From the NCBI RefSeq assembly GCF_017352195.1, contig NZ_CP071445.1:2914001-2978000 (forward strand): DNA of 64,000 bases, in the 5' to 3' direction. This document shows, in pieces, positions 1 through 64,000 of the stretch (the first letter of the stretch is position 1; the number at the start of each line of letters is the position of its first letter). Position numbers and translations under genes: made by a program. Origin of the DNA: Sedimentibacter sp. zth1 (GTDB taxonomy: Bacteria > Bacillota > Clostridia > Tissierellales > Sedimentibacteraceae). Below the pieces are notes generated by a model. The model searched no databases. It saw nothing but the letters and a program-made list of their open reading frames with translations, and was not told the origin of the DNA.

Positions 1-131
1 AGAATGACAGCCATAATACCGAATAGACGATATTGCGCATTACCTTTGCTTTTCTTTATCATTAGTATACCGATAGTGATTACGGTCGTCAGATAGACGA
101 CATCAAATATAGTTTCCATAATTGCTTGCAT
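1..131 (-). CDS. Putative integral membrane protein, N-terminal part (runs off the window)
   Basis: Only the first 43 codons are present. The protein starts MQAIMETIFDVVYLTTVI and continues with a hydrophobic segment, a short basic stretch (KKSKGNAQYR) and the start of a second hydrophobic segment, as in a multi-pass membrane protein. The ATG at 131-129 follows an AAGGAG ribosome binding site at about 7 bases. Just upstream is the palindrome GAAC-TTT-GTTC (153-163), also present in the promoter of the neighbouring TetR gene, so it is probably controlled by that repressor. I recall similar small membrane proteins beside TetR genes in Clostridia, but their function is not known to me. Base composition is more GC-rich than most of the window. 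Confidence 0.7.
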   Translation of the reverse strand, partial: MQAIMETIFDVVYLTTVITIGILMIKKSKGNAQYRLFGIMAVI

Positions 132-152
132 AAAAAATCTCCTTTTCTAATT

Positions 153-169
153 GAACTTTGTTCATTTTA
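153..169 (-). promoter_or_regulatory. Operator and -10 box of the partial membrane protein gene
   Basis: GAACTTTGTTC (153-163) is an inverted repeat GAAC-N3-GTTC. On the minus strand it directly follows a -10-like TAAAAT (164-169). The same arrangement, -10 box then GAACAATGTTC, occurs in the tetR promoter at 788-804. No good -35 box is visible. Confidence 0.55.
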
Positions 170-182
170 AATTTTATGAAAA

Positions 183-199
183 CCCGCCGTTTTGACGGG
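183..199 (-). terminator. Hairpin terminator after the TetR gene
   Basis: On the minus strand CCCG and CGGG pair around a short loop, followed by TTTT. It lies 11 bases past the tetR stop codon and separates it from the membrane protein gene. Confidence 0.5.
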
Positions 200-209
200 T
201 AATTATATC

Positions 210-800
210 TCAATAAATAGTGCGTTTAATTATTTCTGTCAGCATAGCGCAAGAGCTTTCTTGCTTCATAAGTAGCGAAAGCAAATTTGAAAATACAAAA
301 TCCACAAAGTCAGATTCTGTAAAATTCTTGGAAAACGCTGACGGTGTTACTTTGGCGTCACTCTGTAAAGCTTTAAGCAACCCTGTTTTCATGTGGATGA
401 AGTACCCTTCCATCACCTGACGGGCTTTTCCTTTTTCAGTGCTAGCAAAGCTAATGGAATGAGCGGTAAAAAAATTTGGGTATTCTGCCACTCCAGATTG
501 AACACTCTCAAAAATCCACGATACATAATCTGGAAAAGAAGCTACCTTCTTGCAGATTTTATCCATATGGAAAATATGCTGCCATACGTCCTGTATGGTG
601 GCGACAATTAAATCCGCTTTAGAGGGAAAATAATTGTAGACTGAGCCGACTGAAACATTGCATTTTTTCGCTACGGTGCGCATATTGAGGGACTGCAAGC
701 CATTTTCTGCTGCAAGCACTCTGCACACTGTGATGATTGCTTCTTTAGATGTAACAATTGTATTTATTATCTTCACCTCCTCATACTGAACATTGTTCAT
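210..800 (-). CDS. TetR/AcrR family transcriptional repressor
   Basis: The N-terminal helix-turn-helix reads NMRTVAKKCNVSVGSVYNYF followed by PSKADLI, the classic TetR DNA-binding motif. The rest is a helical ligand domain. The start is uncertain. The in-frame TTG at 827 is the -35 box and the ATG at 800 overlaps the -10 box (TACAAT, 799-804), so neither should be on the mRNA made from that promoter. A strong AGGAGG (781-776) sits further in, and the reading frame after it offers only GTG (776), ATA (770, 767) or ATT (758). Translation may therefore begin at a rare codon near 767-776. I give the ATG as a conventional start. It probably represses itself and the adjacent membrane protein gene through GAAC-N3-GTTC sites. 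Confidence 0.85.
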   Translation of the reverse strand: MNNVQYEEVKIINTIVTSKEAIITVCRVLAAENGLQSLNMRTVAKKCNVSVGSVYNYFPSKADLIVATIQDVWQHIFHMDKICKKVASFPDYVSWIFESVQSGVAEYPNFFTAHSISFASTEKGKARQVMEGYFIHMKTGLLKALQSDAKVTPSAFSKNFTESDFVDFVFSNLLSLLMKQESSCAMLTEIIKRTIY

Positions 801-838
801 TGTAGCACACACTTTTTTATGTGTCAACGAAATTGTTC
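788..838 (-). promoter_or_regulatory. tetR promoter with overlapping operator
   Basis: On the minus strand TTGACA (827-822) and TACAAT (804-799) are 17 bases apart. GAACATTGTTC (788-798, plus strand) is a perfect palindrome directly after the -10 box. A degenerate second site, GAAATTGTTC (829-838), sits just before the -35 box. This is the expected layout for autorepression. Confidence 0.7.
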
Positions 839-853
839 ATTATTATCTTACGC

Positions 854-1435
854 CTAAACGATTTCGAAATTTAATACGCAAGGATATTTACCATCACTGT
901 CTAGAGGAGAAGACACAACTTCTCTTAGCTTTAGCTTAATGTCAAGCATTTTTTGATAATGATATCTAAAATGTCCACAACAACAAAGACAATAAGTTTT
1001 TGAAACAGAATAATCACGCTTTAGTTTGTTAAAATTAGTACATGCACATGCATACTTTCCATTTTCCAAATATTCAACTGCAAGTATTGTAATTGTTCCA
1101 TCACCGTTAAGAACAGGCTTGCCCATATAAGGAACATTCTTGACTTTCTCAAGCTTTTCTTTAAGTGGAATTCCACTGTTTTCTTTTGCGAAAGCTTTTG
1201 ATGCTTTATCTCTTGAACCACTTTTACAACAGGCATTCCAGTCTAGAATTTCACGCTTTTTATCAAAATCAAGCTTTTCATCAAAAACATCCATAGCATG
1301 TTTGAAATAAGCGGCTCTAATTTTTTTAGGTGTACTGCTTACTATGTCGTCATATCCACTGTTTATTGAGTGAATTATACTATCACTAACCTCAAATTTT
1401 ACAAGTGATTCTTTAAATTTTTCTGGACACGGCAT
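854..1435 (-). CDS. Cysteine-rich protein of unknown function (DUF6144-like)
   Basis: A 193-residue soluble protein with clustered cysteines: CP near the N-terminus, NACCKSG near residue 70, CACTN near residue 131, and CLCCCGHFRYHYQKML near residue 150. The clusters suggest metal or Fe-S binding. From memory it resembles the DUF6144 family of Clostridia, which I cannot check here. The ATG follows AAGGAG at 7 bases. It is a single gene between the tetR promoter and a decayed methyltransferase copy. No enzymatic role can be assigned. Confidence 0.7.
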   Translation of the reverse strand: MPCPEKFKESLVKFEVSDSIIHSINSGYDDIVSSTPKKIRAAYFKHAMDVFDEKLDFDKKREILDWNACCKSGSRDKASKAFAKENSGIPLKEKLEKVKNVPYMGKPVLNGDGTITILAVEYLENGKYACACTNFNKLKRDYSVSKTYCLCCCGHFRYHYQKMLDIKLKLREVVSSPLDSDGKYPCVLNFEIV

Positions 1436-1658
1436 ATAATACTCTCCTTTCGTACAATATAAATTTTTCTTTTACCTCATTAAATTGCATACTTTTAAGC
1501 AATTGAGATTTTATGTATTATAAGAAATATTATACTATAAAAAGTAAATTTATTCAACTTCGAATTGTGAACAATAATGTTTTATATCTTTGCTATTAAA
1601 CAAAATCAATTTTACTTGAAGTTTGTTGTGCTACCCATTATATAGGATATATCTTCTC

Positions 1659-1876
1659 TTACTTTTCAGCTATAATTATAGTGGTATTTTCCATTCTCCA
1701 AACTTTGTATACATTTTGAAAACCTGATTTTGTTAGCATATCAATTTGATTATCCACACGTATACGTTTGTTTTATTTTATCATCATGACTAAAATGATG
1801 CATAGTCTGAAAAGATATAACTGCATCATATTTTCCAATGCCAAACTCATAATCAAAATAGTTTGCATTTATAAGC
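1659..1876 (-). pseudogene. Deleted second copy of the methyltransferase gene
   Basis: The sequence is nearly identical to parts of the intact methyltransferase gene at 4051-4701. It matches 4051-4149, jumps to the CGTATACGTT segment near 4204, jumps again to near 4321, and runs on to about 4430. At least two internal deletions and loss of the 5' part make it non-functional. The close identity indicates a recent duplication across the chemoreceptor gene, or recombination around it. Confidence 0.8.
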
Positions 1877-1969
1877 ATAAAAGGGGTATAGAAATATATT
1901 CTTTATTTGTAACAAAGGTATAAACTGAGACAAAATATAACACAAATTTACAAATTATGCAAGGCGTGA

Positions 1970-1998
1970 TTGAAACGCATGAAAATATATGATATAAT
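1970..1998 (+). promoter_or_regulatory. Promoter of the chemoreceptor gene
   Basis: TTGAAA (1970-1975) and TATAAT (1993-1998) are 17 bases apart, about 80 bases upstream of the ATG at 2078. I recognised no riboswitch in the leader. Confidence 0.7.
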
Positions 1999-2077
1999 GG
2001 ATATATTATTAACAAATATACATGGGTTGTGGTGCTTCGTAAACGACTAAAATAACTTGCTATAAGGAGAACAAAAA

Positions 2078-3808
2078 ATGAAAAAATTAAAAAAATTTAA
2101 AAAATTGAGAAGTATTCAAGGAAAACTGATTATTTGTTTTGTTACATTGATTTTGGTTATTAATTTAGTTACTGGAGCAATGGAGTATAATGTTACAGCT
2201 AAACAGCAAATAGAAGATATCAGACGTGAGGTTTCAAGGTTGGCAGCGTCAGCTGCATTACTGATTAATGGTGACGATTATCAAAAACTGCAAACAGAAA
2301 ACGCTGAATTAAGTAGAGAATGTATTATTTATACTAGGGATAAAATGCTAGCTTTTCTAAAAGCAACCGGATTAGAAGATGTTTATACCGCAATTGAAAA
2401 AAGTGATGATAAAATTTCTATTATTATAGATGCAGATGAAGAAGATTCGACTTCAATAGGATATGAATATGATTATTTGCCTGCTATGAAGACCGCATTT
2501 AGTGGAACTGCTTCTGCTGACGAAGACATGATAACAGATGAATATGGAACATTTCTTTCTGGATATGCTCCTGTTAAGAACAGTAAAGGAAAAGTAGTAG
2601 CAATTATAGGATTAGATATAGATTCAAGTTATATTTTACAACAAAGAGAACAATTGATTTTTAATATTTTAAGAAATATGTTTATTAGTATAATATTAGC
2701 CTTTATATTTTCGATTTTTTTATCAAGAAAAATTACAAAACCTATACGTTACCTAGTTGAGCGTTTTAAAGGGCTAAGTTCAGTTGGAGGGGATTTAACT
2801 CAAAAAATTCAAATAAAAACTGGAGATGAAATAGAAATCCTAGGAGATGAAGTTACAGAATTTATTGAAAAAATTAGAGATATCGTTGAACAGATAAAGG
2901 ATAGTTCTCAAGGCGTTGCCAGTTCAGCTGATGGATTAAATATTTCTATTTGCCAAAATCATAAAGCTGTAGAAGGGGTGTCAACATCTATTCAGAACAT
3001 TGCATTAGGGTCTAGTGAACAAGCAGAAAATGTAAATGATATTTCTTATAAAATTCAGAAAATTGCTACAGATATGAATGAAAACGGAAAAAAAATTGAG
3101 AATATTAACAGCTCAGTTGATGAAACGAGAATGCTTATTAATAATGGGCTTAAAGCGGTTAATGAGCAAAGCATAAAAACTGAAGAAAATATGCTTGCCT
3201 TTAAAAATGTAACAGAAGTCGTTGGAAAGCTTGCTAAAGAAGCAAAAGATGTAGAAACTATCCTTCTGACAATCACTAAAATATCACAGCAAACCAACTT
3301 GCTTGCCCTTAATGCGGCCATTGAGGCTGCTAGAGCTGGTGAGCATGGAAGCGGTTTTGCTGTTGTAGCTAATGAGGTAAAAACATTAGCAGAGGGCTCA
3401 GCTGAAGCGGCTAAAGAAATTGAAAAAATCCTTGAAAGAATAAATAATGAGACAAATGTAGCTGTCGAGTTGATAAATAATGCAGATTTTATTGCAAAGG
3501 AACAGAAAAAGGCTGTAGAAGGTACAAGCAAAACATTCACATCTATGACTAAAGAAATAGAAGGTATGATTGACAGTATTCAAACAATAAGCGTGTCTTT
3601 TGAAGAAATTGGAGGCAATACAAATAATATTGCTGAAAAGATACAAAATATATCCACAGCAACCCAAGAAAATGCAACAATTGCTGAGCAGGTATCTGCT
3701 AGCAGTGAAGAACAAAATGCAACCATGGATGAAATAGCACAGACTGCTGAGAGTCTAAACCAGCTAAGTCAAAAGCTCCAAGGTGTTATTTCTAAATTCA
3801 AAGTATAG
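2078..3808 (+). CDS. Methyl-accepting chemotaxis protein (Cache-like sensor)
   Basis: A 576-residue membrane chemoreceptor. An N-terminal transmembrane helix (about residues 17-37) is followed by an extracellular domain of about 160 residues of the Cache type, with the typical [20 protein letters not shown] strand. A second membrane helix lies near 203-222, then a HAMP linker ([14 protein letters not shown]) and a long coiled-coil signalling domain. The hairpin tip is conserved: [20 protein letters not shown] near residue 406, then [16 protein letters not shown]. It would sense a small extracellular ligand and control CheA. No C-terminal CheR-binding pentapeptide is visible. The ATG follows AAGGAGAAC. 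It is a single gene with its own promoter and a downstream hairpin. Confidence 0.93.
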
Positions 3809-3856
3809 AAAAAATCATTATTACTTTTAGAATTAGTTCAATGGAGATGTCAAAAA

Positions 3857-3890
3857 ATACGGCAAGTCACTGAAAAATGACTTGTCGTAT
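3857..3890 (+). terminator. Hairpin terminator after the chemoreceptor gene
   Basis: ATACGGCAAGTCA pairs with TGACTTGTCGTAT (one G-U) around an 8-base loop. The following sequence is T-rich rather than a clean T-run. Confidence 0.6.
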
Positions 3891-3916
3891 ATTGTTATTA
3901 TTAGCTTAGTGTATAC

Positions 3917-4040
3917 TTATAACAAGTCCATTGCCATAGTAATTTCATCTTCATCACGTTCACCTGTATGATAAAATCCTGATTTAGTATACAGTATTTT
4001 TGCAATGTCATCTCCTTTACAGTTGCAAAGTAAAATTCGA
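3917..4040 (-). pseudogene. C-terminal fragment of a GNAT-type acetyltransferase
   Basis: On the minus strand about 41 codons are open, ending in TAA at 3919-3917. The translation reads RILLCNCKGDDIAKILYTKS then GFYHTGERDEDEITMAMDLL. The pattern A-x-x-L-Y-x-K-x-G-F, followed by an acidic tail, is the C-terminal end of GNAT N-acetyltransferases. No upstream part exists, because the methyltransferase gene abuts directly. The fragment is short, so the family call is moderate. Confidence 0.55.
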
Positions 4041-4050
4041 TTATACTTCC

Positions 4051-4701
4051 TTACTTTTCAGCTATAATTATAGTGGTATTTTCCATTCTCCAAACTTTGT
4101 ATACATTTTGAAAACCTGATTTTGTTAGCATATCAATTTGATTATCCACAGTACATGGCGTATCATAATGGTAGAATTCACCGTCGGGTATATTTTGCTC
4201 TTTACGTATACGTTCGTTCTCTTTATAATAAAAATCTTCCTCTTCTTGGTCAATAACCATATAATCACACTCTATGTATTTAGCGCCTGGTTTTAGTGTA
4301 TGACATATTTTTGAATATAGTTTTATCTTATCATCATGACTAAAATGATGCATAGTCTGAAAAGATATAACTTCATCATATTTTTCAATACCAAACTCAT
4401 AATCAAAATAGCTTGCATTTATAAGCGTTAAGTCTTTGTCATGGTGTTTCTGTTTTAATTTATCAAGCATCGCCTTTGTCAAATCTATACCTGTTACCTT
4501 TATTGTGGGATTAATTTTAAATATTTCATCAAGCTCCAATCCTGTTCCACAACCTAAATCTAAAAGTCTAGTAACATTTCTTGATATTAGTTCTGCCATT
4601 TTCACATATCCTTGTTGGCAGCCTTCAACATTTTTTATCATGTGTTTATCGTAACCTTCTACACGAGCAGTAAAAAAGTCACTCATTTTTTCAATAAGCA
4701 T
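4051..4701 (-). CDS. Class I SAM-dependent methyltransferase
   Basis: A 216-residue protein with the Rossmann-fold SAM site: motif I LLDLGCGTG (residues 46-54), an acidic end of strand 2 (VTGIDL), and a motif IV region EVISFQTMHHFSHDDK with HHF as in small-molecule methyltransferases. The C-terminal part carries the substrate lid. The substrate cannot be inferred. The ATG follows GGAGG at 6 bases. A partly deleted copy lies 2.2 kb away at 1659-1876, and an acetyltransferase tail adjoins its 3' end, so the locus has been rearranged. Confidence 0.85.
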   Translation of the reverse strand: MLIEKMSDFFTARVEGYDKHMIKNVEGCQQGYVKMAELISRNVTRLLDLGCGTGLELDEIFKINPTIKVTGIDLTKAMLDKLKQKHHDKDLTLINASYFDYEFGIEKYDEVISFQTMHHFSHDDKIKLYSKICHTLKPGAKYIECDYMVIDQEEEDFYYKENERIRKEQNIPDGEFYHYDTPCTVDNQIDMLTKSGFQNVYKVWRMENTTIIIAEK

Positions 4702-4840
4702 ATTATTCCTCCATTTATTGTATATACATAATCTTTATTTATATTTCGTTTATTTTACCATCGGTTTCACCACTTTTTTAAAAATTCTATATAAATAATA
4801 CTACTTCGTATATTAATGTATCAACCTAAAACATTTTTAT

Positions 4841-4880
4841 GAAACAAAAATGCGCCAATCATCTTTTGATTAATGGCGCA
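4841..4880 (-). terminator. Rho-independent terminator of the CD3324-like gene
   Basis: On the minus strand TGCGCCATTAATC and GATGATTGGCGCA (4880-4851) form a stem around AAAA, followed by TTTTTGTTTC. Confidence 0.85.
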
Positions 4881-4888
4881 ATTAACTA

Positions 4889-5164
4889 TTAGTTTTTTCT
4901 TTTCATTATTAGAATAATTCTTTGTATGCTTTTAATTGACAAACAATACTTTTGTGAAAGAACTTTAGTAGATATACCAGATTTATATTTTTTGTAAATT
5001 TCTAAATTTCTAGAATAAGTTTCCTTTTTGCTATTAGTTGTTTCTCCCCAAAGTTTTCTGTTGCATTTCTTTTTAGGAATATAAATGTATTCACCCTCAA
5101 CATATTTTTGAATTAAGTCTAATAATTCTTCTGGCAGTACTTCTACTGCTTTAATATAGCTCAT
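4889..5164 (-). CDS. CD3324-like small DNA-binding protein
   Basis: A 91-residue basic protein. The N-terminus MSYIKAVEVLPEELLDLIQK, then YVEGEYIYIPKKK, matches my memory of the CD3324 family of Clostridia, which is distantly related to the Mor-type activators. The C-terminal third (GISTKVLSQKYCLSIKSIQR) is a helix-turn-helix that would bind DNA. The ATG follows a strong AGGAGGAGC. It is a single gene with its own terminator. A 10-bp inverted repeat GCAAAGGCTA/TAGCCTTTGC (5200-5250) lies in its leader. Target genes are unknown. Confidence 0.75.
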   Translation of the reverse strand: MSYIKAVEVLPEELLDLIQKYVEGEYIYIPKKKCNRKLWGETTNSKKETYSRNLEIYKKYKSGISTKVLSQKYCLSIKSIQRIILIMKRKN

Positions 5165-5363
5165 TATGCTCCTCCTAATTTAAACTTTTTTAGGATTGAG
5201 CAAAGGCTAATTCATATTTTAATTATTAATTAAGATGCAATAGCCTTTGCTATGCATAAATAACATATCCAGTCATTAAACTATCCTCCTTTACTATATA
5301 TTTACATCATACCGTAATTTTACAAAATACGCTAGTACGTATAGATTCTTTACAATAACATAA

Positions 5364-5738
5364 AATTTAAAAGAAAATCTAATTCAAGTTAACGTTAAAA
5401 GTGAAATTTTGCATTCTTTTAAGGTTAGCAATTTAATTAATTCTTTAATAAACAATGATGAAAATAAAGATAAATCAATTGTCTCTGAACTTTCAGGTGG
5501 AGAAAAGAAAAAAATACTTTTATCAATGATTTTTAGTACTGAGTCAGAGGTAATTATATTAGATGAACCATTTGCTGAACTTGACTCAGAGGCAAAAAAT
5601 GTTTTAATACATTATATTAATTCATGTTCAAAAGATAGAATCATTATAATTATTACTCATGAAATACCAAAGGAACTTGATAATGAAGAAATTATAAAAA
5701 TAAATATGAGTGATAATGATAATGTTGTTACTGTTTAA
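5364..5738 (+). pseudogene. C-terminal half of an ABC transporter ATPase
   Basis: The frame opens after a stop at 5361 and has no ribosome binding site. It encodes the region after the Q-loop (QVNVKSEILHSFK), the signature LSGGEKKK, Walker B (VIILDEPFAELD) and the switch histidine (IIIITHEIPKEL). The Walker A half is absent, so it cannot bind ATP by itself. A second, shorter copy of the same tail lies at 7641-7823. The signature region resembles the ATPase at 41220-42830. It is best read as a remnant of an ECF- or exporter-type ATPase. Confidence 0.75.
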
Positions 5739-5920
5739 TTCATGGAGGTGTTGAAATCCATATTCATGTGAAATATTATTAAAACTTTTCATTAAAGTAT
5801 CAAAATTGAGTGACCAATGTGGATGTTTTCTGTAGCAAAGTATACTTTAGTTTTTAAAGGAAATATTAAAGTAATAATGTAAACGATAAATATATATTTG
5901 CGTTATGTATAGGAGTGAAA

Positions 5921-7174
5921 ATGAGTATATTAACAACTGTTACAAGAATGTGGTTAACAAGGTCGGTAAAGCCATTTTTATTTACTAATGAATTTGATAA
6001 TCAACTTCCATATATGGAAACAAACCAATTGGGGCTTTATGTGCATATACCATTTTGTAAAACAATTTGTACGTTTTGTCCATATTGTAAAGTTAAGTAT
6101 GATGTTGATCTTGCTAATAGATATACAGATGCTTTAATAAAAGAAATACATCATGTTGGATCTGCAAATGAAGATAAAAAAATAGTAACAAGCTTATATT
6201 TTGGTGGTGGTTCACCGGCTTTAGTAGAAGATAGGTTGGGAGAAATCATTTCTGCTATAAACCAATATTTTACTATTGCAGAGGGAATAGGAATAGAACT
6301 TCATCCTAACAATGTAACAATAAAATTATTGGAAAAATTAAAACAAGTTGGTATTACAAAAATAAGTATTGGAATACAATCATTTCAAGATGAGTTTTTG
6401 AAAACCTTAGGAAGAGAGAAAATCGATTATCAGAGTATGATTTATGCAATTCAATCGGTACCATTTGAAACAGTGTCGATGGATTTTATTTTTGCTTTAC
6501 CGGGGCAAACTTTTGAATTGTTAAAACGTGATATTAATACCGCTTTTCAAAATGGTGCGAATCATATAGCTATATATCCTTTTATTGATTTTGCTTTTAC
6601 AGACAGCACAATATTAAAAATGAGTAACAAGGAAAAGAGAAAATTGCTAGATGATATTACGAATTATTTCAACGAAAAAGGATATGTTAGAGATTCTATT
6701 TGGACATTTTCAAGTTCAAAAGGTAAAAAATACTCATCTATGACACGAGATAATTTCTTGGGATTTGGTTGTTCTGCTACAACATTACTTGAAAAGCAAT
6801 TTAAAATTAATACTTTTTCAATAGATGATTACATAAAGAGAATAAATAATAATAAATTGCCTACTTCTTTGACTATACGTTTTACAAAACGACAACGTAT
6901 GATGTATTATCTATTTTGGACTGCTTATACGACAAGGATTAGTTCAGAAGACTTTGAAAAATTCTTTGGAGTTTCTCTTAAAAGTCAATATTGTTTTGAA
7001 TTATGGGTTGCAAAATGTTTAGGTTATATAACAGAGCAAGATGGTTTATATGAGATGACTCTTAAAGGTGCATTTTATTATCATTATTATGAAAACTATT
7101 ACACACTTTCATATATTGATAAAATGTGGGGTATTATGAAAAATGAAGCGTTCCCGCCAAGTATAAAATTTTGA
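5921..7174 (+). CDS. HemW-like radical SAM protein
   Basis: A 417-residue protein with the radical SAM cluster motif C-x3-C-x2-C (C46, C50, C53) inside VHIPFCKTICTFCPYC, where the second aromatic-Cys gives the CxYC variant of the coproporphyrinogen-oxidase-like subgroup. GGGSP, IELHPNN and ISIGIQSFQ follow as in HemW and HutW. A winged-helix-like C-terminal domain (about residues 320-417) completes it. HemW-type proteins bind haem or modify tetrapyrroles, but the substrate here is unknown and no haem genes are nearby. I chose ATG 5921 after AGGAG. An in-frame GTG at 5915 overlaps that site. ABC-ATPase tails flank it on both sides. Confidence 0.85.
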   Translation: MSILTTVTRMWLTRSVKPFLFTNEFDNQLPYMETNQLGLYVHIPFCKTICTFCPYCKVKYDVDLANRYTDALIKEIHHVGSANEDKKIVTSLYFGGGSPALVEDRLGEIISAINQYFTIAEGIGIELHPNNVTIKLLEKLKQVGITKISIGIQSFQDEFLKTLGREKIDYQSMIYAIQSVPFETVSMDFIFALPGQTFELLKRDINTAFQNGANHIAIYPFIDFAFTDSTILKMSNKEKRKLLDDITNYFNEKGYVRDSIWTFSSSKGKKYSSMTRDNFLGFGCSATTLLEKQFKINTFSIDDYIKRINNNKLPTSLTIRFTKRQRMMYYLFWTAYTTRISSEDFEKFFGVSLKSQYCFELWVAKCLGYITEQDGLYEMTLKGAFYYHYYENYYTLSYIDKMWGIMKNEAFPPSIKF

Positions 7175-7301
7175 TTTAACAAATAAAAAGGGAAACACCT
7201 AAGAATATATAGGGGAATAACTGCTTCGTTGACAGGGGTAAACCATAATATATAGTTGCTTAACTAATAATACTTGTGTTATATTGTATAAGAGTTATAT
7301 A

Positions 7302-7430
7302 AACCAAAATGGTTTCATATCAGCAATTGACCATGAAGCTACAGCTGAAATTATGTCAGATTTATTAGGATTAAGTGTTTTAATGAATAGAATTTTATTT
7401 AATAAACAAATAGGAAAGATTAATAAGTAA
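7302..7430 (+). pseudogene. C-terminal fragment of a DUF1874/YddF-like protein
   Basis: The open frame encodes NQNGFISAIDHEATAEIMSD then LLGLSVLMNRILFN before TAA at 7428-7430. The motif F-I-S-A-I-x-H-E-x-T-A-x-x-x-S-x-L-L-G followed by P/M-N-R-I is the hallmark of DUF1874 (STIV B116-like, YddF). That family occurs in viruses and in integrative conjugative elements. The N-terminal part is missing: upstream codons are open but do not look like the family. It is a trace of a former mobile element. Confidence 0.65.
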
Positions 7431-7444
7431 AGGGAAGGTTAATT

Positions 7445-7636
7445 ATGAATGGAAATAATAGAGCAGATATAAAAATTGGTGCACAGGTGAAAATTGTATT
7501 AAAGGCAGATCAGGCAACTGGAAAACTTACAGAAGGTACGGTAGCAAAATTACTTACTAATAGTGCTCACCATCCGCATGGTATTAAAGTGAGGTTAACC
7601 GATGGCCAAGTAGGAAGAGTGCAGGAAATAATTTAG
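7445..7636 (+). CDS. ywbE: YwbE family protein
   Basis: A 63-residue protein, full length for the family. The sequence NRADIKIGAQVKIVLKADQ, TGKLTEGTVAKLLTNS and HHPHGIKVRLTDGQVGRVQ contains all the conserved segments of YwbE (DUF2196), a small beta-barrel of unknown function common in Firmicutes. It is probably cytoplasmic and nucleic-acid-binding by fold, which is inference. The ATG follows AGGGAAGG. It stands between a DUF1874 remnant and an ABC-ATPase remnant. Confidence 0.9.
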   Translation: MNGNNRADIKIGAQVKIVLKADQATGKLTEGTVAKLLTNSAHHPHGIKVRLTDGQVGRVQEII

Positions 7637-7640
7637 GAAA

Positions 7641-7823
7641 ATAGAATTTATTTTATTAGATGAACCATTTTTTGAACTCGATAATGAGGCGAAAAATGGT
7701 TTAATACATTATATTAATTTATATTTAATGGATAGAACAATAATAATTGTTACTCATGAAATACCAAAAGAGCTTTATAGTGAAAAAATTATGGGAAAAA
7801 TTGACTTAAAATATCAAATGTAG
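7641..7823 (+). pseudogene. Second copy of the ABC ATPase tail
   Basis: Sixty codons in frame encode EFILLDEPFFELDNEAKNGL, IHYINL and RTIIIVTHEIPKEL, ending at TAG 7821-7823. It corresponds to the Walker B to H-loop part of the remnant at 5364-5738, with which it shares long stretches of DNA (for example around TTTAATACATTATATTAATT). It lacks the signature motif and everything upstream, so it is a deeper decayed duplicate. Confidence 0.75.
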
Positions 7824-7897
7824 TAGAATAATAGAAAGTTACAATTAGTTGAGTGTAACTTTTATAAAATACTATATATAAATAAGGAGAGCTTAAA

Positions 7898-8467
7898 ATG
7901 AGAAAAATATTATGTTTTATTTATAATAATATGGCAGATTTTGAAATTACTTTGAGCTGCGATATGTTAGGATGTCTAGAAGAAACAAAAATAATCAGCG
8001 TTGCTTATGAAAGAGGTACAGTAGGGGGATTGTCACAACTTAAGTATACTCCCGATATGACAGTAAGAGAAGCTATTAAACTTGACGATATAGATGGGCT
8101 AATTATACCCGGCGGATTTGAAAGAAATTGCAAAGAGGAATTGATAGAATTAATCCAAAAGGTGGACAGGGATAAAAAATTAATTTGTGCAATCTGTGCT
8201 GCACCAGAGTATTTAGCTAAAGCGGGGATACTAGATAATCATTTGTATACTACAACCTTAGACCATAGTTATTTTGTAGAAAATGGAATTGAAGATTGTT
8301 TTCCTCGTAAAAACTATCTAGAAGAAAAAGTTGTAATACATGAAAATATAATTACAGCTAAAGGAAAATCATTTATAGATTTTGGTGTAGAAATTTTAGA
8401 TTATTTCAATGCGTTTGATAATGCTGATGAAAAAGAAATGTATGCAAGGTCTTATAAAGGAGAATAA
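7898..8467 (+). CDS. DJ-1/PfpI family protein
   Basis: A 189-residue protein with the flavodoxin-like DJ-1 fold. The nucleophile elbow is AICAAP with C100, preceded by DGLIIPGGFE (about residues 66-75) and an early glutamate (E16, MADFEIT) that normally hydrogen-bonds the cysteine. Family members act as glyoxalases, deglycases or stress chaperones. The specific role is not visible. The ATG follows AAGGAGAGC at 6 bases. It is probably monocistronic. Confidence 0.88.
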   Translation: MRKILCFIYNNMADFEITLSCDMLGCLEETKIISVAYERGTVGGLSQLKYTPDMTVREAIKLDDIDGLIIPGGFERNCKEELIELIQKVDRDKKLICAICAAPEYLAKAGILDNHLYTTTLDHSYFVENGIEDCFPRKNYLEEKVVIHENIITAKGKSFIDFGVEILDYFNAFDNADEKEMYARSYKGE

Positions 8468-8686
8468 TTTAATTTAGAGTAGTGAAATACTTTAACCAAA
8501 ATAAAAAGATGTAATAGTGGCTCTTTTTCAATAGTTGTGGTGATAATTTTAAAAAAACCTTGTCCTTGCAAGGCAAAGGGCATTTTAATGTTTAAATAAT
8601 ACCCTCCATCGTTGGAAAAATTCATCTTACAAAGGTTCCATGATATCAGAGCAAAAATTTATATAGTACTTATGGAGGATGAATAT

Positions 8687-8941
8687 ATGTATGAGTTATC
8701 TAAACTACCTAATATAGGTAAAACATTGGAAACACAATTAGTGCAAGTGGGTATTGAAACAACCCAACAGCTAAAACAAATCGGCAGTAAGCAAGCGTGG
8801 TTAAGTATAAAAGCGATTGACCCATCTGCTTGTTACAATCGTTTATGTGCTTTAGAGGGTGCAATTCAAGGTGTTAGATGGTATTACCTTAGTGATGATA
8901 CCAAAAAAGAGTTAAAAGAATTTTACAATAATTTAAAATAA
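8687..8941 (+). CDS. TfoX C-terminal-domain protein
   Basis: An 84-residue protein reading LSKLPNIGKTLETQLVQVGI, QLKQIGSKQAWLSIKAID and LCALEGAIQGVRWYYL. This is the helix-hairpin-helix-like C-terminal domain of TfoX/Sxy, here as a stand-alone protein as is common in Firmicutes. Its biochemical role is unknown, and competence control should not be assumed. I chose ATG 8687, 8 bases after GGAGG (8674-8678). A longer frame starting with TTG at 8612 has no good binding site. Confidence 0.88.
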   Translation: MYELSKLPNIGKTLETQLVQVGIETTQQLKQIGSKQAWLSIKAIDPSACYNRLCALEGAIQGVRWYYLSDDTKKELKEFYNNLK

Positions 8942-8966
8942 ACAAGTAAAAAAATAGATAAAAAAA

Positions 8967-8998
8967 AGTATCAAGAAAAACTCTTGGTGCTTTTTCTT
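8967..8998 (+). terminator. Terminator after the TfoX-like gene
   Basis: AGTATCAAGA pairs with TCTTGGTGCT around AAAAAC, followed by TTTTCTTTT. Confidence 0.75.
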
Positions 8999-9019
8999 TT
9001 ATAAAAAACTAAAAAGTAC

Positions 9020-9049
9020 TTGCACTATACTATACATGTGTAGTATTAT
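9020..9049 (+). promoter_or_regulatory. padR promoter with inverted-repeat operator
   Basis: TTGCAC (9020-9025) and TATTAT (9044-9049) are 18 bases apart. The spacer is filled by the inverted repeat ATACTA-N8-TAGTAT (9027-9046), a likely site for the encoded PadR repressor. Confidence 0.6.
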
Positions 9050-9095
9050 ACAAGTAGAATATAAAATTTAAATATTTAGCAAAGGAGTGGAATAT

Positions 9096-9656
9096 ATGTC
9101 ATTAAAACACGGAATACTTGGACTATTAACATACGGACCAATGACGGGATATGAACTCATGAAGGTATTTAATAAGTCTTTAAAATTCTTTTGGAGTGCA
9201 CAAACAAGTCAGATTTATCGTGAATTGGATACTATAGAAAAAAAAGGTTGGGTGACTTCAGAACACATTATTCAGAAAGATAAACCCAATAAGAAAGTGT
9301 TCACCATATCAAATGAAGGTAAATCTGAACTTGTGAATTGGCTTAATGGACACTCAGCAAAAAAAATGATGAACTTGCGAGACAGCATGACTATGCGTAT
9401 TTTCTTTGGCTCAATAGGGGATATGAAGGTGTTAAAAGGGGAGCTCATGGAATACAGATGTATCAATGAACATTTTCTGGAAAGCTTGAAAAATGTCGAA
9501 GAAGGTCTAGATAAAAGTGAACAATCCATTAGAGAATCTAGTGAAAAGCTTTACTGGATTATGGGAATTAAGCGAGGGTATATAACAGCTAAAGCTAACA
9601 TTGAGTGGGCTGATGAGTGTTTGGAATTGTTGAATAAAATGAAAGGGGAACAATAA
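9096..9656 (+). CDS. PadR family transcriptional regulator
   Basis: A 186-residue protein. The N-terminal winged helix has the PadR signature LKHGILGLLTYGPMTGYELM and a wing near KKVFTISNEGKSELVNWL. The C-terminal half (about residues 95-186) is the Vir_Reg-type dimerisation coiled coil. PadR proteins usually repress an adjacent detoxification or export gene. Here the oxidoreductase gene follows after one base, so the pair is one operon. I chose ATG 9096, after AAAGGAG, over an in-frame TTG upstream. An inverted repeat in its promoter suggests autorepression. Confidence 0.92.
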   Translation: MSLKHGILGLLTYGPMTGYELMKVFNKSLKFFWSAQTSQIYRELDTIEKKGWVTSEHIIQKDKPNKKVFTISNEGKSELVNWLNGHSAKKMMNLRDSMTMRIFFGSIGDMKVLKGELMEYRCINEHFLESLKNVEEGLDKSEQSIRESSEKLYWIMGIKRGYITAKANIEWADECLELLNKMKGEQ

Positions 9657-9657
9657 T

Positions 9658-11064
9658 ATGGAAAAGATTTTGATTTTGAACGGAAGTCCCAAAGGAAAGA
9701 ATGGGAATACTGCTAAGTTGATTGATCAATTTATGAGAGGCTATCAAATGATAAAATCTAATAGTCACATCGACTATGTAGAACTATATAAAAAAAATAT
9801 AAAAAACTGTATTGGATGTTTTAACTGTTGGTCAAAGACTCCCGGTAAGTGCATTCATCAAGATGATATGGATACTTTGCTACAGCAGTACGAGGATGCC
9901 GATCTGGTTATTTGGGCAACTCCATTATATCATTACGGAATGACCTCAATTCTAAAGACTTTTGTCGAAAGGACTCTTCCCGTAAATAAACCATACATAA
10001 TTAAAAATGAGGGTAAATTTACCCATCCACAACGTTGCGAAATTTCAAGAAAAAAAAACATTCTCATTTCAAATTGCGGATTTCCTGAACACCATAATTT
10101 TGACGTCATGACGCAGTCTTTCAAAAAAATTACCAACGATTGTATTGATGAAAGCATCTTGTGTATAATGGGAGAACTTTTGTCAGTAGAACAACTTGAT
10201 GGTCGTATACAGTGGTACATGGACGTACTGAAGAAGGCTGGCGAGGAATATGCTCAAAATGGACAATTTAATTTAGATACAAGGAACATTCTACATCAGC
10301 CTTTAGTGCCTGTAGAAGATTTTATTGAAATTGCTAATTTAAGTTGGGAAGCAGAAGGTGAAACACCACCTAGTCTAGACGAAGCTATGAATGAAAAAAT
10401 ATCAAGTAATACAAAACATAAAAAAGTAGAATCAAATATGGAGAATAAAATGGTTAAATATCTTCAAAATTCAAGTGTTCTAGGAATTAATGGTGAAAAA
10501 TGGATGAGTATTTCATTCATTCCTTGGATGCTGTCATGGTTATTTATTGGAGGTAGCAACATTTTAGGTGTATGGGGTGCACTACTTTTAAGTGTAGTGA
10601 TAGTCGCTATCAAGATGAAAAGTAGAGAGGTTACATATTTTGAAAAAATGAGTGTGCTTTACTTTAGTGTGCTAGGCTTATTGGAAATACTAGGAATTTC
10701 ATTTAGTAGTACCGTAGGAACATTACTCAATTATTTCGCTATTGCTTTGATATGGGGTGTTTCTGTACTTGATCGTAAACCGCTAACAGCTGACTATTCA
10801 AAGCATCGTTTCAAAAAAGATATTGAGGGCGATATTATTTTCTTTAAAATATTCATTAAGACTAATGAGATACTTACATTATTTTGGAGTGGTATGTTTA
10901 TTATTCAGGGGGGGTTATTCATTCTTTTGAAACAGCTTAATCTTGTGAAGCTTTCACCACTTATCTATATTTTGATTTTTGTGGCATTAAAATTCACACT
11001 GTGGTTTTCTTCTTGGTATCCTAGACATATTATCAGTGGGCATGTAGGAGCTAGTAACAAGTAA
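9658..11064 (+). CDS. Flavodoxin-type NADPH-dependent FMN reductase fused to a membrane domain
   Basis: A 468-residue protein in two parts. Residues 1 to about 235 form an FMN-reductase/flavodoxin domain: LILNGSPKGKNGNTAKL binds the FMN phosphate, CIGCFNCWSKTPGKC is the Cys-rich loop of iron-sulfur-flavoprotein relatives, and ATPLYHYGMTSILKTFVER is conserved. Residues about 280-468 hold five or six hydrophobic helices. The join carries an internal ATG (10438, MENKMVKYL), but the frame is continuous. It probably reduces quinones or nitro-compounds at the membrane (inference). It is cotranscribed with padR, so probably induced by its substrate. Confidence 0.85.
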   Translation: MEKILILNGSPKGKNGNTAKLIDQFMRGYQMIKSNSHIDYVELYKKNIKNCIGCFNCWSKTPGKCIHQDDMDTLLQQYEDADLVIWATPLYHYGMTSILKTFVERTLPVNKPYIIKNEGKFTHPQRCEISRKKNILISNCGFPEHHNFDVMTQSFKKITNDCIDESILCIMGELLSVEQLDGRIQWYMDVLKKAGEEYAQNGQFNLDTRNILHQPLVPVEDFIEIANLSWEAEGETPPSLDEAMNEKISSNTKHKKVESNMENKMVKYLQNSSVLGINGEKWMSISFIPWMLSWLFIGGSNILGVWGALLLSVVIVAIKMKSREVTYFEKMSVLYFSVLGLLEILGISFSSTVGTLLNYFAIALIWGVSVLDRKPLTADYSKHRFKKDIEGDIIFFKIFIKTNEILTLFWSGMFIIQGGLFILLKQLNLVKLSPLIYILIFVALKFTLWFSSWYPRHIISGHVGASNK

Positions 11065-11091
11065 TATTATAAATAATGAAGGATGATTAAA

Positions 11092-11160
11092 AAAGGATTT
11101 CCGTACGGTGGAGCAAAGAAATATCCAAAGCCAAACACGTGGGATAAGTTTTTAAAATAA
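11092..11160 (+). pseudogene. Possible 3' gene fragment
   Basis: A short frame encodes KGFPYGGAKKYPKPNTWDKF then LK before TAA. The composition is protein-like and distinct from surrounding non-coding DNA. It could be the end of an oxidoreductase, but I do not recognise it. No ribosome binding site is evident. Confidence 0.3.
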
Positions 11161-11340
11161 GACTGAATTGGATTAAAATTACAAAATTATTGAGTAATGT
11201 ATATTGAAATGTTACAATAATTCCAAGTATATACAAAAAAATGCTTTAAAAAAGCTTTTCAAAGTTCAAGAAGCATATTCATATAATTAGGAACGATACA
11301 ATTTTCATGTTAAAAAATCACGTTGTGATAAAAAAAGAAG

Positions 11341-12593
11341 TTGTACAAAGAATTTTGTAGTAGTAAAGAAAAAACGCAGGTATTAAAGGGAATCGATTTG
11401 GAAATATATGCAGGTGATTTTACTACGATTATGGGACCTTCAGGTTCTGGAAAATCTACTTTGCTATATTGTATAAGTGGGATGGATAAGCTTACAGAAG
11501 GTGAAGTATTGTATAATAATGAATGTATAAGTAAATATTCTGAGAAAAAAATGGCATTGTTGAGAAGAGGTGATTTCGGGTTTGTTTTTCAACAAATACA
11601 TTTAGTTAGTAATCTTACTCTGTTTGAAAATGTTGCTGTTCCAGGGTATCTTAATTCATCAAAAACGAATCTTCAAATTAATAAAAGAGCAGAAAAATTA
11701 TTGACAAGTGTAAATTTGAAAGATCGAATGAAACATTTGCCGTCACAAGTATCAGGTGGTGAACAACAAAGAGCAGCAGTTGCAAGAGCGTTGATTAATG
11801 AACCTAAGTTATTGTTTGCTGATAAGCCAACGGGTGCATTAAACAGAAAAAATACAGAGGAAGTTTTGGAGCTCTTTTCAAAAATAAATGATGCTGGACA
11901 GAGCATTTTAATGGTAACACATGATGTAAGAATAGCTTCAAGAGCGACGGAAATTATAAAATTACAGGTTATTATCAAAGTGTTAATAAAGCAGGAATGC
12001 AGTTTTCAATGCTATTGTCGGGAATGTATAGGTTGAATTCAGAATTTGAAGTTACAATGTATGATTATACAGTTTCTAATTCTGATGAGGTCGAATTGAT
12101 AGCTGAGGAAATTAGTGAAGAGTATGGTGAAAAAATAAAGGTAACAACACTTGGTGATATAATGAAGAGCGTAAAGACAATTTCTGATTTATCAGGAGTA
12201 ATTGTTCTTATTGTATATATAATTTCAATTATTTTTGTATTGGTAGTTGCATATATGGTATGTAGCAAGGTGTTTTTTAGGGAAAGGAAAGATTTTGGAA
12301 TTTACAAAGCGTTTGGATTTACATCTACAAATTTAAGAATGCAATTTGTTTTGAGATTTTTAATAGTAGCAGTTATTGGTTCTACAATAGGAACGATTTT
12401 AAGTGTGATTTTTAGCAAAAAGGTAATAGGTCTTGTGTTAAAAATGATGGGAATTACAAATTTTAATGCAAATTATTCTGTAATGGGAATTGTGGGACCT
12501 ATTTTATTGTTGAGTCTTGGATTTGGTTTATCTTCATTAATAATTTCGAGAAAAATTAAAAAGGTAAATACAAGAATGCTTATAGTAGAATAA
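11341..12593 (+). pseudogene. Deletion-fused ABC ATPase/FtsX permease remnant
   Basis: The 5' part (11341 to about 11960) is a LolD/BceA-type ATPase: Walker A GPSGSGKST, Q-loop FVFQQIHL, signature VSGGEQQR, H-loop VTHDVRIAS. The start is a TTG without a binding site, just after an in-frame stop at 11329. Walker B reads LLFADKPTGALN: the catalytic glutamate (DEPTGALN) is lysine. After ATEII the frame breaks into the C-terminal end of an FtsX-type permease (GYYQSVNKAGMQFSMLLSG onward, second frame ending at 12593), with three membrane helices. The ATPase end and most of the permease are deleted. It is a dead bacitracin- or peptide-resistance-like transporter. Confidence 0.8.
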
Positions 12594-13172
12594 TAATTGA
12601 TATAGATTTGTTTTTTGATGAGACCACGGAAAAAGATTATCAATTTGCATTGCGACAAAAAAAGCGTAAACAAAAGAAGAGAGGGCATTAGTCTCTGTGC
12701 TTTTGTTTGAAACTTAATATTCAAAATTAGTAAGCGAAGCCTTTGGTTAAATCATGATTAATAGGCTTCGTTATTATTTTATTTAAGTAAAAATATTTGG
12801 TAAAATTAGTTGATTTTCCTTTTTTATATGCTATACTTAGTAAGGGTTGCTTAATTTTTTTAAATACATACATTTCTTCTTGAAATAGAAATATACTTAT
12901 ATGTTTATGAGATGAAGAATACAAAGAGAATAAAAGACGTGTCAATTAGAACTTATATTAACTTAGCAAAAATGAGCAGGATTTAAATCAGCAATATTAA
13001 CTATTTTTTTAAATGATAAAAAATTACCTGGCAAATTGATAGAGTTTTAAGCATATTTTTTATAAACTTTGGTGTCTTACTAAATGACATTAAAGTTTTT
13101 TTCTTTTCTAAGGGCGACTGTGTTATTGTGAAAAATTTAAAAATAAATTCAAACTTTAATGGAGGTAACAAA
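12594..13172. other. Intergenic region with hairpins
   Basis: No convincing gene. It starts with a short frame (IDIDLFFDETTEKDYQFALR then QKKRKQKKRGH, ending near 12690) that may be another gene end, followed by an AAACAAAAG/CTTTTGTTT inverted repeat. A second hairpin lies at 12734-12771. The rest is AT-rich and leads into the chemoreceptor gene. Confidence 0.4.
12734..12771. terminator. Hairpin, possible bidirectional terminator
   Basis: GCGAAGCCT pairs with AGGCTTCGT around a long AT-rich loop, with TTATTATTTTATTT after it. The stem resembles that of the terminator at 14933-14979. Confidence 0.45.
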
Positions 13173-14918
13173 ATGTTTAAAAATATGAAAATAAGGAAAA
13201 AGATAATCTCTGGATTTACTTGTATGACTATTATTATAGTGATATTTTGTGGAATATTTGTTAGTAGCACATTGCGTACAAAACAAAGAAATGATATGAA
13301 TACTCATACTTATAAAGTTATTCTTAATTATAAGTCACTACTTGAATCTCTCATCAATGCTGAAACTGGACAAAGAGGATATTTGATATCAGGAGAGAAA
13401 GAATTTCTCGAACCATTTGATGCAAACGTTGAAAAATGTAGAACTACATTAGTAGAACTGAAAGAACTTACATCGGGCAACCAGAAACAGCAGGAAAATT
13501 TAAATGTCATAGAGCAAAAATCAGAGGAATTTATAGAAATTTTGGAAAATAGCATTTCACTGCGCAAAAGCAGATATACCAATGCTGTTGTAGAAAATGA
13601 AAAAAAACAACTTGGTAAAGAAAGCATGGATGTTTTGCGTAACGTGATTGACAATGGACTTAAAATTGAACAGGATTTACTTGCTGTAAGAGAACAGAAA
13701 TCTAAAAATTTATTTATTTTTTCTATTATAGCAACAGCTGTAGAAATGATAATTGCAATTGTTTTATCTATCATTATTGCAATTAAAATATCTGGAAGTA
13801 TTAGTAAACCGATAAATAAATGTGTAGAAAGGCTTAATTTGCTTGCCCAAGGCGATTTAAAAACGCCAGTACCCAATATTCATACAAAAGATGAAACAGG
13901 TATGCTTGCCGATTCTACAAGATTAATTGTTAAAAACATCAATGGTATTATTGGTGGTATGACGGCTGCTTTAGGAGAAATGAGCAGCGGAAATTTAGCA
14001 ATTGAAAATAATAATGCGAATGAGTACTATATAGGTGACTTTGCACCATTGAAAACGGCTATGTTTAAGATTCTCAATAGTTTGAATGATACTCTTTCAC
14101 AGATTAATCAGGCATCTGAACAAATAGCAAGTGGTGCAGATCAAGTTTCTTCTGGTGCACAAGGGCTTTCACAAGGAGCAGCAGAACAAGCAAGTTCTAT
14201 CGAGGAAGTGGCTGCAACTATTAACGAAATTTCTGTTCAAATTAATAAGAATGCACAAAATGCACAAGAAGGAAAAATTAATTCTGATGAAACAGCTACA
14301 CTTGTTATGCAGAGCAATGAATTAATGCAACAGATGATTAACTCAATGGATGAAATTAGTAACACATCAAATGAAATTGGAAAGATTATAAAAAGCATTG
14401 ATGATATAGCATTCCAAACAAATATTCTTGCACTTAATGCGGCTGTCGAAGCGGCTCGTGCAGGTAAAGCTGGTATGGGTTTTGCAGTTGTTGCTGATGA
14501 AGTTCGAAATCTCGCAGGAAAATCTGCTGAAAGTGCAAAAAATACAGCAGTACTTATTGAAAGTAGTATTAATGTAGTAGCAAATGGTGTAGAGATAGCA
14601 CAGAAAACAGCACAGTCGTTAGAGCAAGTAGTTTTAAAATCAGGAAAAGTTATATCTGTGATTGATGAAATTGCACTTGCATCTGAGGGACAGGCAAATT
14701 CGATTATTCAAGTAACACAATCTATAGATCAAATTTCATCGGTTGTTCAGACAAACTCTGCTACTGCTGAAGAAAGTGCAGCAGCAAGTGAAGAATTAGA
14801 TGGACAAGCTGATTTGCTTAAGAATTTAGTTAGTGTATTTAAGTTAAGAGAAGACAGTGCCGATGTGCTAACAACTGAGGCAGAAGATGAACATTTAGTT
14901 GAAAATTCTTTGAGTTAA
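13173..14918 (+). CDS. Methyl-accepting chemotaxis protein with CHASE3 sensor
   Basis: A 581-residue chemoreceptor. After an N-terminal membrane helix the extracellular part carries the CHASE3 signature [19 protein letters not shown] (near residue 67). A second membrane helix lies at about 178-200, then HAMP ([23 protein letters not shown]), a second HAMP-like/linker segment, and the signalling domain with [20 protein letters not shown] and [16 protein letters not shown]. There is no C-terminal CheR pentapeptide. The ATG at 13173 follows GGAGG. An in-frame upstream start at 13128 lacks one. The ligand is unknown. Confidence 0.93.
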
Positions 14919-14932
14919 TAGTAAATTTAGGT

Positions 14933-14979
14933 GCGAAGTCTTAGGTCAATTTAGTGACTTAAAGGCTTCGCTTTTTTTA
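14933..14979 (+). terminator. Terminator of the CHASE3 chemoreceptor gene
   Basis: GCGAAG and CTTCGC close a longer imperfect stem that includes AGGTCA/TGACTT, followed by TTTTTTT. It runs directly into repeat copy 1. Confidence 0.8.
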
Positions 14980-15015
14980 TATACTAAGAAGTTCTACTCC
15001 TAGTATATGAAAAAC
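14974..15015. repeat. Hairpin repeat element, copy 1
   Basis: T-run, ATATACTAA, loop GAAGTTCTACTC, CTAGTATATGAAAAA. It matches the elements at 20193-20235 and 28144-28184 in arms and loop. It sits directly behind a terminator and about 110 bases before the pentapeptide gene. Confidence 0.7.
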
Positions 15016-15125
15016 TATATAATTTGCAAATAATATATTAATTTCATGCGTTTGACCATTGATAAATTATAGTGTAAAATTATATTAAAATACTTATTTA
15101 AGTACAAATAAAAAGGAAATTTAAA

Positions 15126-15779
15126 ATGAAAATAAAAAGACCATTTTTAAGAGAAGATATAAAAGAATTAGATGAAGATTTTGTAATCTTTGTTAGAAAG
15201 GCGATAGAAGAAGATGAAGAAATTGAGAATATAATTATAAGAGAAGTTGAAATATCCGATATAGATTTATCTAATGTATATTTTAGTCAAATTAAATTCA
15301 AAAATTGTGAATTTGTAAATTGCATATTAGAAAAATCAAGTTTTATAAACTGTACATTTGATAATTGTGATTTTTCAAATTGTAATTTTGATAGCTCATA
15401 TTTTAGTTCCTGTGAAATTTCATCGTCAAAATGTCTTGGTGTCAATTTAAATAATAGTACGATGAAAGAATTAACAGTAAAAGAATGTAATTTCAATTTT
15501 TCCATTATGGATAAAATTAATTTTAAATCCGTAATATTTTTAGACAGTACTCTTGATAGTGCTAATATGGCGGAAAGCATTTTGAAAAATGTAGAGTTTG
15601 ATCATTCTACACTTACAGGTGCAAGTTTTTTTAAGACATTTCTAAAAGGCATTGATTTAAGAAGTTGTCAAATAGAGGGTATAGCTGTATCTGATGATTT
15701 TCATGAATTAAGAGGTGCAATCGTAGATTTATATCAAGCTTCAGAATTAGCTAGGCTTTTAGGTCTAGTAATTAAATAA
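15126..15779 (+). CDS. Pentapeptide-repeat protein
   Basis: A 217-residue protein. After about 45 residues of acidic leader comes a run of A/C/S-N/D-L/F-x-x repeats (FKNCEFVNCILEKSSFINCT, FDNCDFSNCNFDSSYF and on to about residue 190). These should fold into a right-handed quadrilateral beta-helix. The C-terminus LKGIDLRSCQIEGIAVSDDF ... LARLLGLVIK resembles the capped end of Qnr-like and related Firmicutes proteins, where such helices mimic DNA and protect gyrase. Gyrase protection is possible but not shown. The repeats are unusually Cys-, Asn- and Ser-rich. The RBS is weak (AAAAGGAAA). Confidence 0.88.
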   Translation: MKIKRPFLREDIKELDEDFVIFVRKAIEEDEEIENIIIREVEISDIDLSNVYFSQIKFKNCEFVNCILEKSSFINCTFDNCDFSNCNFDSSYFSSCEISSSKCLGVNLNNSTMKELTVKECNFNFSIMDKINFKSVIFLDSTLDSANMAESILKNVEFDHSTLTGASFFKTFLKGIDLRSCQIEGIAVSDDFHELRGAIVDLYQASELARLLGLVIK

Positions 15780-15797
15780 CGGAACTCTTGTTATTGT

Positions 15798-15826
15798 TTG
15801 ACAAAAAAATTAATATGTACTAATAT
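15798..15826 (+). promoter_or_regulatory. Promoter of the 15878 lipoprotein gene
   Basis: TTGACA (15798-15803) and TAATAT (15821-15826) are 17 bases apart, 52 bases before the start codon. Confidence 0.65.
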
Positions 15827-15877
15827 ATACACATGTTTATGAAAAGGTATTTTAAAACAATTTAAGAGGGAGATAAT

Positions 15878-16522
15878 ATGAACGAAATTTTTAAAAGAAC
15901 ACTTGTTGTTCTAATGGTATTGGCTATGTCAGTAATGACAGCCTGTGGAACTTCAAATGCTTCTAAAGCTGAATTTGAAACAGGAAATTTTGATGGAATG
16001 GTATTTACTAATGAGTGGGCAAATATGAAATTTACTTTTCCAGAAGGTAGCGTTATTGCAACACAGGAAGAAATAGATGCAGTGATGAAGCAAGGAAATG
16101 CATCAATATATGGAAATGACGAAAAAGCACAGGAAACTGTGAAAAAAGCAGTTGATTTAAAGATTGTATATGATTTTATGGTAGCAAACCCATCTCAATT
16201 CCCAAGCTACCAGTTAATGTATGAAAATCTTGCATTAACAATAGGAGGTTCGAAATATACTGAAAAACAGTATTTAGAGGAATCAATGAAGCCGGTTCTT
16301 GCTAATGAAAATTTAGGTTACAAAATAGTAGATGAAGGAACAAAAAAATTGGCAGGTAAAGATTTTTATTATTATGATTTGTCAGCTTACAATGGTGCAG
16401 CTTTTCAGACTATGTACTGTCACAAATTAGATGACAGAATGATAATATTTACAGTTACATATGCGCCTGGTCAGGAGCAAACTGTGCAACAAGTAATAGA
16501 TAGTATTACAGAAGCAAAATAG
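15878..16522 (+). CDS. Lipoprotein of unknown function
   Basis: A 214-residue secreted protein with a lipoprotein signal peptide: basic KR, a hydrophobic stretch, and the lipobox MTAC (Cys23). The mature part reads FTNEWANMKFTFPEGSVIAT and ends with ITVTYAPGQEQTVQQVIDSI. This is the single-domain pattern of many clostridial lipoproteins whose C-terminus resembles PsbP/DUF-type stress proteins, but I do not recognise a named family. It is monocistronic with its own promoter and a strong terminator. Confidence 0.85.
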   Translation: MNEIFKRTLVVLMVLAMSVMTACGTSNASKAEFETGNFDGMVFTNEWANMKFTFPEGSVIATQEEIDAVMKQGNASIYGNDEKAQETVKKAVDLKIVYDFMVANPSQFPSYQLMYENLALTIGGSKYTEKQYLEESMKPVLANENLGYKIVDEGTKKLAGKDFYYYDLSAYNGAAFQTMYCHKLDDRMIIFTVTYAPGQEQTVQQVIDSITEAK

Positions 16523-16540
16523 AATATTATAAAAATTTTT

Positions 16541-16583
16541 AAACAAAAGACAGTTCTGTGAATTACAGAACTGTCTTTTGTTT
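16541..16583 (+). terminator. Strong terminator with 19-bp perfect stem
   Basis: AAACAAAAGACAGTTCTGT pairs perfectly with ACAGAACTGTCTTTTGTTT around GAATT. Ends in T-rich sequence and could also serve the opposite strand gene. Confidence 0.9.
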
Positions 16584-16604
16584 TGGCTGAGAATATTTAT
16601 GTAG

Positions 16605-16793
16605 TTATTCTCCTAAGATTTCATTGATTTCATCTATACGTGACTGTAGAAAAAGTTTTTCGTTTTGTAATATAGTTTTACTATTCTTATTTGATATTGT
16701 AGTAGGATATAAGCCGCTATAGTTTAAATTTCTTCTACAAAAACCACCTATTGGACCTGTCCCGTATGGGCCTGTACCGTCTCCTCTTGGCAT
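16605..16793 (-). CDS. DUF5320-like small glycine-rich protein
   Basis: A 62-residue protein starting MPRGDGTGPYGTGPIGGFC, the signature of the DUF5320 family, whose members often neighbour dinitrogenase-iron-molybdenum-cofactor-like (NifX/NafY) and metal-related genes. The C-terminal half (LQNEKLFLQSRIDEINEIL) is a short coiled coil. Function is unknown. ATG 16793 follows AAAGGAG, and I reject the longer in-frame start at 16838. Two palindromes in its promoter (16821-16887) suggest tight repression. Confidence 0.85.
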   Translation of the reverse strand: MPRGDGTGPYGTGPIGGFCRRNLNYSGLYPTTISNKNSKTILQNEKLFLQSRIDEINEILGE

Positions 16794-16820
16794 ATTAACA
16801 TCTCCTTTCCGTTTTGAATA

Positions 16821-16887
16821 GTTATTGACATATGTCAATAACTACCGTACTTATACGATAACACCATTAATGACATATGTCAATAAC
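16821..16887 (-). promoter_or_regulatory. Two operator palindromes before the DUF5320-like gene
   Basis: Site 1 (16821-16842) is a perfect 22-bp palindrome with half GTTATTGACAT. Site 2 (16866-16887) matches it at 20 of 22 positions. Centres are 45 bp apart. Both fit the ArsR-like pattern (A)TTGA-N6-TCAAT found before the permease, arsR and thioredoxin-like/cobW genes further on, and their TTGACA halves could be the -35 box. Confidence 0.65.
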
Positions 16888-16945
16888 TTTTTTAAAGTTT
16901 TTTTATTAGTGAATTAGAGTAAAAATTAATGAGTATAATAAGAAT

Positions 16946-16966
16946 GTAAGTGATATTATCACTTAC
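16946..16966. promoter_or_regulatory. 21-bp palindrome upstream of ccdA
   Basis: GTAAGTGATA, a central T, and TATCACTTAC form a perfect palindrome about 85 bases before ccdA. The core GTGATA-N-TATCAC recurs before the thioredoxin gene (18725-18741). It could also form a hairpin followed by ACTTTTTT. Confidence 0.55.
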
Positions 16967-17050
16967 ACTTTTTTAATTCCTTGATATACTCACGCTATAC
17001 ACCAAATCAGCATATATATTTGAAATTTAAAACTTGAAAGGAGTTCTTTA

Positions 17051-17719
17051 ATGCAATATTTTATAACATTTCTTGAAGGGATAATAACATTTGTTTCACC
17101 TTGCCTTCTTCCAATGCTACCAATATACATTTCATATTTTGCAGGAGGAAATTCAGAAATACATAAAACAAAAACATTAAAAAATGCATTAGGTTTTGTA
17201 CTTGGTTTTACAATTATATTTACTATAATGGGCGCTTTTGCTGGAAGTATTGGTAGTTTTCTAAAACAATATCAAACAACAGTAGATATTGTTTCAGGAA
17301 TAATAGTAATATTATTTGGTTTAAATTTTTTAGGAGTTATCAAATTATCATTATTTAAAGGTAGTAGAAACACTAAAAATATAAACGAGCTAGGCTTTTT
17401 TTCATCAATATTATTTGGAATGGTCTTTTCAATTGGCTGGACTCCATGTGTTGGAGCATTCTTGGGCTCAGCACTTATGTTAGCGTCACAGCAGGGATCT
17501 ATAATTCGAGGTATTGGATTATTACTTAGCTATTCATTTGGCTTAGGCATACCATTTATAGTAAGTGCAGTATTGATAGATAAATTAAAAAGTACATTTA
17601 ATTTTATTAAAAAGAATTATAAAATCATCAACATTATATCTGGAAGTCTTTTAATTTTAGTGGGCATAATGATGATGACAGGTTCAATGGGATATTTATT
17701 ATCTATTTTAAGTTTTTAG
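17051..17719 (+). CDS. ccdA: CcdA-type thiol-disulfide membrane transporter
   Basis: A 222-residue protein with six membrane helices, full length for the CcdA family (the membrane core of DsbD). The two redox cysteines are seen in FVSPCLLPMLP (Cys18) and IGWTPCVGAFLGSAL. It passes electrons from cytosolic thioredoxin across the membrane to extracytoplasmic thioredoxins. The next gene, 9 bases downstream, encodes such a partner, and a cytosolic thioredoxin is encoded convergently. The ATG follows AAAGGAG. The upstream palindrome suggests joint regulation with the thioredoxin gene. Confidence 0.93.
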   Translation: MQYFITFLEGIITFVSPCLLPMLPIYISYFAGGNSEIHKTKTLKNALGFVLGFTIIFTIMGAFAGSIGSFLKQYQTTVDIVSGIIVILFGLNFLGVIKLSLFKGSRNTKNINELGFFSSILFGMVFSIGWTPCVGAFLGSALMLASQQGSIIRGIGLLLSYSFGLGIPFIVSAVLIDKLKSTFNFIKKNYKIINIISGSLLILVGIMMMTGSMGYLLSILSF

Positions 17720-17728
17720 GAGGGTATA

Positions 17729-18328
17729 ATGAAAAATAAATTAAAGACAATTATTTATCTTGTAGTTTTAGTTGTATTTATAGGTGGAGCAACTATGTTA
17801 TATAATAATTTGAAGGATAATCCAGTTAACGATATATCAATGGATAATAGTCAAGATAATGAGACTAAAGGCGAAGATTCTAATGATACAGAAGAAGAAA
17901 AAATTAAAGCACCTGATTTTACAGTTACGGATAAGGATGGTAATGAAGTAAAACTGTCGGATTATATTGGTAAACCAATTGTACTAAACTTTTGGGCTAG
18001 CTGGTGTCCACCATGCAAAGGTGAAATGCCACATTTTAATGAAGTATATTTAGACAAAGGTGAAGATGTTGTATTTTTTATGGTTGATATGGTTGATGGT
18101 GCAAGAGAAACACAGAAAAAAGGTAAACAATTTATTGAAGATATGAAATACGAATTTCCAGTATATTTTGATAATGGTCAGAGTGCCGCATATACATATG
18201 GCATAGTGTCAATTCCTACAACATTTTTTATTGACAAGGATGGGTATGTTGTAAATGGCGTAAAAGGGGCTGCTTCAAAGAATGTTCTTTTAAAAGGAAT
18301 AGATATGATTACCAACCAGAGTGAATAG
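17729..18328 (+). CDS. TlpA/ResA-like membrane-anchored thioredoxin
   Basis: A 199-residue protein. An N-terminal membrane helix (about residues 5-25) and an acidic linker precede a thioredoxin fold with the active site WASWCPPCKGE (Cys93, Cys96) and cis-proline VSIPTTFFI. The AhpC/TSA-like entry APDFTVTDKDGNEVKLSDY is typical of TlpA/ResA. It would reduce disulfides outside the membrane, driven by CcdA encoded just upstream. The ATG follows AGGAGG at 7 bases. There are no cytochrome c genes in view, so the client is unknown. Confidence 0.92.
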   Translation: MKNKLKTIIYLVVLVVFIGGATMLYNNLKDNPVNDISMDNSQDNETKGEDSNDTEEEKIKAPDFTVTDKDGNEVKLSDYIGKPIVLNFWASWCPPCKGEMPHFNEVYLDKGEDVVFFMVDMVDGARETQKKGKQFIEDMKYEFPVYFDNGQSAAYTYGIVSIPTTFFIDKDGYVVNGVKGAASKNVLLKGIDMITNQSE

Positions 18329-18332
18329 CAAT

Positions 18333-18360
18333 AAAAAAAGAGAGTAATCTCTCTTTTTTT
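18333..18360. terminator. Bidirectional terminator between tlpA-like and thioredoxin genes
   Basis: AAAAAAAGAGAG and CTCTCTTTTTTT pair perfectly around TAAT, giving a T-run on either strand. It overlaps the first two bases of the convergent thioredoxin stop codon. Confidence 0.88.
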
Positions 18361-18667
18361 ATGACATCATTTCTAAAATTGAATGCTTTGGTACTAAACC
18401 AACAGAACGATTAATTTCTTTTCCTTTTTCAACAAGAACAAGAGTAGGAATGCTCATTACAAAGAATTTTTTTGCTAATTCAGGATGTTCATCAATATTA
18501 ATCTTACATACCTTTACATTATCTTGCTCACTGGCTATTTCGTCCACAGTTGGTGAAAGCATTTTGCATGGATTACACCAACTTGCCCAAAAATCTATTA
18601 ATACTTGCTTTTTTGAATTTAAAATTTCTTGCTCAAAATTTTGTTTATTAATTGTTATCGTTTTCAT
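18359..18667 (-). CDS. trxA: Thioredoxin
   Basis: A 102-residue cytosolic thioredoxin with active site WASWCNPCKML (Cys31, Cys34; the common motif is CGPC, here CNPC) and cis-proline MSIPTLVLVEKGKE. It is full length. It likely supplies electrons to the convergently encoded CcdA and to cytosolic reductases. The ATG follows AAAGAGG. A palindrome with the same core as that before ccdA lies about 60 bases upstream of the start. The CNPC centre would shift its redox potential (inference). Confidence 0.92.
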   Translation of the reverse strand: MKTITINKQNFEQEILNSKKQVLIDFWASWCNPCKMLSPTVDEIASEQDNVKVCKINIDEHPELAKKFFVMSIPTLVLVEKGKEINRSVGLVPKHSILEMMS

Positions 18668-18724
18668 AGTATATACCTCTTTTTAATTTATTAATATCAT
18701 TATATTCACTGCAAAAAATAAATT

Positions 18725-18741
18725 CTGTGATAATATCACAG
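18725..18741. promoter_or_regulatory. 17-bp palindrome upstream of the thioredoxin gene
   Basis: CTGTGATAATATCACAG is a perfect odd palindrome, TGTGA-N5-TCACA, which is one base shorter than the Crp/Fnr N6 spacing. The core GTGATA-N-TATCAC is shared with 16946-16966. Confidence 0.55.
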
Positions 18742-18891
18742 TAATACATAATAATACAATTTATATAATAAAATTAATTTTTAAAAAATAAAATAATTAA
18801 AAAATAAAATATTGGGAACAATTTTAATTATAAATAGTCTATAATATATATAGGATAAGTATGCTAAGTTATAAATAATTTGGAGGCGAAA

Positions 18892-20142
18892 ATGAACAAA
18901 AAAATAATTAAAGCATTAGTAATAACTACTGCAGTATCAATGATAATATCTACCACAGCTGCATTTGCCGACAGTGGAAAGTCTGCAAAAAATTCTAAGA
19001 CTGAGCAGAATATAAACCATAACAAAAACAGCTATTCAAACAAACATAATAACGGAATAGATGATGAAAAGGATGATGAAGAAATATTAGGCACAGTCAT
19101 AAGAGTATATGGCAATAAGATTGAAGTTGAAACAGAAGGCGCAGAAATCATAACAGTAAAAATTACTAATAAAACAGAAATAGAAATAGAAAATGAAGAT
19201 GATGAAGATAATGAAGAATCAACATTCAAGTGTTTGAAAGTTGGAATGATAGTTGATATTGAACTTAAAAATGATAAATCAAATCAACATCAATTAGATG
19301 CTGAAAAGGTAACTATATTAGGCATTGAATCAGATGATGAAGATGAAGATGACGAAGATGATGAAGATACAACTGAAAATGTTATAATAAACAATGCAAG
19401 TGTAGAAAAGATTTATAATAATAATGTATTGATAAATAATGATGGAACTCTTTTGATTCTTAATATAACTAATGAAACAAAATTCTTTAATCAGTTTAAT
19501 CAAGAAATAACATTTGCTGGTATTAAAAAAGGTATGATTGTAAAGGTTGAGCATTCACCACAAATGACAAAAAGCATACCAGCTATAACGAATGCAGTAG
19601 AAATAACTGTTATTAAAGATCAAAAAGACAATGTGAAGATAAAAAGCGAAGTAGTAGAAGTAGATAAATATGATAAAACTATAACTATAGGCAATAAAGA
19701 AAAACTATATGAGCAGTTAGTTCTAAACATAAATGAAGATACTAAGTTGTTAGATAGATTTAATATGCCAATAAGCATTTACAATATTAAACCAGGAATG
19801 ATAATTTTAGTTGAACATAGCAGTGCAATGACAAGAAGCATTCCGGCTCAGACCAATGCAGTTAGTATTAAAATAGTAAAATCAATACCAGATAGTATAC
19901 TTTTGAGTACTAAAGTGTTAGATGTCCTTGAAGATAGAATATTAGTAGGTGAAAAGGAACACGAAAATACCTATAAATATCTTCTAATAAACTATAAAAC
20001 AATAATTACCGATAAAAATGGCAAGATTATAGAATTATCAGACATAAAAGAAGGTATGAGTATCACAGTTGAACATTCTATGATATCAACTTTGAGTATA
20101 CCACCACAAACACAAGCATACATTATTATAGTAAATAATTAA
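18892..20142 (+). CDS. Secreted protein with four beta-rich repeats
   Basis: A 416-residue exported protein: signal peptide ending AAFA-DS, then a low-complexity Lys/Asn stretch and four diverged units of about 75-90 residues. Units 2-4 share a strand, INxxTKxxDxFN, GMIVxVEHS and a closing SIPAQTNAVSIKI-type motif (KSIPAITNAVEI, RSIPAQTNAVSI, LSIPPQTQAYII). Unit 1 is interrupted by acidic runs (DDEDEDDEDDED). The pattern recalls small beta-barrel repeats. I know no named family. The acidic insertions could bind cations. ATG 18892 follows GGAGG. It is monocistronic. Confidence 0.75.
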   Translation: MNKKIIKALVITTAVSMIISTTAAFADSGKSAKNSKTEQNINHNKNSYSNKHNNGIDDEKDDEEILGTVIRVYGNKIEVETEGAEIITVKITNKTEIEIENEDDEDNEESTFKCLKVGMIVDIELKNDKSNQHQLDAEKVTILGIESDDEDEDDEDDEDTTENVIINNASVEKIYNNNVLINNDGTLLILNITNETKFFNQFNQEITFAGIKKGMIVKVEHSPQMTKSIPAITNAVEITVIKDQKDNVKIKSEVVEVDKYDKTITIGNKEKLYEQLVLNINEDTKLLDRFNMPISIYNIKPGMIILVEHSSAMTRSIPAQTNAVSIKIVKSIPDSILLSTKVLDVLEDRILVGEKEHENTYKYLLINYKTIITDKNGKIIELSDIKEGMSITVEHSMISTLSIPPQTQAYIIIVNN

Positions 20143-20159
20143 ATTATTAGTTTATTAAT

Positions 20160-20197
20160 AAAAGTACTAATTTCTGAAAATGAAATTAGTACTTTTT
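20160..20197 (+). terminator. Terminator of the repeat-protein gene
   Basis: AAAGTACTAATTTC and GAAATTAGTACTTT pair around TGAAAAT, followed by TTTT. It runs directly into repeat copy 2. Confidence 0.85.
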
Positions 20198-20235
20198 TAT
20201 ATACTAGGAAAGTTCTATTTCTAGTATATAAAAAA
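20193..20235. repeat. Hairpin repeat element, copy 2
   Basis: TTTTTTATATACTAG and CTAGTATATAAAAAA are perfect inverted arms around the loop GAAAGTTCTATTT. This is the most symmetrical of the three copies. Confidence 0.75.
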
Positions 20236-20243
20236 TAACATAT

Positions 20244-20435
20244 AATCATAAAAAATTAATAGACAATAATTCTTATGAAGAATATATAAAAATGAGAAGT
20301 GAAATGAGCGGAAAAAGTCCTGAAGAGTTTCGTCAAAAGTTATCATATAGTACATACAGATATTTCTATCCAGAAGTATTAGCAAGAGATATTCTGATAG
20401 CTCACGCAAAAGAAAACTTTATCAAGAGAGTGTAA
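20244..20435 (+). pseudogene. Unidentified gene fragment
   Basis: An open frame of 63 codons without a clear start ends at TAA 20433-20435. The translation (SYEEYIKMRSEMSGKSPEEF, then SYSTYRYFYPEVLARDILIA and HAKENFIKRV) has the composition of a real protein C-terminus. I do not recognise the family. It begins right after repeat copy 2, and a strong terminator follows. Confidence 0.4.
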
Positions 20436-20457
20436 ATAAAAGAATAGCAAGAAGAAA

Positions 20458-20497
20458 CGTATATTTTTGTACATATAAACGAGTACAAAAATATACG
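20458..20497 (+). terminator. 15-bp perfect inverted repeat
   Basis: CGTATATTTTTGTAC and GTACAAAAATATACG pair perfectly around a 10-base loop, followed by GTTTATTTTAATT. It is probably the terminator of the fragment just upstream. Confidence 0.6.
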
Positions 20498-20611
20498 GTT
20501 TATTTTAATTAAAAATACAAAGTAAATGTTTACCTAAATATGATATAATACGATGAAATATGAAATAGTATAGTCAATAATTATTAGACTAAGAATTGTT
20601 AAGGAGTAATT

Positions 20612-21235
20612 ATGAAAATTATAGATTTAAGCTATAAAATATCTAACAATATGCCGACTTTTCCTGGTGACGATTTGGTTGAAATTAAAGAAAATAAGAC
20701 GTTGGAGAGGGACTATTATAATGCTATAAGTCTTAAAACTAATATGCATGTTGGCACTCATGTAGATATAGCTAGACATTTACTTGCAGATGATAGAACT
20801 ATTGATGAAATACCAATTGATAAATTTATTGGTAAAGGTGTTCTTTTAGATGTTAGAGGAGAACAGATAATTAGCTTCAAAAAAGACTATGAAAAGTTGA
20901 TAAAAGAAAATGACATTGTTCTTTTGTATACAGGATACGCAGATTTATATACTGAAACAAGTAAATATTATGAAAACTATCCAGTATTAGAGGATAAATT
21001 CGCTGATTTTTTAGTTTATAAAAATATAAAAATGATAGGAATAGATACTCCTTCCCCTGACAAAGAACCATTTAATATACATAAAAAACTTCTTAATAAT
21101 GATATATTTATAATTGAAAATTTAACTAATTTAGAAAATTTAATTAATATTAATAGTTTCATGGTGTATGCAGTACCTCTAAAAATAACAGCGGAAGCAA
21201 GCATAGTAAGAGCATTTGCAATTAGTGATTTATAA
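20612..21235 (+). CDS. Cyclase/KynB-like metal-dependent hydrolase
   Basis: A 207-residue protein of the cyclase family (Cyclase PF04199; kynurenine formamidase KynB and relatives). The metal-binding motif H-x-G-T-H-x-D is present in NMHVGTHVDIARH (near residue 48), with the family's N-terminal LSYKISNNMPTFPGD and the later MIGIDTPSPDKEPFNIHKKL. These enzymes hydrolyse N-formyl or cyclic amide substrates with a divalent metal. The substrate here is unknown because no tryptophan-degradation genes are nearby. The ATG follows AAGGAG. Confidence 0.9.
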   Translation: MKIIDLSYKISNNMPTFPGDDLVEIKENKTLERDYYNAISLKTNMHVGTHVDIARHLLADDRTIDEIPIDKFIGKGVLLDVRGEQIISFKKDYEKLIKENDIVLLYTGYADLYTETSKYYENYPVLEDKFADFLVYKNIKMIGIDTPSPDKEPFNIHKKLLNNDIFIIENLTNLENLININSFMVYAVPLKITAEASIVRAFAISDL

Positions 21236-21257
21236 AAAATATTTAAGTTATATTTTA

Positions 21258-21286
21258 TTGACAAAGCAAATTATGAATGATAGTAT
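21258..21286 (+). promoter_or_regulatory. Promoter of the M28 peptidase gene
   Basis: TTGACA (21258-21263) and TAGTAT (21281-21286) are 17 bases apart. Confidence 0.65.
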
Positions 21287-21362
21287 TAATTAACAATAAA
21301 TACAATGTATTTATATATTGCCAAAATAAGGAACAAAGGGAAATAATGAGGGGGGTAGTTTT

Positions 21363-23368
21363 ATGAACAAAAAACTAACAAAAATTGTTGTACTAATATT
21401 TATTTTAATAGCTATAATTGTTGGGTGCAAAAATATTCAAACTAGTAATCAGCAATTAGAATTGAGCTCTATAAATGATTGTATTGAATATCTTACTTCA
21501 GATGAATGTGAAGGTAGATACCCTGGAACAAAAGGAAATATGAATGCGCAAAATTATATCATGGAAAAAATGCAAGACTGTGGACTAGAATCATTTGAAA
21601 ATAATTATTTGTTTTCATACGAAAAACCTATAGTCTCTATTTCTGAAGAAGAAACCAAACTAGAAATTCTTAAAAAAATGAAATTATTAGTTTCGAATAC
21701 GGAAAAGATTTCATTGAAGGAACTTGCTATAATGTAGATATATCTGCTCCTTTGTGTTTAGAAGCAGATAATAAAGATTGTATTCTTCTCCTTAAAGAAC
21801 ACCCTAACAGTAATAATGCAAACCCAAATGGCCAAGTTTATCTAGTTCTTGATGAAGATGTTAAGAGAAGTGCACCATTTCATCATAATATAGATAAAAA
21901 AATATTTCATATATCTAAGGATACTTATAGCAAATTATATGAAAATATTGGAGAAGAAGTACATATTAAAATAGACTCCAAAGAAAAAATTATTACACAA
22001 AATCATGTCGTATCTATGATTACAGGTCAAAGTCATGATGTTGCAGTTGTCATATCTGCACATTACGATCATGTAGGAAAAATTAATAATACAATATGGA
22101 GAGGAGCAATTGATAACGCTTCAGGTGTTTCCGCAATGCTGCAAATTGCAGAAGAATTAAGTACATATTATAAAACAACTAAACCACCTGTAGATATAAT
22201 ATTTTGTGCGTTCAATAGTGAAGAAAGTTCTAATGAAAACTATTCTATGGGGAGTAGCTATTTTTCCGAATATCTAAAAACGCGATATAATAATATATAT
22301 AATATCAATTTTGACTGTGTTGGTGGTAATGTCGAAGATAATCTAATAACTTTTGATATAAATTCCAAGAGTAATACTAATGAAATAAAAAATATATTAG
22401 AAGTATTACAAGAATCATTTATTGCAAATAATTATGATACTGCAATAACGGAAAATTCTTTTGCAAGTGATCATTGGAAATTTGACGAGGGTATTAATAT
22501 CTCAACAGGTACTGGTGATGGATTAATTCACACACCAAAAGATACAAAAGAATTATTGAATCCTAATTATATATATCAAATATCAGAGATAGTGTATGAG
22601 TATATTATAAATAGTATTAATATTTTTATAAAAACTAATGATGAGACGAACTATGATGATAGCAAAATATTCTCAATTATTGATTCTGAAGAAGAAAAAT
22701 TACAGCCATACACCTTGAAATATATGGAGATTGAAGATAATGTGTATTGTATAATAAACAATGAAGTAGATACTACAATAGAAGATATTAAAAATATTTC
22801 AAAAGTGGATTTAAGTTCTATTTCTAAATATTTAGATGTAGAGGATGTTTCTGGTACTATTTCTTACTATTATGATTGGTATGACCCTAATAAACATGAA
22901 TTAGACAAAATATATGATGTAAATACAGAATTCAATAATTTTGTAACAATTAGATTATTTGATAATTCATTTGGCGACCAAATAAATAATTCATATACTA
23001 TAGAAATTGTTAATATTAAAGATAAAAACAGTGCAGTTGGCAGTAGTCTTTATAATATTTATTTGAATCAAGATTACATCTATGAGTTAGAGAAAGATGG
23101 AATAACTTATAAAATACAGGATACAGTTGTATCTTATGACGAAGAAGGAAATCCAAAAGAAAAGCAGATATTAATTTATGCAGAAAAATCATTTAATGAA
23201 AAAGTAGTTTTCATGACTTTCCAATGCCCAGATTTATTTAAAAGAAATGGGTTTGTTCATAAAGATATTGAAACATCATTGGATGAACTAAATAAAATTT
23301 TGGAACAAGAAAAATTCTATGAATTTGCTAATGAAACAATAGAAAATATTTGGGAACAAGTAAAATAA
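21363..23368 (+). pseudogene. M28-family metallopeptidase lipoprotein, interrupted by a frameshift in an A7 run
   Basis: The first frame (21363-21737) has a lipoprotein signal ending IIVGC and the start of an M28 peptidase (LTSDECEGRYPGTKGN). Just after the seven-A run at 21672-21678 the sequence continues in another frame (NEIISFEYGKDFIEGTCYNV) to 23368. One extra A, or a -1 ribosomal slip on AAA, would join them. The metal ligands are all present: SAHYDH, GAIDNASG, NSEE, NFDCVGG and SDHWKF. A domain of about 270 residues of unknown type follows. Without correction the product is dead. With slippage it would be a roughly 668-residue surface aminopeptidase. A sequencing error is also possible. 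Confidence 0.8.
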
Positions 23369-23372
23369 TTAT

Positions 23373-23490
23373 AGGCTACGCCCTATTCACGGTGGAACAG
23401 ATGTACTTGGATAGTTTTAATGAGAGTAAGCTTAAAGAAATTCTAAATATAACAAAGGATATAGCCTTAAAAATTAGCTATATCCTTTAA
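23373..23490 (+). pseudogene. Possible remnant of a second M28 peptidase end, with terminator
   Basis: One frame reads FTVEQMYLDSFNESKLKEIL then NITKDIALKI, similar to the C-terminal H-T-x-x-D-x-L-D-x-I helix of M28 peptidases. It is short and lacks a start. AAAGGATATAGC/GCTATATCCTTT (23454-23488) forms a hairpin at its end that can terminate transcription from both sides. Confidence 0.35.
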
Positions 23491-23504
23491 GATACCAAAA
23501 TTTT

Positions 23505-24305
23505 TTACAACGGTAAATCTTTTTTAGTGAAAATATAAGCACCTACGCTGTAAAGAACTATAGATATTGTCACAAGTATAAGAATTGGTAAAAGTATATC
23601 AGTTTTTCCTGCAGCAATTTCACTTGATGGTAATAATGTGAAAATTGTTGCATATTTTAAATTTTCTAAGTTTCCACCCATATTAGCAAGCATATTAACT
23701 AAGTATAATAATATTGGAATACCAGCACCAAATAAAAATGAGTTTTTACTTTCATTAAATATGCATGATGCTAAAAAAGATATTCCGGCAACTGCCAATT
23801 GTAATAAAAATAAACTTAAAGACATCAAAATGTAATTTTTTATGTTCAATTGACCTGGAAACATAATTTCACTTGTTACTATTGCAAGTATTGTTGAAAA
23901 TAAAACTAGTAATAAAATATTGATAATCATAACCAATATTTGTGTGAATATTATTTTTTTTCTTGTATTTGGTGAAGCAAGTATACATGCCATTGAACCT
24001 GAATCAACATATCCTGCAACTAGCTTATTTGCAAGCATTATAGTAAAAATCATAGGAAATACTATAAGTATAAATCCAAACAAATATGAATCCAAAAACG
24101 ATATAAGGTCGTTCCCGGCTGAAGTCATACCCATAGCGGACATCATACCGGGCATTGCTTCCTCAAATTGTTTTAGCATATCTCCAAGCTTAGGGTCAAA
24201 CATGTAAACCATAATCGGAACATAAAGAGCTAGTATTGCCATAAATATCAACAAAATTTTGTAATTAGATTTTATTTCTTTTTTAAATAGTGGTAAACTA
24301 ATCAT
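23505..24305 (-). CDS. ABC-2 type transporter permease
   Basis: A 266-residue protein with six predicted membrane helices and a first extracellular loop rich in Met/Gly (AMPGMMSAMGMTSAGND), as in ABC-2 export permeases of Firmicutes. It would form the membrane channel with the ATPase encoded immediately upstream. The ATPase stop and this ATG overlap at 24305. The substrate is unknown, though such pairs often export drugs or peptides. The operator in the operon promoter points to TetR-type control. Confidence 0.88.
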   Translation of the reverse strand: MISLPLFKKEIKSNYKILLIFMAILALYVPIMVYMFDPKLGDMLKQFEEAMPGMMSAMGMTSAGNDLISFLDSYLFGFILIVFPMIFTIMLANKLVAGYVDSGSMACILASPNTRKKIIFTQILVMIINILLLVLFSTILAIVTSEIMFPGQLNIKNYILMSLSLFLLQLAVAGISFLASCIFNESKNSFLFGAGIPILLYLVNMLANMGGNLENLKYATIFTLLPSSEIAAGKTDILLPILILVTISIVLYSVGAYIFTKKDLPL

Positions 24306-25192
24306 TATTTGTCACCTCCGTAAAAATGTAAAAATAATTCTTCTAAAGTTTGTGTTTTAATTTCTAAATCTTTAATATTTAGCTCTGAAATATCTCTCAA
24401 TAGTGGGGATATATTTCCTGTAACACTGATAGTAACAGTATTGTTTTGTATAGATGATATCTTATATTTTTTAGATTTGATTTTATTTACATCATCCTCT
24501 GAATTAAATGTTATTATATATGACTTAGCTTTTTTATCCTTTAAAGTAGCCATATCTTCAATTGCAATAATTTTGCCATCCTTTATAATTGCTGTCCTAT
24601 CACATGTTTTTTCAATTTCTTCAAAATTATGTGATGAGATGAATATTGTTTTACCTTTTTTTTGTTCTTCCAACAATAAATCGATAAATCTATTTTGCAT
24701 AAGTGGATCTAGTCCACTTGTAGGTTCGTCTAGAATTATTATATCGGGATTATTCATGAATGCACATATGATACCAATCTTTTGCTTCATACCTTTAGAC
24801 ATTCTTCTTAAAGAGCCCTTTGCATCTAATTCAAAAATCTCCGTTAATTCTTTAGCTCTTGACATATCCTTCATATTTTTCATTTCAGCAATAAAATTAA
24901 TCATTTGAATTCCTGACATATTATTCATGAAAGCAATTTCACCCGGTAAATATCCAAGAGTATCTTGAATAAGGGCTGAATCATTCCAACAGTTTTTTTC
25001 ATTTATAAAGCAGCTTCCTTTGTCTGGCTTTATAAATCCCATTAGGTGTCTAATTGTAGTAGTTTTACCTGCACCGTTAGGACCTAAAAAACCAAATATT
25101 TCGCCTTCGTTTACTGATAGATTTACATTAAAAACACCTTTGTTGTTTCCATAATCTTTGGTAAGATTGTTAGTCTTAATTATTTCCTTCAT
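24305..25192 (-). CDS. ABC transporter ATP-binding protein
   Basis: A 295-residue ATPase with Walker A FLGPNGAGKTT (near residue 36), signature RRMSKGMKQK (SKGMK variant common in ABC-2 exporters), Walker B IIILDEPTSGLDP and switch histidine ISSHNFEEIE. A C-terminal extension of about 80 residues (NTVTISVTGNIS...) is typical of this exporter class. It is translationally coupled to the permease gene. The ATG follows AAGGAGG. Its promoter holds a near-palindromic operator at 25289-25307. Confidence 0.92.
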   Translation of the reverse strand: MKEIIKTNNLTKDYGNNKGVFNVNLSVNEGEIFGFLGPNGAGKTTTIRHLMGFIKPDKGSCFINEKNCWNDSALIQDTLGYLPGEIAFMNNMSGIQMINFIAEMKNMKDMSRAKELTEIFELDAKGSLRRMSKGMKQKIGIICAFMNNPDIIILDEPTSGLDPLMQNRFIDLLLEEQKKGKTIFISSHNFEEIEKTCDRTAIIKDGKIIAIEDMATLKDKKAKSYIITFNSEDDVNKIKSKKYKISSIQNNTVTISVTGNISPLLRDISELNIKDLEIKTQTLEELFLHFYGGDK

Positions 25193-25277
25193 TTACATCC
25201 TCCTTGTAAAATAGTTTCATCAACTTTATTTGCAATTTCAATATTAGCTTTATTTTCCAAATGAGTATTAAAACATA

Positions 25278-25307
25278 ATTATAAAATTATTGACCAATTT
25301 AGTCAAT
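25278..25307 (-). promoter_or_regulatory. Promoter and TetR-like operator of the ABC export operon
   Basis: On the minus strand TTGACT (25306-25301) and TATAAT (25283-25278) are 17 bases apart. The -35 box lies in the inverted repeat ATTGACTAAATTGGTCAAT (25307-25289), a form typical of TetR-family operators in Firmicutes. No matching regulator is encoded next to it. Confidence 0.65.
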
Positions 25308-25461
25308 GGTTATTTTAAATAATTTATATAAATTTATAAGCTTATGTTACAATTATGCGTTCCTAAATAAGAAATAAAAATAATAATTTGTGAAATACTA
25401 TATTGTGTGCAGTTAAGTATTATAATAAATTTTAAAAATTCAGTCTAGATGGAGGCATAAT

Positions 25462-26475
25462 ATGTCAATAGAAAAATTGTTAATACCAAAAGATTATTAC
25501 AGTAGATTTTCGGTAATGGAAACAGAAATTGCAATTAAAAAAATAAAAGATTTTTTTGAAGAAGAATTAGCTAAAAATTTATCACTAACTAGAGTTTCGG
25601 CACCTTTAATGGTAAGAAAAAATACCGGATTAAATGATGATTTGAACGGCATAGAGAGAGCGGTAAATTTTGATATGAAAGAAACAAATTACGATGTTGA
25701 AATAGTTCAATCACTTGCAAAGTGGAAAAGAATGGCGCTTAAAAAATATAGATTTGATAAACACACAGGTCTTTACACAGATATGAATGCTATTAGAAGG
25801 GATGAGGACCTTGACAATATACATTCAATATATGTTGACCAATGGGACTGGGAGATAATTATTGCTAAAGAAGATAGAAATATAGATACACTGAAGGATA
25901 CAGTAAGATTAATATATAAAACATTTTTGGATACAGAAAAAAGATTAGAAGAAATATATCCATTCCTAAAAAATGATTTACCAAAACAAATAGAGTTTAT
26001 TACTTCACAGGAATTACTTGATATGTATCCGAATTTAACTGTAAAACAAAGAGAATATGAAATATCTAAAAAATACAAGGCAGTATTTATTATGCAGATA
26101 GGAGATAAGCTATTAGATGGAACTATACATGATGGTAGAGCTGCTGATTATGACGATTGGTCTTTGAATGGAGATATAATATTTTATTATGAAACATTAG
26201 ATATTGCATTGGAATTATCATCAATGGGTATCAGAGTTGATAAAAATGCATTGATATATCAGTTAGAGCAAAGAAGTCAAATGAACAAAATGAATTTAAG
26301 TTTTCATATGCAAGTACTGGATGAAGACCTTCCTTATACAATTGGTGGAGGTATTGGTCAATCTCGCATATGTATGTATTTTCTTAAAAAGGCCCATGTA
26401 GGAGAAGTGCAAGCTTCAATATGGTCTGAAGAAATGATTGAAGCTTGCAATGAAAATGATATACATTTATTATAA
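25462..26475 (+). CDS. asnA: Aspartate--ammonia ligase
   Basis: A 337-residue protein, full length for AsnA, the ammonia-dependent asparagine synthetase with a class II tRNA-synthetase fold. Visible conserved segments are TRVSAPLMVRKNTGLNDDLN, GLYTDMNAIRRDED, YVDQWDWE and, at the C-terminus, PYTIGGGIGQSRICMYFLKK. It makes asparagine from aspartate, ammonia and ATP in the cytosol. The ATG follows GGAGGC. It is a single gene. I saw no T-box or other recognisable riboswitch in the 270-base leader region. Confidence 0.96.
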   Translation: MSIEKLLIPKDYYSRFSVMETEIAIKKIKDFFEEELAKNLSLTRVSAPLMVRKNTGLNDDLNGIERAVNFDMKETNYDVEIVQSLAKWKRMALKKYRFDKHTGLYTDMNAIRRDEDLDNIHSIYVDQWDWEIIIAKEDRNIDTLKDTVRLIYKTFLDTEKRLEEIYPFLKNDLPKQIEFITSQELLDMYPNLTVKQREYEISKKYKAVFIMQIGDKLLDGTIHDGRAADYDDWSLNGDIIFYYETLDIALELSSMGIRVDKNALIYQLEQRSQMNKMNLSFHMQVLDEDLPYTIGGGIGQSRICMYFLKKAHVGEVQASIWSEEMIEACNENDIHLL

Positions 26476-26496
26476 TATCTTATGCATTAATAAAAA

Positions 26497-27141
26497 TTAA
26501 CCACCTAATGTAACATCTTGTGTGTCGTACCATTTTAGTGCTTCGATAAATTGTTGCTTTGTAAATTCAGGCCACATTTTGTCTATAGTGTATATATCAG
26601 CATAAACAGCTTGAACCGGGAGTAGTCCTGAAAGTCTTTTTCTACCTCCCCATCGTATGATTAAATCGATCCTTGAAATATCTTTTGAATTAAGTAGACT
26701 CATGATTGTATTCCTATTGGTTGAATGAATATTCATGTTGCTTAAATCCCATTCCCAGCCATAATTAACTAAAAAGTTAACCTTGATTTCATCTTTACCT
26801 ATTGAAACTCTGCTCTTAGTATATGGTAAAAGCTCTTTAGGAAACATATTTGACTCTGTATTGCCAACTACTAATAAATTTACATTTTCCTTTTGAATCA
26901 TCCTTACTGCATCTATACATGCTGTTGTAAAAGCTTTTACTTCAATCGTAGGTCGTTTGCAATTATCTGTTGTAAATCCGTAATAGGTTAATTCTTTAAC
27001 ACCGTATTCTTTAGCAAGCCTAAGTACATCAACACCTGGATTGAGTCCATGGTCGTAGCCCATGTATTTATCTAAGCCTAATCGATTTGCCCATCTTCTA
27101 TTTCCATCAGGAATTATAGCAATATGCTTTGGTATTCTCAT
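26497..27141 (-). CDS. Short undecaprenyl-diphosphate-synthase-like cis-prenyltransferase
   Basis: A 214-residue protein against about 240-250 for canonical UppS. The catalytic P-loop HIAIIPDGNRRWA with its essential Asp is near residue 8. YYGFTTDNCKRP matches the Y-x-F-S-T-E-N-W-x-R-P motif. The C-terminal IIRWGGRKRLSGLLPVQAVY and WPEF correspond to RTSGE-RLSNFL-WQ. The SGE glutamate is replaced and Trp to Cys occurs in the N-W motif. It would condense isopentenyl diphosphate units. It looks like a diverged paralogue rather than the housekeeping uppS, since cdsA/dxr genes are absent. Confidence 0.85.
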   Translation of the reverse strand: MRIPKHIAIIPDGNRRWANRLGLDKYMGYDHGLNPGVDVLRLAKEYGVKELTYYGFTTDNCKRPTIEVKAFTTACIDAVRMIQKENVNLLVVGNTESNMFPKELLPYTKSRVSIGKDEIKVNFLVNYGWEWDLSNMNIHSTNRNTIMSLLNSKDISRIDLIIRWGGRKRLSGLLPVQAVYADIYTIDKMWPEFTKQQFIEALKWYDTQDVTLGG

Positions 27142-27325
27142 TATTATTCACTCCCTTTATGTATAAGTATGACCAAATATAATTAATTTAACATAAATTA
27201 ATGAAATATAAGATTAATATGTATGTAATTGTTTATGTGGCTTACATTATTAATAAATTTATATTATATACATATATATTAATAATATTTAATTCGATTT
27301 GTTTTTACACCTCGGAGGTATTATT

Positions 27326-28081
27326 ATGAAATTTTTCAAATTTGTATCTATTGCAAATAGAAGCATTAGCATTTTCGAAAAAATCATTCCTATTATTATT
27401 GTTATAATGCTTATAATTATATGTTTTGTTTTCAGAAAAAAAGTAATAGAGAATGATAATAATAGAAATATTAAGAGATTATTGTTTTATATGTTTGTAG
27501 TAACCTTTATATTAGATTATATTTTTACTTATTCACAGTTTGGTGTGCACATTGATAATTTGCCTCTTGAATTGTGTAGTTTGGGTGCAATATGCTCAAT
27601 GATTGCACTAAAAAATAATAATTTAAAAATAATTTATTTTTTGGAGGTAATATTTTTACCAGCTGCATTTATGGCAATGGTGGCTCCTGTAACAGGTGGT
27701 TCATATAAATATCTTCAATATTATTTGTTTATGATAAATCATGGATTAACAATTTTCATACCTTCTTATTACATTTTTGCAGAGAAAATATTACCAAATG
27801 TTAAACAGATTTTTGTAAGTATTTTAATATTGATAGTTGTAGCTATTGTTATGTGTATATTTAATACAATTTTTAAAACCTCATATATGTTTATATCTTT
27901 AGTTAAAAATCCTTTTAGTGTAGGTATTATAGGTTCATTGGGAGAACCACCGTTATATATTATAAAATTAACTATTTTGGGTATAACAATTCTATCTTTG
28001 TGGGGAGCTGTTTTGTTAATTATAAAATATATTATAAATAAAATAGATGATAAAAATAAAAAGGTATCTCAGATAATATAA
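27326..28081 (+). CDS. TMEM164/YwaF-like integral membrane protein
   Basis: A 251-residue protein with about seven membrane helices, matching the YwaF (TIGR02206)/TMEM164 family. Characteristic segments are LPLELCSLGAICSMIAL, MINHGLTIFIPSYYIFAEK and GSLGEPPLYI. Eukaryotic TMEM164 is a phospholipid acyltransferase. The bacterial role is not established. ATG 27326 follows GGAGG at 7 bases, and the upstream in-frame TTG has no binding site. It is monocistronic. Confidence 0.85.
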   Translation: MKFFKFVSIANRSISIFEKIIPIIIVIMLIIICFVFRKKVIENDNNRNIKRLLFYMFVVTFILDYIFTYSQFGVHIDNLPLELCSLGAICSMIALKNNNLKIIYFLEVIFLPAAFMAMVAPVTGGSYKYLQYYLFMINHGLTIFIPSYYIFAEKILPNVKQIFVSILILIVVAIVMCIFNTIFKTSYMFISLVKNPFSVGIIGSLGEPPLYIIKLTILGITILSLWGAVLLIIKYIINKIDDKNKKVSQII

Positions 28082-28143
28082 AATATTAATAAAATATATA
28101 TTCAATTAAGAAATAAGTATTATACTAGTTATATAATACTTAT

Positions 28144-28184
28144 TTTTTTACATACTAGGAAAGTTTTACTCTTAGTATATAATA
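28144..28184. repeat. Hairpin repeat element, copy 3
   Basis: TTTTTTACATACTAG, loop GAAAGTTTTACT, CTTAGTATATAATAAA. The arms carry a few mismatches compared with copy 2. It ends about 18 bases before the thioesterase start and contains or abuts its leader. Confidence 0.7.
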
Positions 28185-28201
28185 AAGGGGAGAGTACAAA
28201 T

Positions 28202-28945
28202 ATGACAAAATTAGTGTCTTGGTTTGACGGTGAAGTATATAATAAAGAGATAGAATTAAGTTTTCATGATTGCGATTTTAAAAAGAGAATTAAGATAGCA
28301 ACTGTTATGGCATTAGCTTCTGATACTGCGGGTAAAGATTACACAGCTAGAGGAATAACTCATGCAAAAATGCTAGAAATTAAGCAAGTTATGTTACTTG
28401 CTAGGTATCACATACATTTTAACAAAATACCTAAAGTAGATGAAATTTTAACAATTAAAACTTGGGAAAAAGGAATTAAGGATGGTTTTGTACTTAGGGA
28501 TTATGAATTTATTGATTCAAGTAATGAAATTAGTATTACTACTTCAAGCACATGGTTTATAATTAATCATGAAACAAGGAAAATAGTAAGACCTAAAGCA
28601 TTTCATGGTAAAGTTATAGGCAATAGCGATAAAGATATTGGTTGCGAGCCTTGTCATAGATTACAAATTGATGAAGAAAAGCTATTATCTTTAGGAAAAC
28701 ATATTGTAAATTTTTCAGAGCTTGATGGTAATGGTCATTTAAACAATGCTAATTATGGAAACATTATTTTTGATGTTATGATGGATAATTTTCCTAACAA
28801 AGAATTTAAAGATTTTTATATTAATTATATAAAAGAAGCTAAAGCAGGTGAAGTAATTTCTATATTTAGCTATGAGGATAATAATAAAATTTATATTGTT
28901 GGTAAAATAGAAACTGAAACTTGTTTTATGTGTTTGCTTGCTTGA
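28202..28945 (+). CDS. Acyl-ACP thioesterase
   Basis: A 247-residue double hot-dog protein of the FatA/bacterial acyl-[ACP] thioesterase family. The first half has HDCDFKKRIKIATVMALASD and LARYHIHFNKIP. The second carries the catalytic segment NFSELDGNGHLNNANYGNII with Asn/His as in the N-x-H-x-N-N motif. It releases fatty acids from acyl carrier protein and so sets chain length. The ATG follows GGGGAGAG. The repeat element directly upstream lies in or next to its promoter. No fatty-acid genes adjoin it. Confidence 0.9.
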   Translation: MTKLVSWFDGEVYNKEIELSFHDCDFKKRIKIATVMALASDTAGKDYTARGITHAKMLEIKQVMLLARYHIHFNKIPKVDEILTIKTWEKGIKDGFVLRDYEFIDSSNEISITTSSTWFIINHETRKIVRPKAFHGKVIGNSDKDIGCEPCHRLQIDEEKLLSLGKHIVNFSELDGNGHLNNANYGNIIFDVMMDNFPNKEFKDFYINYIKEAKAGEVISIFSYEDNNKIYIVGKIETETCFMCLLA

Positions 28946-29017
28946 TGAGTTTTTTATACGTGGCTATTTTGTTTTTACTATGCTTTATTTTAATAATGTA
29001 AGCTTTAAGCCTAAAAG

Positions 29018-29050
29018 TCTGCTTCTAATTTTAAGAAAGCAGATTTTTTT
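29018..29050 (+). terminator. Terminator of the thioesterase gene
   Basis: TCTGCTT pairs with AAGCAGA around an AT-rich loop that itself can extend the stem, followed by TTTTTTT. Confidence 0.75.
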
Positions 29051-29087
29051 GATTTGAATAAATAAAGCTAGCCTATGAAGCAAAAAG

Positions 29088-29276
29088 AAAACTACATTAA
29101 TTTTGTAATCACATTGCGTGTAGAAAATTGTAACTTCAGTACACTCCATAATGGTCAAATGCGTGGGACGGGGTACAGTTCAGTCTACCTTGACCAAAGG
29201 TCATTACGTTTGACTTCGTACAATTTCAGCTACACTACATGAATGTTACAAAATTAAATCCGTTTTCTTTTCTAAA
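29088..29276. repeat. Imperfect long inverted repeat, candidate MITE or structured RNA
   Basis: The left end (AGAAAACTACATTAATTTTG, 29088 on) and the right end read backwards (AGAAAACGGATTTAATTTTG) agree at most positions. Further in GTGTAG...ATTGTA and TACAATTT...CTACAC pair again. The centre is visibly more GC-rich (GCGTGGGACGGGGTA). No transposase and no clear target-site duplication. Confidence 0.45.
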
Positions 29277-29687
29277 TAAATATACTGAAAGTATTGAAAA
29301 ATCAGCAAAAGCTTATAGTTAATTTAACCAATATACGGTAAATATAACAGGACGATAAAATTGTTAAATACTCACAATTTTATATGTTGTCGAAAAATGA
29401 CACGTTTTAACATTTTAAAAATTTTCCAAAAACGTCATGGTGTTTTGTAAAAACATATGATAAAATGTAAAATATAGTAAAAATATACATAATATAAAAT
29501 ATATGAATTTTATATGTATATTGTAGCAAGTTCTAACATAATTAAATAACTTATAGTGATTATAATTTTACTTACACTATCTGCTAACTCCCAAGCAGAT
29601 AGAAAAGTCTTTATGGGGGTAATAGACTGTGAGTTATAATTATATATACAGTAAAATTAAATTTGCTGTAAAAATTAATAAAAAATT

Positions 29688-29707
29688 TAGTGTCTACTTT
29701 GACACTA
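29688..29707. promoter_or_regulatory. Inverted repeat in the bacteriocin-like gene leader
   Basis: TAGTGTC and GACACTA pair perfectly around TACTTT, 15 bases before AAGGAG. It may be an operator or an mRNA hairpin. Confidence 0.4.
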
Positions 29708-29733
29708 TCGATTTATAAAAAAGGAGAAAATAT

Positions 29734-30159
29734 ATGAAAAAGTTTATATGTATGTTTATTTCAGTTCTTATTGCTACTACTATGGTAATGCCTGTATCAG
29801 CAGTTGAGAAATCTGAAAATATTATTGATTATACTAATAAAATTGAAGTAAAAGCTGAAAGAGATTTAAGTAATGACGTTCTGCCGTATGGATTGTTTGA
29901 CGACTATAATGTATATAGTGGTGGTTCTTGGGTTATGGATGGATTAGTTGGAGTTGGTGCAAAAGGCTGGACAAATATAGTTGAAAAGAGTGATGGAACA
30001 TATAGGTATCATTATACAAATGTAGCTGTTTATGCTGATCATGATGAAAATACTGTTTATACATCTGGTAGAGAGTGGGGCTCAGGTAAAGTTGAGGCTT
30101 CAACTGGTGATCTTGGAGAGGGTGCAATGCACCATTATAGGATTTTTTATGGTTGGTAG
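29734..30159 (+). CDS. Candidate lactococcin-972-like bacteriocin precursor
   Basis: A 141-residue secreted protein. Its Sec signal peptide (MKKFICMFISVLIATTMVMP, cleavage near VSA-VE) is followed by a pro-like segment and a Gly/Trp/Tyr-rich end: YSGGSWVMDGLVGVGAKGW, YRYHYTNVAVYADHDE and a final HYRIFYGW. Lactococcin 972 family members have a GG-x-W opening, aromatic-rich beta strands and a C-terminal W. They are encoded before a membrane protein and an ABC ATPase, as here. They bind lipid II and block septum formation. The sequence match is loose, so the call rests partly on context. The ATG follows AAGGAG. Confidence 0.5.
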   Translation: MKKFICMFISVLIATTMVMPVSAVEKSENIIDYTNKIEVKAERDLSNDVLPYGLFDDYNVYSGGSWVMDGLVGVGAKGWTNIVEKSDGTYRYHYTNVAVYADHDENTVYTSGREWGSGKVEASTGDLGEGAMHHYRIFYGW

Positions 30160-30257
30160 TAATAAAAATTTATTGATAATATATTTTTATTAATCGAAAG
30201 CAAGTTTTATTGAAATAACAATTTTTGATAAATTACTAGTTCAACATGTAAGAAATG

Positions 30258-30304
30258 GATGTCGCATAATTATTATTTTTTCAAAAAAGTAATTATGCAA
30301 CATC
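30258..30304 (+). terminator. Long stem between the bacteriocin-like gene and its ABC genes
   Basis: GATGTCGCATAATTA and TAATTATGCAACATC pair with one mismatch. Inner TTTTTT and AAAAAA extend the stem. It lies in the 171-base gap and could attenuate transcription so that precursor exceeds transporter. Confidence 0.65.
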
Positions 30305-30330
30305 TACTATAATTTTAAAAGTGAGGAAGT

Positions 30331-31359
30331 ATGACTAAAAAATTAGTTTTGGGTTTCTCTATAATAATTTTATTATTGCAATTATTGTTTATATCATATA
30401 TTAATTATAATGATTTTGTTGATTTACAAATAATTACATCAAATTCATTAATTTCAGATCAATCTGTTTCTTTGATTTTAAGAGCAGGCGATGTACCACA
30501 ACTATATGAATTATTAGAATTAATAAAAATTTATCCTGATATAACTCTTTTGTCAAAACTTTATAATTTTGACAATTTGGTAGTATGGGGACTTTGTGGG
30601 AATTGTTATTTAGATAACAATGCAAATTCATTGATAAATGGAAGGTTTTTTGCAAAAGATGATTTTTTTAAGGAAGATTTCAAAGCTGTAGTAAGTGAAA
30701 ATATATTAAATTCAGATAATTGCTATTTAGATAAAAACGAAAAAATATATTTTAAATTCAACAATAATAATTATGAAGTGATTGGTGTTATATCATCAAA
30801 TATTAGTAATATGCTTGATAATACTGTTTTTGTCAATTTAGATTCACTTAATATTGAATTTCTAAATAAATTTATTATAGATGGTACAGATAATGAAGTT
30901 ATAGATAATGCTGTAAATAGCATAATACAAGAATATAATGTTGATATAATAAGTGAAAATAATAATTTTGTAGAAAGATATATATTTAACGATGTTGATA
31001 AACATATATTGAGTATTTTTATGGTTATTTTTATTAGTATACTTATAATTACACTTTCAATGTTCATTTTACATTACTATAGCGAAGAAATTAAGGTTAA
31101 AAGAATAATAGGCATAAGTTTTAAAAGAATTTTGTCTGATTTGTTAAAAAACATAATTACTTTAACTTTGATAAATACCGCTTTTTTTGTTACTGTTTAC
31201 ACAATTATTTATTACAAAGTTTTGCAAGAAATTCATTTATGTTTTTATTTTTCTCATGTGATTATATTTTCGTGTATTATACTTATAATTATTAGCTGGA
31301 TAATATATCTGTATATGCTTATATCAAATAATTTCTTTTATAGAAACGGAGTGAAATGA
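30331..31359 (+). CDS. MacB/FtsX-type half-permease 1 of the bacteriocin-like locus
   Basis: A 342-residue membrane protein with the MacB topology: one N-terminal helix (about residues 5-27), an extracytoplasmic domain of about 190 residues, and three C-terminal helices (from about residue 226) with the FtsX-like VKRIIGISFKRIL loop. Such proteins couple ATP hydrolysis to movement of a substrate outside the membrane. With the next gene product it likely forms a heterodimer served by the ATPase at 32669. In lactococcin-972-type loci a membrane protein and ATPase confer export or immunity. The ATG follows GTGAGGAAG. A gap of 4 bases to the next gene shows an operon. Confidence 0.8.
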   Translation: MTKKLVLGFSIIILLLQLLFISYINYNDFVDLQIITSNSLISDQSVSLILRAGDVPQLYELLELIKIYPDITLLSKLYNFDNLVVWGLCGNCYLDNNANSLINGRFFAKDDFFKEDFKAVVSENILNSDNCYLDKNEKIYFKFNNNNYEVIGVISSNISNMLDNTVFVNLDSLNIEFLNKFIIDGTDNEVIDNAVNSIIQEYNVDIISENNNFVERYIFNDVDKHILSIFMVIFISILIITLSMFILHYYSEEIKVKRIIGISFKRILSDLLKNIITLTLINTAFFVTVYTIIYYKVLQEIHLCFYFSHVIIFSCIILIIISWIIYLYMLISNNFFYRNGVK

Positions 31360-31363
31360 AAAT

Positions 31364-32650
31364 ATGAAGTATAAAAATAGCAACTATATACATATATTAA
31401 TATGCTTTTGCTTGTTGACTATCGCCATGACAGTATTTATGCTTTCAAATAAAAACTATAATAAAGTAGAACATAAAATAATAGATTTTGATAATAAAAA
31501 TGTTGAATCGACATATTTGAGAGTAAACGATGTTTATGGACAAGATAATCAAAAATCATTATCTGAGTTTTTTGCAGAAAAAGATGCATTGAAACGAATG
31601 AAACAGTTTTGCAGTATTTTAAATGAAGAATTTAATTATTTGGAATTTGATAAGCAATCCTTAGTTATACAGTCTGTTTTTAATTATAAGGATGAATTTC
31701 GAATTGATTATGGAAGTAAATATTTTGGAGAAAACGACAATATTGGTATATCTTTGAAATCTGTGCAGATAGGGAAAAATGCTTATGATGAATTTAATCT
31801 TGAAAATCAATTAGCTGATGGAAGAGGATTTGAACCAAAAGACTTTATATTTGATAATAATAAAACAGTTTCAGCTATATTTGGGCATGAATATTCAGAG
31901 TTAATTAATATAGGCGATACAATAAATTTTGAATATTTATCTAAAGATATATCTGTAACAGTTATAGGCTTTTTTGAAAAAGATACTTTAGTGACATTAA
32001 ATAATAATATATTTTTTTTAGATCGGTATATCACAATCCCTTCATTGGATATGGACTTTATTCCGTTAAATAAAGATGATGAAAGATTTCAAAAGATACT
32101 ATATTCGTTAAAAAACTGGGGATATATAAAAGTAAACGATGGTGAAGATTATTATGATTATAAAAATAGAATTGATGATGTAAGTAAAGCTTTAGATTTG
32201 AAATATGTTGTAAATGAAGCTTACATTTATAAATATATAAAAAATATTTCAAACACAATTAATTCAAGCAAAGGAATATTTTTAATCGCTTCGATAATTT
32301 TGCTTCTAATATTATCAGCCATTTTTGCTTATATATATATATGGAATTACAATAAAAACAAAAAAATCTATGCAATTCATTTAATTTGTGGTTGTAATTT
32401 TCTCAGAATGAAGCTAAAGATATTTTTTGAAATATTTATACAATTTATATTATCATTGGGCATTGCAGGTTTAGTTAACAGATTATTGTTAGGGCATAAT
32501 AGTATTTATGTATCTGATCGCATTTTACTTAATAAGGCAATTAGTCAAACTACAAGATTTTCATTTATTATAATGCTTGTAATATGTCTAGTATTAAATA
32601 TTTATATTAATAAAAGTAATATTTATTCTTCTATCAGAAAAGAAAATTGA
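31364..32650 (+). CDS. MacB/FtsX-type half-permease 2 of the bacteriocin-like locus
   Basis: A 428-residue protein with the same plan as its neighbour: N-terminal helix (about residues 9-27), extracytoplasmic region to about residue 300 containing the MacB-core-like FGHEYSELINIGDTINFEYL, then three helices (from about residue 303) with a short basic loop before the last two. It is larger than half-permease 1, so the transporter would be asymmetric. It starts 4 bases after the previous stop. The ATPase gene follows after 18 bases. Substrate is inferred only from context. Confidence 0.8.
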   Translation: MKYKNSNYIHILICFCLLTIAMTVFMLSNKNYNKVEHKIIDFDNKNVESTYLRVNDVYGQDNQKSLSEFFAEKDALKRMKQFCSILNEEFNYLEFDKQSLVIQSVFNYKDEFRIDYGSKYFGENDNIGISLKSVQIGKNAYDEFNLENQLADGRGFEPKDFIFDNNKTVSAIFGHEYSELINIGDTINFEYLSKDISVTVIGFFEKDTLVTLNNNIFFLDRYITIPSLDMDFIPLNKDDERFQKILYSLKNWGYIKVNDGEDYYDYKNRIDDVSKALDLKYVVNEAYIYKYIKNISNTINSSKGIFLIASIILLLILSAIFAYIYIWNYNKNKKIYAIHLICGCNFLRMKLKIFFEIFIQFILSLGIAGLVNRLLLGHNSIYVSDRILLNKAISQTTRFSFIIMLVICLVLNIYINKSNIYSSIRKEN

Positions 32651-32668
32651 TAATAAAGGGAAATATAT

Positions 32669-33328
32669 ATGATTGAATTTAAAAGTATTAGTAAAATTTT
32701 TAAGTATAAAAATACAGAAATAAAGGCACTTGATAGTGTTAGTTTACATATAGATAATAATGAAATGGTTGCAATTATGGGACCAAGCGGTTCGGGTAAA
32801 ACAACATTGTTGAATATAGCAGGTGGGATATTCAAACAAACCAGTGGAGAATATTTATTCAATAATAAAACTGTGCTGGGTAACGAATCGGATATGGCTA
32901 AATTTAGAAGTGATAATGTTGGATTTATTCTACAGCATTCTGCATTAATTAATAATAGAAATGTTTTATATAACATATCATTGCCATTAAAATATAAAAA
33001 TATCGAAAAAAACAAAATAAAAGAAAAAGTTTTGATAGTTACTGATTCACTTGGTATTTCAAATAAACTTGAAATGTATCCTCATATGCTGTCTGGTGGA
33101 GAGTGCCAACGTGTAGCTATTGCTAGAGCAGTTATTACAAATCCAAATATTATTTTAGCGGATGAACCAACATGTTCTTTAGATGATAACAATAAATACG
33201 AAGTATTAGATATATTAAAAAAATTAAACAAAGAAGGTATTACAATTATAATAGCAACTCATGATGATACTGTAGCTCAAATTTGTGATAGAAAAATAAA
33301 TATCAAAAACGGAAAAATTTTTATTTAA
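32669..33328 (+). CDS. ABC ATPase of the bacteriocin-like locus
   Basis: A 219-residue ATPase of the LolD/MacB class: Walker A IMGPSGSGKTTLLN (near residue 36), Q-loop FILQHSALIN, signature MLSGGECQRVAIARA, Walker B IILADEPTCSLDD, switch ATHDD. All catalytic residues are present, unlike the remnant at 11341. It would energise the two half-permeases encoded upstream. The ATG follows AAAGGGAAA. It is the last gene of the four-gene locus. Confidence 0.93.
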   Translation: MIEFKSISKIFKYKNTEIKALDSVSLHIDNNEMVAIMGPSGSGKTTLLNIAGGIFKQTSGEYLFNNKTVLGNESDMAKFRSDNVGFILQHSALINNRNVLYNISLPLKYKNIEKNKIKEKVLIVTDSLGISNKLEMYPHMLSGGECQRVAIARAVITNPNIILADEPTCSLDDNNKYEVLDILKKLNKEGITIIIATHDDTVAQICDRKINIKNGKIFI

Positions 33329-33794
33329 AATGTTTTGGTTATTGATGCTTATTCTAGTGAGAGGTTTTATTGTTCAGAGAGATTGTAATAAATACATAAT
33401 ATAGCGGATTTATGTAGTTTGAGTATTAAAGTATCTTAAATAAAAAAGCAAACAAATGAATAAACTATGATTTAGGACAAAAAGAACCGTTCCCAAAATA
33501 AATAAAATATAAATTGAACTAGTAGTGTAGTCTGTGGTTTATATAATATAAGCTATAGGCTTTTTTGCTTTTATTAATGAAACAAATTATTCTAAAAAAG
33601 TTAGTAATGTAAATAATAAATCTATGTAAAATCAAAAGTTAATGTATTTACAATTACAAACAGAGAAGAGCTTACTGACTGAATATAAAATTTCATTCAA
33701 GAAAGATAAAAAACTTGCTATCATTCGTAGAATGTTGTAATATTATATTAGATAGTGTAAAATATACCAATATATTATGAAGGGTAGGTAAAAA
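33329..33794. other. Intergenic region without a recognisable gene
   Basis: AT-rich. The only structure seen is a short stem AAGC/GCTT with a following T-run near 33549-33565, which may terminate the bacteriocin-like operon. The end leads into the response-regulator ribosome binding site. Confidence 0.4.
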
Positions 33795-34175
33795 ATGGAC
33801 TGCAAAAATTTAAAAATATTAATTTGCGATGATTCAATAATAAGTAGAAAGAAAATAAAAGACATTTTAGCAAAATTAAGTTGTAGTAATTTATACGAGG
33901 CAAAAGATGGACAAGAAGCTATAGATATGTATATTAAATCATGTCCAAACGTTGTTTTTATGGATATTACTATGCCTGTTAAAACTGGAATTGAAGCATT
34001 ACAGGAAATAATTAAAATTAATAAAAAAGCAAAAGTTATTATTACTTCATCTTCAATAACACAATCACATATAAAAGCTGCAATTGATGCTGGTGCTTAT
34101 GATTTTATGCAAAAACCTTTTGTAGAAGAACAAATAAATAAAATAATAAAAAGAGTTTCAGAGGGTGGTGAATAG
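33795..34175 (+). CDS. CheY-like single-domain response regulator
   Basis: A 126-residue receiver domain without an output domain. The acidic pocket is ICDDS (residues 10-14), the phosphoacceptor Asp is in VVFMDITMP (near residue 57), the switch Thr/Ser in VIITSSS, and the lysine in MQKPF (near 106). It would be phosphorylated by a CheA-type kinase and bind the flagellar motor or another target. The next gene, directly at the stop codon, encodes a CheX-like protein, so this pair probably tunes chemotaxis. The ATG follows GAAGGGTAGG. Confidence 0.92.
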   Translation: MDCKNLKILICDDSIISRKKIKDILAKLSCSNLYEAKDGQEAIDMYIKSCPNVVFMDITMPVKTGIEALQEIIKINKKAKVIITSSSITQSHIKAAIDAGAYDFMQKPFVEEQINKIIKRVSEGGE

Positions 34176-35063
34176 ATGTTTACTCAGTTTTTTGGCAACT
34201 ATTTATTAAGCAATGAACATTTAACATCAGATCAATTGTCAAATGTTTTGGTAGCACAAAAAAATGCAAAAGTTAAGCTTGGGGTTTTAGCTATAAATGC
34301 CGGACTTATGACATCAGAACAGGTAAGAAAAGTTCACCATATGCAATCTAAAGTAGACAAGAAGTTTGGTAATATAGCCGTTGAGTTAGGCTATTTGACA
34401 GATGATCAGGTTGTTGAATTATTAAATGAACAAAAAAGCGGATATCTGTTACTTGGACAGACAATTGTAGATAAGGGCTACATGACACTTGAACAAATTG
34501 AAATAGCTCTTGAAAATTATAAAAAAGAACATAAAATTGAAAATATAAATTTTTCAGATGCTCAAAATTATAAACTGTTAAGTGTAATTGAGGAATTTTA
34601 CAAGTTTAAAAATCGCAAGGATGCAACTATTTATGCGGAATATATTTCTTTATTATTCAAAAATATTATAAGATTTATTGGACAGGATTTTATACCATTA
34701 AATCAATTCCAGTTTGAGAACAAAAAATGCGATTTGCTTGCTTCTCAAAATATAAATGGTAAGTTTAGTACATATACAGCTATAGAAGGCAACGAAGAAG
34801 CACTTATAAAATTTGCTTCAAGGTTTAGTGAAGAAGAATATGCAGAAAATAATGAATACGTAATGGCATCAGTTGGAGAGTTCTTGAATTTAAATAACGG
34901 TATTTTCTCTGTAAATATGTCTAATACTAATAATATAGAACTAGAATTAACACCTCAAGATATTCAAAGTAACATAGAATTGAAAAATCTTAAAAATGCA
35001 ATTTGTATACCTGTACGTTTTACATTTGGTATAATCAATTTTATTATGGCAGATATTAAATAA
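34176..35063 (+). CDS. GspE-N/MshEN-like repeats fused to a CheX-like domain
   Basis: A 295-residue protein whose ATG follows the cheY-like TAG with no gap. Residues 1-125 hold three helical units of the LGVLAINAGLMTSEQVRKV, FGNIAVELGYLTDDQVVELL, LGQTIVDKGYMTLEQIEIAL type. These are the GspE N-terminal/MshEN motif that can bind cyclic di-GMP. The C-terminal half ends with ASVGEFLNLNNGIFSVNMSN and IPVRFTFGIINFIMADIK, resembling CheX/CheC-type phosphatases that act on CheY-P. The CheX catalytic E-x2-N appears as EFLN. A role linking second messenger and chemotaxis is inference. Confidence 0.75.
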   Translation: MFTQFFGNYLLSNEHLTSDQLSNVLVAQKNAKVKLGVLAINAGLMTSEQVRKVHHMQSKVDKKFGNIAVELGYLTDDQVVELLNEQKSGYLLLGQTIVDKGYMTLEQIEIALENYKKEHKIENINFSDAQNYKLLSVIEEFYKFKNRKDATIYAEYISLLFKNIIRFIGQDFIPLNQFQFENKKCDLLASQNINGKFSTYTAIEGNEEALIKFASRFSEEEYAENNEYVMASVGEFLNLNNGIFSVNMSNTNNIELELTPQDIQSNIELKNLKNAICIPVRFTFGIINFIMADIK

Positions 35064-35076
35064 GAATAGACATAAT

Positions 35077-35108
35077 AATGAGTTTTCAAATGAAAACTCA
35101 TTTTTTTT
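35077..35108 (+). terminator. Terminator of the cheY/cheX-like operon
   Basis: AATGAGTTTTC and GAAAACTCATT pair perfectly around AAAT, followed by a T-run. Confidence 0.9.
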
Positions 35109-35212
35109 GTAATTAAATGTTATTTTATGTTTTAAATTAATATTTTTAAATTATCCAAAAATTTTAATATATGGTATAATTATTTATAAAGTAAAAGGGT
35201 GGTGGCAAAGTT

Positions 35213-36106
35213 GTGAAAAATAAAATATGTGTCACTTTATTTATTTTTTTAATAATACTATTTATCATGGTAATTAATATTGATGATGTTAATATTAGTA
35301 AAAAAGCCAATAAATCTATAACGCATACTGGTAAAAATTATATAGAATGTTTATACTATAATCCTGTCGATTTCATACAAATAAAGGAATTTGAAATAAA
35401 GGAAACAGGTATAATACATGGGTGTATTGTACCACATCATTTGGTAGCTAAAGATTTAATACATGAAACATTTCAAAACATAATAAGATGTAAAAATAAA
35501 TACGAAACAGTAATATTATTCGGACCTGACCACCAAAGCATGGATAAGGGAAAAATTTTTACAACACTGAGAGATTATCAGACCCCATATGGTATTCTGA
35601 ACACAAATAATCAATTGACGAGTAAACTGATAAATGAAGGTTTAATAGTTGAAAACAACGAAAAAATGACAATAGAACATTCAACATCAACAATAGTTCC
35701 GTTTATAAAGTATTATTTAGGCGATGTTGATGTAGTAACATTTGCACTGACTAAGCAGACTAAATTAGAACAAGTTAATAAGCTGATTGATGAAATTTAC
35801 AAAAATATAGATATTGAAAATACATTATTTATAGCATCAGTTGATTTTTCACATTATTTAACGCTTGATGAAGCTAATACAATGGATACTATAAGCATGG
35901 ATAAAATAGAAAACAGACAAATAGACGATATCATGAAGTTTACTAATGATAATTTGGATTCTCCCATAAGTATTGTTACAATGCTTAAGCTTATGGAAAA
36001 GGGAAAAGCGAATAACATTTACAGACTAAATCACAGCAATCAAAATCTTATACTTACTATAAAATCTAATCAAACTACAAGTTATATAACATACTTATTT
36101 TATTAA
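35213..36106 (+). CDS. MEMO family protein with membrane anchor
   Basis: A 297-residue protein. An N-terminal hydrophobic anchor (about residues 4-22) precedes the MEMO1/AmmeMemoRadiSam-B fold. HGCIVPHHLVAKD, VILFGPDHQS, YQTPYGILN, IEHSTSTIVPFIKYYLGD and ASVDFSHYLT supply the His/Asp positions equivalent to the metal site of MEMO and related class III extradiol dioxygenases. Most AmmeMemoRadiSam B proteins are cytosolic and accompany an AMMECR1/radical SAM pair, absent here. An exported version next to an alpha-2-macroglobulin gene (24 bases downstream) is unusual. Start GTG 35213 follows GGGTGG. Confidence 0.82.
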   Translation: MKNKICVTLFIFLIILFIMVINIDDVNISKKANKSITHTGKNYIECLYYNPVDFIQIKEFEIKETGIIHGCIVPHHLVAKDLIHETFQNIIRCKNKYETVILFGPDHQSMDKGKIFTTLRDYQTPYGILNTNNQLTSKLINEGLIVENNEKMTIEHSTSTIVPFIKYYLGDVDVVTFALTKQTKLEQVNKLIDEIYKNIDIENTLFIASVDFSHYLTLDEANTMDTISMDKIENRQIDDIMKFTNDNLDSPISIVTMLKLMEKGKANNIYRLNHSNQNLILTIKSNQTTSYITYLFY

Positions 36107-36130
36107 ATTATAATTAATATCGGAGGAATT

Positions 36131-39100
36131 ATGTTAAAAAGAATTATTGCATTATTATTATGCGTAGCTTTTCTACTGACAGCATGTTCCAACAAAACAG
36201 ATACTACAATCAACAATACGGATAGTACGGATGATTTGCCACAAGGAGAAGTGGTTCTAGCAACTAAGGATAATAAGACATTACTTGATAATTTTAAGCT
36301 CACAGCTACAAAAGCAAGTGCTGAAGGTATTGAAAGTACCAGCGGTTTTACATTAACTTCAAAATCAGAAATACAAAAAGACACTATAAAATCAAATCTA
36401 AAAATTATACCACAAACAGATTTTAACATAGAAGAAGTATCATCAACTGTTTATAATATTGTCCCAACTGCTAATTTGAAAAATAATTCTGTTTATCAGA
36501 TTAAGTTTAATGAGGATGAAGAAATTTATTCGTGGGCTTTTCAGACTAAAAAAAATCTTCAAATCACTGAAACAATTCCTTGTGACGGAAGTAATTATGT
36601 TCCGGCACAAACAGGTATAGAAATGTATTTCACTCTCAATGAAATTGAAAATATTGAGGAATACTTTGAAATAGAACCACATGTTGAAGGAAGATTTGAG
36701 CAAAAAAATGGAATGGTTGTTTTTGCACCGTCAGAAAAATTGGTGAATAGCTGCAAATACACTGTTACAATAAAAAAAGATCTAAGTGCTAAAAATAGTG
36801 ATGAAACACTAAAGGATGATTATACTTTTTCGTTTCAGATAGAGGATGAAGAGGCGTATAGTATTTGTATAGAACCTTTTAGAAATATTTATGAAGGCAA
36901 TGTAAAATTTATTGAAGGTTACTTGGATAGAGAATATGAAAATGAAGAATGTATTGTAAATATCTATAAGTATGATTCATATGATAGCTTTGAAAAATGT
37001 GTCATAAATTATATTAACTTAAATAAGCTTGAAGATGATTGTACAGAGGATGAAAATCTAACGCTAACTAGCTCAGTTGCGCAAAAACCGTATATGGTTG
37101 AGACGTATTATAGGAAAAAGGCAGTATATGAATTGCCTAAAGATTTAGCTAAGGGATATTATCTAACAGAGATTGTCTATAAAGATAATATAAAGAGGTA
37201 TGTATTTTTACAAATCAATGACTTACTAATTTATAATGCAAACACGCAAAGTGAGACATTTGTATTTGTTGCAGATGGAAAAACCAATAAAGGTATTGGG
37301 GATGTTAGTGTTTGTAAGAACAATGAATTCATTGGGAAAACAAAAGATGAGGGTGTACTTATTAAAAAAATAGAAGATAAAAAAATTGTAGACGAAAAAA
37401 TTAATGATACATTTTATATGACATTTAAAAAAGAGGGCTATAATAATTTTATATTTGCTAAAAACTGCATTGATAATACTTACTACGACTATAGATATCG
37501 CCAAAGAACTAATAACTCAACAGATTATTTTATTTATTTAGATACTGATAGACCAGTATATCTTCCTACAGATACTATTAATGTTTGGGGATTTTTAAGA
37601 TACAGAGATGACAGGTTAACTAAAAATGTTAGAATTGATTTGGTGGAAAATGAAACAAAAATTATTTTGGATAGTAAAAAAGCTGAAATAAGTGAGATAG
37701 GAAGCTATGAAACTTATTTTGACATAAATAATATTACATCATATGGTTGCTGTATAAAAGTATATGATAATGATATATTGGTTGATAGCAGGGGTGTAAG
37801 TATAGCTAAATATACAAAGCCTTTATTTAAACTGTCGGGAAAGCTTGATAAGGAATATTTGTATAGTGGAGATGATTTATCTTATAAATTAAATGCTAAT
37901 TTTTATGATGATGCTCCATATCCTAATTTGAAAGTAGATTATAGAACATGTCTTTTGAAGAATGGTTCTAATATTCAATATACAGAAAAGAGTAATGTAT
38001 TAGCACTTGATGAAAATGGAGAATATACTACAAAAGTTAATACTGATGTTAAAGCAAATACATGGAGACCACAAACAATATATGTATACTGTTTTAACAA
38101 TGAAGCGGAGGATAAGCAAGTTAAATGTTATAACACATCTAAGGTTTTTCCGAAAAAAGTAATGCTTGAGGTTGAACAAAATAACAAAAAAGAACCTAAA
38201 AAATTTGATATTTTACTTCACAAATTAGATTTAGCAAATTATAATGCTGATGAAAATGATTATACATCACTCAGAAGTGATCCTATGAGTGGTAAAGTAA
38301 AGCTTAATATTGTTGAAAGATATTGTGAAACTAAAAAAATCGGTGAAGAATATGATTATATAAATAAAGTAAATGTAATAAAATATAAATCATATGAAAT
38401 AGAAAATACTGTTATTGATGAATACGTAGATATATCAAATGGACTGTATAATTTTGAAATTCCAAACTTTAATTCTGAAAGAGAGTATAAAATTACTGCT
38501 TATTATGAAGATGGTATTGGTGGAATATATGAGGAATTTTGGATAGGTAGATATTTTAATTATGCAAATGATGATAAAATTTATCAAATAGAACACAAAA
38601 AAAGTTGTGATTCTAGTTATAAATTCAGTTACAGAGTAAATGAAGAGGTTAATTTGCAATTAACATATAATGGTATACCTGTAGAAAACAGCAATAATGA
38701 TAATTTAGTATTGTTAATGTTAAGAGAAAACATTGTTGATTATAATATTGGTGAAGATACATCAGTTGAATTAAATTTTGAAGAAAAATATATACCAAAT
38801 GTTCAACTAGAAGGAATATATATTAAAGATGGTTTTATGTATCCTATCCGCTACAGCTCAGGAGTAGATTATGACGAAACAGAAAGAAAGATAAGTTTTG
38901 ATGTATCTACAGATAAGGATAATTATAAGCCAGGTGATGAAGTAACTTTAAATATAAAAGCCTACGATGAGAACTATAAACCGTGTAAGGCAGATGTTAA
39001 TATTAGTATTGTGGATGAAGCATATTTTGCTGTTTTCGGAAAAAGTACCGATACTTTGGGTGAACTTTATGCAACATATTATGGTACTTCAATATTAAAC

Positions 39101-41056
39101 AGTTATATGTCAAATATATACTCAATTCCAGAGGAAATGTGTCCAGAAATGGGTGGCGGTGGAGGATATGATGATGTACTGAGAGATGATTTTCGAGATA
39201 CAAATGTATTTGACACTATAACTACCAATGATGATGGTAGCTTGACGTATAAATTTAAATTAGCTGATAATTTAACTTCTTGGAGGATAACACATCAAGC
39301 AATTTCAGATAAAATGTATGCAGGAAGTGGAACAAAAAATATAACAGTTAGCTTACCGTTTTATGTAAACTTAATAATGGGTGATGAATATCTAAAAGAG
39401 GATAAAATATGTGCGACGCTTAGAACCTTTGGTACTGAAGCAACTGAAGGCGAAAAAGTTCAATATACAGTAAAAATTAAAAATAAAGCTACCCTTGAAG
39501 AAAAAGAGTATAAAGTAACAGGTATAATAGGTGAATATACAAATATTTATCTTGATAAGCTCGATTTGGGTGAGTACGAAATATATGCCTACGGAAGTTA
39601 TAGCGATTTTAAGGATGGTGTAAAAAAAGATTTCAGAGTAGCTGATTCTTTAATATATTTTAATAATACAGATTATTATAAATTAACTGATGATACAGTA
39701 TTAGATGAAGTTTGTTCTAATGCGGTAATTACACTGTTTAATGAAAGCAAATCAGACTTTTATAATAGTTTGAAAAATATCTCGTATGGTTACGGAGGTA
39801 GAAGAATAGATCAAACTGTAACTTCTATGATTGCAAATAAATATATGAACGAATATTTTGATGCTAACCAAAGCTATAATGAAAAGGATTTGTTAGATGA
39901 ACTGGCTAAGTATGAGTCTAAAAATGGTGGATATAAATTGTTACCTTATTCTAAGGAAAATACAGAGTTAACAGCTAAACTTATAAATTTATACAGCAAT
40001 AACTATATGGATGCAAAGGTCAAAAGATATTTTTATAACATAATTGATTCAGCAGAAAATTATAATACAGATGTTGCTGCAGCTCTATGGGGATTAAGTA
40101 ATTACAAAGAGCCTGTTCTTCTTACCGTTTACAATTTACTTGAGAATGAAGAATTAGAAGTCAGAGATAAGCTCTATCTTTCACTTGCACTTACTGAATT
40201 TGGTGATTATGGTACAGCTTATAAATACTATAAGGAAATTCTTGATAAGAATGTAATAACAAAAGCAAATTATTTATATCTTGACAATAGCATAAACGAC
40301 GTAGACAGTTATGAGCTTACATCTCTGATGTCAGTGCTTGGGCTTGAATTAGGTGATATAAACAACAGTGATAATTTGTTTAAATATATATATAATGTTC
40401 CAAGTGAGTACACACTATCTAATTTAGAACAGTTAATGTATATTACAAACAGAGATATTATGAGCCTTGAAGAAATAAAAAATCTTTTCGGGGAAATAAC
40501 AGTTACTGTAGATGGAAAAAGTAAAGATTATAAATTAAAGTTTTTTAACACAGAGTCATTTTCAATACAAAAAGAGAAAATTAAGGACATAAGATTTACA
40601 AACATAAAAGGTGAAATTGCTTGCAACGTTGATGCACTTGGCAACAAAGATGATTTAGACAAAAATAAAACTATACGATTCTCACTAGATGTATCATATG
40701 GCTTAGAAAAGGGTGGTTTAGGTCAGACAGAATTCAAACAGTCAGACTTGTTAAAAGTGATAATTACACCTACTATTAAGCCAAGTGTTGAATCTTTATA
40801 TTATGAGATTACTTATATAATTCCTGCAGGGTTTAGGTTTATGGAGACAGATAATAAAAACGAGTCTTATGTGAAACAGAATGGTCAGAAAATAACAGGA
40901 ATGTGTTCTTATAATAATAAAGATGGTGTTAAACCAATGATAATTTATATGCAGGCAGTTCAACCAGGTGAATATGCAATTGATTATGTGGTAATGAAAG
41001 ATTTATTCTCAAGTGATTTAAATTATATTGAAAAGAGTAAACTGATAATTAAATAA
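36131..41056 (+). CDS. Alpha-2-macroglobulin-like lipoprotein without thioester
   Basis: A 1641-residue surface lipoprotein: signal peptide with lipobox LTAC (Cys20), Ig-like domains, the MG2 strand YLDTDRPVYLPTDTINVWGF near residue 465, a second GDEVTLNIKAYDENYKPCKA macroglobulin domain near 935, a glycine-rich bait-like stretch (MCPEMGGGGGYDD near 1010), and the A2M core NLTSWRITHQAISDKMYAG near 1045. Where the thioester CxEQ should begin the alpha-helical domain it reads SYGYGGRRIDQTV, so the covalent trap chemistry is absent. Bacterial relatives trap proteases at the cell surface. It is preceded by the MEMO-like gene in the same orientation. The ATG follows GGAGG. Confidence 0.92.
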   Translation: MLKRIIALLLCVAFLLTACSNKTDTTINNTDSTDDLPQGEVVLATKDNKTLLDNFKLTATKASAEGIESTSGFTLTSKSEIQKDTIKSNLKIIPQTDFNIEEVSSTVYNIVPTANLKNNSVYQIKFNEDEEIYSWAFQTKKNLQITETIPCDGSNYVPAQTGIEMYFTLNEIENIEEYFEIEPHVEGRFEQKNGMVVFAPSEKLVNSCKYTVTIKKDLSAKNSDETLKDDYTFSFQIEDEEAYSICIEPFRNIYEGNVKFIEGYLDREYENEECIVNIYKYDSYDSFEKCVINYINLNKLEDDCTEDENLTLTSSVAQKPYMVETYYRKKAVYELPKDLAKGYYLTEIVYKDNIKRYVFLQINDLLIYNANTQSETFVFVADGKTNKGIGDVSVCKNNEFIGKTKDEGVLIKKIEDKKIVDEKINDTFYMTFKKEGYNNFIFAKNCIDNTYYDYRYRQRTNNSTDYFIYLDTDRPVYLPTDTINVWGFLRYRDDRLTKNVRIDLVENETKIILDSKKAEISEIGSYETYFDINNITSYGCCIKVYDNDILVDSRGVSIAKYTKPLFKLSGKLDKEYLYSGDDLSYKLNANFYDDAPYPNLKVDYRTCLLKNGSNIQYTEKSNVLALDENGEYTTKVNTDVKANTWRPQTIYVYCFNNEAEDKQVKCYNTSKVFPKKVMLEVEQNNKKEPKKFDILLHKLDLANYNADENDYTSLRSDPMSGKVKLNIVERYCETKKIGEEYDYINKVNVIKYKSYEIENTVIDEYVDISNGLYNFEIPNFNSEREYKITAYYEDGIGGIYEEFWIGRYFNYANDDKIYQIEHKKSCDSSYKFSYRVNEEVNLQLTYNGIPVENSNNDNLVLLMLRENIVDYNIGEDTSVELNFEEKYIPNVQLEGIYIKDGFMYPIRYSSGVDYDETERKISFDVSTDKDNYKPGDEVTLNIKAYDENYKPCKADVNISIVDEAYFAVFGKSTDTLGELYATYYGTSILNSYMSNIYSIPEEMCPEMGGGGGYDDVLRDDFRDTNVFDTITTNDDGSLTYKFKLADNLTSWRITHQAISDKMYAGSGTKNITVSLPFYVNLIMGDEYLKEDKICATLRTFGTEATEGEKVQYTVKIKNKATLEEKEYKVTGIIGEYTNIYLDKLDLGEYEIYAYGSYSDFKDGVKKDFRVADSLIYFNNTDYYKLTDDTVLDEVCSNAVITLFNESKSDFYNSLKNISYGYGGRRIDQTVTSMIANKYMNEYFDANQSYNEKDLLDELAKYESKNGGYKLLPYSKENTELTAKLINLYSNNYMDAKVKRYFYNIIDSAENYNTDVAAALWGLSNYKEPVLLTVYNLLENEELEVRDKLYLSLALTEFGDYGTAYKYYKEILDKNVITKANYLYLDNSINDVDSYELTSLMSVLGLELGDINNSDNLFKYIYNVPSEYTLSNLEQLMYITNRDIMSLEEIKNLFGEITVTVDGKSKDYKLKFFNTESFSIQKEKIKDIRFTNIKGEIACNVDALGNKDDLDKNKTIRFSLDVSYGLEKGGLGQTEFKQSDLLKVIITPTIKPSVESLYYEITYIIPAGFRFMETDNKNESYVKQNGQKITGMCSYNNKDGVKPMIIYMQAVQPGEYAIDYVVMKDLFSSDLNYIEKSKLIIK

Positions 41057-41059
41057 ACT

Positions 41060-41102
41060 AAAAGGCATTTGATAAGTTTTATTATATCAAATGCCTTTTT
41101 TT
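41060..41102 (+). terminator. Terminator of the macroglobulin gene
   Basis: AAAAGGCATTTGATA and TATCAAATGCCTTTT pair perfectly, followed by TTTT. Confidence 0.92.
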
Positions 41103-41219
41103 CAACTGCTAGTTGTAATATATTCAATTGTTGTGGTATTGTTTAGAAGTATAACTTTAAGTATAATTAGAATATAATATAGTTTATAATAACTTAAATC
41201 ACAAAATAGGAGGTATACT

Positions 41220-42830
41220 TTGAAAAACAAACAAAAAATAAGCAATTTAATTAAACCTATATTAATGAAGGTTAGTATTACTTCTTGTTTGCTAAAATTG
41301 ATTTCAGTTCCAATAGCGTTAATAACAGCTAATTTAATGTCCAACATGGTTACAAATGCAACAAATGGTAATGTTCATAGTGTAATCAAGTATTCAATAT
41401 ATATTTTATCAGTTATAATTATTGATAAGTTATTTAGTATATTAGCTACTATAAGTTTTGAAAAAAAAGTGTCTACATCTAAACATAAATGTAAAATGTT
41501 TTTATATAAAAATCTTTTTAATAATCCACTTAATATTTTATATGATGAAGAGCATGGAAAGGCAATTGAGTTATTAAATGATGATTTTAACACAGTAACA
41601 GATATTTATATAAGTACATATCCAAGATTTATTGTAGGTATTATTACTTCTGTATCATATTTTGTTTATATTTTTATGAAAAACAAATATATAGCTTATA
41701 GTTTACTAATTATATCATTAGTTCAATTGCTACCACCATTAATTATTAAAAAGTATATGCAACAAAATTATGATGCTTCAAGAGGGGTAGAAGCAGAATT
41801 AACAGAATATGTAGTTTCAAGTTACAAAGGATTTGCTACAATAAAATTGTATGGACTTAAAAATTGGTATATAGAAGGACTTAAAAGGATACATAAAAAG
41901 TATATTAAAATAGGCAATAGAGCGGAGCTAACAAGTGCTGCAGAAAACTCAATGACATATTTATTGGAAAATATATTACAATATGGTACATATGGTGCAT
42001 TGGGATTATTGGTGCTTTTTGAATTTTCTACATTAGACATTGCTATAGTTGCAATAGCTTTATCTGGTGGACTTTATGGAGCAGTAAGCACTATTTTTAA
42101 TTCAATACCAGAATTTGCTGTTTCACATACTGCACTAAAAAGGCTTGCAGTATGGTTTGATTTTGAACAGCAAGAAGGTCTCGAAATAAATAATAATCAA
42201 ATAAATTTAAAGAATGTTTGCTATGAGTTTGAAGAAAAAAAAATAATGTCAAATACTAATGTTAGCTTTGATTTAGCAAAATTGAATGTAATTAAGGGAG
42301 AGAATGGTATAGGCAAATCAACATTGCTTAAGCTTATGTTAGGAATTTTAGTAAACAAAAGTGGAGAAATTAGAATAGGAGGCATAAAGCCTACCGAAAT
42401 CAAAGATAGTGAGTGGTGTGAAAATGTTTTATATTTACCACAAGATGATATAAATATAAATGTAACACCTGTTGAGTTATATAGTTCAATTGCTGATAAA
42501 AAATTCTCTAAATGTATTGATATAGCGTCTGAATTTGGATTAACAGATAAAATATTAAAATACAGTGTTATTTCAGAGCTGTCAGGAGGAGAAAGAAAAA
42601 AAGTATATTTATCATTGGTATTAGCTTTAGAATCAACAATTATGATTCTTGATGAACCAACAAATTCGCTTGATAGCTATGGAAAAGACGTTTTAATAAA
42701 AAAACTTGTTGATATAAAAAATAGCAGAGGTGCTGTAATTGTTACACATGATGATAAATTAACAAGAATAGCGGATAGAATATATACATTTGATAAAGGT
42801 GGTGAAATATATGAATTTGAAACAGATTAA
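41220..42830 (+). CDS. ABC exporter half-transporter 1 (TMD-NBD)
   Basis: A 536-residue type IV half-exporter. Five or six membrane helices cover about residues 15-300. The nucleotide domain has Walker A IKGENGIGKSTLLK (near residue 357), signature SELSGGERKKVYLSLVLA, Walker B IMILDEPTNSLD and switch VTHDD. It starts with TTG 6 bases after AGGAGG and overlaps the next half-transporter gene by 20 bases, so the two should form a heterodimer. The extended arginine/lysine-rich signature resembles the decayed ATPase at 5364. The substrate, perhaps a peptide, is unknown. Confidence 0.9.
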   Translation: MKNKQKISNLIKPILMKVSITSCLLKLISVPIALITANLMSNMVTNATNGNVHSVIKYSIYILSVIIIDKLFSILATISFEKKVSTSKHKCKMFLYKNLFNNPLNILYDEEHGKAIELLNDDFNTVTDIYISTYPRFIVGIITSVSYFVYIFMKNKYIAYSLLIISLVQLLPPLIIKKYMQQNYDASRGVEAELTEYVVSSYKGFATIKLYGLKNWYIEGLKRIHKKYIKIGNRAELTSAAENSMTYLLENILQYGTYGALGLLVLFEFSTLDIAIVAIALSGGLYGAVSTIFNSIPEFAVSHTALKRLAVWFDFEQQEGLEINNNQINLKNVCYEFEEKKIMSNTNVSFDLAKLNVIKGENGIGKSTLLKLMLGILVNKSGEIRIGGIKPTEIKDSEWCENVLYLPQDDININVTPVELYSSIADKKFSKCIDIASEFGLTDKILKYSVISELSGGERKKVYLSLVLALESTIMILDEPTNSLDSYGKDVLIKKLVDIKNSRGAVIVTHDDKLTRIADRIYTFDKGGEIYEFETD

Positions 42831-44409
42831 AAAACTAATATATAGTGATTTAGCTAAAACAATGACAGTACCACTTGTTTTTAATCTTATAGAGCAGGTT
42901 ATTGCATCTATATTGACTGTTTATACTGCAAAAGTATTAGGCTCATTTGCAGATTCTATATTTACACTTAATATTGAATATGGATTGAATAATATAAAGA
43001 AAATAATGATATGTATATTAATATATGTTATTGTTATACCATTTATTGATTTAGTTTGTAAAATCACTATGTTAAAAGGAGCTTTGGCACACGATAGAAT
43101 TTTATATGCAAGGTTTCTAAATAAAGAATATAGAAATGCTATGAAATTAGAAGCAGGAGAAGTACAATATCGTTTGGAAGATGATCCGATAGATTTTAGA
43201 GGGTATTGGATGAATATAATAACAAAGTATATAACAGTACCATTAACTTTTGTATATGTATTATCTAATTCATTGAAAATCAGTGTTTATTTTACGATGC
43301 TAATCTTTGCTATTTCTTTGATAAAGTTATTTGTTCCAATGTTTACAGCTAAACTTGAATCTAAATATGATTTAAAAAATAGACAATATAATACTTCTGT
43401 TAGAGTTTACGAAACAGAAATAGCAACAAAATCATGTGCATTGAAAATGATAAATATAGCAAATGCATTTATTAAAATGTTAGACCAATTGTTTATTAAT
43501 TATTTCAATAACGTTCAAAAAAAGGATATAACTATAAAAACGGTAGCAGAAAATATAGAAACTTTTATAAATTCTTTAACTAAGGTTATTACATTGATTA
43601 TTGGTGCAATTATGGTTTCAAATAAAAGTATTAGTGCTGGTAATGTAGCAACAATGATAGGCTTTTTAGGAGTGTTTGATATTGTTTTAGGTGATGTATC
43701 ATATATTATTAAAAAAAGCTATATTATGAAGGAGTTAAGCGAAAGAATATCTATTTTATATTCTAATGCTGAAGTCTTAAACGGTAAAAAAATAGATAAT
43801 GTGGATAGTATTGAATTAAGAAATCTAAGTATTTCGTATGATGATAAAAAAGTATTTAATAACTTATGCTTTAAATATTTTAATGGTGATAAGCTTGCAT
43901 TGATAGGTACTAATGGTAGTGGTAAAACGACACTCTTGAAACTTATTTGTGGACTTTTAAAAGAATATGATGGAAGCTTAATGATAAATGCAATTGAGTT
44001 TTATGATATTAGCATAGAAAGTTTGAGAGATAAGATCGCATATGCTATGCAAGATCCATATCTTTTTAAAGGAACAATTAGAGATAATATAAGGCTTGGA
44101 AATTTAAATGCGACTAATGAAGAAATAGACGAGGTTATAAAAGCAGTAGGAATTAGGCAAATTGAAAATAGAGATGTTGGCTTTGGCAGAAATGATTTAT
44201 CAGGTGGTGAAAAACAACGTGTATCTATAGCAAGAGCTTTGCTAAAGAACTCAAAAATATTAATATTAGACGAACCTAGCAATAATTTAGATACGGACGG
44301 TAAAGAGTGGTTAAAACAGTTTGTAAAAAATAGTGATAGGTCAATTATTTTTGTATCTCATGATGAAGATATAACAAACTATGCAAGTAAAGTAGTTTAT
44401 ATGAAATAA
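42811..44409 (+). CDS. ABC exporter half-transporter 2 (TMD-NBD)
   Basis: A 532-residue partner of the preceding protein with the same layout: membrane domain to about residue 300, then Walker A LIGTNGSGKTTLLK (near residue 365), Q-loop YAMQDPYLFKGTIRDNI, signature DLSGGEKQRVSIARAL, Walker B ILILDEPSNNLD and switch VSHDED. I chose ATG 42811, inside the end of the previous gene and after AAAGGTGG, over in-frame TTG 42790. Coupled translation suggests equal amounts of both subunits. Confidence 0.9.
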   Translation: MNLKQIKKLIYSDLAKTMTVPLVFNLIEQVIASILTVYTAKVLGSFADSIFTLNIEYGLNNIKKIMICILIYVIVIPFIDLVCKITMLKGALAHDRILYARFLNKEYRNAMKLEAGEVQYRLEDDPIDFRGYWMNIITKYITVPLTFVYVLSNSLKISVYFTMLIFAISLIKLFVPMFTAKLESKYDLKNRQYNTSVRVYETEIATKSCALKMINIANAFIKMLDQLFINYFNNVQKKDITIKTVAENIETFINSLTKVITLIIGAIMVSNKSISAGNVATMIGFLGVFDIVLGDVSYIIKKSYIMKELSERISILYSNAEVLNGKKIDNVDSIELRNLSISYDDKKVFNNLCFKYFNGDKLALIGTNGSGKTTLLKLICGLLKEYDGSLMINAIEFYDISIESLRDKIAYAMQDPYLFKGTIRDNIRLGNLNATNEEIDEVIKAVGIRQIENRDVGFGRNDLSGGEKQRVSIARALLKNSKILILDEPSNNLDTDGKEWLKQFVKNSDRSIIFVSHDEDITNYASKVVYMK

Positions 44410-44442
44410 AAAGCAAGATTATAAAAATAATCTTGCTTTTTT
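44409..44442. terminator. Bidirectional terminator
   Basis: AAAAGCAAGATTAT and ATAATCTTGCTTTT pair perfectly around AAAA. It lies between the convergent exporter and MacB-type genes, with T-runs in both directions. Confidence 0.88.
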
Positions 44443-44460
44443 CTCTTTTTCTTTTACAAT

Positions 44461-47100
44461 CTATTCTGACCTTAATGCAATAACAGGGTCTTTTTTTGCA
44501 GCTATTCTTGATGGTATAAGTCCAGCTATTACAGTAAGTATTACACTTATCAGTATTAAAATAACTGCTCCCATAACTGGCAATGCAGAAATATTTGCTA
44601 CATTGGTTATTTTGTACACAATGTTATTTATAGGAATTGAAAGTAACAATGTTATTCCTATACCTATTAATCCAGCAATAAAACCAACAATTAATGTTTC
44701 AGCATTAAATACTGTTGAAATATCTCTTTTTGATGCACCAATACTTCTTAATACTCCAATTTCTTTTGTTCTTTCAAGAACTGAAATATAAGTTATAATT
44801 CCTATCATAATAGAGGATACAATCAATGATATTGCAACAAAAGCTATTAGAACATAGCTGATTGTGTTAACAATGGTTGTTACAGCGCTCATCATTATTC
44901 CAACAACATCTGTATATCCTATTCTGTATTCTTCTTGAGAAGCTTCAGTTCTTATTTTGTTATAATCATTTATATAGTTAATAACAGCATCTTTATTTTC
45001 AAAGCTATTCGGATAAATATTTATTGTACTTGGATTATCCAATGAAACTGATCCAAGCAAAGATAAATTACCCTCATAAGTAGCATTTGTTAAATCAAAG
45101 CCCATTTGTTTAGCAAATATATTTAAAATTTCTTCTTCGGATTTTGTTTGTACCATCATTTGAATTTGCATTTGTTCCTCTTGTGGCAAAGTACTGATAT
45201 ACATATTAACATCATCCATTGTAATAGGTATTTCATTATCATCAAAATTAATTCCTGTGAAAATATCAGTATTAGGATTAGCAAGCTGTTCTTTAACAAT
45301 TTCGCTTTCATTAATTTTGTTTATGGTAAATTCAGTTAAATCTTTAGTGTATCCAATTGTACCTGAAATGGAAGTCGAAATGGCATTTTCATTTGGTCTG
45401 ACGATACCAACTATTTTTAAATCAGTAGCAGTATCGAGTTTACCTGTCATATATATGGTATTGTTGCTATTATTCTTCCATTGACCATTTTTATCTTTAT
45501 TAAAATAATCTGTATTTAATAACAGTTTAAAAGAAGTATTTAAAATATTTTCATAAGTATATGATGTTATTTCAGTAGTGCTTTCTATTTCTTTTCCTTC
45601 TCTAATTGAATTCATCATATCTTTAACTTCTTGTTGATTCATTAACCCTAACGAGTATAGAGTCATATCGTTAATCTCATTGTTTTCATCTATAACCATA
45701 ACCAGTTCGTCGTAATTTTCTGGCCATTTTCCAGCTAAAACGTCGTATTGAGAATGTAACAAATCTTTATTATCTAACATTTCGTCAAAGACGTTGATAT
45801 TTGACGGTGATGGAAATGCTTCTTTAGGCATTAAACCCATGTTAACCATTGGAGGCATAGGTGTGCTAAATCCAATATCATCAAGTAAAGTACTTGGATT
45901 AACTTGAATTATTTCTTTATCATAATTAGAATTAAAAATTTGTAAAGCTAAATCATATCCATATTTAACATCATTGGTTATATCGTATATGCTATTATTT
46001 TCATTTTCAATATACTTTTTAAATGCAGCTAAATCATTTTTTTGTGCTTGAGTTGTTAATGATTTTAGCATATTAGTCATGATGTTATTTGAATATATTT
46101 TTTCAAGGTCATGACCTTCCTTTTCACTTGTTTTCATCATCATTGACATCATTGATGACATATCCATAGATTGACTAGCAATAGTTATTGGATATGATGC
46201 TAAAGTATCTTCTTCAACAGTTGATATGTAGTTTTGTACACCAGTTTGAAGGGACATAATTAAGGCAATGCCTATGATGCCAATACTCCCAGCAAAAGCA
46301 GTTAAAAAAGTACGAGCCTTTTTACTAAGTAAATTGTTAAAACTTAGAGATAAAGCTGTTTTTAATGACATAGAAGGTTTTCTTTCCTTCTTAGTTACTT
46401 TGTTTTCCGTTAGTTTATTTTCCTCATAAGGACTAGTATCGTTTATTATATTTCCGTCTAGAAGTTTAATAATACGAGTAGAATAATTTTCTGCTAATTC
46501 AGGATTATGTGTGACCATTATAACAAGTCTGTCATTTGCTATTCCTTTTAACAAATCCATAATTTGAATACTGGTTTCACTATCAAGTGCACCAGTTGGT
46601 TCATCAGCAAGTAATATTTCTGGATTGTTTACTAATGCTCTTGCAATAGCAACCCTTTGCATTTGACCACCGGACATTTGATTTGGTTTTTTCTTTAATT
46701 GGTCACCTAATCCTACTTTTCTCAGTACATCAGTTGCACGTTTTTTTCTTTCCGACTTGGAAACACCAGATAAAGTCAATGCTAATTCAACATTTGATAA
46801 AACCGTCTGATGAGGGATTAGATTATATGATTGAAATACAAATCCAACTGAATGATTTCTATATGAGTCCCAATCATTTTCTTTAAAGTCCTTAGTAGAT
46901 CTACCTTCTATGGACAAATCACCGTCTGTATAATGGTCAAGTCCACCAATTATATTGAGTAAAGTAGTTTTTCCACAACCAGATGGTCCAACTATGGAAA
47001 CAAATTCGTTTTGTCTAAATTCTATGTTTATACCTTTTAACGCTTGAACCTTTGTGTCTGCAATTGTATACTCTTTCCTAATGCTGCTCAGTTTTATCAC
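44461..47100 (-). CDS. Fused MacB-type ABC transporter (ATPase plus permease)
   Basis: An 879-residue protein. Residues 1-225 are a MacB/LolD ATPase: VGPSGCGKTTLLN (near 38), FVFQSYNLIPHQTVLSNVEL, MSGGQMQRVAIARAL, ILLADEPTGALDS, VTHNPELAE. After a linker a membrane helix (about 265-285) starts the permease, followed by an extracytoplasmic domain of about 450 residues and three C-terminal helices with SVLERTKEIGVLRSIGASKR, the hallmark FtsX cytoplasmic loop. Such fused proteins export peptides, lipids or antibiotics. Single gene. Start GTG follows AAGGAG at 9 bases. Confidence 0.93.
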   Translation of the reverse strand: MIKLSSIRKEYTIADTKVQALKGINIEFRQNEFVSIVGPSGCGKTTLLNIIGGLDHYTDGDLSIEGRSTKDFKENDWDSYRNHSVGFVFQSYNLIPHQTVLSNVELALTLSGVSKSERKKRATDVLRKVGLGDQLKKKPNQMSGGQMQRVAIARALVNNPEILLADEPTGALDSETSIQIMDLLKGIANDRLVIMVTHNPELAENYSTRIIKLLDGNIINDTSPYEENKLTENKVTKKERKPSMSLKTALSLSFNNLLSKKARTFLTAFAGSIGIIGIALIMSLQTGVQNYISTVEEDTLASYPITIASQSMDMSSMMSMMMKTSEKEGHDLEKIYSNNIMTNMLKSLTTQAQKNDLAAFKKYIENENNSIYDITNDVKYGYDLALQIFNSNYDKEIIQVNPSTLLDDIGFSTPMPPMVNMGLMPKEAFPSPSNINVFDEMLDNKDLLHSQYDVLAGKWPENYDELVMVIDENNEINDMTLYSLGLMNQQEVKDMMNSIREGKEIESTTEITSYTYENILNTSFKLLLNTDYFNKDKNGQWKNNSNNTIYMTGKLDTATDLKIVGIVRPNENAISTSISGTIGYTKDLTEFTINKINESEIVKEQLANPNTDIFTGINFDDNEIPITMDDVNMYISTLPQEEQMQIQMMVQTKSEEEILNIFAKQMGFDLTNATYEGNLSLLGSVSLDNPSTINIYPNSFENKDAVINYINDYNKIRTEASQEEYRIGYTDVVGIMMSAVTTIVNTISYVLIAFVAISLIVSSIMIGIITYISVLERTKEIGVLRSIGASKRDISTVFNAETLIVGFIAGLIGIGITLLLSIPINNIVYKITNVANISALPVMGAVILILISVILTVIAGLIPSRIAAKKDPVIALRSE

Positions 47101-47238
47101 GTAATTTTTCTCCTTAATTTTTTAATAATTAATTTCATGTTCTTATAAGATATATTATCTTCGTATTATAACATAATATCAATAAAAATAATTGTTACAT
47201 AATCGAAATTCATAAGGTGAATTTATGCAATAAAATCA

Positions 47239-47814
47239 TCAAATAGCATCACTTGTTTGTTTTTTCATTTTAATAAACACTTGGGCATATAAAACTAAAG
47301 TACAAAGCATTACAATGGCGCAAGTTGTTATTAGTATATTACGAATTGTTGATGGAATATTTGGAATTAGTATTAATAAAAAAGTTACAGAATCAAATAG
47401 AGCAGTACAGACTTTACCAAACCATTTTGCTCCATCAAGCTTTTTATTGTATTTTTTGAGCATTATCAAACCCATTATGGCCATAAATCCTTCTTTAAGT
47501 ATAAATATTACAATCAATATTCGCATAAGTTTAAATTTAAGTGCAAGACAAACAATAACAGCTCCTTGTGTGAGTTTATCAGCAAGTGGGTCAATAAATA
47601 TTCCTAACTCTGTTATCATGTTGTATTTTCTAGCAATAAATCCATCAAATAAATCAGTAAGACCAGAAATTCCAATTATAGTTGCTGCTGCAAAATAACC
47701 TTTATATGAGTTCGATTTTAAATAAGTTATTATAAAAATGGGTATAAGAAGTATACGAAAATAACCCATTATATTAGGTATAGAAAATATTTCTTTCTTT
47801 TTAATAGTATTCAT
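47239..47814 (-). CDS. CDP-alcohol phosphatidyltransferase (PgsA-like)
   Basis: A 191-residue membrane enzyme with the complete CDP-alcohol phosphotransferase motif D-x2-D-G-x2-A-R-x8-G-x3-D-x3-D, seen as DLFDGFIARKYNMITELG then IFIDPLAD (near residues 54-79). About five membrane helices. It is probably CDP-diacylglycerol--glycerol-3-phosphate 3-phosphatidyltransferase, making phosphatidylglycerophosphate, but other alcohol acceptors share the motif. The ATG follows AAAGGA. A leader of unclear structure separates it from the divergent tRNA gene. Confidence 0.88.
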   Translation of the reverse strand: MNTIKKKEIFSIPNIMGYFRILLIPIFIITYLKSNSYKGYFAAATIIGISGLTDLFDGFIARKYNMITELGIFIDPLADKLTQGAVIVCLALKFKLMRILIVIFILKEGFMAIMGLIMLKKYNKKLDGAKWFGKVCTALFDSVTFLLILIPNIPSTIRNILITTCAIVMLCTLVLYAQVFIKMKKQTSDAI

Positions 47815-47942
47815 AAATTGACCTTTCCTTTATAATATGTATTAATATTATAATTATATATAAATTTGTTATAAATGACAATATAATAATTATAACATAA
47901 AAAATTAATTTATTAAAAAAATGTCGAAAAAAGAAAAAACAG

Positions 47943-47971
47943 TTGACACAGCAAACAAGTTTGTGTATAAT
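47943..47971 (+). promoter_or_regulatory. tRNA-Leu promoter
   Basis: TTGACA (47943-47948) and TATAAT (47966-47971) are exactly 17 bases apart, a consensus promoter 23 bases before the tRNA 5' end. Confidence 0.92.
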
Positions 47972-47993
47972 AAGCAAGTAATAAAAAAGACAT

Positions 47994-48076
47994 GCGGGTA
48001 TGGCGGAATTGGCAGACGCGCTAGACTTAGGATCTAGTGGGAGACCGTGGGGGTTCAAGTCCCTTTACCCGTACCA
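47994..48076 (+). tRNA. tRNA-Leu (anticodon UAG)
   Basis: Acceptor arms GCGGGTA and TACCCGT (one G-U closing pair), D-arm, anticodon stem CTAGA/TCTAG with loop CTTAGGA giving anticodon TAG, an extended variable arm (GTGGGAGACCGT) as in class II tRNAs, T-arm GGGTTCAAGTCCC-like, and encoded ACCA end. It reads CUA and other CUN codons. Confidence 0.95.
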
Positions 48077-48081
48077 AAGAG

Positions 48082-48108
48082 AAAAAACAGTCGAAAGACT
48101 GTTTTTTT
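48082..48108 (+). terminator. tRNA-Leu terminator
   Basis: AAAAAACAGTC and GACTGTTTTTT pair around the stable tetraloop GAAA. Confidence 0.92.
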
Positions 48109-48403
48109 GTACTTAAAAATAAAGGGACTACGTTTCCAGATGAAATCTGAGCTAATGTTCAGAAAATTTTCCAATGTAGCTTTTTTATTGTAGCAGATGT
48201 GTTTTTTAAATTTAGGAAAGTCTGCCTATTTCATCATTTGTATAATTTGTAGATTTTAAGACTATAATTATATAAAAGTGACTATTAGCAGTATTATTAA
48301 ACAATTCTCATTTTGATACGAAAGTTAGTATAATGCTAGCATTAAAGTAATATATTATCAATAGTTGAGTTATATTGTCGAATAAATATATTTAAAATAA
48401 AAA
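48109..48403. other. Intergenic stretch without a recognisable feature
   Basis: Nothing is recognised between the tRNA terminator and the permease promoter apart from AT-rich sequence with weak inverted repeats. Confidence 0.4.
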
Positions 48404-48436
48404 CATATTGACGTTTTTCGATTTGTAATATATAAT
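48404..48436 (+). promoter_or_regulatory. Permease promoter with ArsR-type operator
   Basis: TTGACG (48408-48413) and TATAAT (48431-48436) are 17 bases apart. The -35 box lies in CATATTGACGTTTTTCGAT (48404-48422), which differs at only two of 19 positions from the sequence at the same place in the arsR promoter (56757-56775). Confidence 0.75.
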
Positions 48437-48488
48437 ATGTCATATCGATTAAAGTAGATATGATACGAATTAAAAAGGAGAAGATTTT

Positions 48489-49502
48489 ATGCAAATATTA
48501 GAAAATATATGGTTGTTTTTTCAAAACCAAATTCTTGGAATGAAATGGATTAATACCCTTATAGGTAAAGGACTTTCTGCGGTTGGACTTGACCTTAACA
48601 AAATTTTGGGTAGTAGCCTGCAGTTTTTTATTTATGATACTATCAAGATTTTTATCTTGTTATCGGTTCTTATTTTTGTAATTTCATATATTCAGAGTTA
48701 TTTTCCACCAGAACGAACAAAGAAAATTCTTGGTCGCTTTCATGGCATTACGGCAAATATTCTTGCCGCATTACTTGGTACGGTAACTCCATTCTGCTCT
48801 TGTTCGTCAATTCCACTTTTTATTGGTTTTAGTGGTGCAGGACTTCCTGTTGGAGTTACATTTTCATTTCTTATTTCATCACCAATGGTTGACCTAGGCT
48901 CTCTTATTTTACTTATGAGTATATTTGGAGCAAAAATTGCTGTTGCTTATGTAGTGATTGGTCTTATTCTTGCCGTTATTGGTGGTACACTTATACAAAA
49001 ATTTGGAATGGAAAAATACGTGGAAGATTTTATTAAATCAGCTGGAAGTGTGGATATTGAAAGTCCTGACCTTACAAAACATGAACGTCGCATGTATGCA
49101 AAAGAGCAAGTGCTTGCAACCATCAAGAAAGTTGCGCTATATATTTTTATAGGTGTCGGTATTGGTGCTGTTATCCATAATGTTATTCCACAGGTATGGA
49201 TTGAAACAATACTTGGTAGTAATAATCCGTTCTCAGTTATACTTGCTACACTTGTTGGTATTCCAATGTATGCTGATATTTTTGGCACAATTCCTGTTGC
49301 TGAAAGCTTGTTTGCAAAGGGCGCAGGACTGGGAACAATTTTATCTTTTATGATGGCAGTTACTGCACTATCTTTACCATCTATGATTATGCTTCGCAAG
49401 GCAGTAAAACCAAAGTTGCTAGCAGTATTTATCGGTATTGTAGCAATCGGAATTATACTTATTGGGTACTTCTTTAACACATTTACATTCTTATTTATTT
49501 AA
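48489..49502 (+). CDS. ArsP-like permease (PF03773)
   Basis: A 337-residue protein with about eight membrane helices and the family signature LGTVTPFCSCSSIPLFIGF (near residue 98), then SFLISSPMVD and a second-half VGIPMYADIFGTIPVAESL. Characterised relatives (ArsP) export trivalent organoarsenicals, with the Cys pair implicated in binding; other members remain unassigned. Here the promoter shares its operator with the arsR gene 8 kb away, and a Cys-rich thioredoxin-fold protein is encoded 80 bases downstream. That supports a metalloid or thiol-reactive substrate. The ATG follows AAAAAGGAG. Confidence 0.88.
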   Translation: MQILENIWLFFQNQILGMKWINTLIGKGLSAVGLDLNKILGSSLQFFIYDTIKIFILLSVLIFVISYIQSYFPPERTKKILGRFHGITANILAALLGTVTPFCSCSSIPLFIGFSGAGLPVGVTFSFLISSPMVDLGSLILLMSIFGAKIAVAYVVIGLILAVIGGTLIQKFGMEKYVEDFIKSAGSVDIESPDLTKHERRMYAKEQVLATIKKVALYIFIGVGIGAVIHNVIPQVWIETILGSNNPFSVILATLVGIPMYADIFGTIPVAESLFAKGAGLGTILSFMMAVTALSLPSMIMLRKAVKPKLLAVFIGIVAIGIILIGYFFNTFTFLFI

Positions 49503-49582
49503 GTAGTAAAATAACATAGATAAAAACTAGTATCTAGTAGTTACAAGGATTTTAAAAAGAAAATTTAAAGGAGGATTTAATT

Positions 49583-49933
49583 ATGGCATTGTTTGATTTT
49601 GTTAAAAAGAAAGAAAAAAGTGGCTGTTGTTGTAGTGGTAATAGTAGTGCCGAAACAATGATGTTAGCAGAAGTGGGAAAAAAAGATGGCGCATTTGTTA
49701 AGGTTCTTGGAGGTGGATGTGCAAAATGCAATCAGCTAGAAGAGGCAACAAAAAAAGCTTTGATAGAACTTGGCATGGATACCTCCATCGATCATGTAAC
49801 TGATTTTACACAAATTGCTTCATATGGTGTAATGACTACACCTGCACTTGTTATAGGTGGAAAGGTTGTATCTTTTGGGAAAGTTTTAAAGAAAGATGAA
49901 GTTATAGATATTTTGAAAAAACTTAGAGATTAA
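49583..49933 (+). CDS. Small thioredoxin-fold protein with N-terminal CCC motif
   Basis: A 116-residue protein. After a basic start comes SGCCCSGNSS, a cluster of three cysteines, then a thioredoxin-fold domain of the MTH895/TM0996 (redox-active disulfide protein 2) type: VKVLGGGCAKCNQLEEATKK with CAKC as the redox pair, and cis-proline VMTTPALVIGGKVVSFGKVL. It likely hands thiols or metalloid to the upstream permease (inference). Its paralogue at 59589 shares the fold and the ending VLKK-x-EV. ATG follows AAAGGAGG. Confidence 0.9.
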   Translation: MALFDFVKKKEKSGCCCSGNSSAETMMLAEVGKKDGAFVKVLGGGCAKCNQLEEATKKALIELGMDTSIDHVTDFTQIASYGVMTTPALVIGGKVVSFGKVLKKDEVIDILKKLRD

Positions 49934-50048
49934 TGTAGATATTATTGGAAAATATTAAAAAACAATCATTTAATAGAAATTATGAATATTTGTTTTAAGT
50001 AACCAAAATATTTAGAACAATAAAGTAACCATATAATTTAATAGTGCA

Positions 50049-50078
50049 AAAACAGCCTTTCAGCAGAGAGGCTGTTTT
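50049..50078 (+). terminator. Terminator of the permease/thioredoxin-like operon
   Basis: AAAACAGCCT and AGGCTGTTTT pair around a 10-base loop. Confidence 0.82.
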
Positions 50079-50083
50079 GGTTT

Positions 50084-50266
50084 ATCCTAAATTCAAATAA
50101 AAGAGGAGATAAAGAATTTTTAAGACGCTGTTCTGTAAAAAAGTTAGCGTTTTATCGTGTTGGAAATAGTAAACAATATAGACAAAGAACTCATAACCAA
50201 TATGAAATAACTAAAAGCATATTGCAATACAAATATTTAAATACTATAATTATGTATAGTATTTAA
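50084..50266 (+). other. Open frame of unclear meaning
   Basis: About 60 codons without a start (GDKEFLRRCSVKKLAFYRVG, then QRTHNQYEITKSI) end at TAA 50264-50266. The composition is protein-like and unlike surrounding AT-rich spacer, so it may be a gene remnant. Family not recognised. Confidence 0.25.
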
Positions 50267-50272
50267 ATATTT
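50231..50272. repeat. 18-bp perfect inverted repeat
   Basis: AAATATTTAAATACTATA and TATAGTATTTAAATATTT are separated by ATTATG. It ends 5 bases before the GDPD ribosome binding site, so it may be an operator or a hairpin that affects its translation. Confidence 0.6.
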
Positions 50273-50289
50273 TAGTGAGGAGTAATGCA

Positions 50290-51102
50290 ATGATAGTATG
50301 TATAATTTTGATAGCACTATTGCTACTATATTTTATTTTAGTTTGCCCTAATCTAAGTAGGAAGAAAGAAACACTTAGTTTTAATGAAAACTTATATGCA
50401 CATAGAGGTTTTTTCGACGACAAATCTGAAGCACCTGAGAACACAATGTTAGCATTTAAAAAAGCTATTGAAAATGGATATGGAATTGAGCTTGATGTTC
50501 ATGTAACAAAGGACTTAAAATGTATTGTTTGTCATGATGATGATTTAAAAAGAATTGCGGGTATTGATAAAAAAATATGTGAAATTACATTTAATGAAAT
50601 AAAAAACGTAAATGTGTACAATACTAATGAAAAGATACCTAGTTTAGAAGATGTTTTAAATTTAGTTAATGGTCAGGTATCATTAGTAGTAGAAATAAAA
50701 TCTATAACCAATGCATTTAAGGAAACAGAAATTATATCTCGTGTTTTAGATAAATATAAAGGAAAATATTGCATAGAATCATTCAATCCACTTGTTTTAC
50801 TTTGGTATAAAAAGCATAAGTCCAATGTAATACGTGGTCAACTATCTACAAATTATAAAAATGATAATGTTTCAGGCAATAGATTTAGAAATTTCTTATT
50901 AACCTTTTTATTGTTTAATATTGTAACAAAACCTGATTTTATAGCTTATAATATAGATTACAAAAAAAACATATCATTTTTGGTTTGTACTAAAATTTAT
51001 AATATATCAGGTTTTGCATGGACTGTTAAAAATCAATCTGAGTTGAATGATAGTAGAAATTACTATAATGTATTTATATTTCAAGATTTTATTCCTAAAT
51101 AG
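50290..51102 (+). CDS. Membrane-anchored glycerophosphodiester phosphodiesterase
   Basis: A 270-residue protein with one N-terminal membrane helix and a TIM-barrel GDPD domain. The catalytic HRG is in YAHRGFFDDKSEAPENTMLA (near residue 38), metal-binding E-x-D in GIELDVHVTKD, and the second His in CIVCHDDDLKRI. It hydrolyses glycerophosphodiesters to glycerol-3-phosphate and an alcohol. The C-terminal barrel is intact. I chose ATG 50290, 7 bases after GAGGAG. A long inverted repeat immediately upstream may affect expression. Confidence 0.9.
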   Translation: MIVCIILIALLLLYFILVCPNLSRKKETLSFNENLYAHRGFFDDKSEAPENTMLAFKKAIENGYGIELDVHVTKDLKCIVCHDDDLKRIAGIDKKICEITFNEIKNVNVYNTNEKIPSLEDVLNLVNGQVSLVVEIKSITNAFKETEIISRVLDKYKGKYCIESFNPLVLLWYKKHKSNVIRGQLSTNYKNDNVSGNRFRNFLLTFLLFNIVTKPDFIAYNIDYKKNISFLVCTKIYNISGFAWTVKNQSELNDSRNYYNVFIFQDFIPK

Positions 51103-51128
51103 ATAACTAAAAAAATATTATGAAAAAA

Positions 51129-51157
51129 TTGACATTACAGAAAAAACATACTAAAAT
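51129..51157 (+). promoter_or_regulatory. Promoter of the nucleotidyltransferase-fold gene
   Basis: TTGACA (51129-51134) and TAAAAT (51152-51157) are 17 bases apart. Confidence 0.65.
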
Positions 51158-51225
51158 ATATTAAGGGTAAAAATAATATATAAGGTGGTGTTATATTTAT
51201 ACTACTAATGTATAAATAAAATAGT

Positions 51226-52164
51226 GTGGAGATCAATAAAAAATACAGTACTATCTTAAATAATTTCAAAAACAAAGTCATAGATAGTTGTTGCGTTAAG
51301 GCGATAATAGTCTATGGTAGTTATGCGAGTTCTGAATTGTGGAAAAAATCAAATTTGAACATATGGGTTATAACCGATATGCAAAATATAAAGGATAAAG
51401 ATCAGTACTCAATAGAAGAGGATGACGTGGTTTTAAATATTGAAGTATTTGCAAAAGATTTTTTGTTATATATGTTAAGTAGCAATCAACACAAAAATTT
51501 TTACAATACTGTGCTTCATAAATGCAAGCTGTATTATTGTGTAGATAATGATATAGAAAGATTATGTGTCAATAGAACAAGTCTTGCAGAAGAAGAAAAG
51601 ATAAAAGTATTATTAAGAGAAGGTTGTTATGCTGTTTCATGTTTAAGAAAAGCAGAAAAGATATTAAAACACAAGCAAAATCTTGTTTTAGGATATAGCA
51701 TAATATCAAGACTTGTTAACCATTTAGCTAAAATAGAGGTTGCAATGGCAAATCAATACAATAATGAATATGTTGAGGACCAAGCGATAAAATTAAATCA
51801 TGATTGTTTTTACAGTTTATATATAGATTTAATAAATAGTAAAATACAAATTATGAGTCTTCAAAACAAACTCATTAAGTGTAATGATTACTTAACTAAA
51901 AGGTATAAAAAAATTTTCAACCCACTTATAAAGTGGATGATGACGCAACAACAAGATAAAACAGTTTCTGAAATAAATAATTATTTATATGATACTTATG
52001 AAATTAAAAATGAAGAAAATAATCTTATTGATGTTTATAATTATTTATACTGTAAAAAGATTTTGATTAAGAATTTTAAGAGCATTTCACTTTTAGATGA
52101 TTCAAATGAAAAATACAATGAAATATCATTTTCATATAATATCAAGGATGATTGTATAATTTAA
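51226..52164 (+). CDS. Nucleotidyltransferase-fold protein lacking catalytic aspartates
   Basis: A 312-residue protein. The N-terminal part has the NTase entry VKAIIVYGSYASSELWKKSN. Where the family needs D-x-D (S-D-x-D) it reads SNLNIWVI, and where the third Asp is expected it reads VVLNIEVF. All three acidic positions are Asn, so metal-dependent nucleotidyl transfer is unlikely. The C-terminal part (about residues 125-310) is helical, like the HEPN-type or antibiotic NTase tail domains, with two tyrosine-rich stretches. The only start is GTG 51226, without a good binding site. Possibly a regulatory pseudoenzyme. Confidence 0.7.
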   Translation: MEINKKYSTILNNFKNKVIDSCCVKAIIVYGSYASSELWKKSNLNIWVITDMQNIKDKDQYSIEEDDVVLNIEVFAKDFLLYMLSSNQHKNFYNTVLHKCKLYYCVDNDIERLCVNRTSLAEEEKIKVLLREGCYAVSCLRKAEKILKHKQNLVLGYSIISRLVNHLAKIEVAMANQYNNEYVEDQAIKLNHDCFYSLYIDLINSKIQIMSLQNKLIKCNDYLTKRYKKIFNPLIKWMMTQQQDKTVSEINNYLYDTYEIKNEENNLIDVYNYLYCKKILIKNFKSISLLDDSNEKYNEISFSYNIKDDCII

Positions 52165-52183
52165 TACAATCATTTTGTATTTT
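52148..52183 (+). terminator. Terminator of the nucleotidyltransferase-fold gene
   Basis: ATGATTGTAT and ATACAATCAT pair around AATTTA and are followed by TTTGTATTTT. The stem overlaps the gene's last codons. Confidence 0.75.
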
Positions 52184-52290
52184 ATAGATTAAATTTAGAT
52201 ATAATTAAGAATTATTTAGTATAGGTGATTTTGTATATATTTATATATATTCGAAACAATACTACTAATTATAAAAAAGGTGGTATTTAA

Positions 52291-53946
52291 ATGCAAAATC
52301 CAATGTTTTGTTATCAATGTGAACAAACTGCAGGAGGTAAAGGTTGTACCAAAATGGGTGTGTGTGGTAAAACACCTGAAATAGCTGCACTTCAAGATTT
52401 ATTGATATATCAATTAAAAGGTATTAGTTGTTACGCTGATAACTTGTTAGAAAAAAAAGAAAAAGTAGATGAATATATTATTAAATTTGTAGAAGATGTT
52501 CTTTTTACAACTCTAACAAATGTAAATTTTGATGCAGAGGTTCACGTTAAGCTTTTAGAAAAATCACAAGAAATCAAAGATAATCTTAGGGAAAAGGCTG
52601 ACAAGAATGCCTGCTATCCAGAGGAAGCAACCTATAATTTATCTTCTGCAAAATCAGATATGTTAAAAGATGCTGAAAAAGCAGGAATTATGTATAATCA
52701 AAATTTAGATGCTGATATTAGGTCGCTCCGTTCAACCATAATTTATGGATTAAAGGGAGTTAGTGCATATGCACAAGAAGCAAGAGATTTGGGGTTTCAA
52801 AATGAGCAAGTAAATAATTTCTTTTATAAGGCATTAAAATCAACTACTGATGATACTTTAAGTCTCGAAGATATGATTAGAATGACAATAAGAACAGGTG
52901 AGATAGCAGTTGAAGTAATGAAAGTTTTAGATGAGGCGCATACTACAAAGTATGAAAATCCAGAACCTAATAAAGTTAATGTACATGTTAAAAAAGGTCC
53001 TTTTATCATTGTATCGGGACATAATTTACATGATTTAGAAATGCTTTTAGAGCAAACAAAAGATAAAGGTATAAATATTTATACTCATGGTGAAATGCTG
53101 CCAGCACATGGATACCCAAGCCTTAAAAAGTATAAAAACCTTGTTGGTAATTTTGGTGGTGCATGGCAAGAACAGCAAAAAGAATTTGATGATATACCTG
53201 GTTGTATACTCATGACAACTAACTGTCTTATGAAACCAAGAGAAAGTTATAAAGACAGATTATTTACAACAAGTGTAGTTGGTTGGGATGGAGTACAATA
53301 TATAGAACAAAAAAGCGATGGAACTAAAGATTTTACTCCTATTATTGAAAAGGCGCTTGAACTTGGTGGATTTGATAAAGATGAGGATAGACATGAAATA
53401 TTAGTTGGTTTTGCACATAAAGCAACGTTATCACATGCTGAAGATATAATAAGATTAGTTAAAGAAGGTAAGATAAAACATTTCTTTTTGATTGGTGGAT
53501 GTGATGGAGCTCGTACTGGAAGAAATTATTATACTGATTTTGCTAAAATGGTTCCTGAGGATTGTATAATTTTAACATTAGCTTGTGGAAAATACAGATT
53601 TAACAAGCTTGAGTTTGGTGACATAGAAGGTATTCCAAGATTGTTGGATGTAGGTCAATGTAATGATGCTTATTCAGCTGTAAGAATTGCACTTGCACTT
53701 TCCGATGCTTTTGAAACCGATATTAACCATTTACCGTTATCATTTATTATTTCTTGGTATGAACAAAAGGCTGTAGCAGTATTACTGGCATTATTATCTT
53801 TAGGAGTTAGAGATATCTATCTTGGACCTTCACTACCAGCATTTATTTCTCCTAATGTATTGCAGTATTTAGTTGATACTTTTAATATTAAAGCAATTAG
53901 TACACCTGAGGATGATTTGAAATCTTGTTTAAATCAAAACGTTTAA
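52291..53946 (+). CDS. hcp: Hydroxylamine reductase (hybrid cluster protein)
   Basis: A 551-residue protein, full length for Hcp. The N-terminal cubane-cluster cysteines are C7, C10, C19 and C25 (MFCYQCEQTAGGKGC, MGVC). Hybrid-cluster ligands appear later in HGEMLPAHGYPSL, GCILMTTNCLMKP, GGCDGARTGRNYYTDFA, LACGKYRFN and DVGQCNDAYSAVRIA. It reduces hydroxylamine or nitric oxide in nitrosative stress. It stands alone, without the hcr reductase gene often found beside it. The ATG follows AAAAGGTGG. No NsrR/HcpR site was identified in its short upstream region. Confidence 0.97.
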   Translation: MQNPMFCYQCEQTAGGKGCTKMGVCGKTPEIAALQDLLIYQLKGISCYADNLLEKKEKVDEYIIKFVEDVLFTTLTNVNFDAEVHVKLLEKSQEIKDNLREKADKNACYPEEATYNLSSAKSDMLKDAEKAGIMYNQNLDADIRSLRSTIIYGLKGVSAYAQEARDLGFQNEQVNNFFYKALKSTTDDTLSLEDMIRMTIRTGEIAVEVMKVLDEAHTTKYENPEPNKVNVHVKKGPFIIVSGHNLHDLEMLLEQTKDKGINIYTHGEMLPAHGYPSLKKYKNLVGNFGGAWQEQQKEFDDIPGCILMTTNCLMKPRESYKDRLFTTSVVGWDGVQYIEQKSDGTKDFTPIIEKALELGGFDKDEDRHEILVGFAHKATLSHAEDIIRLVKEGKIKHFFLIGGCDGARTGRNYYTDFAKMVPEDCIILTLACGKYRFNKLEFGDIEGIPRLLDVGQCNDAYSAVRIALALSDAFETDINHLPLSFIISWYEQKAVAVLLALLSLGVRDIYLGPSLPAFISPNVLQYLVDTFNIKAISTPEDDLKSCLNQNV

Positions 53947-54056
53947 TGTTTGAAAAATGTTTGCTATTACAAAATCAGTCTAAATGTAATAAATGTGTCT
54001 TCGAGTAAAAAACTACATTTCAAAGGTAGTTTAGAAAGCATAAATTAAATAAAATG

Positions 54057-54085
54057 TTGTTGCATCAATTAATAAATGTTATAAT
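54057..54085 (+). promoter_or_regulatory. Promoter of the ABC-F gene
   Basis: TTGTTG (54057-54062) and TATAAT (54080-54085) are 17 bases apart, 58 bases before the start codon. The leader is too short for the uORF attenuators known from some antibiotic-resistance ABC-F genes. Confidence 0.5.
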
Positions 54086-54143
54086 TATCTATAATATAGC
54101 AAAAAAAATTATAGGATAAAGGTATATTTTAAAGGATATTGAA

Positions 54144-56090
54144 ATGATTGAAATTGGAATTAGTAATTTAGCAAAAAGTTTTGGTGTTGATAAAATATTT
54201 GAAAATATAACATTTGATATTAAGGAAAAAGAAAGAGTTGGTATAGTAGGTAAAAATGGTGTAGGTAAAACTACACTTATGAAAATTATATATGGTGATG
54301 AGGATGCTTCTAATGGCCAAGTTAGTATTAGAAAAGGTTTAAAAATTGGCTATTTAGAGCAGGTTCCAAATTATAGTGAAGATGTTTTGGCTATTGATAT
54401 TTTGCATGAAGCATTTAGAGATGTCTATTGTCTGGAAAAGGAAATGGAAAACTTGCAGAATGAGTTTTCTAAGCATTTTGGTAATGAATTAGACATACTT
54501 GTGAAAAAATTTAGTGCAATACAGGACGAATATGAACTTAAGGGCGGATATAGATTAAAAGAAAAATTTAATAAGGTTATAGCTGGTTTGAATATAGCTC
54601 AGAACTTATTAAACAGTAAATTTAAACTTCTTAGCGGTGGAGAAAAGACAAGAATAGTGTTAGGTAAAATATTATTAGAAAACCCGGATATTCTTTTACT
54701 TGATGAGCCATCTAATCATCTTGATATAAAGTCGGTTGAGTGGTTAGAACAGTATTTATCAACATATGAAGGTACTGTGGTCATTATTTCTCACGACAGA
54801 TATTTTCTTGATAATGTTGCTACTAAAATTGTTGAAATAACAAGTGATAGCGCTGATGTGTATTTAGGGAACTATTCTAAATATGTCATTCAAAAGGAGC
54901 TTAAATTTATTCAGGCTATGAAGGAGTATGAAGCTCAGCAAAGAAAAGTGAATAAGATGGAAGAACAGATACATCGTTATCGTGTATGGGGAGAAATGCG
55001 TGACAGCGATAAAATGTACAGGCGTGCCAAGGAACTTGAAAAAAGACTTGCAAAAATGGATGAGATTAAAAGACCTGTTAAAGATAAAAAAATCAAAAGT
55101 TTTTCCTTAACTACTCAGGGCAGAAGCGGAAATGATGTTATAGTAATTGACAATGTAAGTAAATCTTTTGATGATAAAGAATTGTTTACAGATGCTTCAA
55201 TGACTGTGTTTTATAAAGATAGTCTGTGTATTTTAGGTGAAAATGGTACTGGAAAATCAACTCTTATTAAAATGATTTTAGGGAGTATGTCTTATGATAC
55301 AGGTAACATCAAATTAGGTAGCAGAATACAAATAGGTTATCTTCCTCAGGATGTTAGATTTGAGAATGAAGAAGACAAAGTTGTGGATTACTTTTCATAT
55401 AAATATGGTATTTCCACAAGTGAAGCTAGGAAAGAGTTAGCAAAAATTTTATTTTTTGAAGATGATGTGTATAAAAAAATAAAAACACTTTCTGGAGGAG
55501 AAAAAACAAGACTTAAGCTGTTAACAATCATGTATGAAAAATCAAATGTTTTGATACTTGATGAGCCAACTAATCACTTAGATATAGAATCAAGAGAGTC
55601 ATTAGAGGAAGATTTGATAAACTATGATGGAACAATCATTTTTGTTTCGCATGATAGATACTTTATTGACAAGGTTGCAACAAGGATTGTAGAAATAGAA
55701 AATAATAGATTCAAAGTATATGACTTTGATTACGAAGGATACAAAGAGCAGAAGAACAGAGTTATTGAAGAATTAAAAGAGGCAAATGATAATTGTATTA
55801 ATTTAGAAACAAAGACTGTGTCGGAATCAAAAGAGGATTATCAAAAGAAAAAAGAAGATGCAAGACGTATTAAAAAGAAAAAACGTGACTTAAAAAAATT
55901 AGAAGATACTATTATGACTACTGAAGAAGAACTAAAAACTACTGAAAAACTTTTGTATAGTAATAGAAAAGATATTGATTTAAATGAAATTCATATTAAG
56001 TATACTAATTTAAAAGAAAATTTAAATAAAATGTACGAAGAATTAGATTGTATGTATGAGGATGAAGAAATTCAACAATTTTTAGAGTAG
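54144..56090 (+). CDS. ABC-F family ATPase
   Basis: A 648-residue soluble protein with two ATPase domains and no membrane segments. Domain 1: GKNGVGKTTLMK, LSGGEKTRIVLGKILLENP, LLLDEPSNHLD. Domain 2: GENGTGKSTLIK, LSGGEKTRLKLL, LILDEPTNHLD. The linker between them (about residues 250-315, YEAQQRKVNKMEEQIHRYRV) is the P-site-tRNA-interacting motif, and a C-terminal coiled coil rich in Lys/Glu (from about residue 545) is present. The layout matches the Uup/YdiF subgroup of ribosome-associated translation factors rather than a drug-specific protector. The ATG follows AAAGGA. Confidence 0.93.
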   Translation: MIEIGISNLAKSFGVDKIFENITFDIKEKERVGIVGKNGVGKTTLMKIIYGDEDASNGQVSIRKGLKIGYLEQVPNYSEDVLAIDILHEAFRDVYCLEKEMENLQNEFSKHFGNELDILVKKFSAIQDEYELKGGYRLKEKFNKVIAGLNIAQNLLNSKFKLLSGGEKTRIVLGKILLENPDILLLDEPSNHLDIKSVEWLEQYLSTYEGTVVIISHDRYFLDNVATKIVEITSDSADVYLGNYSKYVIQKELKFIQAMKEYEAQQRKVNKMEEQIHRYRVWGEMRDSDKMYRRAKELEKRLAKMDEIKRPVKDKKIKSFSLTTQGRSGNDVIVIDNVSKSFDDKELFTDASMTVFYKDSLCILGENGTGKSTLIKMILGSMSYDTGNIKLGSRIQIGYLPQDVRFENEEDKVVDYFSYKYGISTSEARKELAKILFFEDDVYKKIKTLSGGEKTRLKLLTIMYEKSNVLILDEPTNHLDIESRESLEEDLINYDGTIIFVSHDRYFIDKVATRIVEIENNRFKVYDFDYEGYKEQKNRVIEELKEANDNCINLETKTVSESKEDYQKKKEDARRIKKKKRDLKKLEDTIMTTEEELKTTEKLLYSNRKDIDLNEIHIKYTNLKENLNKMYEELDCMYEDEEIQQFLE

Positions 56091-56119
56091 TTGCAAAATT
56101 AAAATATAATTTTGCAACT
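56089..56119. terminator. Hairpin between convergent genes
   Basis: AGTTGCAAAATT and AATTTTGCAACT pair perfectly around AAAATAT. It starts at the last base of the ABC-F stop codon. T-runs are poor. Confidence 0.6.
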
Positions 56120-56128
56120 AATTTCTAT

Positions 56129-56653
56129 TTATGCTCCATAGGTTTTGGTTAGTGAATCCATAAAAAGATTAAGTTTAGGTGGGCTGAATGTAAAGGTGAA
56201 AAATAGTGAAATAAAAAACATAATTCCTATTGTACATAATATGTTGCAATTTTTTGATTTATATTTGTCACTATTTAGTATTTTTAGACTTAAGCGATAA
56301 GTTATTATTACAGAAATTATAAAAATTAAAACGTCTATGATTACAAAATTGCTTCCGATAATTCCTGAATAGGTGTAAAAAGATATTACTATAAATATCA
56401 TTCCTATCAGAACAGATATAAATTTAGCGCAAATAAAATTATTATAATTTCTGCCATAGTAAATATATTCTATTATAGCAAATGCTATAACAGGGAAAAA
56501 TAATAATTTTAAATGTTCCCAGACACTTTCATTTACTGCGCTAAAAAGTGCTACAACATCATTGCTTCCCGACCATGAATAAGCAAAATGCAATATAGTT
56601 CCTAAAACAATTGTGAAAACAGCACCTATTATATGTATATTTTTTATTTTCAT
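56129..56653 (-). CDS. DUF6512-like small membrane protein
   Basis: A 174-residue protein with five predicted membrane helices. The N-terminal AVFTIVLGTILHFAYSWSGS and the following AVNESVWEHLKLLFFPV are, from memory, the conserved core of DUF6512. Conserved His and acidic residues at the membrane border (LHFAYSW, NESVWEHLK) suggest a channel or enzyme, but the role is unknown. The ATG follows GGAGGTATAA. Confidence 0.8.
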   Translation of the reverse strand: MKIKNIHIIGAVFTIVLGTILHFAYSWSGSNDVVALFSAVNESVWEHLKLLFFPVIAFAIIEYIYYGRNYNNFICAKFISVLIGMIFIVISFYTYSGIIGSNFVIIDVLIFIISVIITYRLSLKILNSDKYKSKNCNILCTIGIMFFISLFFTFTFSPPKLNLFMDSLTKTYGA

Positions 56654-56756
56654 ATATATTTATACCTCCAAATTTTAATATACTTATTAGATAATATGTT
56701 CATTAATTTGGAATAAATACCTAATAAAAGAGAAATATTTATATTAATATATTTAA

Positions 56757-56789
56757 CATATTGACGTATTTCAATATATTGAGTATAAT
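56757..56789 (+). promoter_or_regulatory. arsR promoter with operator
   Basis: TTGACG (56761-56766) and TATAAT (56784-56789) are 17 bases apart. CATATTGACGTATTTCAAT (56757-56775) covers the -35 box and contains the inverted repeat ATTGA-N6-TCAAT. The layout matches the permease promoter at 48404 base for base in spacing. Confidence 0.78.
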
Positions 56790-56822
56790 TTATATAAACA
56801 AATAAATGGAAGAGTGATTAGA

Positions 56823-57098
56823 ATGGAAAATAAATATACTAAAAATGCAAAAAAATTCAAAGCTTTGGCTGATCCTAATAGATTAATTATATTGGATATG
56901 TTGTCATCGGGTGAAAAATGTGCATGCAAATTATTAGAAGAACTTAATATAAACCAATCAACACTTTCACACCACATGAGTGTATTATGTGATGCGGGTA
57001 TAGTAGATAACTATAAAGAAGGAAAATGGACACATTATTCGATATCAAAAAGTGGTTGCGAAAAATTAATAGATATAGTAAATAAAATCAAAGATTAG
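56823..57098 (+). CDS. arsR: ArsR/SmtB family metalloregulatory repressor
   Basis: A 91-residue winged-helix repressor. KFKALADPNRLIILDML opens the fold, GEKCACKLLEELNINQ carries the Cys-x-Cys of the alpha-3N/alpha-3 arsenite site, and STLSHHMSVLCDAGIV is the recognition helix. ArsR proteins release DNA when As(III) or related thiophilic ions bind. I chose ATG 56823, which follows GGAAGAG by 8 bases, over GTG 56814. Its promoter site recurs before the ArsP-like permease and the thioredoxin-like/CobW genes, so it probably controls all three as well as itself. Confidence 0.92.
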   Translation: MENKYTKNAKKFKALADPNRLIILDMLSSGEKCACKLLEELNINQSTLSHHMSVLCDAGIVDNYKEGKWTHYSISKSGCEKLIDIVNKIKD

Positions 57099-57104
57099 AA
57101 AGCA

Positions 57105-57560
57105 TTAATAAATAAGATACTTAGCAATTGATTTGATTGCAAGTGATATTGTAAACTGAAATAATGACAATATGAAAGACAACATAACAAAGCCTACATG
57201 ACCGATATTAAAGAGGATTATTAAAATAAATTGACCTATCACTACAATTAGAGAATCTAAAGATAATATTACTGATATTTTGTTTAGGATATTACTGACA
57301 GCGTTTTTGTTAGTAGAAATTTCTGATTTAGTTATTTTATAAAAATTAATTATGCAAATGGCATGTGGAATGAAAACAAATGAAAAATATATAAAGCACG
57401 GAATTATATAAATAGTATTTATAGCATTGAAACTTATTGTATCTTTAGTAAAAATATAAAGAAAAATTGCGAATAATGTTAGAGAAATTGTGTATGTTAC
57501 ACATGTTATTTTAATCAACATAGAAATATTATACTTTTTTTCATTAAAAAAAGTTTTCAT
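57105..57560 (-). CDS. Four-helix membrane protein of unknown function
   Basis: A 151-residue protein with four predicted membrane helices (CVTYTISLTLFAIFLYIF, IIPCFIYFSFVFIPHAICII, VILSLDSLIVVIGQFILII, GFVMLSFILSLFQFTISLAI). No family recognised. ATG 57560 follows GGAGGTAAGT, and the upstream TTG overlaps that site. Its gene converges on arsR with a gap of only 6 bases and no clear terminator between. Confidence 0.7.
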   Translation of the reverse strand: MKTFFNEKKYNISMLIKITCVTYTISLTLFAIFLYIFTKDTISFNAINTIYIIPCFIYFSFVFIPHAICIINFYKITKSEISTNKNAVSNILNKISVILSLDSLIVVIGQFILIILFNIGHVGFVMLSFILSLFQFTISLAIKSIAKYLIY

Positions 57561-57687
57561 ACTTACCTCCAAATATATTTTATAATTTCACTATATCATT
57601 TAATAAAATTAATGTCAACAAATAATTATCGACAAACGATAAATATATATTTATTATCAATACTAATATTTTATATATATTAAAGCA

Positions 57688-57731
57688 AAAAAAGGTTCTA
57701 GTCATTAGAAGTAATGATTAGAACCTTTTTT
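57688..57731. terminator. Strong terminator of the carrier gene
   Basis: AAAAAGGTTCTAGTCATT and AATGATTAGAACCTTTTT pair with one mismatch around AGAAGT. It can stop transcription on both strands. Confidence 0.88.
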
Positions 57732-57745
57732 GTTATATATTTAAT

Positions 57746-59107
57746 TTAAAAAATTAGTAAACATCCACAAATTATAACACCTGAGAACAATAATGTTATT
57801 ACACAATATCCCATGATGTCTTTAGCAGATAATCCTGCTATACCCAATGCTGGTAAAGCCCAGAATGGTTGTATCATGTTAGTCCATGCATCACCCCATG
57901 CAATTGCCATCGCTGTTTTAGCTGGAGAAACACCAATCTTTAATGCTGCTGGCATCATTATAGGTCCTTGAACTGCCCATTGTCCACCACCAGATGGTAC
58001 AAAGAAGTTTACAATACCTGCTGAAAGGAAAGTGAATAGTGGGAATGTAGTAGTATTTGCAATGCTAACAAAAGCATTAGATATCACTGCTGCCAATGAA
58101 ACTCCACCAATTGCAGCTCCAGTCATCATACCTTGAATTCCTGCATAGAATGGGAATTGCAGTAAAACACCAGAACAACCTTTTGTTGAGTCAATAAATG
58201 CATCTATATATTTTCTGATATTGCCATGTAATATCATTCCTACAAAAAGGAATATAAAGTTTACAAAGTTTAAGTTCAATGAATTTAAACCGTTTTTTGA
58301 TATATTGTATAATATGAAAACAACACCAAATGCTACAGTAATAAGCCATAATATTTTGCTATGTTCTATCTTGTCAGCAGGAGTCTTTATTTCATATACT
58401 TTTTCTTTTTCTTCTACTAGTAAAGCAGGGTCAACTTCTATTGTATGTTCTTTATCGGGCATCATTGCTCTACACACAAAGGGTATTCCAATAACAAGAA
58501 GTCCAGAAATAACTAAGCTCATTGGAGAAAAAATAGTCATTGAAGTTGAAATTGCTTCTGTTAAGGCACCACCAGTATTAGCTACAACAGTTGAACCGTC
58601 AGCTAATGTTGTAACAGTAGAAATATTAAGTGGTATAGAACCTGACATACCACCATGCCATACAACAAATCCTGAATAGGCAGTTGCTATAAGTAATCTA
58701 TAATCAACACCTTTTACTTGTTTAGCCATTTCTTTTGCTAGAAGTGCACCAATAACTAATCCGAATCCCCAATTTATCCAACAGCAAATAATAGATACTA
58801 CTGCTGTTAACATGATAGCTCTACCAGGTGTTTTTGCACGGGAAGCTATTTTTTTTAGTAAATTTTGAAATACGTTAGCCTTTGCCATTGTGTTACCAAG
58901 AACTAGTACCAAAGCCATTTGCATTGAGAATGCTAATAGTCCCCAGAAGCCTCCAGCCCAGTTTAAAAGCATTGCTAGTGGACCTTGACCTGTAAAAATT
59001 ATACCAGCTACAAAAACCACGATAGTTAATATAATCGCAAATATAAATGGATCTGGCAAGAACTTGTTCATTACGGATACACATCCGTTTGTAAATTTTT
59101 TAAACAT
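57746..59107 (-). CDS. Short-chain fatty acid carrier (AtoE/TIGR00366 family)
   Basis: A 453-residue protein with about 12 membrane helices and the family's motifs NKFLPDPFIFAIILTIVVF, INWGFGLVIGALLAKEMAK, GFVVWHGGMSGSIPL, NFFVPSGGGQWAVQGPI and GDAWTNMIQPFWALPALGIA. It would take up or exchange short-chain acids such as butyrate, acetoacetate or crotonate with protons. I chose ATG 59107, 7 bases after GGAGG. The upstream in-frame ATG overlaps that site. No CoA-transferase genes are adjacent. It has its own promoter at 59253-59280 and a long leader. Confidence 0.93.
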   Translation of the reverse strand: MFKKFTNGCVSVMNKFLPDPFIFAIILTIVVFVAGIIFTGQGPLAMLLNWAGGFWGLLAFSMQMALVLVLGNTMAKANVFQNLLKKIASRAKTPGRAIMLTAVVSIICCWINWGFGLVIGALLAKEMAKQVKGVDYRLLIATAYSGFVVWHGGMSGSIPLNISTVTTLADGSTVVANTGGALTEAISTSMTIFSPMSLVISGLLVIGIPFVCRAMMPDKEHTIEVDPALLVEEKEKVYEIKTPADKIEHSKILWLITVAFGVVFILYNISKNGLNSLNLNFVNFIFLFVGMILHGNIRKYIDAFIDSTKGCSGVLLQFPFYAGIQGMMTGAAIGGVSLAAVISNAFVSIANTTTFPLFTFLSAGIVNFFVPSGGGQWAVQGPIMMPAALKIGVSPAKTAMAIAWGDAWTNMIQPFWALPALGIAGLSAKDIMGYCVITLLFSGVIICGCLLIF

Positions 59108-59505
59108 AATTATGTCCTCCATTGGTTTCTTTTATGTAAATTGAAAAAATATTAACATATACAAGTAAAAAACATATATAAATAAATGCAAAAATTTAAC
59201 ATTAAAACATAAAATATACTTGATATATCAACAAATATTCAACTTCGTAATAAGTATACCATATGTTAAAAAAATGTCAATGTAATCTTTAACTTTTCTT
59301 AAACAACTTATAAAAAATTAAATAGAATAAAAATAAGATAATATAAATATAAGATTTATCTTATTAACCTTATTAAATAAACTTATTTTATAATACAAAA
59401 GTTGCAATTGTTAAAATATATATTAACGATAGCGACTTTTATATTTATGTTCATATAGAACTTAATATTAATAAACACAGTAAGAAAGATAAAATATAAA
59501 AATTT
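59108..59505. other. Divergent intergenic region
   Basis: AT-rich. Holds the promoter and leader of about 145 bases of the carrier gene on the minus strand. No further gene or RNA is recognised. Confidence 0.5.
59253..59280 (-). promoter_or_regulatory. Promoter of the short-chain fatty acid carrier gene
   Basis: On the minus strand TTGACA (59280-59275) and TATACT (59258-59253) are 16 bases apart. Confidence 0.65.
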
Positions 59506-59538
59506 CATATTGACAATTGTCAATGTGAATAATATAAT
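59506..59538 (+). promoter_or_regulatory. Promoter and operator of the thioredoxin-like/cobW operon
   Basis: TTGACA (59510-59515) and TATAAT (59533-59538) are 17 bases apart. ATTGACAATTGTCAAT (59509-59524) is a perfect 16-bp palindrome over the -35 box, and CATATTGAC at its left end equals the arsR and permease sites. Confidence 0.78.
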
Positions 59539-59588
59539 AAAATTATCTTAAAGAGGAAAACATAATTTATATAATTGTGGAGGTTAAA

Positions 59589-59927
59589 ATGTCGATATTC
59601 AATTTAAAAAAAGAAAAAAGCACTGAAAAAAAAAGTACAGGTGAAAATGTATCAGAAAATATAAATAAATCAAATTCTACAAGTTGTTTATCAATAAAGA
59701 TATTAGGAAGTGGCTGTGACAAGTGTGATGATTTGAAAAATAATACAGATGAAGCCATAAAGGAATTAAATATAAATGCAACTGTTGAACATGTAGAGGA
59801 TTTGGTGGAAATTGTGAAATATGGTGTTATGAGTTCACCTGCTCTTGTAGTAAATGAAAAGGTTGTTTCTCTTGGAAGAGTTCTTAAAAAACAAGAAGTA
59901 GAAGAAATATTAAAAAAATATATATAG
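59589..59927 (+). CDS. Small thioredoxin-fold protein
   Basis: A 112-residue paralogue of the protein at 49583. After a Lys/Glu/Ser-rich tail of about 30 residues lies the thioredoxin-fold domain: SIKILGSGCDKCDDLKNNTD with redox pair CDKC, cis-proline VMSSPALVVNEKVVSLGRVL, and KKQEVEEILKKYI. The N-terminal CCC cluster of the paralogue is missing. It precedes a CobW-type GTPase gene by 13 bases, so the two form an operon under the ArsR-like operator. ATG 59589 follows GGAGG. Confidence 0.9.
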   Translation: MSIFNLKKEKSTEKKSTGENVSENINKSNSTSCLSIKILGSGCDKCDDLKNNTDEAIKELNINATVEHVEDLVEIVKYGVMSSPALVVNEKVVSLGRVLKKQEVEEILKKYI

Positions 59928-59940
59928 CACGAGGTGTAAA

Positions 59941-60876
59941 ATGGCAAATGAAAAAATAAATTTATATGTTCTAACTGGATTTTTAGGTTCAGGCAAAACT
60001 ACAGTTCTTCTAAATATATTAGATGCACTAAAAGAAGAACGAGTTGGAGTTATCCAAAATGAATTTGGAAAGTTAGGTATTGATGGAGATATCATTAGAA
60101 AAGATAACATTGAAATGGTCGAGATAAACAAAGGCTCAATATTTTGCTCTTGTTTAAAGTTATCATTTGTTCAAGCGCTTGCTGAAATGTCCAAGCAAAA
60201 TCTGAAATATCTATTTGTAGAAAGTTCAGGATTAGCTGATCCTTCTAATATTGAGGAAATACTAAAAGGTGTAGAAGCATTATCTGGCGGTGCTTATGAA
60301 TTTAAAGGAGCTATTTGTCTTATAGATGCTGTGAATTTCGAAGAACAATTAAATGACATAGAAACAGTAAATAGACAATTAAAACACTGCAATATGGCAA
60401 TAATCAATAAAATTGACTTGGTAGATGATAATAAAATCGAGGATTTGATAAAGAGTGTAAGAGTGGTTAATCCTGTTTGTGAAATTGAAAAAACATCCTT
60501 TGGAAAATTAAATTATGATTTTTTAACTAAAGATTTACTTCTATACAAATGGGCTGAGTGCGAAGAAACAACAAATTCAGTACAAAACAAGCCTAAAACT
60601 TTGATTTTAAATTATTATAAAAGTATAGAAAAAGAAAAATTGAACAGTTTTTTAAACATAATAAAAAAACATTGCTATAGGTTAAAAGGTTTCTTTGATA
60701 TAGACGGTGAGTGGAATCAGGTTGATGTAGTAGGAGACCAAATAGACTACAAGCCATGTGAACAAAAGCAACATTCTGAAATGGTTGTAATTAGTAAAGT
60801 TGGCCCAGCAATCATTAAGACTCTGTTTACGACTTGGGAAGAAACAGTTGGAGATAAAGTAGAAATTAAAAACTAA
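59941..60876 (+). CDS. CobW/G3E family metallochaperone GTPase
   Basis: A 311-residue G3E GTPase: Walker A VLTGFLGSGKTTVLLN (near residue 10), switch QNEFGKLGIDG, the metal-binding cysteine motif as KGSIFCSCLKLSF (C-x-C rather than the full C-x-C-C), VESSGLADPSNI, and base-recognition NKIDLV. The C-terminal CobW_C-like domain is present (to about residue 305). Such proteins deliver metal ions using GTP. The operon with a thioredoxin-fold protein under an ArsR-type operator suggests a part in metal or metalloid stress. The ATG follows GAGGTG. Confidence 0.9.
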   Translation: MANEKINLYVLTGFLGSGKTTVLLNILDALKEERVGVIQNEFGKLGIDGDIIRKDNIEMVEINKGSIFCSCLKLSFVQALAEMSKQNLKYLFVESSGLADPSNIEEILKGVEALSGGAYEFKGAICLIDAVNFEEQLNDIETVNRQLKHCNMAIINKIDLVDDNKIEDLIKSVRVVNPVCEIEKTSFGKLNYDFLTKDLLLYKWAECEETTNSVQNKPKTLILNYYKSIEKEKLNSFLNIIKKHCYRLKGFFDIDGEWNQVDVVGDQIDYKPCEQKQHSEMVVISKVGPAIIKTLFTTWEETVGDKVEIKN

Positions 60877-60895
60877 AAGAATAGTTTAAATAAGC

Positions 60896-60927
60896 AAAGC
60901 TCAGAACATTAATTGTTCTGAGCTTTT
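60896..60927 (+). terminator. Terminator of the thioredoxin-like/cobW operon
   Basis: AAAGCTCAGAACA and TGTTCTGAGCTTT pair perfectly around TTAAT, followed by TT. Confidence 0.9.
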
Positions 60928-61065
60928 TACTTATTCGCAATTTACTTTACAAAAATAAGTAGAGCAAGAATTAGCTCTATTTTTTTGAGTCAAATTAAAT
61001 TACAAATATTTATAAAAATATATATTTATGGTATAATGTAGACAATAAAGTAGGGGGTGATTTAA

Positions 61066-64000
61066 TTGATATATAAATCTAATAAGAAATTAATAGGATT
61101 TTTGAGTCTTTTACTATTAACTCTTATTTTTACATCATGTAAAAGTAATGTAGCTAATAACCAAGAACTAAATAATGATGAATTTCAAAATGTTGTAAAA
61201 AATAATAATACTACAAATTCTGATAAAGATGAGGGTAAACAGAAGATTGAGCATGAGGGTAACCAAAAGATTGAAAATGAGGATAAACAGGATATTGAGT
61301 ATGAGGAAAAATGTAGTGATATAAAAAAGGACTTAGTAAAAATAAATAATAATATTGATTTAACTATTTTAGATATGCAGACTAATGATAACGAAACATA
61401 TTATGTAGTTGCACAGGAAAAGGAAAATGGCAACCAAAAGCTTTTTACTTATAAAGATGAAGATAATATAGACTTAATATTAGACAAAGATAAAATAGAA
61501 CTTTACTTGAATGATGAGTTTATATATATATATTTTGAAGATAGCAATGCTGATTATAAAAAGAATGTTTCTATTATTAACTTTAATGAAACAAATTCTC
61601 TGAAGAATCGTTATAGATTTAATAACGGAGAAGTGAATTTTGGTAATACAAATAAGTACTATGCTATATTATTTAATAAAAATTTAACTATATTTGATAA
61701 AAATGAACGTATATACAAAATCGAATTTGACAAGAAAAATGATGAATATTCCCAAGAAAAAGTATCTGAATTGCAAATTGTTTATGATTTATATTTTACT
61801 CAGGATGACAAAGATGTAATGGTAGCATCATCATGGAACACTTATAAAGATGTATTTCATAAAATAAACTTAACTGATTTTAGTACTAAAACTTATTATT
61901 TTGAGCAATGTGGATTTTACGGAAAAGAAAATTATAAATTTGATAGTGAAAGTGGTAATGTTTTATATGTGACAAGCAATGCTTATCCAAATTATGATCA
62001 ATATGAAAATGATGATAATGATTTTAACTTCTTAACCTATTCAAATAATAGAATTCCGCATGTATACGATAACTATGATAAATATTTATATCTCAGAAAT
62101 ATTTATACTGGTCAAATGTATAAAATAGATAAAATAGATACAAATAAAAATAATGAGTATTATTATAGTTTTTTAAATGATGGAAGAATAGAGTATTATA
62201 ATAAAGAATCAGATGAAATTAAGACTTTAGAAATAACCAAAATACAAAGTAATGATAATTTAGTATATTGTGAAATTTCTGGAGATGGCTATACCGCAGA
62301 AAATAAAGTCAATTCTAAAGCTTCAGAGTGTATTTCTAAATATATAGATGATAAATATAATATTTCATCAAATTGCATATTTTCACAAGATTTCGATGAT
62401 GTTAGCTATGTAGTAGTTGAAATACCAAACTATGAAATTGAATCAAATAAATACGAAAATATTAACAATAATACTGACTGTTCTCATAATAATTTTTCTT
62501 TAGAATTATGGAAATATGAAAATGGAAAATGCAAGAGATTATTGTACAATCAGTTTAGGTTTAGTATATATAATATTAAGTTAGATTCAAGCGAAAAATA
62601 CCTTATGATTCAAGATAGAAAAGGGTATATTGTAAAGCTTGATGAAGATAATAATATTCTCTATGAAGCTAAATACACAGGTTTTTCAAAAAGTCCTAAT
62701 GGTAAATATACTTTAATATATAATACTGATGAATCATTTGCTGTACTTGAAAATAACAAAATGATAATTAATTATAATTATGAGGGCACTGATGATATTG
62801 ATACATTTTGGCATGTAACAGTTGGTGATTTATTATCATACTGGTGGGATAAGGATTTTAACACTATTTATATTTTGCCGGGTCCGACAACATTCCCACG
62901 GGCAGATATATATCGTGTAGATTTGGACAAAAAAAAGGTTACTTCATTAGGTAGTATCAAGCTATTTCTTGAAAAGACTATAAATAAAGACTCATCCTAT
63001 ATTCTTTATGATGATTCTGTATTTACTGGAGATGCGGATGGATATTACGAACATTTATATATGAATAAAAAATACAATCGTTATTTATATAATTTTAGAA
63101 CAAATGAAAAGTTTTATCTATCAGATGTGATTATATATCAATCTTGGAATCAAGATAATAATATAATTACATTTAATCAAAGTAGATATGGCGGAGAGCC
63201 TATAGAGCTTGAGATAGATATAAGTGATTACATAGATAAAGGCAGAGTAACAGTTATTTCTAATATCAAAGACCAAATAGTCTCTAAATCTAATAACACT
63301 ATTAAAATTGAAGATATTGAGCTGGGTGAACTATATAAAACAGGTAATTCATATTATCAGGTAGTTAAAATAAATAACATAGATAAAATAAATAAACCTA
63401 TATACGAATTATGGAAATATGAAAACGATAATTATGAAAGAGTATATTCAGATTGCACTAATATATTAGCTAAAGTAAGAAATCATGTTTTATATCTGTA
63501 TTGTGTAAATAATAATGATACTGACAATTTAGTAATGAAAATTGATGGTTCAAATATTACAGAATTATGTTCAATGAAAGCTGATAAAATGTTTTTAAGT
63601 AATAACAGTAAATATATATGTTTTATTTCAAATAACGGTGATTTAAAGGTATATGATGAAAATGATAACTGTATAATTAACCAAAATATATATACAGAAA
63701 AACTTATGAATTTATTTGATAAAGAGTCTTTAGAGATAGCAGACTGCTACTGTATGAAATTTGACGAGCATATATTTGTCACAATAAAAAGTAATGACAT
63801 GTTAGCTGATGTTATAGAGGTTGATTTAATTAACAAGGATATTTCTTCTACAGGCTGTGAACTTGATTGTCCATATGACAACTATTTTATTAATCCTGTA
63901 TCAGGCATATTATTATATCAAACAGGACGTCCAATAAAAGAAATAAGACAAGACTGTAATTGTTATACTTTAACTCATGATGATGACGAGCGCTCATTAA
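61066..64000 (+). CDS. Large lipoprotein with beta-propeller-like repeats, open at the window end
   Basis: I read 978 codons without a stop from TTG 61066 to the last base, so the gene continues beyond the window. The TTG follows AGGGGGTGA at 7 bases. The N-terminus is a lipoprotein signal (LLLLTLIFTSC, lipobox TSC, Cys26), then an Asn/Lys/Glu-rich linker with a triple IExE repeat. The rest is Asp/Asn/Tyr-rich beta sequence with recurring units such as LELWKYENGKCKRLLYNQ and YELWKYENDNYERVYSD, and KYLMIQDRKGYIVKLDEDNN. This resembles the blades of TolB/WD40-like surface propellers. No enzymatic motif was found. It may be a cell-surface binding or scaffold protein. Confidence 0.8.
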   Translation, partial: MIYKSNKKLIGFLSLLLLTLIFTSCKSNVANNQELNNDEFQNVVKNNNTTNSDKDEGKQKIEHEGNQKIENEDKQDIEYEEKCSDIKKDLVKINNNIDLTILDMQTNDNETYYVVAQEKENGNQKLFTYKDEDNIDLILDKDKIELYLNDEFIYIYFEDSNADYKKNVSIINFNETNSLKNRYRFNNGEVNFGNTNKYYAILFNKNLTIFDKNERIYKIEFDKKNDEYSQEKVSELQIVYDLYFTQDDKDVMVASSWNTYKDVFHKINLTDFSTKTYYFEQCGFYGKENYKFDSESGNVLYVTSNAYPNYDQYENDDNDFNFLTYSNNRIPHVYDNYDKYLYLRNIYTGQMYKIDKIDTNKNNEYYYSFLNDGRIEYYNKESDEIKTLEITKIQSNDNLVYCEISGDGYTAENKVNSKASECISKYIDDKYNISSNCIFSQDFDDVSYVVVEIPNYEIESNKYENINNNTDCSHNNFSLELWKYENGKCKRLLYNQFRFSIYNIKLDSSEKYLMIQDRKGYIVKLDEDNNILYEAKYTGFSKSPNGKYTLIYNTDESFAVLENNKMIINYNYEGTDDIDTFWHVTVGDLLSYWWDKDFNTIYILPGPTTFPRADIYRVDLDKKKVTSLGSIKLFLEKTINKDSSYILYDDSVFTGDADGYYEHLYMNKKYNRYLYNFRTNEKFYLSDVIIYQSWNQDNNIITFNQSRYGGEPIELEIDISDYIDKGRVTVISNIKDQIVSKSNNTIKIEDIELGELYKTGNSYYQVVKINNIDKINKPIYELWKYENDNYERVYSDCTNILAKVRNHVLYLYCVNNNDTDNLVMKIDGSNITELCSMKADKMFLSNNSKYICFISNNGDLKVYDENDNCIINQNIYTEKLMNLFDKESLEIADCYCMKFDEHIFVTIKSNDMLADVIEVDLINKDISSTGCELDCPYDNYFINPVSGILLYQTGRPIKEIRQDCNCYTLTHDDDERSL

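Follow-up and report, generated by a model that had tools for sequence, protein, structure and literature searches.

A probable bacteriocin/immunity locus with two half-permeases and a new family of precursors in Sedimentibacter sp. zth1

Loci of the lactococcin 972 type, such as those of streptococcin B and mediterrocin, are among the closest described systems. In these, the gene for a small exported protein precedes those for a permease, which has one short and one long extracytoplasmic domain, and for an ATPase. Other hallmarks of the type are lipid II binding, inhibition of septum formation and a beta-sandwich fold of the mature protein. In the part of a 2024 paper available to us (PMC11796350), 157 of 571 pneumococci are reported to have scbBC but to lack scbA, and the immunity and transport genes are described as unverified in every lactococcin-972-type locus. 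In the available part of another paper (PMC4055356), a lactococcus that carries the complete Lcn972 plasmid tolerates 1600 AU/ml, compared with 12.5 in the sensitive host.

The window analyzed here is a stretch of 64,000 nucleotides from Sedimentibacter sp. zth1 (NZ_CP071445.1, positions 2,914,001 to 2,978,000), and all parts of the locus described below are on its forward strand. Our results support the presence of a locus of bacteriocin type, with the gene of an exported precursor ahead of a MacB/FtsX-type ABC set. Judging from sequence, this is probably a new bacteriocin/immunity locus that has two permeases and a new family of precursors. Its layout is that of the lactococcin 972 system, but the secreted and the membrane proteins are of a separate family without a name.

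Precursor gene and precursor family

The first gene (29734-30159) encodes a putative precursor of 141 aa of a Sec-exported bacteriocin-like protein. A Sec signal peptide, as in lactococcin 972 loci, was recognized by eye at about residues 1-23 (29734-29802; KK, hydrophobic core, VSA). The mature part of 118 residues has 17 aromatics (11 Y, 4 W and 2 F) and no Cys, in agreement with the exported, aromatic-rich small protein of the initial annotation. The C-terminal domain, residues 76-141 (29959-30156), carries the motif YHYxxxxxY...SGRxWG...FYG. The predicted structure is of low confidence (mean pLDDT 30.4), and PDB searches with the precursor gave no useful match. The leader (29577-29733) has a ribosome-binding site, GGAG, before the ATG. 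Of the several inverted repeats previously described there, a perfect 9-bp stem (29577-29602) stands, and the region 29577-29640 folds at -18.3 kcal/mol (z -3.0; 1 of 200 shuffles equally good); the other repeats are weak, imperfect and lie within A+T-rich DNA. Promoter-like matches between 28900 and 33800 were no commoner than in shuffles (48 versus 43.7 +/- 6.5), and thus no promoter is claimed in the leader.

The resemblance to lactococcin 972 proposed at first was not borne out. In the HMM searches suggested at that time, the precursor did not match PF09683 at E<=1 and TIGR01653 was absent from its NCBIfam matches at E<=1; the one weak match of PF09683 in the genome lies elsewhere (C1:200499, E 0.64). 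A lactococcin 972 profile of five members, all from one genus, was matched equally well by 706 of 2000 shuffles of the precursor, and hhalign gave 0.2%. With no match to either model and a profile score at shuffle level, membership of the precursor in the lactococcin 972 family was rejected.

Precursors of related loci share the motif YHYxRA…DSGRxYG…YYG, which is outside Pfam and NCBIfam. A new group of precursor is supported, where the initial annotation had considered a new subgroup. None of ten precursors scanned was above the cut-off of any Pfam or NCBIfam family, so that mining with those models misses them, and those on plasmids are annotated as hypothetical proteins. When the 187 ORFs of the window were scored with a profile made from 7 precursors outside its clade, the window precursor came first (E 8e-4), with 0 of 2000 shuffles reaching its score, and it also came first with 7 of 7 leave-one-out profiles. 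When the whole genome was searched at E<=10 with a profile lacking the window's clade, the single match was the window precursor, with a weak E of 0.42 (6 candidates of a loose first look scored). The window precursor is likely to be akin to the motif family by its sequence, with a weak score. Among 249 genomes of the order, 4 have the precursor (that of the window and 3 of 248 others), one of the 3 only as a C-terminal remnant. A further precursor profile was built from loci that it found again (window, G257, G303, G455 and G557), which are no independent count; it gave three further matches (G508, G410 and G407; E 2.5e-4 to 0.008). A tblastn search of 72,556 plasmid records with the Paenibacillus precursor returned 4 records at E<=1, and all 4 adjoin such a transporter set.

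Spacer hairpin and transporter genes

Between the precursor and the transporter genes there is a hairpin (30256-30306), a candidate processing, stabilizing or attenuating element, which confirms the long stem-loop placed at 30258-30304 by the initial annotation. It folds at -18.8 kcal/mol (z -5.9), and 0 of 200 shuffles were equally good. Hairpins of partly different sequence occupy the same spacer in G001, G021 and L016. Folded one at a time, with covariation judged by eye, the four hairpins range from -17.7 to -23.0 kcal/mol, and 0 of 500 mononucleotide shuffles were equally good for each. Upstream of the precursor-less copy in the same genome, the best fold is merely -7.0. The hairpin probably governs how much precursor message there is relative to transporter message. 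An ordinary terminator was rejected here, as the hairpin is without a T run and unlisted by the terminator scan. A terminator-like stem-loop with a T tail was found by the pattern scan at 33529-33561, about 200 bases 3' of the ATPase gene; it is one of 3 such sites between 28900 and 33800, where shuffles gave 0.5 +/- 0.7. In this interval every Rfam family stayed below its cut-off.

Two half-permeases of unequal size and an intact ATPase follow, as first described. Half-permease 1, the short half (30331-31359), has 342 aa and an extracytoplasmic domain of about 200 aa. Half-permease 2, the long half (31364-32650), has 428 aa and a domain of about 275 aa. A simple hydropathy scan gave a 1+3 arrangement in both, with hydrophobic segments at residues 6-24, 229-247, 275-293 and 310-328 of the short half and at 9-27, 304-322, 353-371 and 397-415 of the long half. 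Each half shows the type VII pattern of four transmembrane segments with a large extracytoplasmic domain between the first and the second. Half-permease 1 matched MacB_PCD (PF12704) with 24.2 bits, below the cut-off of 27. For half-permease 2, no Pfam or NCBIfam family was above its cut-off and neither PF12704 nor PF02687 matched. Its C-terminal part matched the MacB structure 5gko weakly (E 0.085); two glutathione S-transferase chains, which align elsewhere in the protein, ranked above it (E 0.0024 and 0.0053). The predicted structure of half-permease 2 is of low confidence (pLDDT 36.5).

The ABC ATPase (32669-33328; 219 aa; ABC_tran 103.4 bits) has the Walker A motif GPSGSGKTT and the signature LSGGECQR, as in type VII ABC transporters. 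Its best NCBIfam model is TIGR03608 (L_ocin_972_ABC; 210.3 bits, below the cut-off of 254.85), and LolD, FtsE and MacB models are also among the five best. In PADLOC at E<=0.01, neither the precursor nor either half-permease had a match; the ATPase matched 33 families, mostly general ATPases among the 25 matches listed.

Distribution, descent and reduced loci

The order of small exported protein, short half, long half and ATPase recurs sparsely in genomes of the phylum (G001, G257, G303, G455 and G557) and on plasmids of Sarcina (p6), Paenibacillus polymyxa (two plasmids) and Priestia, in which the short half crosses the record start and its first part alone was compared (E 1.2e-5). This neighbourhood survey, proposed by the initial annotation, shows that the two different half-permeases are present as it stated, but are not peculiar to this locus and recur across scattered loci. 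Of 398 genomes of the phylum, 17 matched the long-half profile (A6) at E<=1e-5, that of the window among them; six genomes with weak matches (G316, G262, G397, G490, G508 and G592) were left out of the locus inspection. In G342, the upstream half matched the long-half profile alone, and weakly (7.7e-4). Flanking genes vary between loci, as judged by eye. An 11.3-kb Sarcina plasmid has, as other annotated genes, a replication initiator and a toprim protein. Viral contigs, scanned with two short peptide patterns per scan that detect near relatives only, had no relatives, and none was found in phage records with the Paenibacillus long half. Among the matches listed from the open-access PMC literature, there was no two-permease locus of this kind.

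The permease of lactococcin 972 loci is a single membrane protein, as the initial annotation stated and as seen both in the fused proteins of our searches and in the published descriptions available to us in part; that of the window is encoded by two genes. It is possible, if doubtful, that the locus is of the lactococcin 972 type by descent, its fused permease split and its precursor diverged past recognition. The gene order is the same, and the fused permeases have the short-half/long-half layout of the window. Half-permease 1 aligned by hhalign to the N-terminal half of the fused TIGR01654-type permeases with 95.8, as against 24.5 for their C-terminal half. No model fits the ATPase better than TIGR03608, and in G303 a fused TIGR01654-type permease and its ATPase lie directly 3' of the split set. 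Against this, the precursors have no sequence link, the half-permeases match neither TIGR01654 nor PF07242 at E<=1, and the halves could derive independently from FtsX-type permeases. TIGR01654 found nothing in the genome of the window at E<=1e-5 (2 of 11 first-look candidates scored). The ATPases of split and fused loci form two separate groups: 19 split-locus ATPases fell together, set apart by a branch with support of 92/90 (87 in the simpler model). On nearest kinship the trees differ: the two groups were joined with support of 36/88 in one model, and in the simpler model the fused ones joined two other ATPases of the window's genome (support 89). In these trees 8 of 13 outgroup loci tried from that genome gave a row, and near-duplicates such as Sarcina p1, Paenibacillus YT9, L035, L042 and L044 were left out. 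Fission of a fused permease gene was accordingly rejected as unproven.

Several loci are reduced. Transporter sets without a precursor are C1:420929 in the genome of the window, L016, L019, Sarcina p1 and G303a. The halves of the C1:420929 copy are 88 and 94% identical to those of the window and its ATPase 98%, with pairwise dN/dS of 0.42, 0.23 and 0.21, respectively. This transporter-only copy is seemingly under constraint, in a pairwise measure that cannot tell which copy. No motif-bearing precursor was recognizable upstream of the sets G578, G588, G342, G333, G303a and G303c, and thus the transporter may have other partners; in G588 the upstream gene encodes a 219-aa one-segment protein. 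A Virgibacillus plasmid encodes a lipoprotein, its lipobox recognized by eye, that corresponds to the extracellular domain of the long half alone (80 bits, versus 4.5 bits for the best of 500 shuffles). A gene for a small exported protein adjoins it, and the 10.6-kb stretch has no short-half or ATPase relative. On a 5.6-kb Terrisporobacter plasmid, a precursor is accompanied by a long half, which scored 116 bits against a profile made without it; the whole plasmid has no relative of the short half or ATPase. In G021 the precursor is kept, half-permease 1 ends after about 96 residues and the 16-kb stretch has no relative of half-permease 2 or the ATPase; the precursor, if still made there, would be without its own immunity.

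Candidate function and comparison with known systems

We lean towards a self-contained bacteriocin/immunity cassette in which the transporter gives immunity. The antibacterial action of the precursor, its target, the make-up of the half-permease dimer and the immunity, as we infer them, would fit together as follows. The precursor would be exported by Sec and its signal peptide then removed, so that no exporter is needed. The mature aromatic-rich protein would act outside the cell on neighbours; the analogy of lactococcin 972 points to the cell wall or lipid II as a possible target. The half-permeases may pair as an unequal dimer on two ATPase copies, like LolC/LolE on LolD, forming a MacB-type (type VII) machine. 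Such machines seem to move their extracellular domains with each ATP stroke instead of pumping across the membrane in which they sit; mechanotransmission by MacB is described in the part of PMC8277102 available to us. The extracellular domain of the long half would recognize the bacteriocin of its producer, which the ATP stroke would then strip from the membrane or from its target, giving immunity.

Other functions are less probable. The ABC set might export or mature the precursor, since its genes adjoin the precursor gene and TIGR03608, the best model of the ATPase, is named 'putative bacteriocin export ABC transporter'. This is rather improbable: the precursor has a signal peptide, transporter-only copies persist without it, and in Virgibacillus only the lipoprotein domain and in Terrisporobacter only the long half accompanies the small protein, neither with an ATPase relative. 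The same observations favour immunity over export. An envelope housekeeping or stress module, in which the exported protein would serve the transporter as a scaffold or by binding its substrate, would have the general architecture of LolCDE and FtsEX and would agree with sets that have a different upstream gene, such as that of G588, but seems unlikely for loci that are rare and scattered in the counts given above, plasmid-borne, repeatedly precursor-less and differently flanked. The secreted protein could also be a signal or sensor ligand and the ABC set its detector, as bacitracin-sensing BceAB-type transporters belong to the same superfamily (PMC8277102, in the part available) and transporter-only copies would fit listeners. 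We regard this as quite improbable, because no sensor kinase adjoins the locus, the response-regulator-like gene at 33795 lies 466 bases past it and beyond a terminator-like site, and the replication initiator and toprim content of the Sarcina plasmid suits a bacteriocin cassette better.

More tentatively, within the immunity reading, the locus may represent an undescribed Sec-exported bacteriocin family whose own immunity machine has two permeases. The bacteriocin receptor would be the extracellular domain of the long half, and the binding-type (Virgibacillus, Terrisporobacter) and ATP-driven immunity would be two forms of one system. If so, the receptor domain has on at least one occasion, in Virgibacillus, left the transporter to become a free-standing surface lipoprotein, and the Terrisporobacter cassette uses a long half without ATPase or partner. 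Self-protection of lactococcin-972-type producers is unsettled, and the two-gene permease, the transporter-only copies that accompany intact loci and the lipoprotein form of the extracellular domain make immunity directly testable.

In lantibiotic immunity of the LanFEG and NisI types, an ABC transporter removes, or a lipoprotein binds, the producer's own cell-wall-active bacteriocin. The free-standing Virgibacillus lipoprotein, encoded next to a small exported protein, is reminiscent of NisI. To our knowledge, LanFEG has no large extracellular domains and its permease fold differs from that of the window; unlike in lantibiotic systems, no modification enzymes were seen at the window locus. 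MacB, FtsX and BceAB (type VII) have the 1+3 segments and the large domain between the first and second found in both halves, and MacB is matched weakly by half-permease 1 in MacB_PCD and by half-permease 2 in structures. However, the window ATPase is unfused to the permease, the halves are unequal and there is no adaptor (MacA) gene in the operon. LolCDE also combines two different 4-TM half-permeases with one ATPase, and by analogy the window halves may form an unequal dimer on an ATPase dimer; its gene order differs, the window locus has no known lipoprotein substrate, and the window ATPase groups with those of split loci, not with E. coli LolD. Lactococcin 972 differs in a precursor recognized by PF09683 and TIGR01653, neither of which, nor the five-member profile, recognizes that of the window; in a permease of the DUF1430 type that is one gene and recognized by TIGR01654; and in an ATPase of a separate tree group, that of the window being below the TIGR03608 cut-off. 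It is like the window locus in its exported small protein followed by permease and ATPase and in its short and long extracytoplasmic domains, and its transporter-only derivatives, scbBC in the part of PMC11796350 available, parallel those of the window family.

The four-gene locus and its hairpin

Four genes follow one another on the forward strand: an exported protein precursor of 141 aa (29734-30159), half-permease 1 of 342 aa (30331-31359), half-permease 2 of 428 aa (31364-32650), which starts 4 bases past half-permease 1, and an intact ATPase of 219 aa (32669-33328), which starts 18 bases past half-permease 2. Both half-permeases show in a hydropathy scan one N-terminal hydrophobic segment, a big hydrophilic domain and three C-terminal hydrophobic segments. 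All the parts named in the initial annotation, two half-permeases of unequal size and an intact ATPase behind an exported precursor, are present. The most probable reading is that the locus is a bacteriocin/immunity cassette from a family of its own, as yet unnamed, and that its two-gene MacB-type transporter confers the immunity. Among the matches listed in the open-access literature there was no two-permease locus of this type.

The hairpin noted earlier between the precursor gene and the transporter genes was also found (30256-30306; -18.8 kcal/mol, z -5.9). In all four kept spacers (the window, genomes G001 and G021, and stretch L016) a hairpin lies just 5' of half-permease 1. The bases of the four partly differ and the arms still match; folded alone, they reach -17.7 to -23.0 kcal/mol, and for each of them none of 500 mononucleotide shuffles was as good. 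The window hairpin has no T run and may therefore serve for processing, stabilisation or attenuation, and so fix how much precursor message there is for each transporter message.

A MITE-like repeated element (approximately 29060-29290) lies shortly 5' of the locus and has internal 26-base inverted repeats (29083-29108 and 29246-29271, 85% complementary). The genome has eight copies of this segment that are almost complete (80-100% identity), counting the one here. Also in the window are a protein of 297 aa (35213-36106), presumably similar to the MEMO family, and a lipoprotein of 1641 aa (36131-41056), which we take to resemble bacterial alpha-2-macroglobulin-type proteins.

The precursor and its relatives

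The precursor had been likened to lactococcin 972, a resemblance that the HMM searches did not bear out. PF09683 matched neither the protein nor the precursor position in a search of the strain's genome, TIGR01653 was absent from its NCBIfam matches, and a profile of five lactococcin 972 family members from a single genus, whose permeases are fused (single-gene), gave no signal (706 of 2000 shuffles did as well). By sequence, this protein is not a lactococcin 972. The best NCBIfam model for the window ATPase is TIGR03608 (lactococcin-972 ATPase), at 210.3 bits, under the cut-off of 254.85.

A C-terminal pattern, approximately YHYxRAxxE...DSGRxYG...A.SP...A+TYYG, is common to the precursors of Sarcina plasmid p6, Paenibacillus, Priestia and genomes G257, G303, G455 and G557. 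None of ten precursors scanned against Pfam and NCBIfam had a family match over cut-off. The Paenibacillus precursor matched four of 72,556 plasmid records in tblastn, and all four matches adjoin a split set, that is, a short half, a long half and an ATPase. A profile of the seven C-terminal domains, with the window's clade left out, placed the window precursor first among 187 window ORFs (E 8e-4; none of 2000 shuffles reached its score). It remained first in all seven leave-one-out repeats (E 1.7e-4 to 0.033) and with a profile from full-length precursors (E 0.015). When the Terrisporobacter precursor was added to the seven domains, the window precursor was the sole match at E<=10 in the strain's 3.1-Mb genome, yet at E 0.42 (six candidates scored). 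Because of these ranks and this E value, the window precursor likely belongs with the motif-bearing family, weak as the kinship is by score. Direct tblastn of it against plasmids gave only two matches, both at chance level (E 0.6-0.7), and structure prediction of the precursor and half-permease 2 gave no usable fold (pLDDT 30.4 and 36.5). Window-type precursors are present in 4 of 249 genomes of the order, its own included, one of the four having only a remnant. Of the suggested new lactococcin 972 subgroup, the new group is supported, and membership by sequence is not.

Split sets, reduced forms and the case for immunity

Among 398 genomes of the phylum, a long-half profile matched 17, the window's own included, and the fused-permease model TIGR01654 matched 16, four over cut-off. 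Ten of the 16 other long-half genomes were opened, and eight (G257, G303, G455, G578, G588, G557, G342 and G333) have the order short half, long half, ATPase; in G342 the short half is matched by the long-half profile alone, and weakly. G553 has a broken long half and a short ATPase ORF, and in G456 a contig end falls about the long half. Intact sets in the opened genomes have long halves of 392-432 aa. Split sets were also found on plasmids of Sarcina (p6 and p1), Paenibacillus polymyxa (two) and Priestia, where the short half spans the record start and gives a match with its first part (E 1.2e-5). Nearer relatives of the window locus are in G001, L016, L019 and L020, whose contig begins within half 1. 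When the PDB was searched with the long half, MacB ranked below two glutathione S-transferases. In stretch L076 of G303 (4088-14972), a split set without precursor is followed within 11 kb by a regulator-like gene, then by a complete split locus and lastly by a TIGR01654-type fused permease and its ATPase.

Immunity is favoured over precursor export as the putative role of the ABC set, because the window precursor carries a signal peptide, precursor-less sets recur and reduced forms exist on plasmids. Six sets fit the cassette reading less well, as they have no motif-bearing precursor (G578, G588, G342, G333 and two further sets of G303, G303a and G303c), G588 having a 219-aa one-segment protein in its stead. 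One precursor-less set of G303 shares 99.2% identity with the intact set there, beginning 22 bases ahead of half-permease 1. In L016 and L019 the precursor survives as fragments only, and that of Sarcina p1 is shortened to 40 aa, p6 of the same strain being intact. Pneumococci are reported to have scbBC without precursor in 157 of 571 cases (PMC11796350), and a lactococcus carrying the Lcn972 plasmid to tolerate 1600 AU/ml, the sensitive host tolerating 12.5 (PMC4055356). Mechanotransmission is described as the MacB mode of action (PMC8277102). G021 too fits less well: it has an intact precursor, yet its half-permease 1 ends after about 96 residues, and no relative of half 2 or the ATPase was found in that stretch.

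The strain itself has a second set without precursor (L074:4730-7894 = C1:419729-422893; half 2 at C1:420929-422212) and without a comparable hairpin upstream. Its halves 1 and 2 and ATPase are 88, 94 and 98% identical to those of the window, and clear identity of the upstream DNA covers only about 26 bases before half-permease 1. Since dN/dS between the copies (0.42, 0.23 and 0.21 for half 1, half 2 and ATPase) lies inside the range of other clade pairs, the spare set seems still constrained, although pairwise values cannot say which copy is. A repeat of roughly 140 bases, present in the genome in 8 copies at least 90% identical (this one included), has changed the end of half-permease 1 in the spare set.

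The Virgibacillus plasmid (L026:4210-5726) encodes a 162-aa exported protein and then a lipoprotein that is the long half's extracytoplasmic domain alone (80 bits across positions 80-284 of the long-half profile, against 4.5 bits for the best of 500 shuffles), with no hydrophobic segment beyond it. Close by are a sigma factor gene and a protein resembling helix-turn-helix regulators. The 5.6-kb Terrisporobacter plasmid (L024:3102-4776) has a motif-bearing precursor and a long half only; no short-half or ATPase relative was found there or in the Virgibacillus stretch. These forms read most simply as a putative bacteriocin-meeting domain, although the Virgibacillus exported protein resembles other precursors only loosely; a chromosomal partner could also supply the missing parts.

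Comparison with lactococcin 972 loci

Published lactococcin-972 loci are described with a precursor, a DUF1430 or immunity membrane protein and an ATPase (PMC12345188, PMC11796350). Against these, two half-permeases are unusual, as first proposed; within the present family they are not, recurring in genomes and plasmids of the neighbourhood survey. The putative bacteriocin-type character of the locus was supported and its assignment to the lactococcin 972 family was not. Of two stretches from genomes of one genus, one has lactococcin-972-type precursors in tandem, each with its own fused permease (L035:1067-4157), and the other an extra half-permease-like protein of 289 aa upstream of the precursor (L028:1958-2827).

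The 16 fused proteins (656-776 aa) have the short half first and the long half second, with eight segments by hydropathy scan in 11 and six or seven in five. The window halves come in the same order and sum to 770 aa. In hhalign, half 1 scored 95.8 with the N-terminal and 24.5 with the C-terminal half of the fused profile; half 2 was about as close to the one as to the other, scoring 93.9 C-terminal and 91.2 N-terminal with a wider alignment, and 74.4 and 61.8 with a narrow one. In G303 a fused permease and ATPase lie directly 3' of a split set. In the ATPase tree, 19 split-set ATPases form one group (92/90) and 12 fused-set ATPases another (100/100). Support for the two as nearest kin is 36/88, and under a simpler model the fused group joins two other ATPases of the strain's genome. 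The window locus is thus like lactococcin-972 loci in layout, a likeness that we do not extend to descent.
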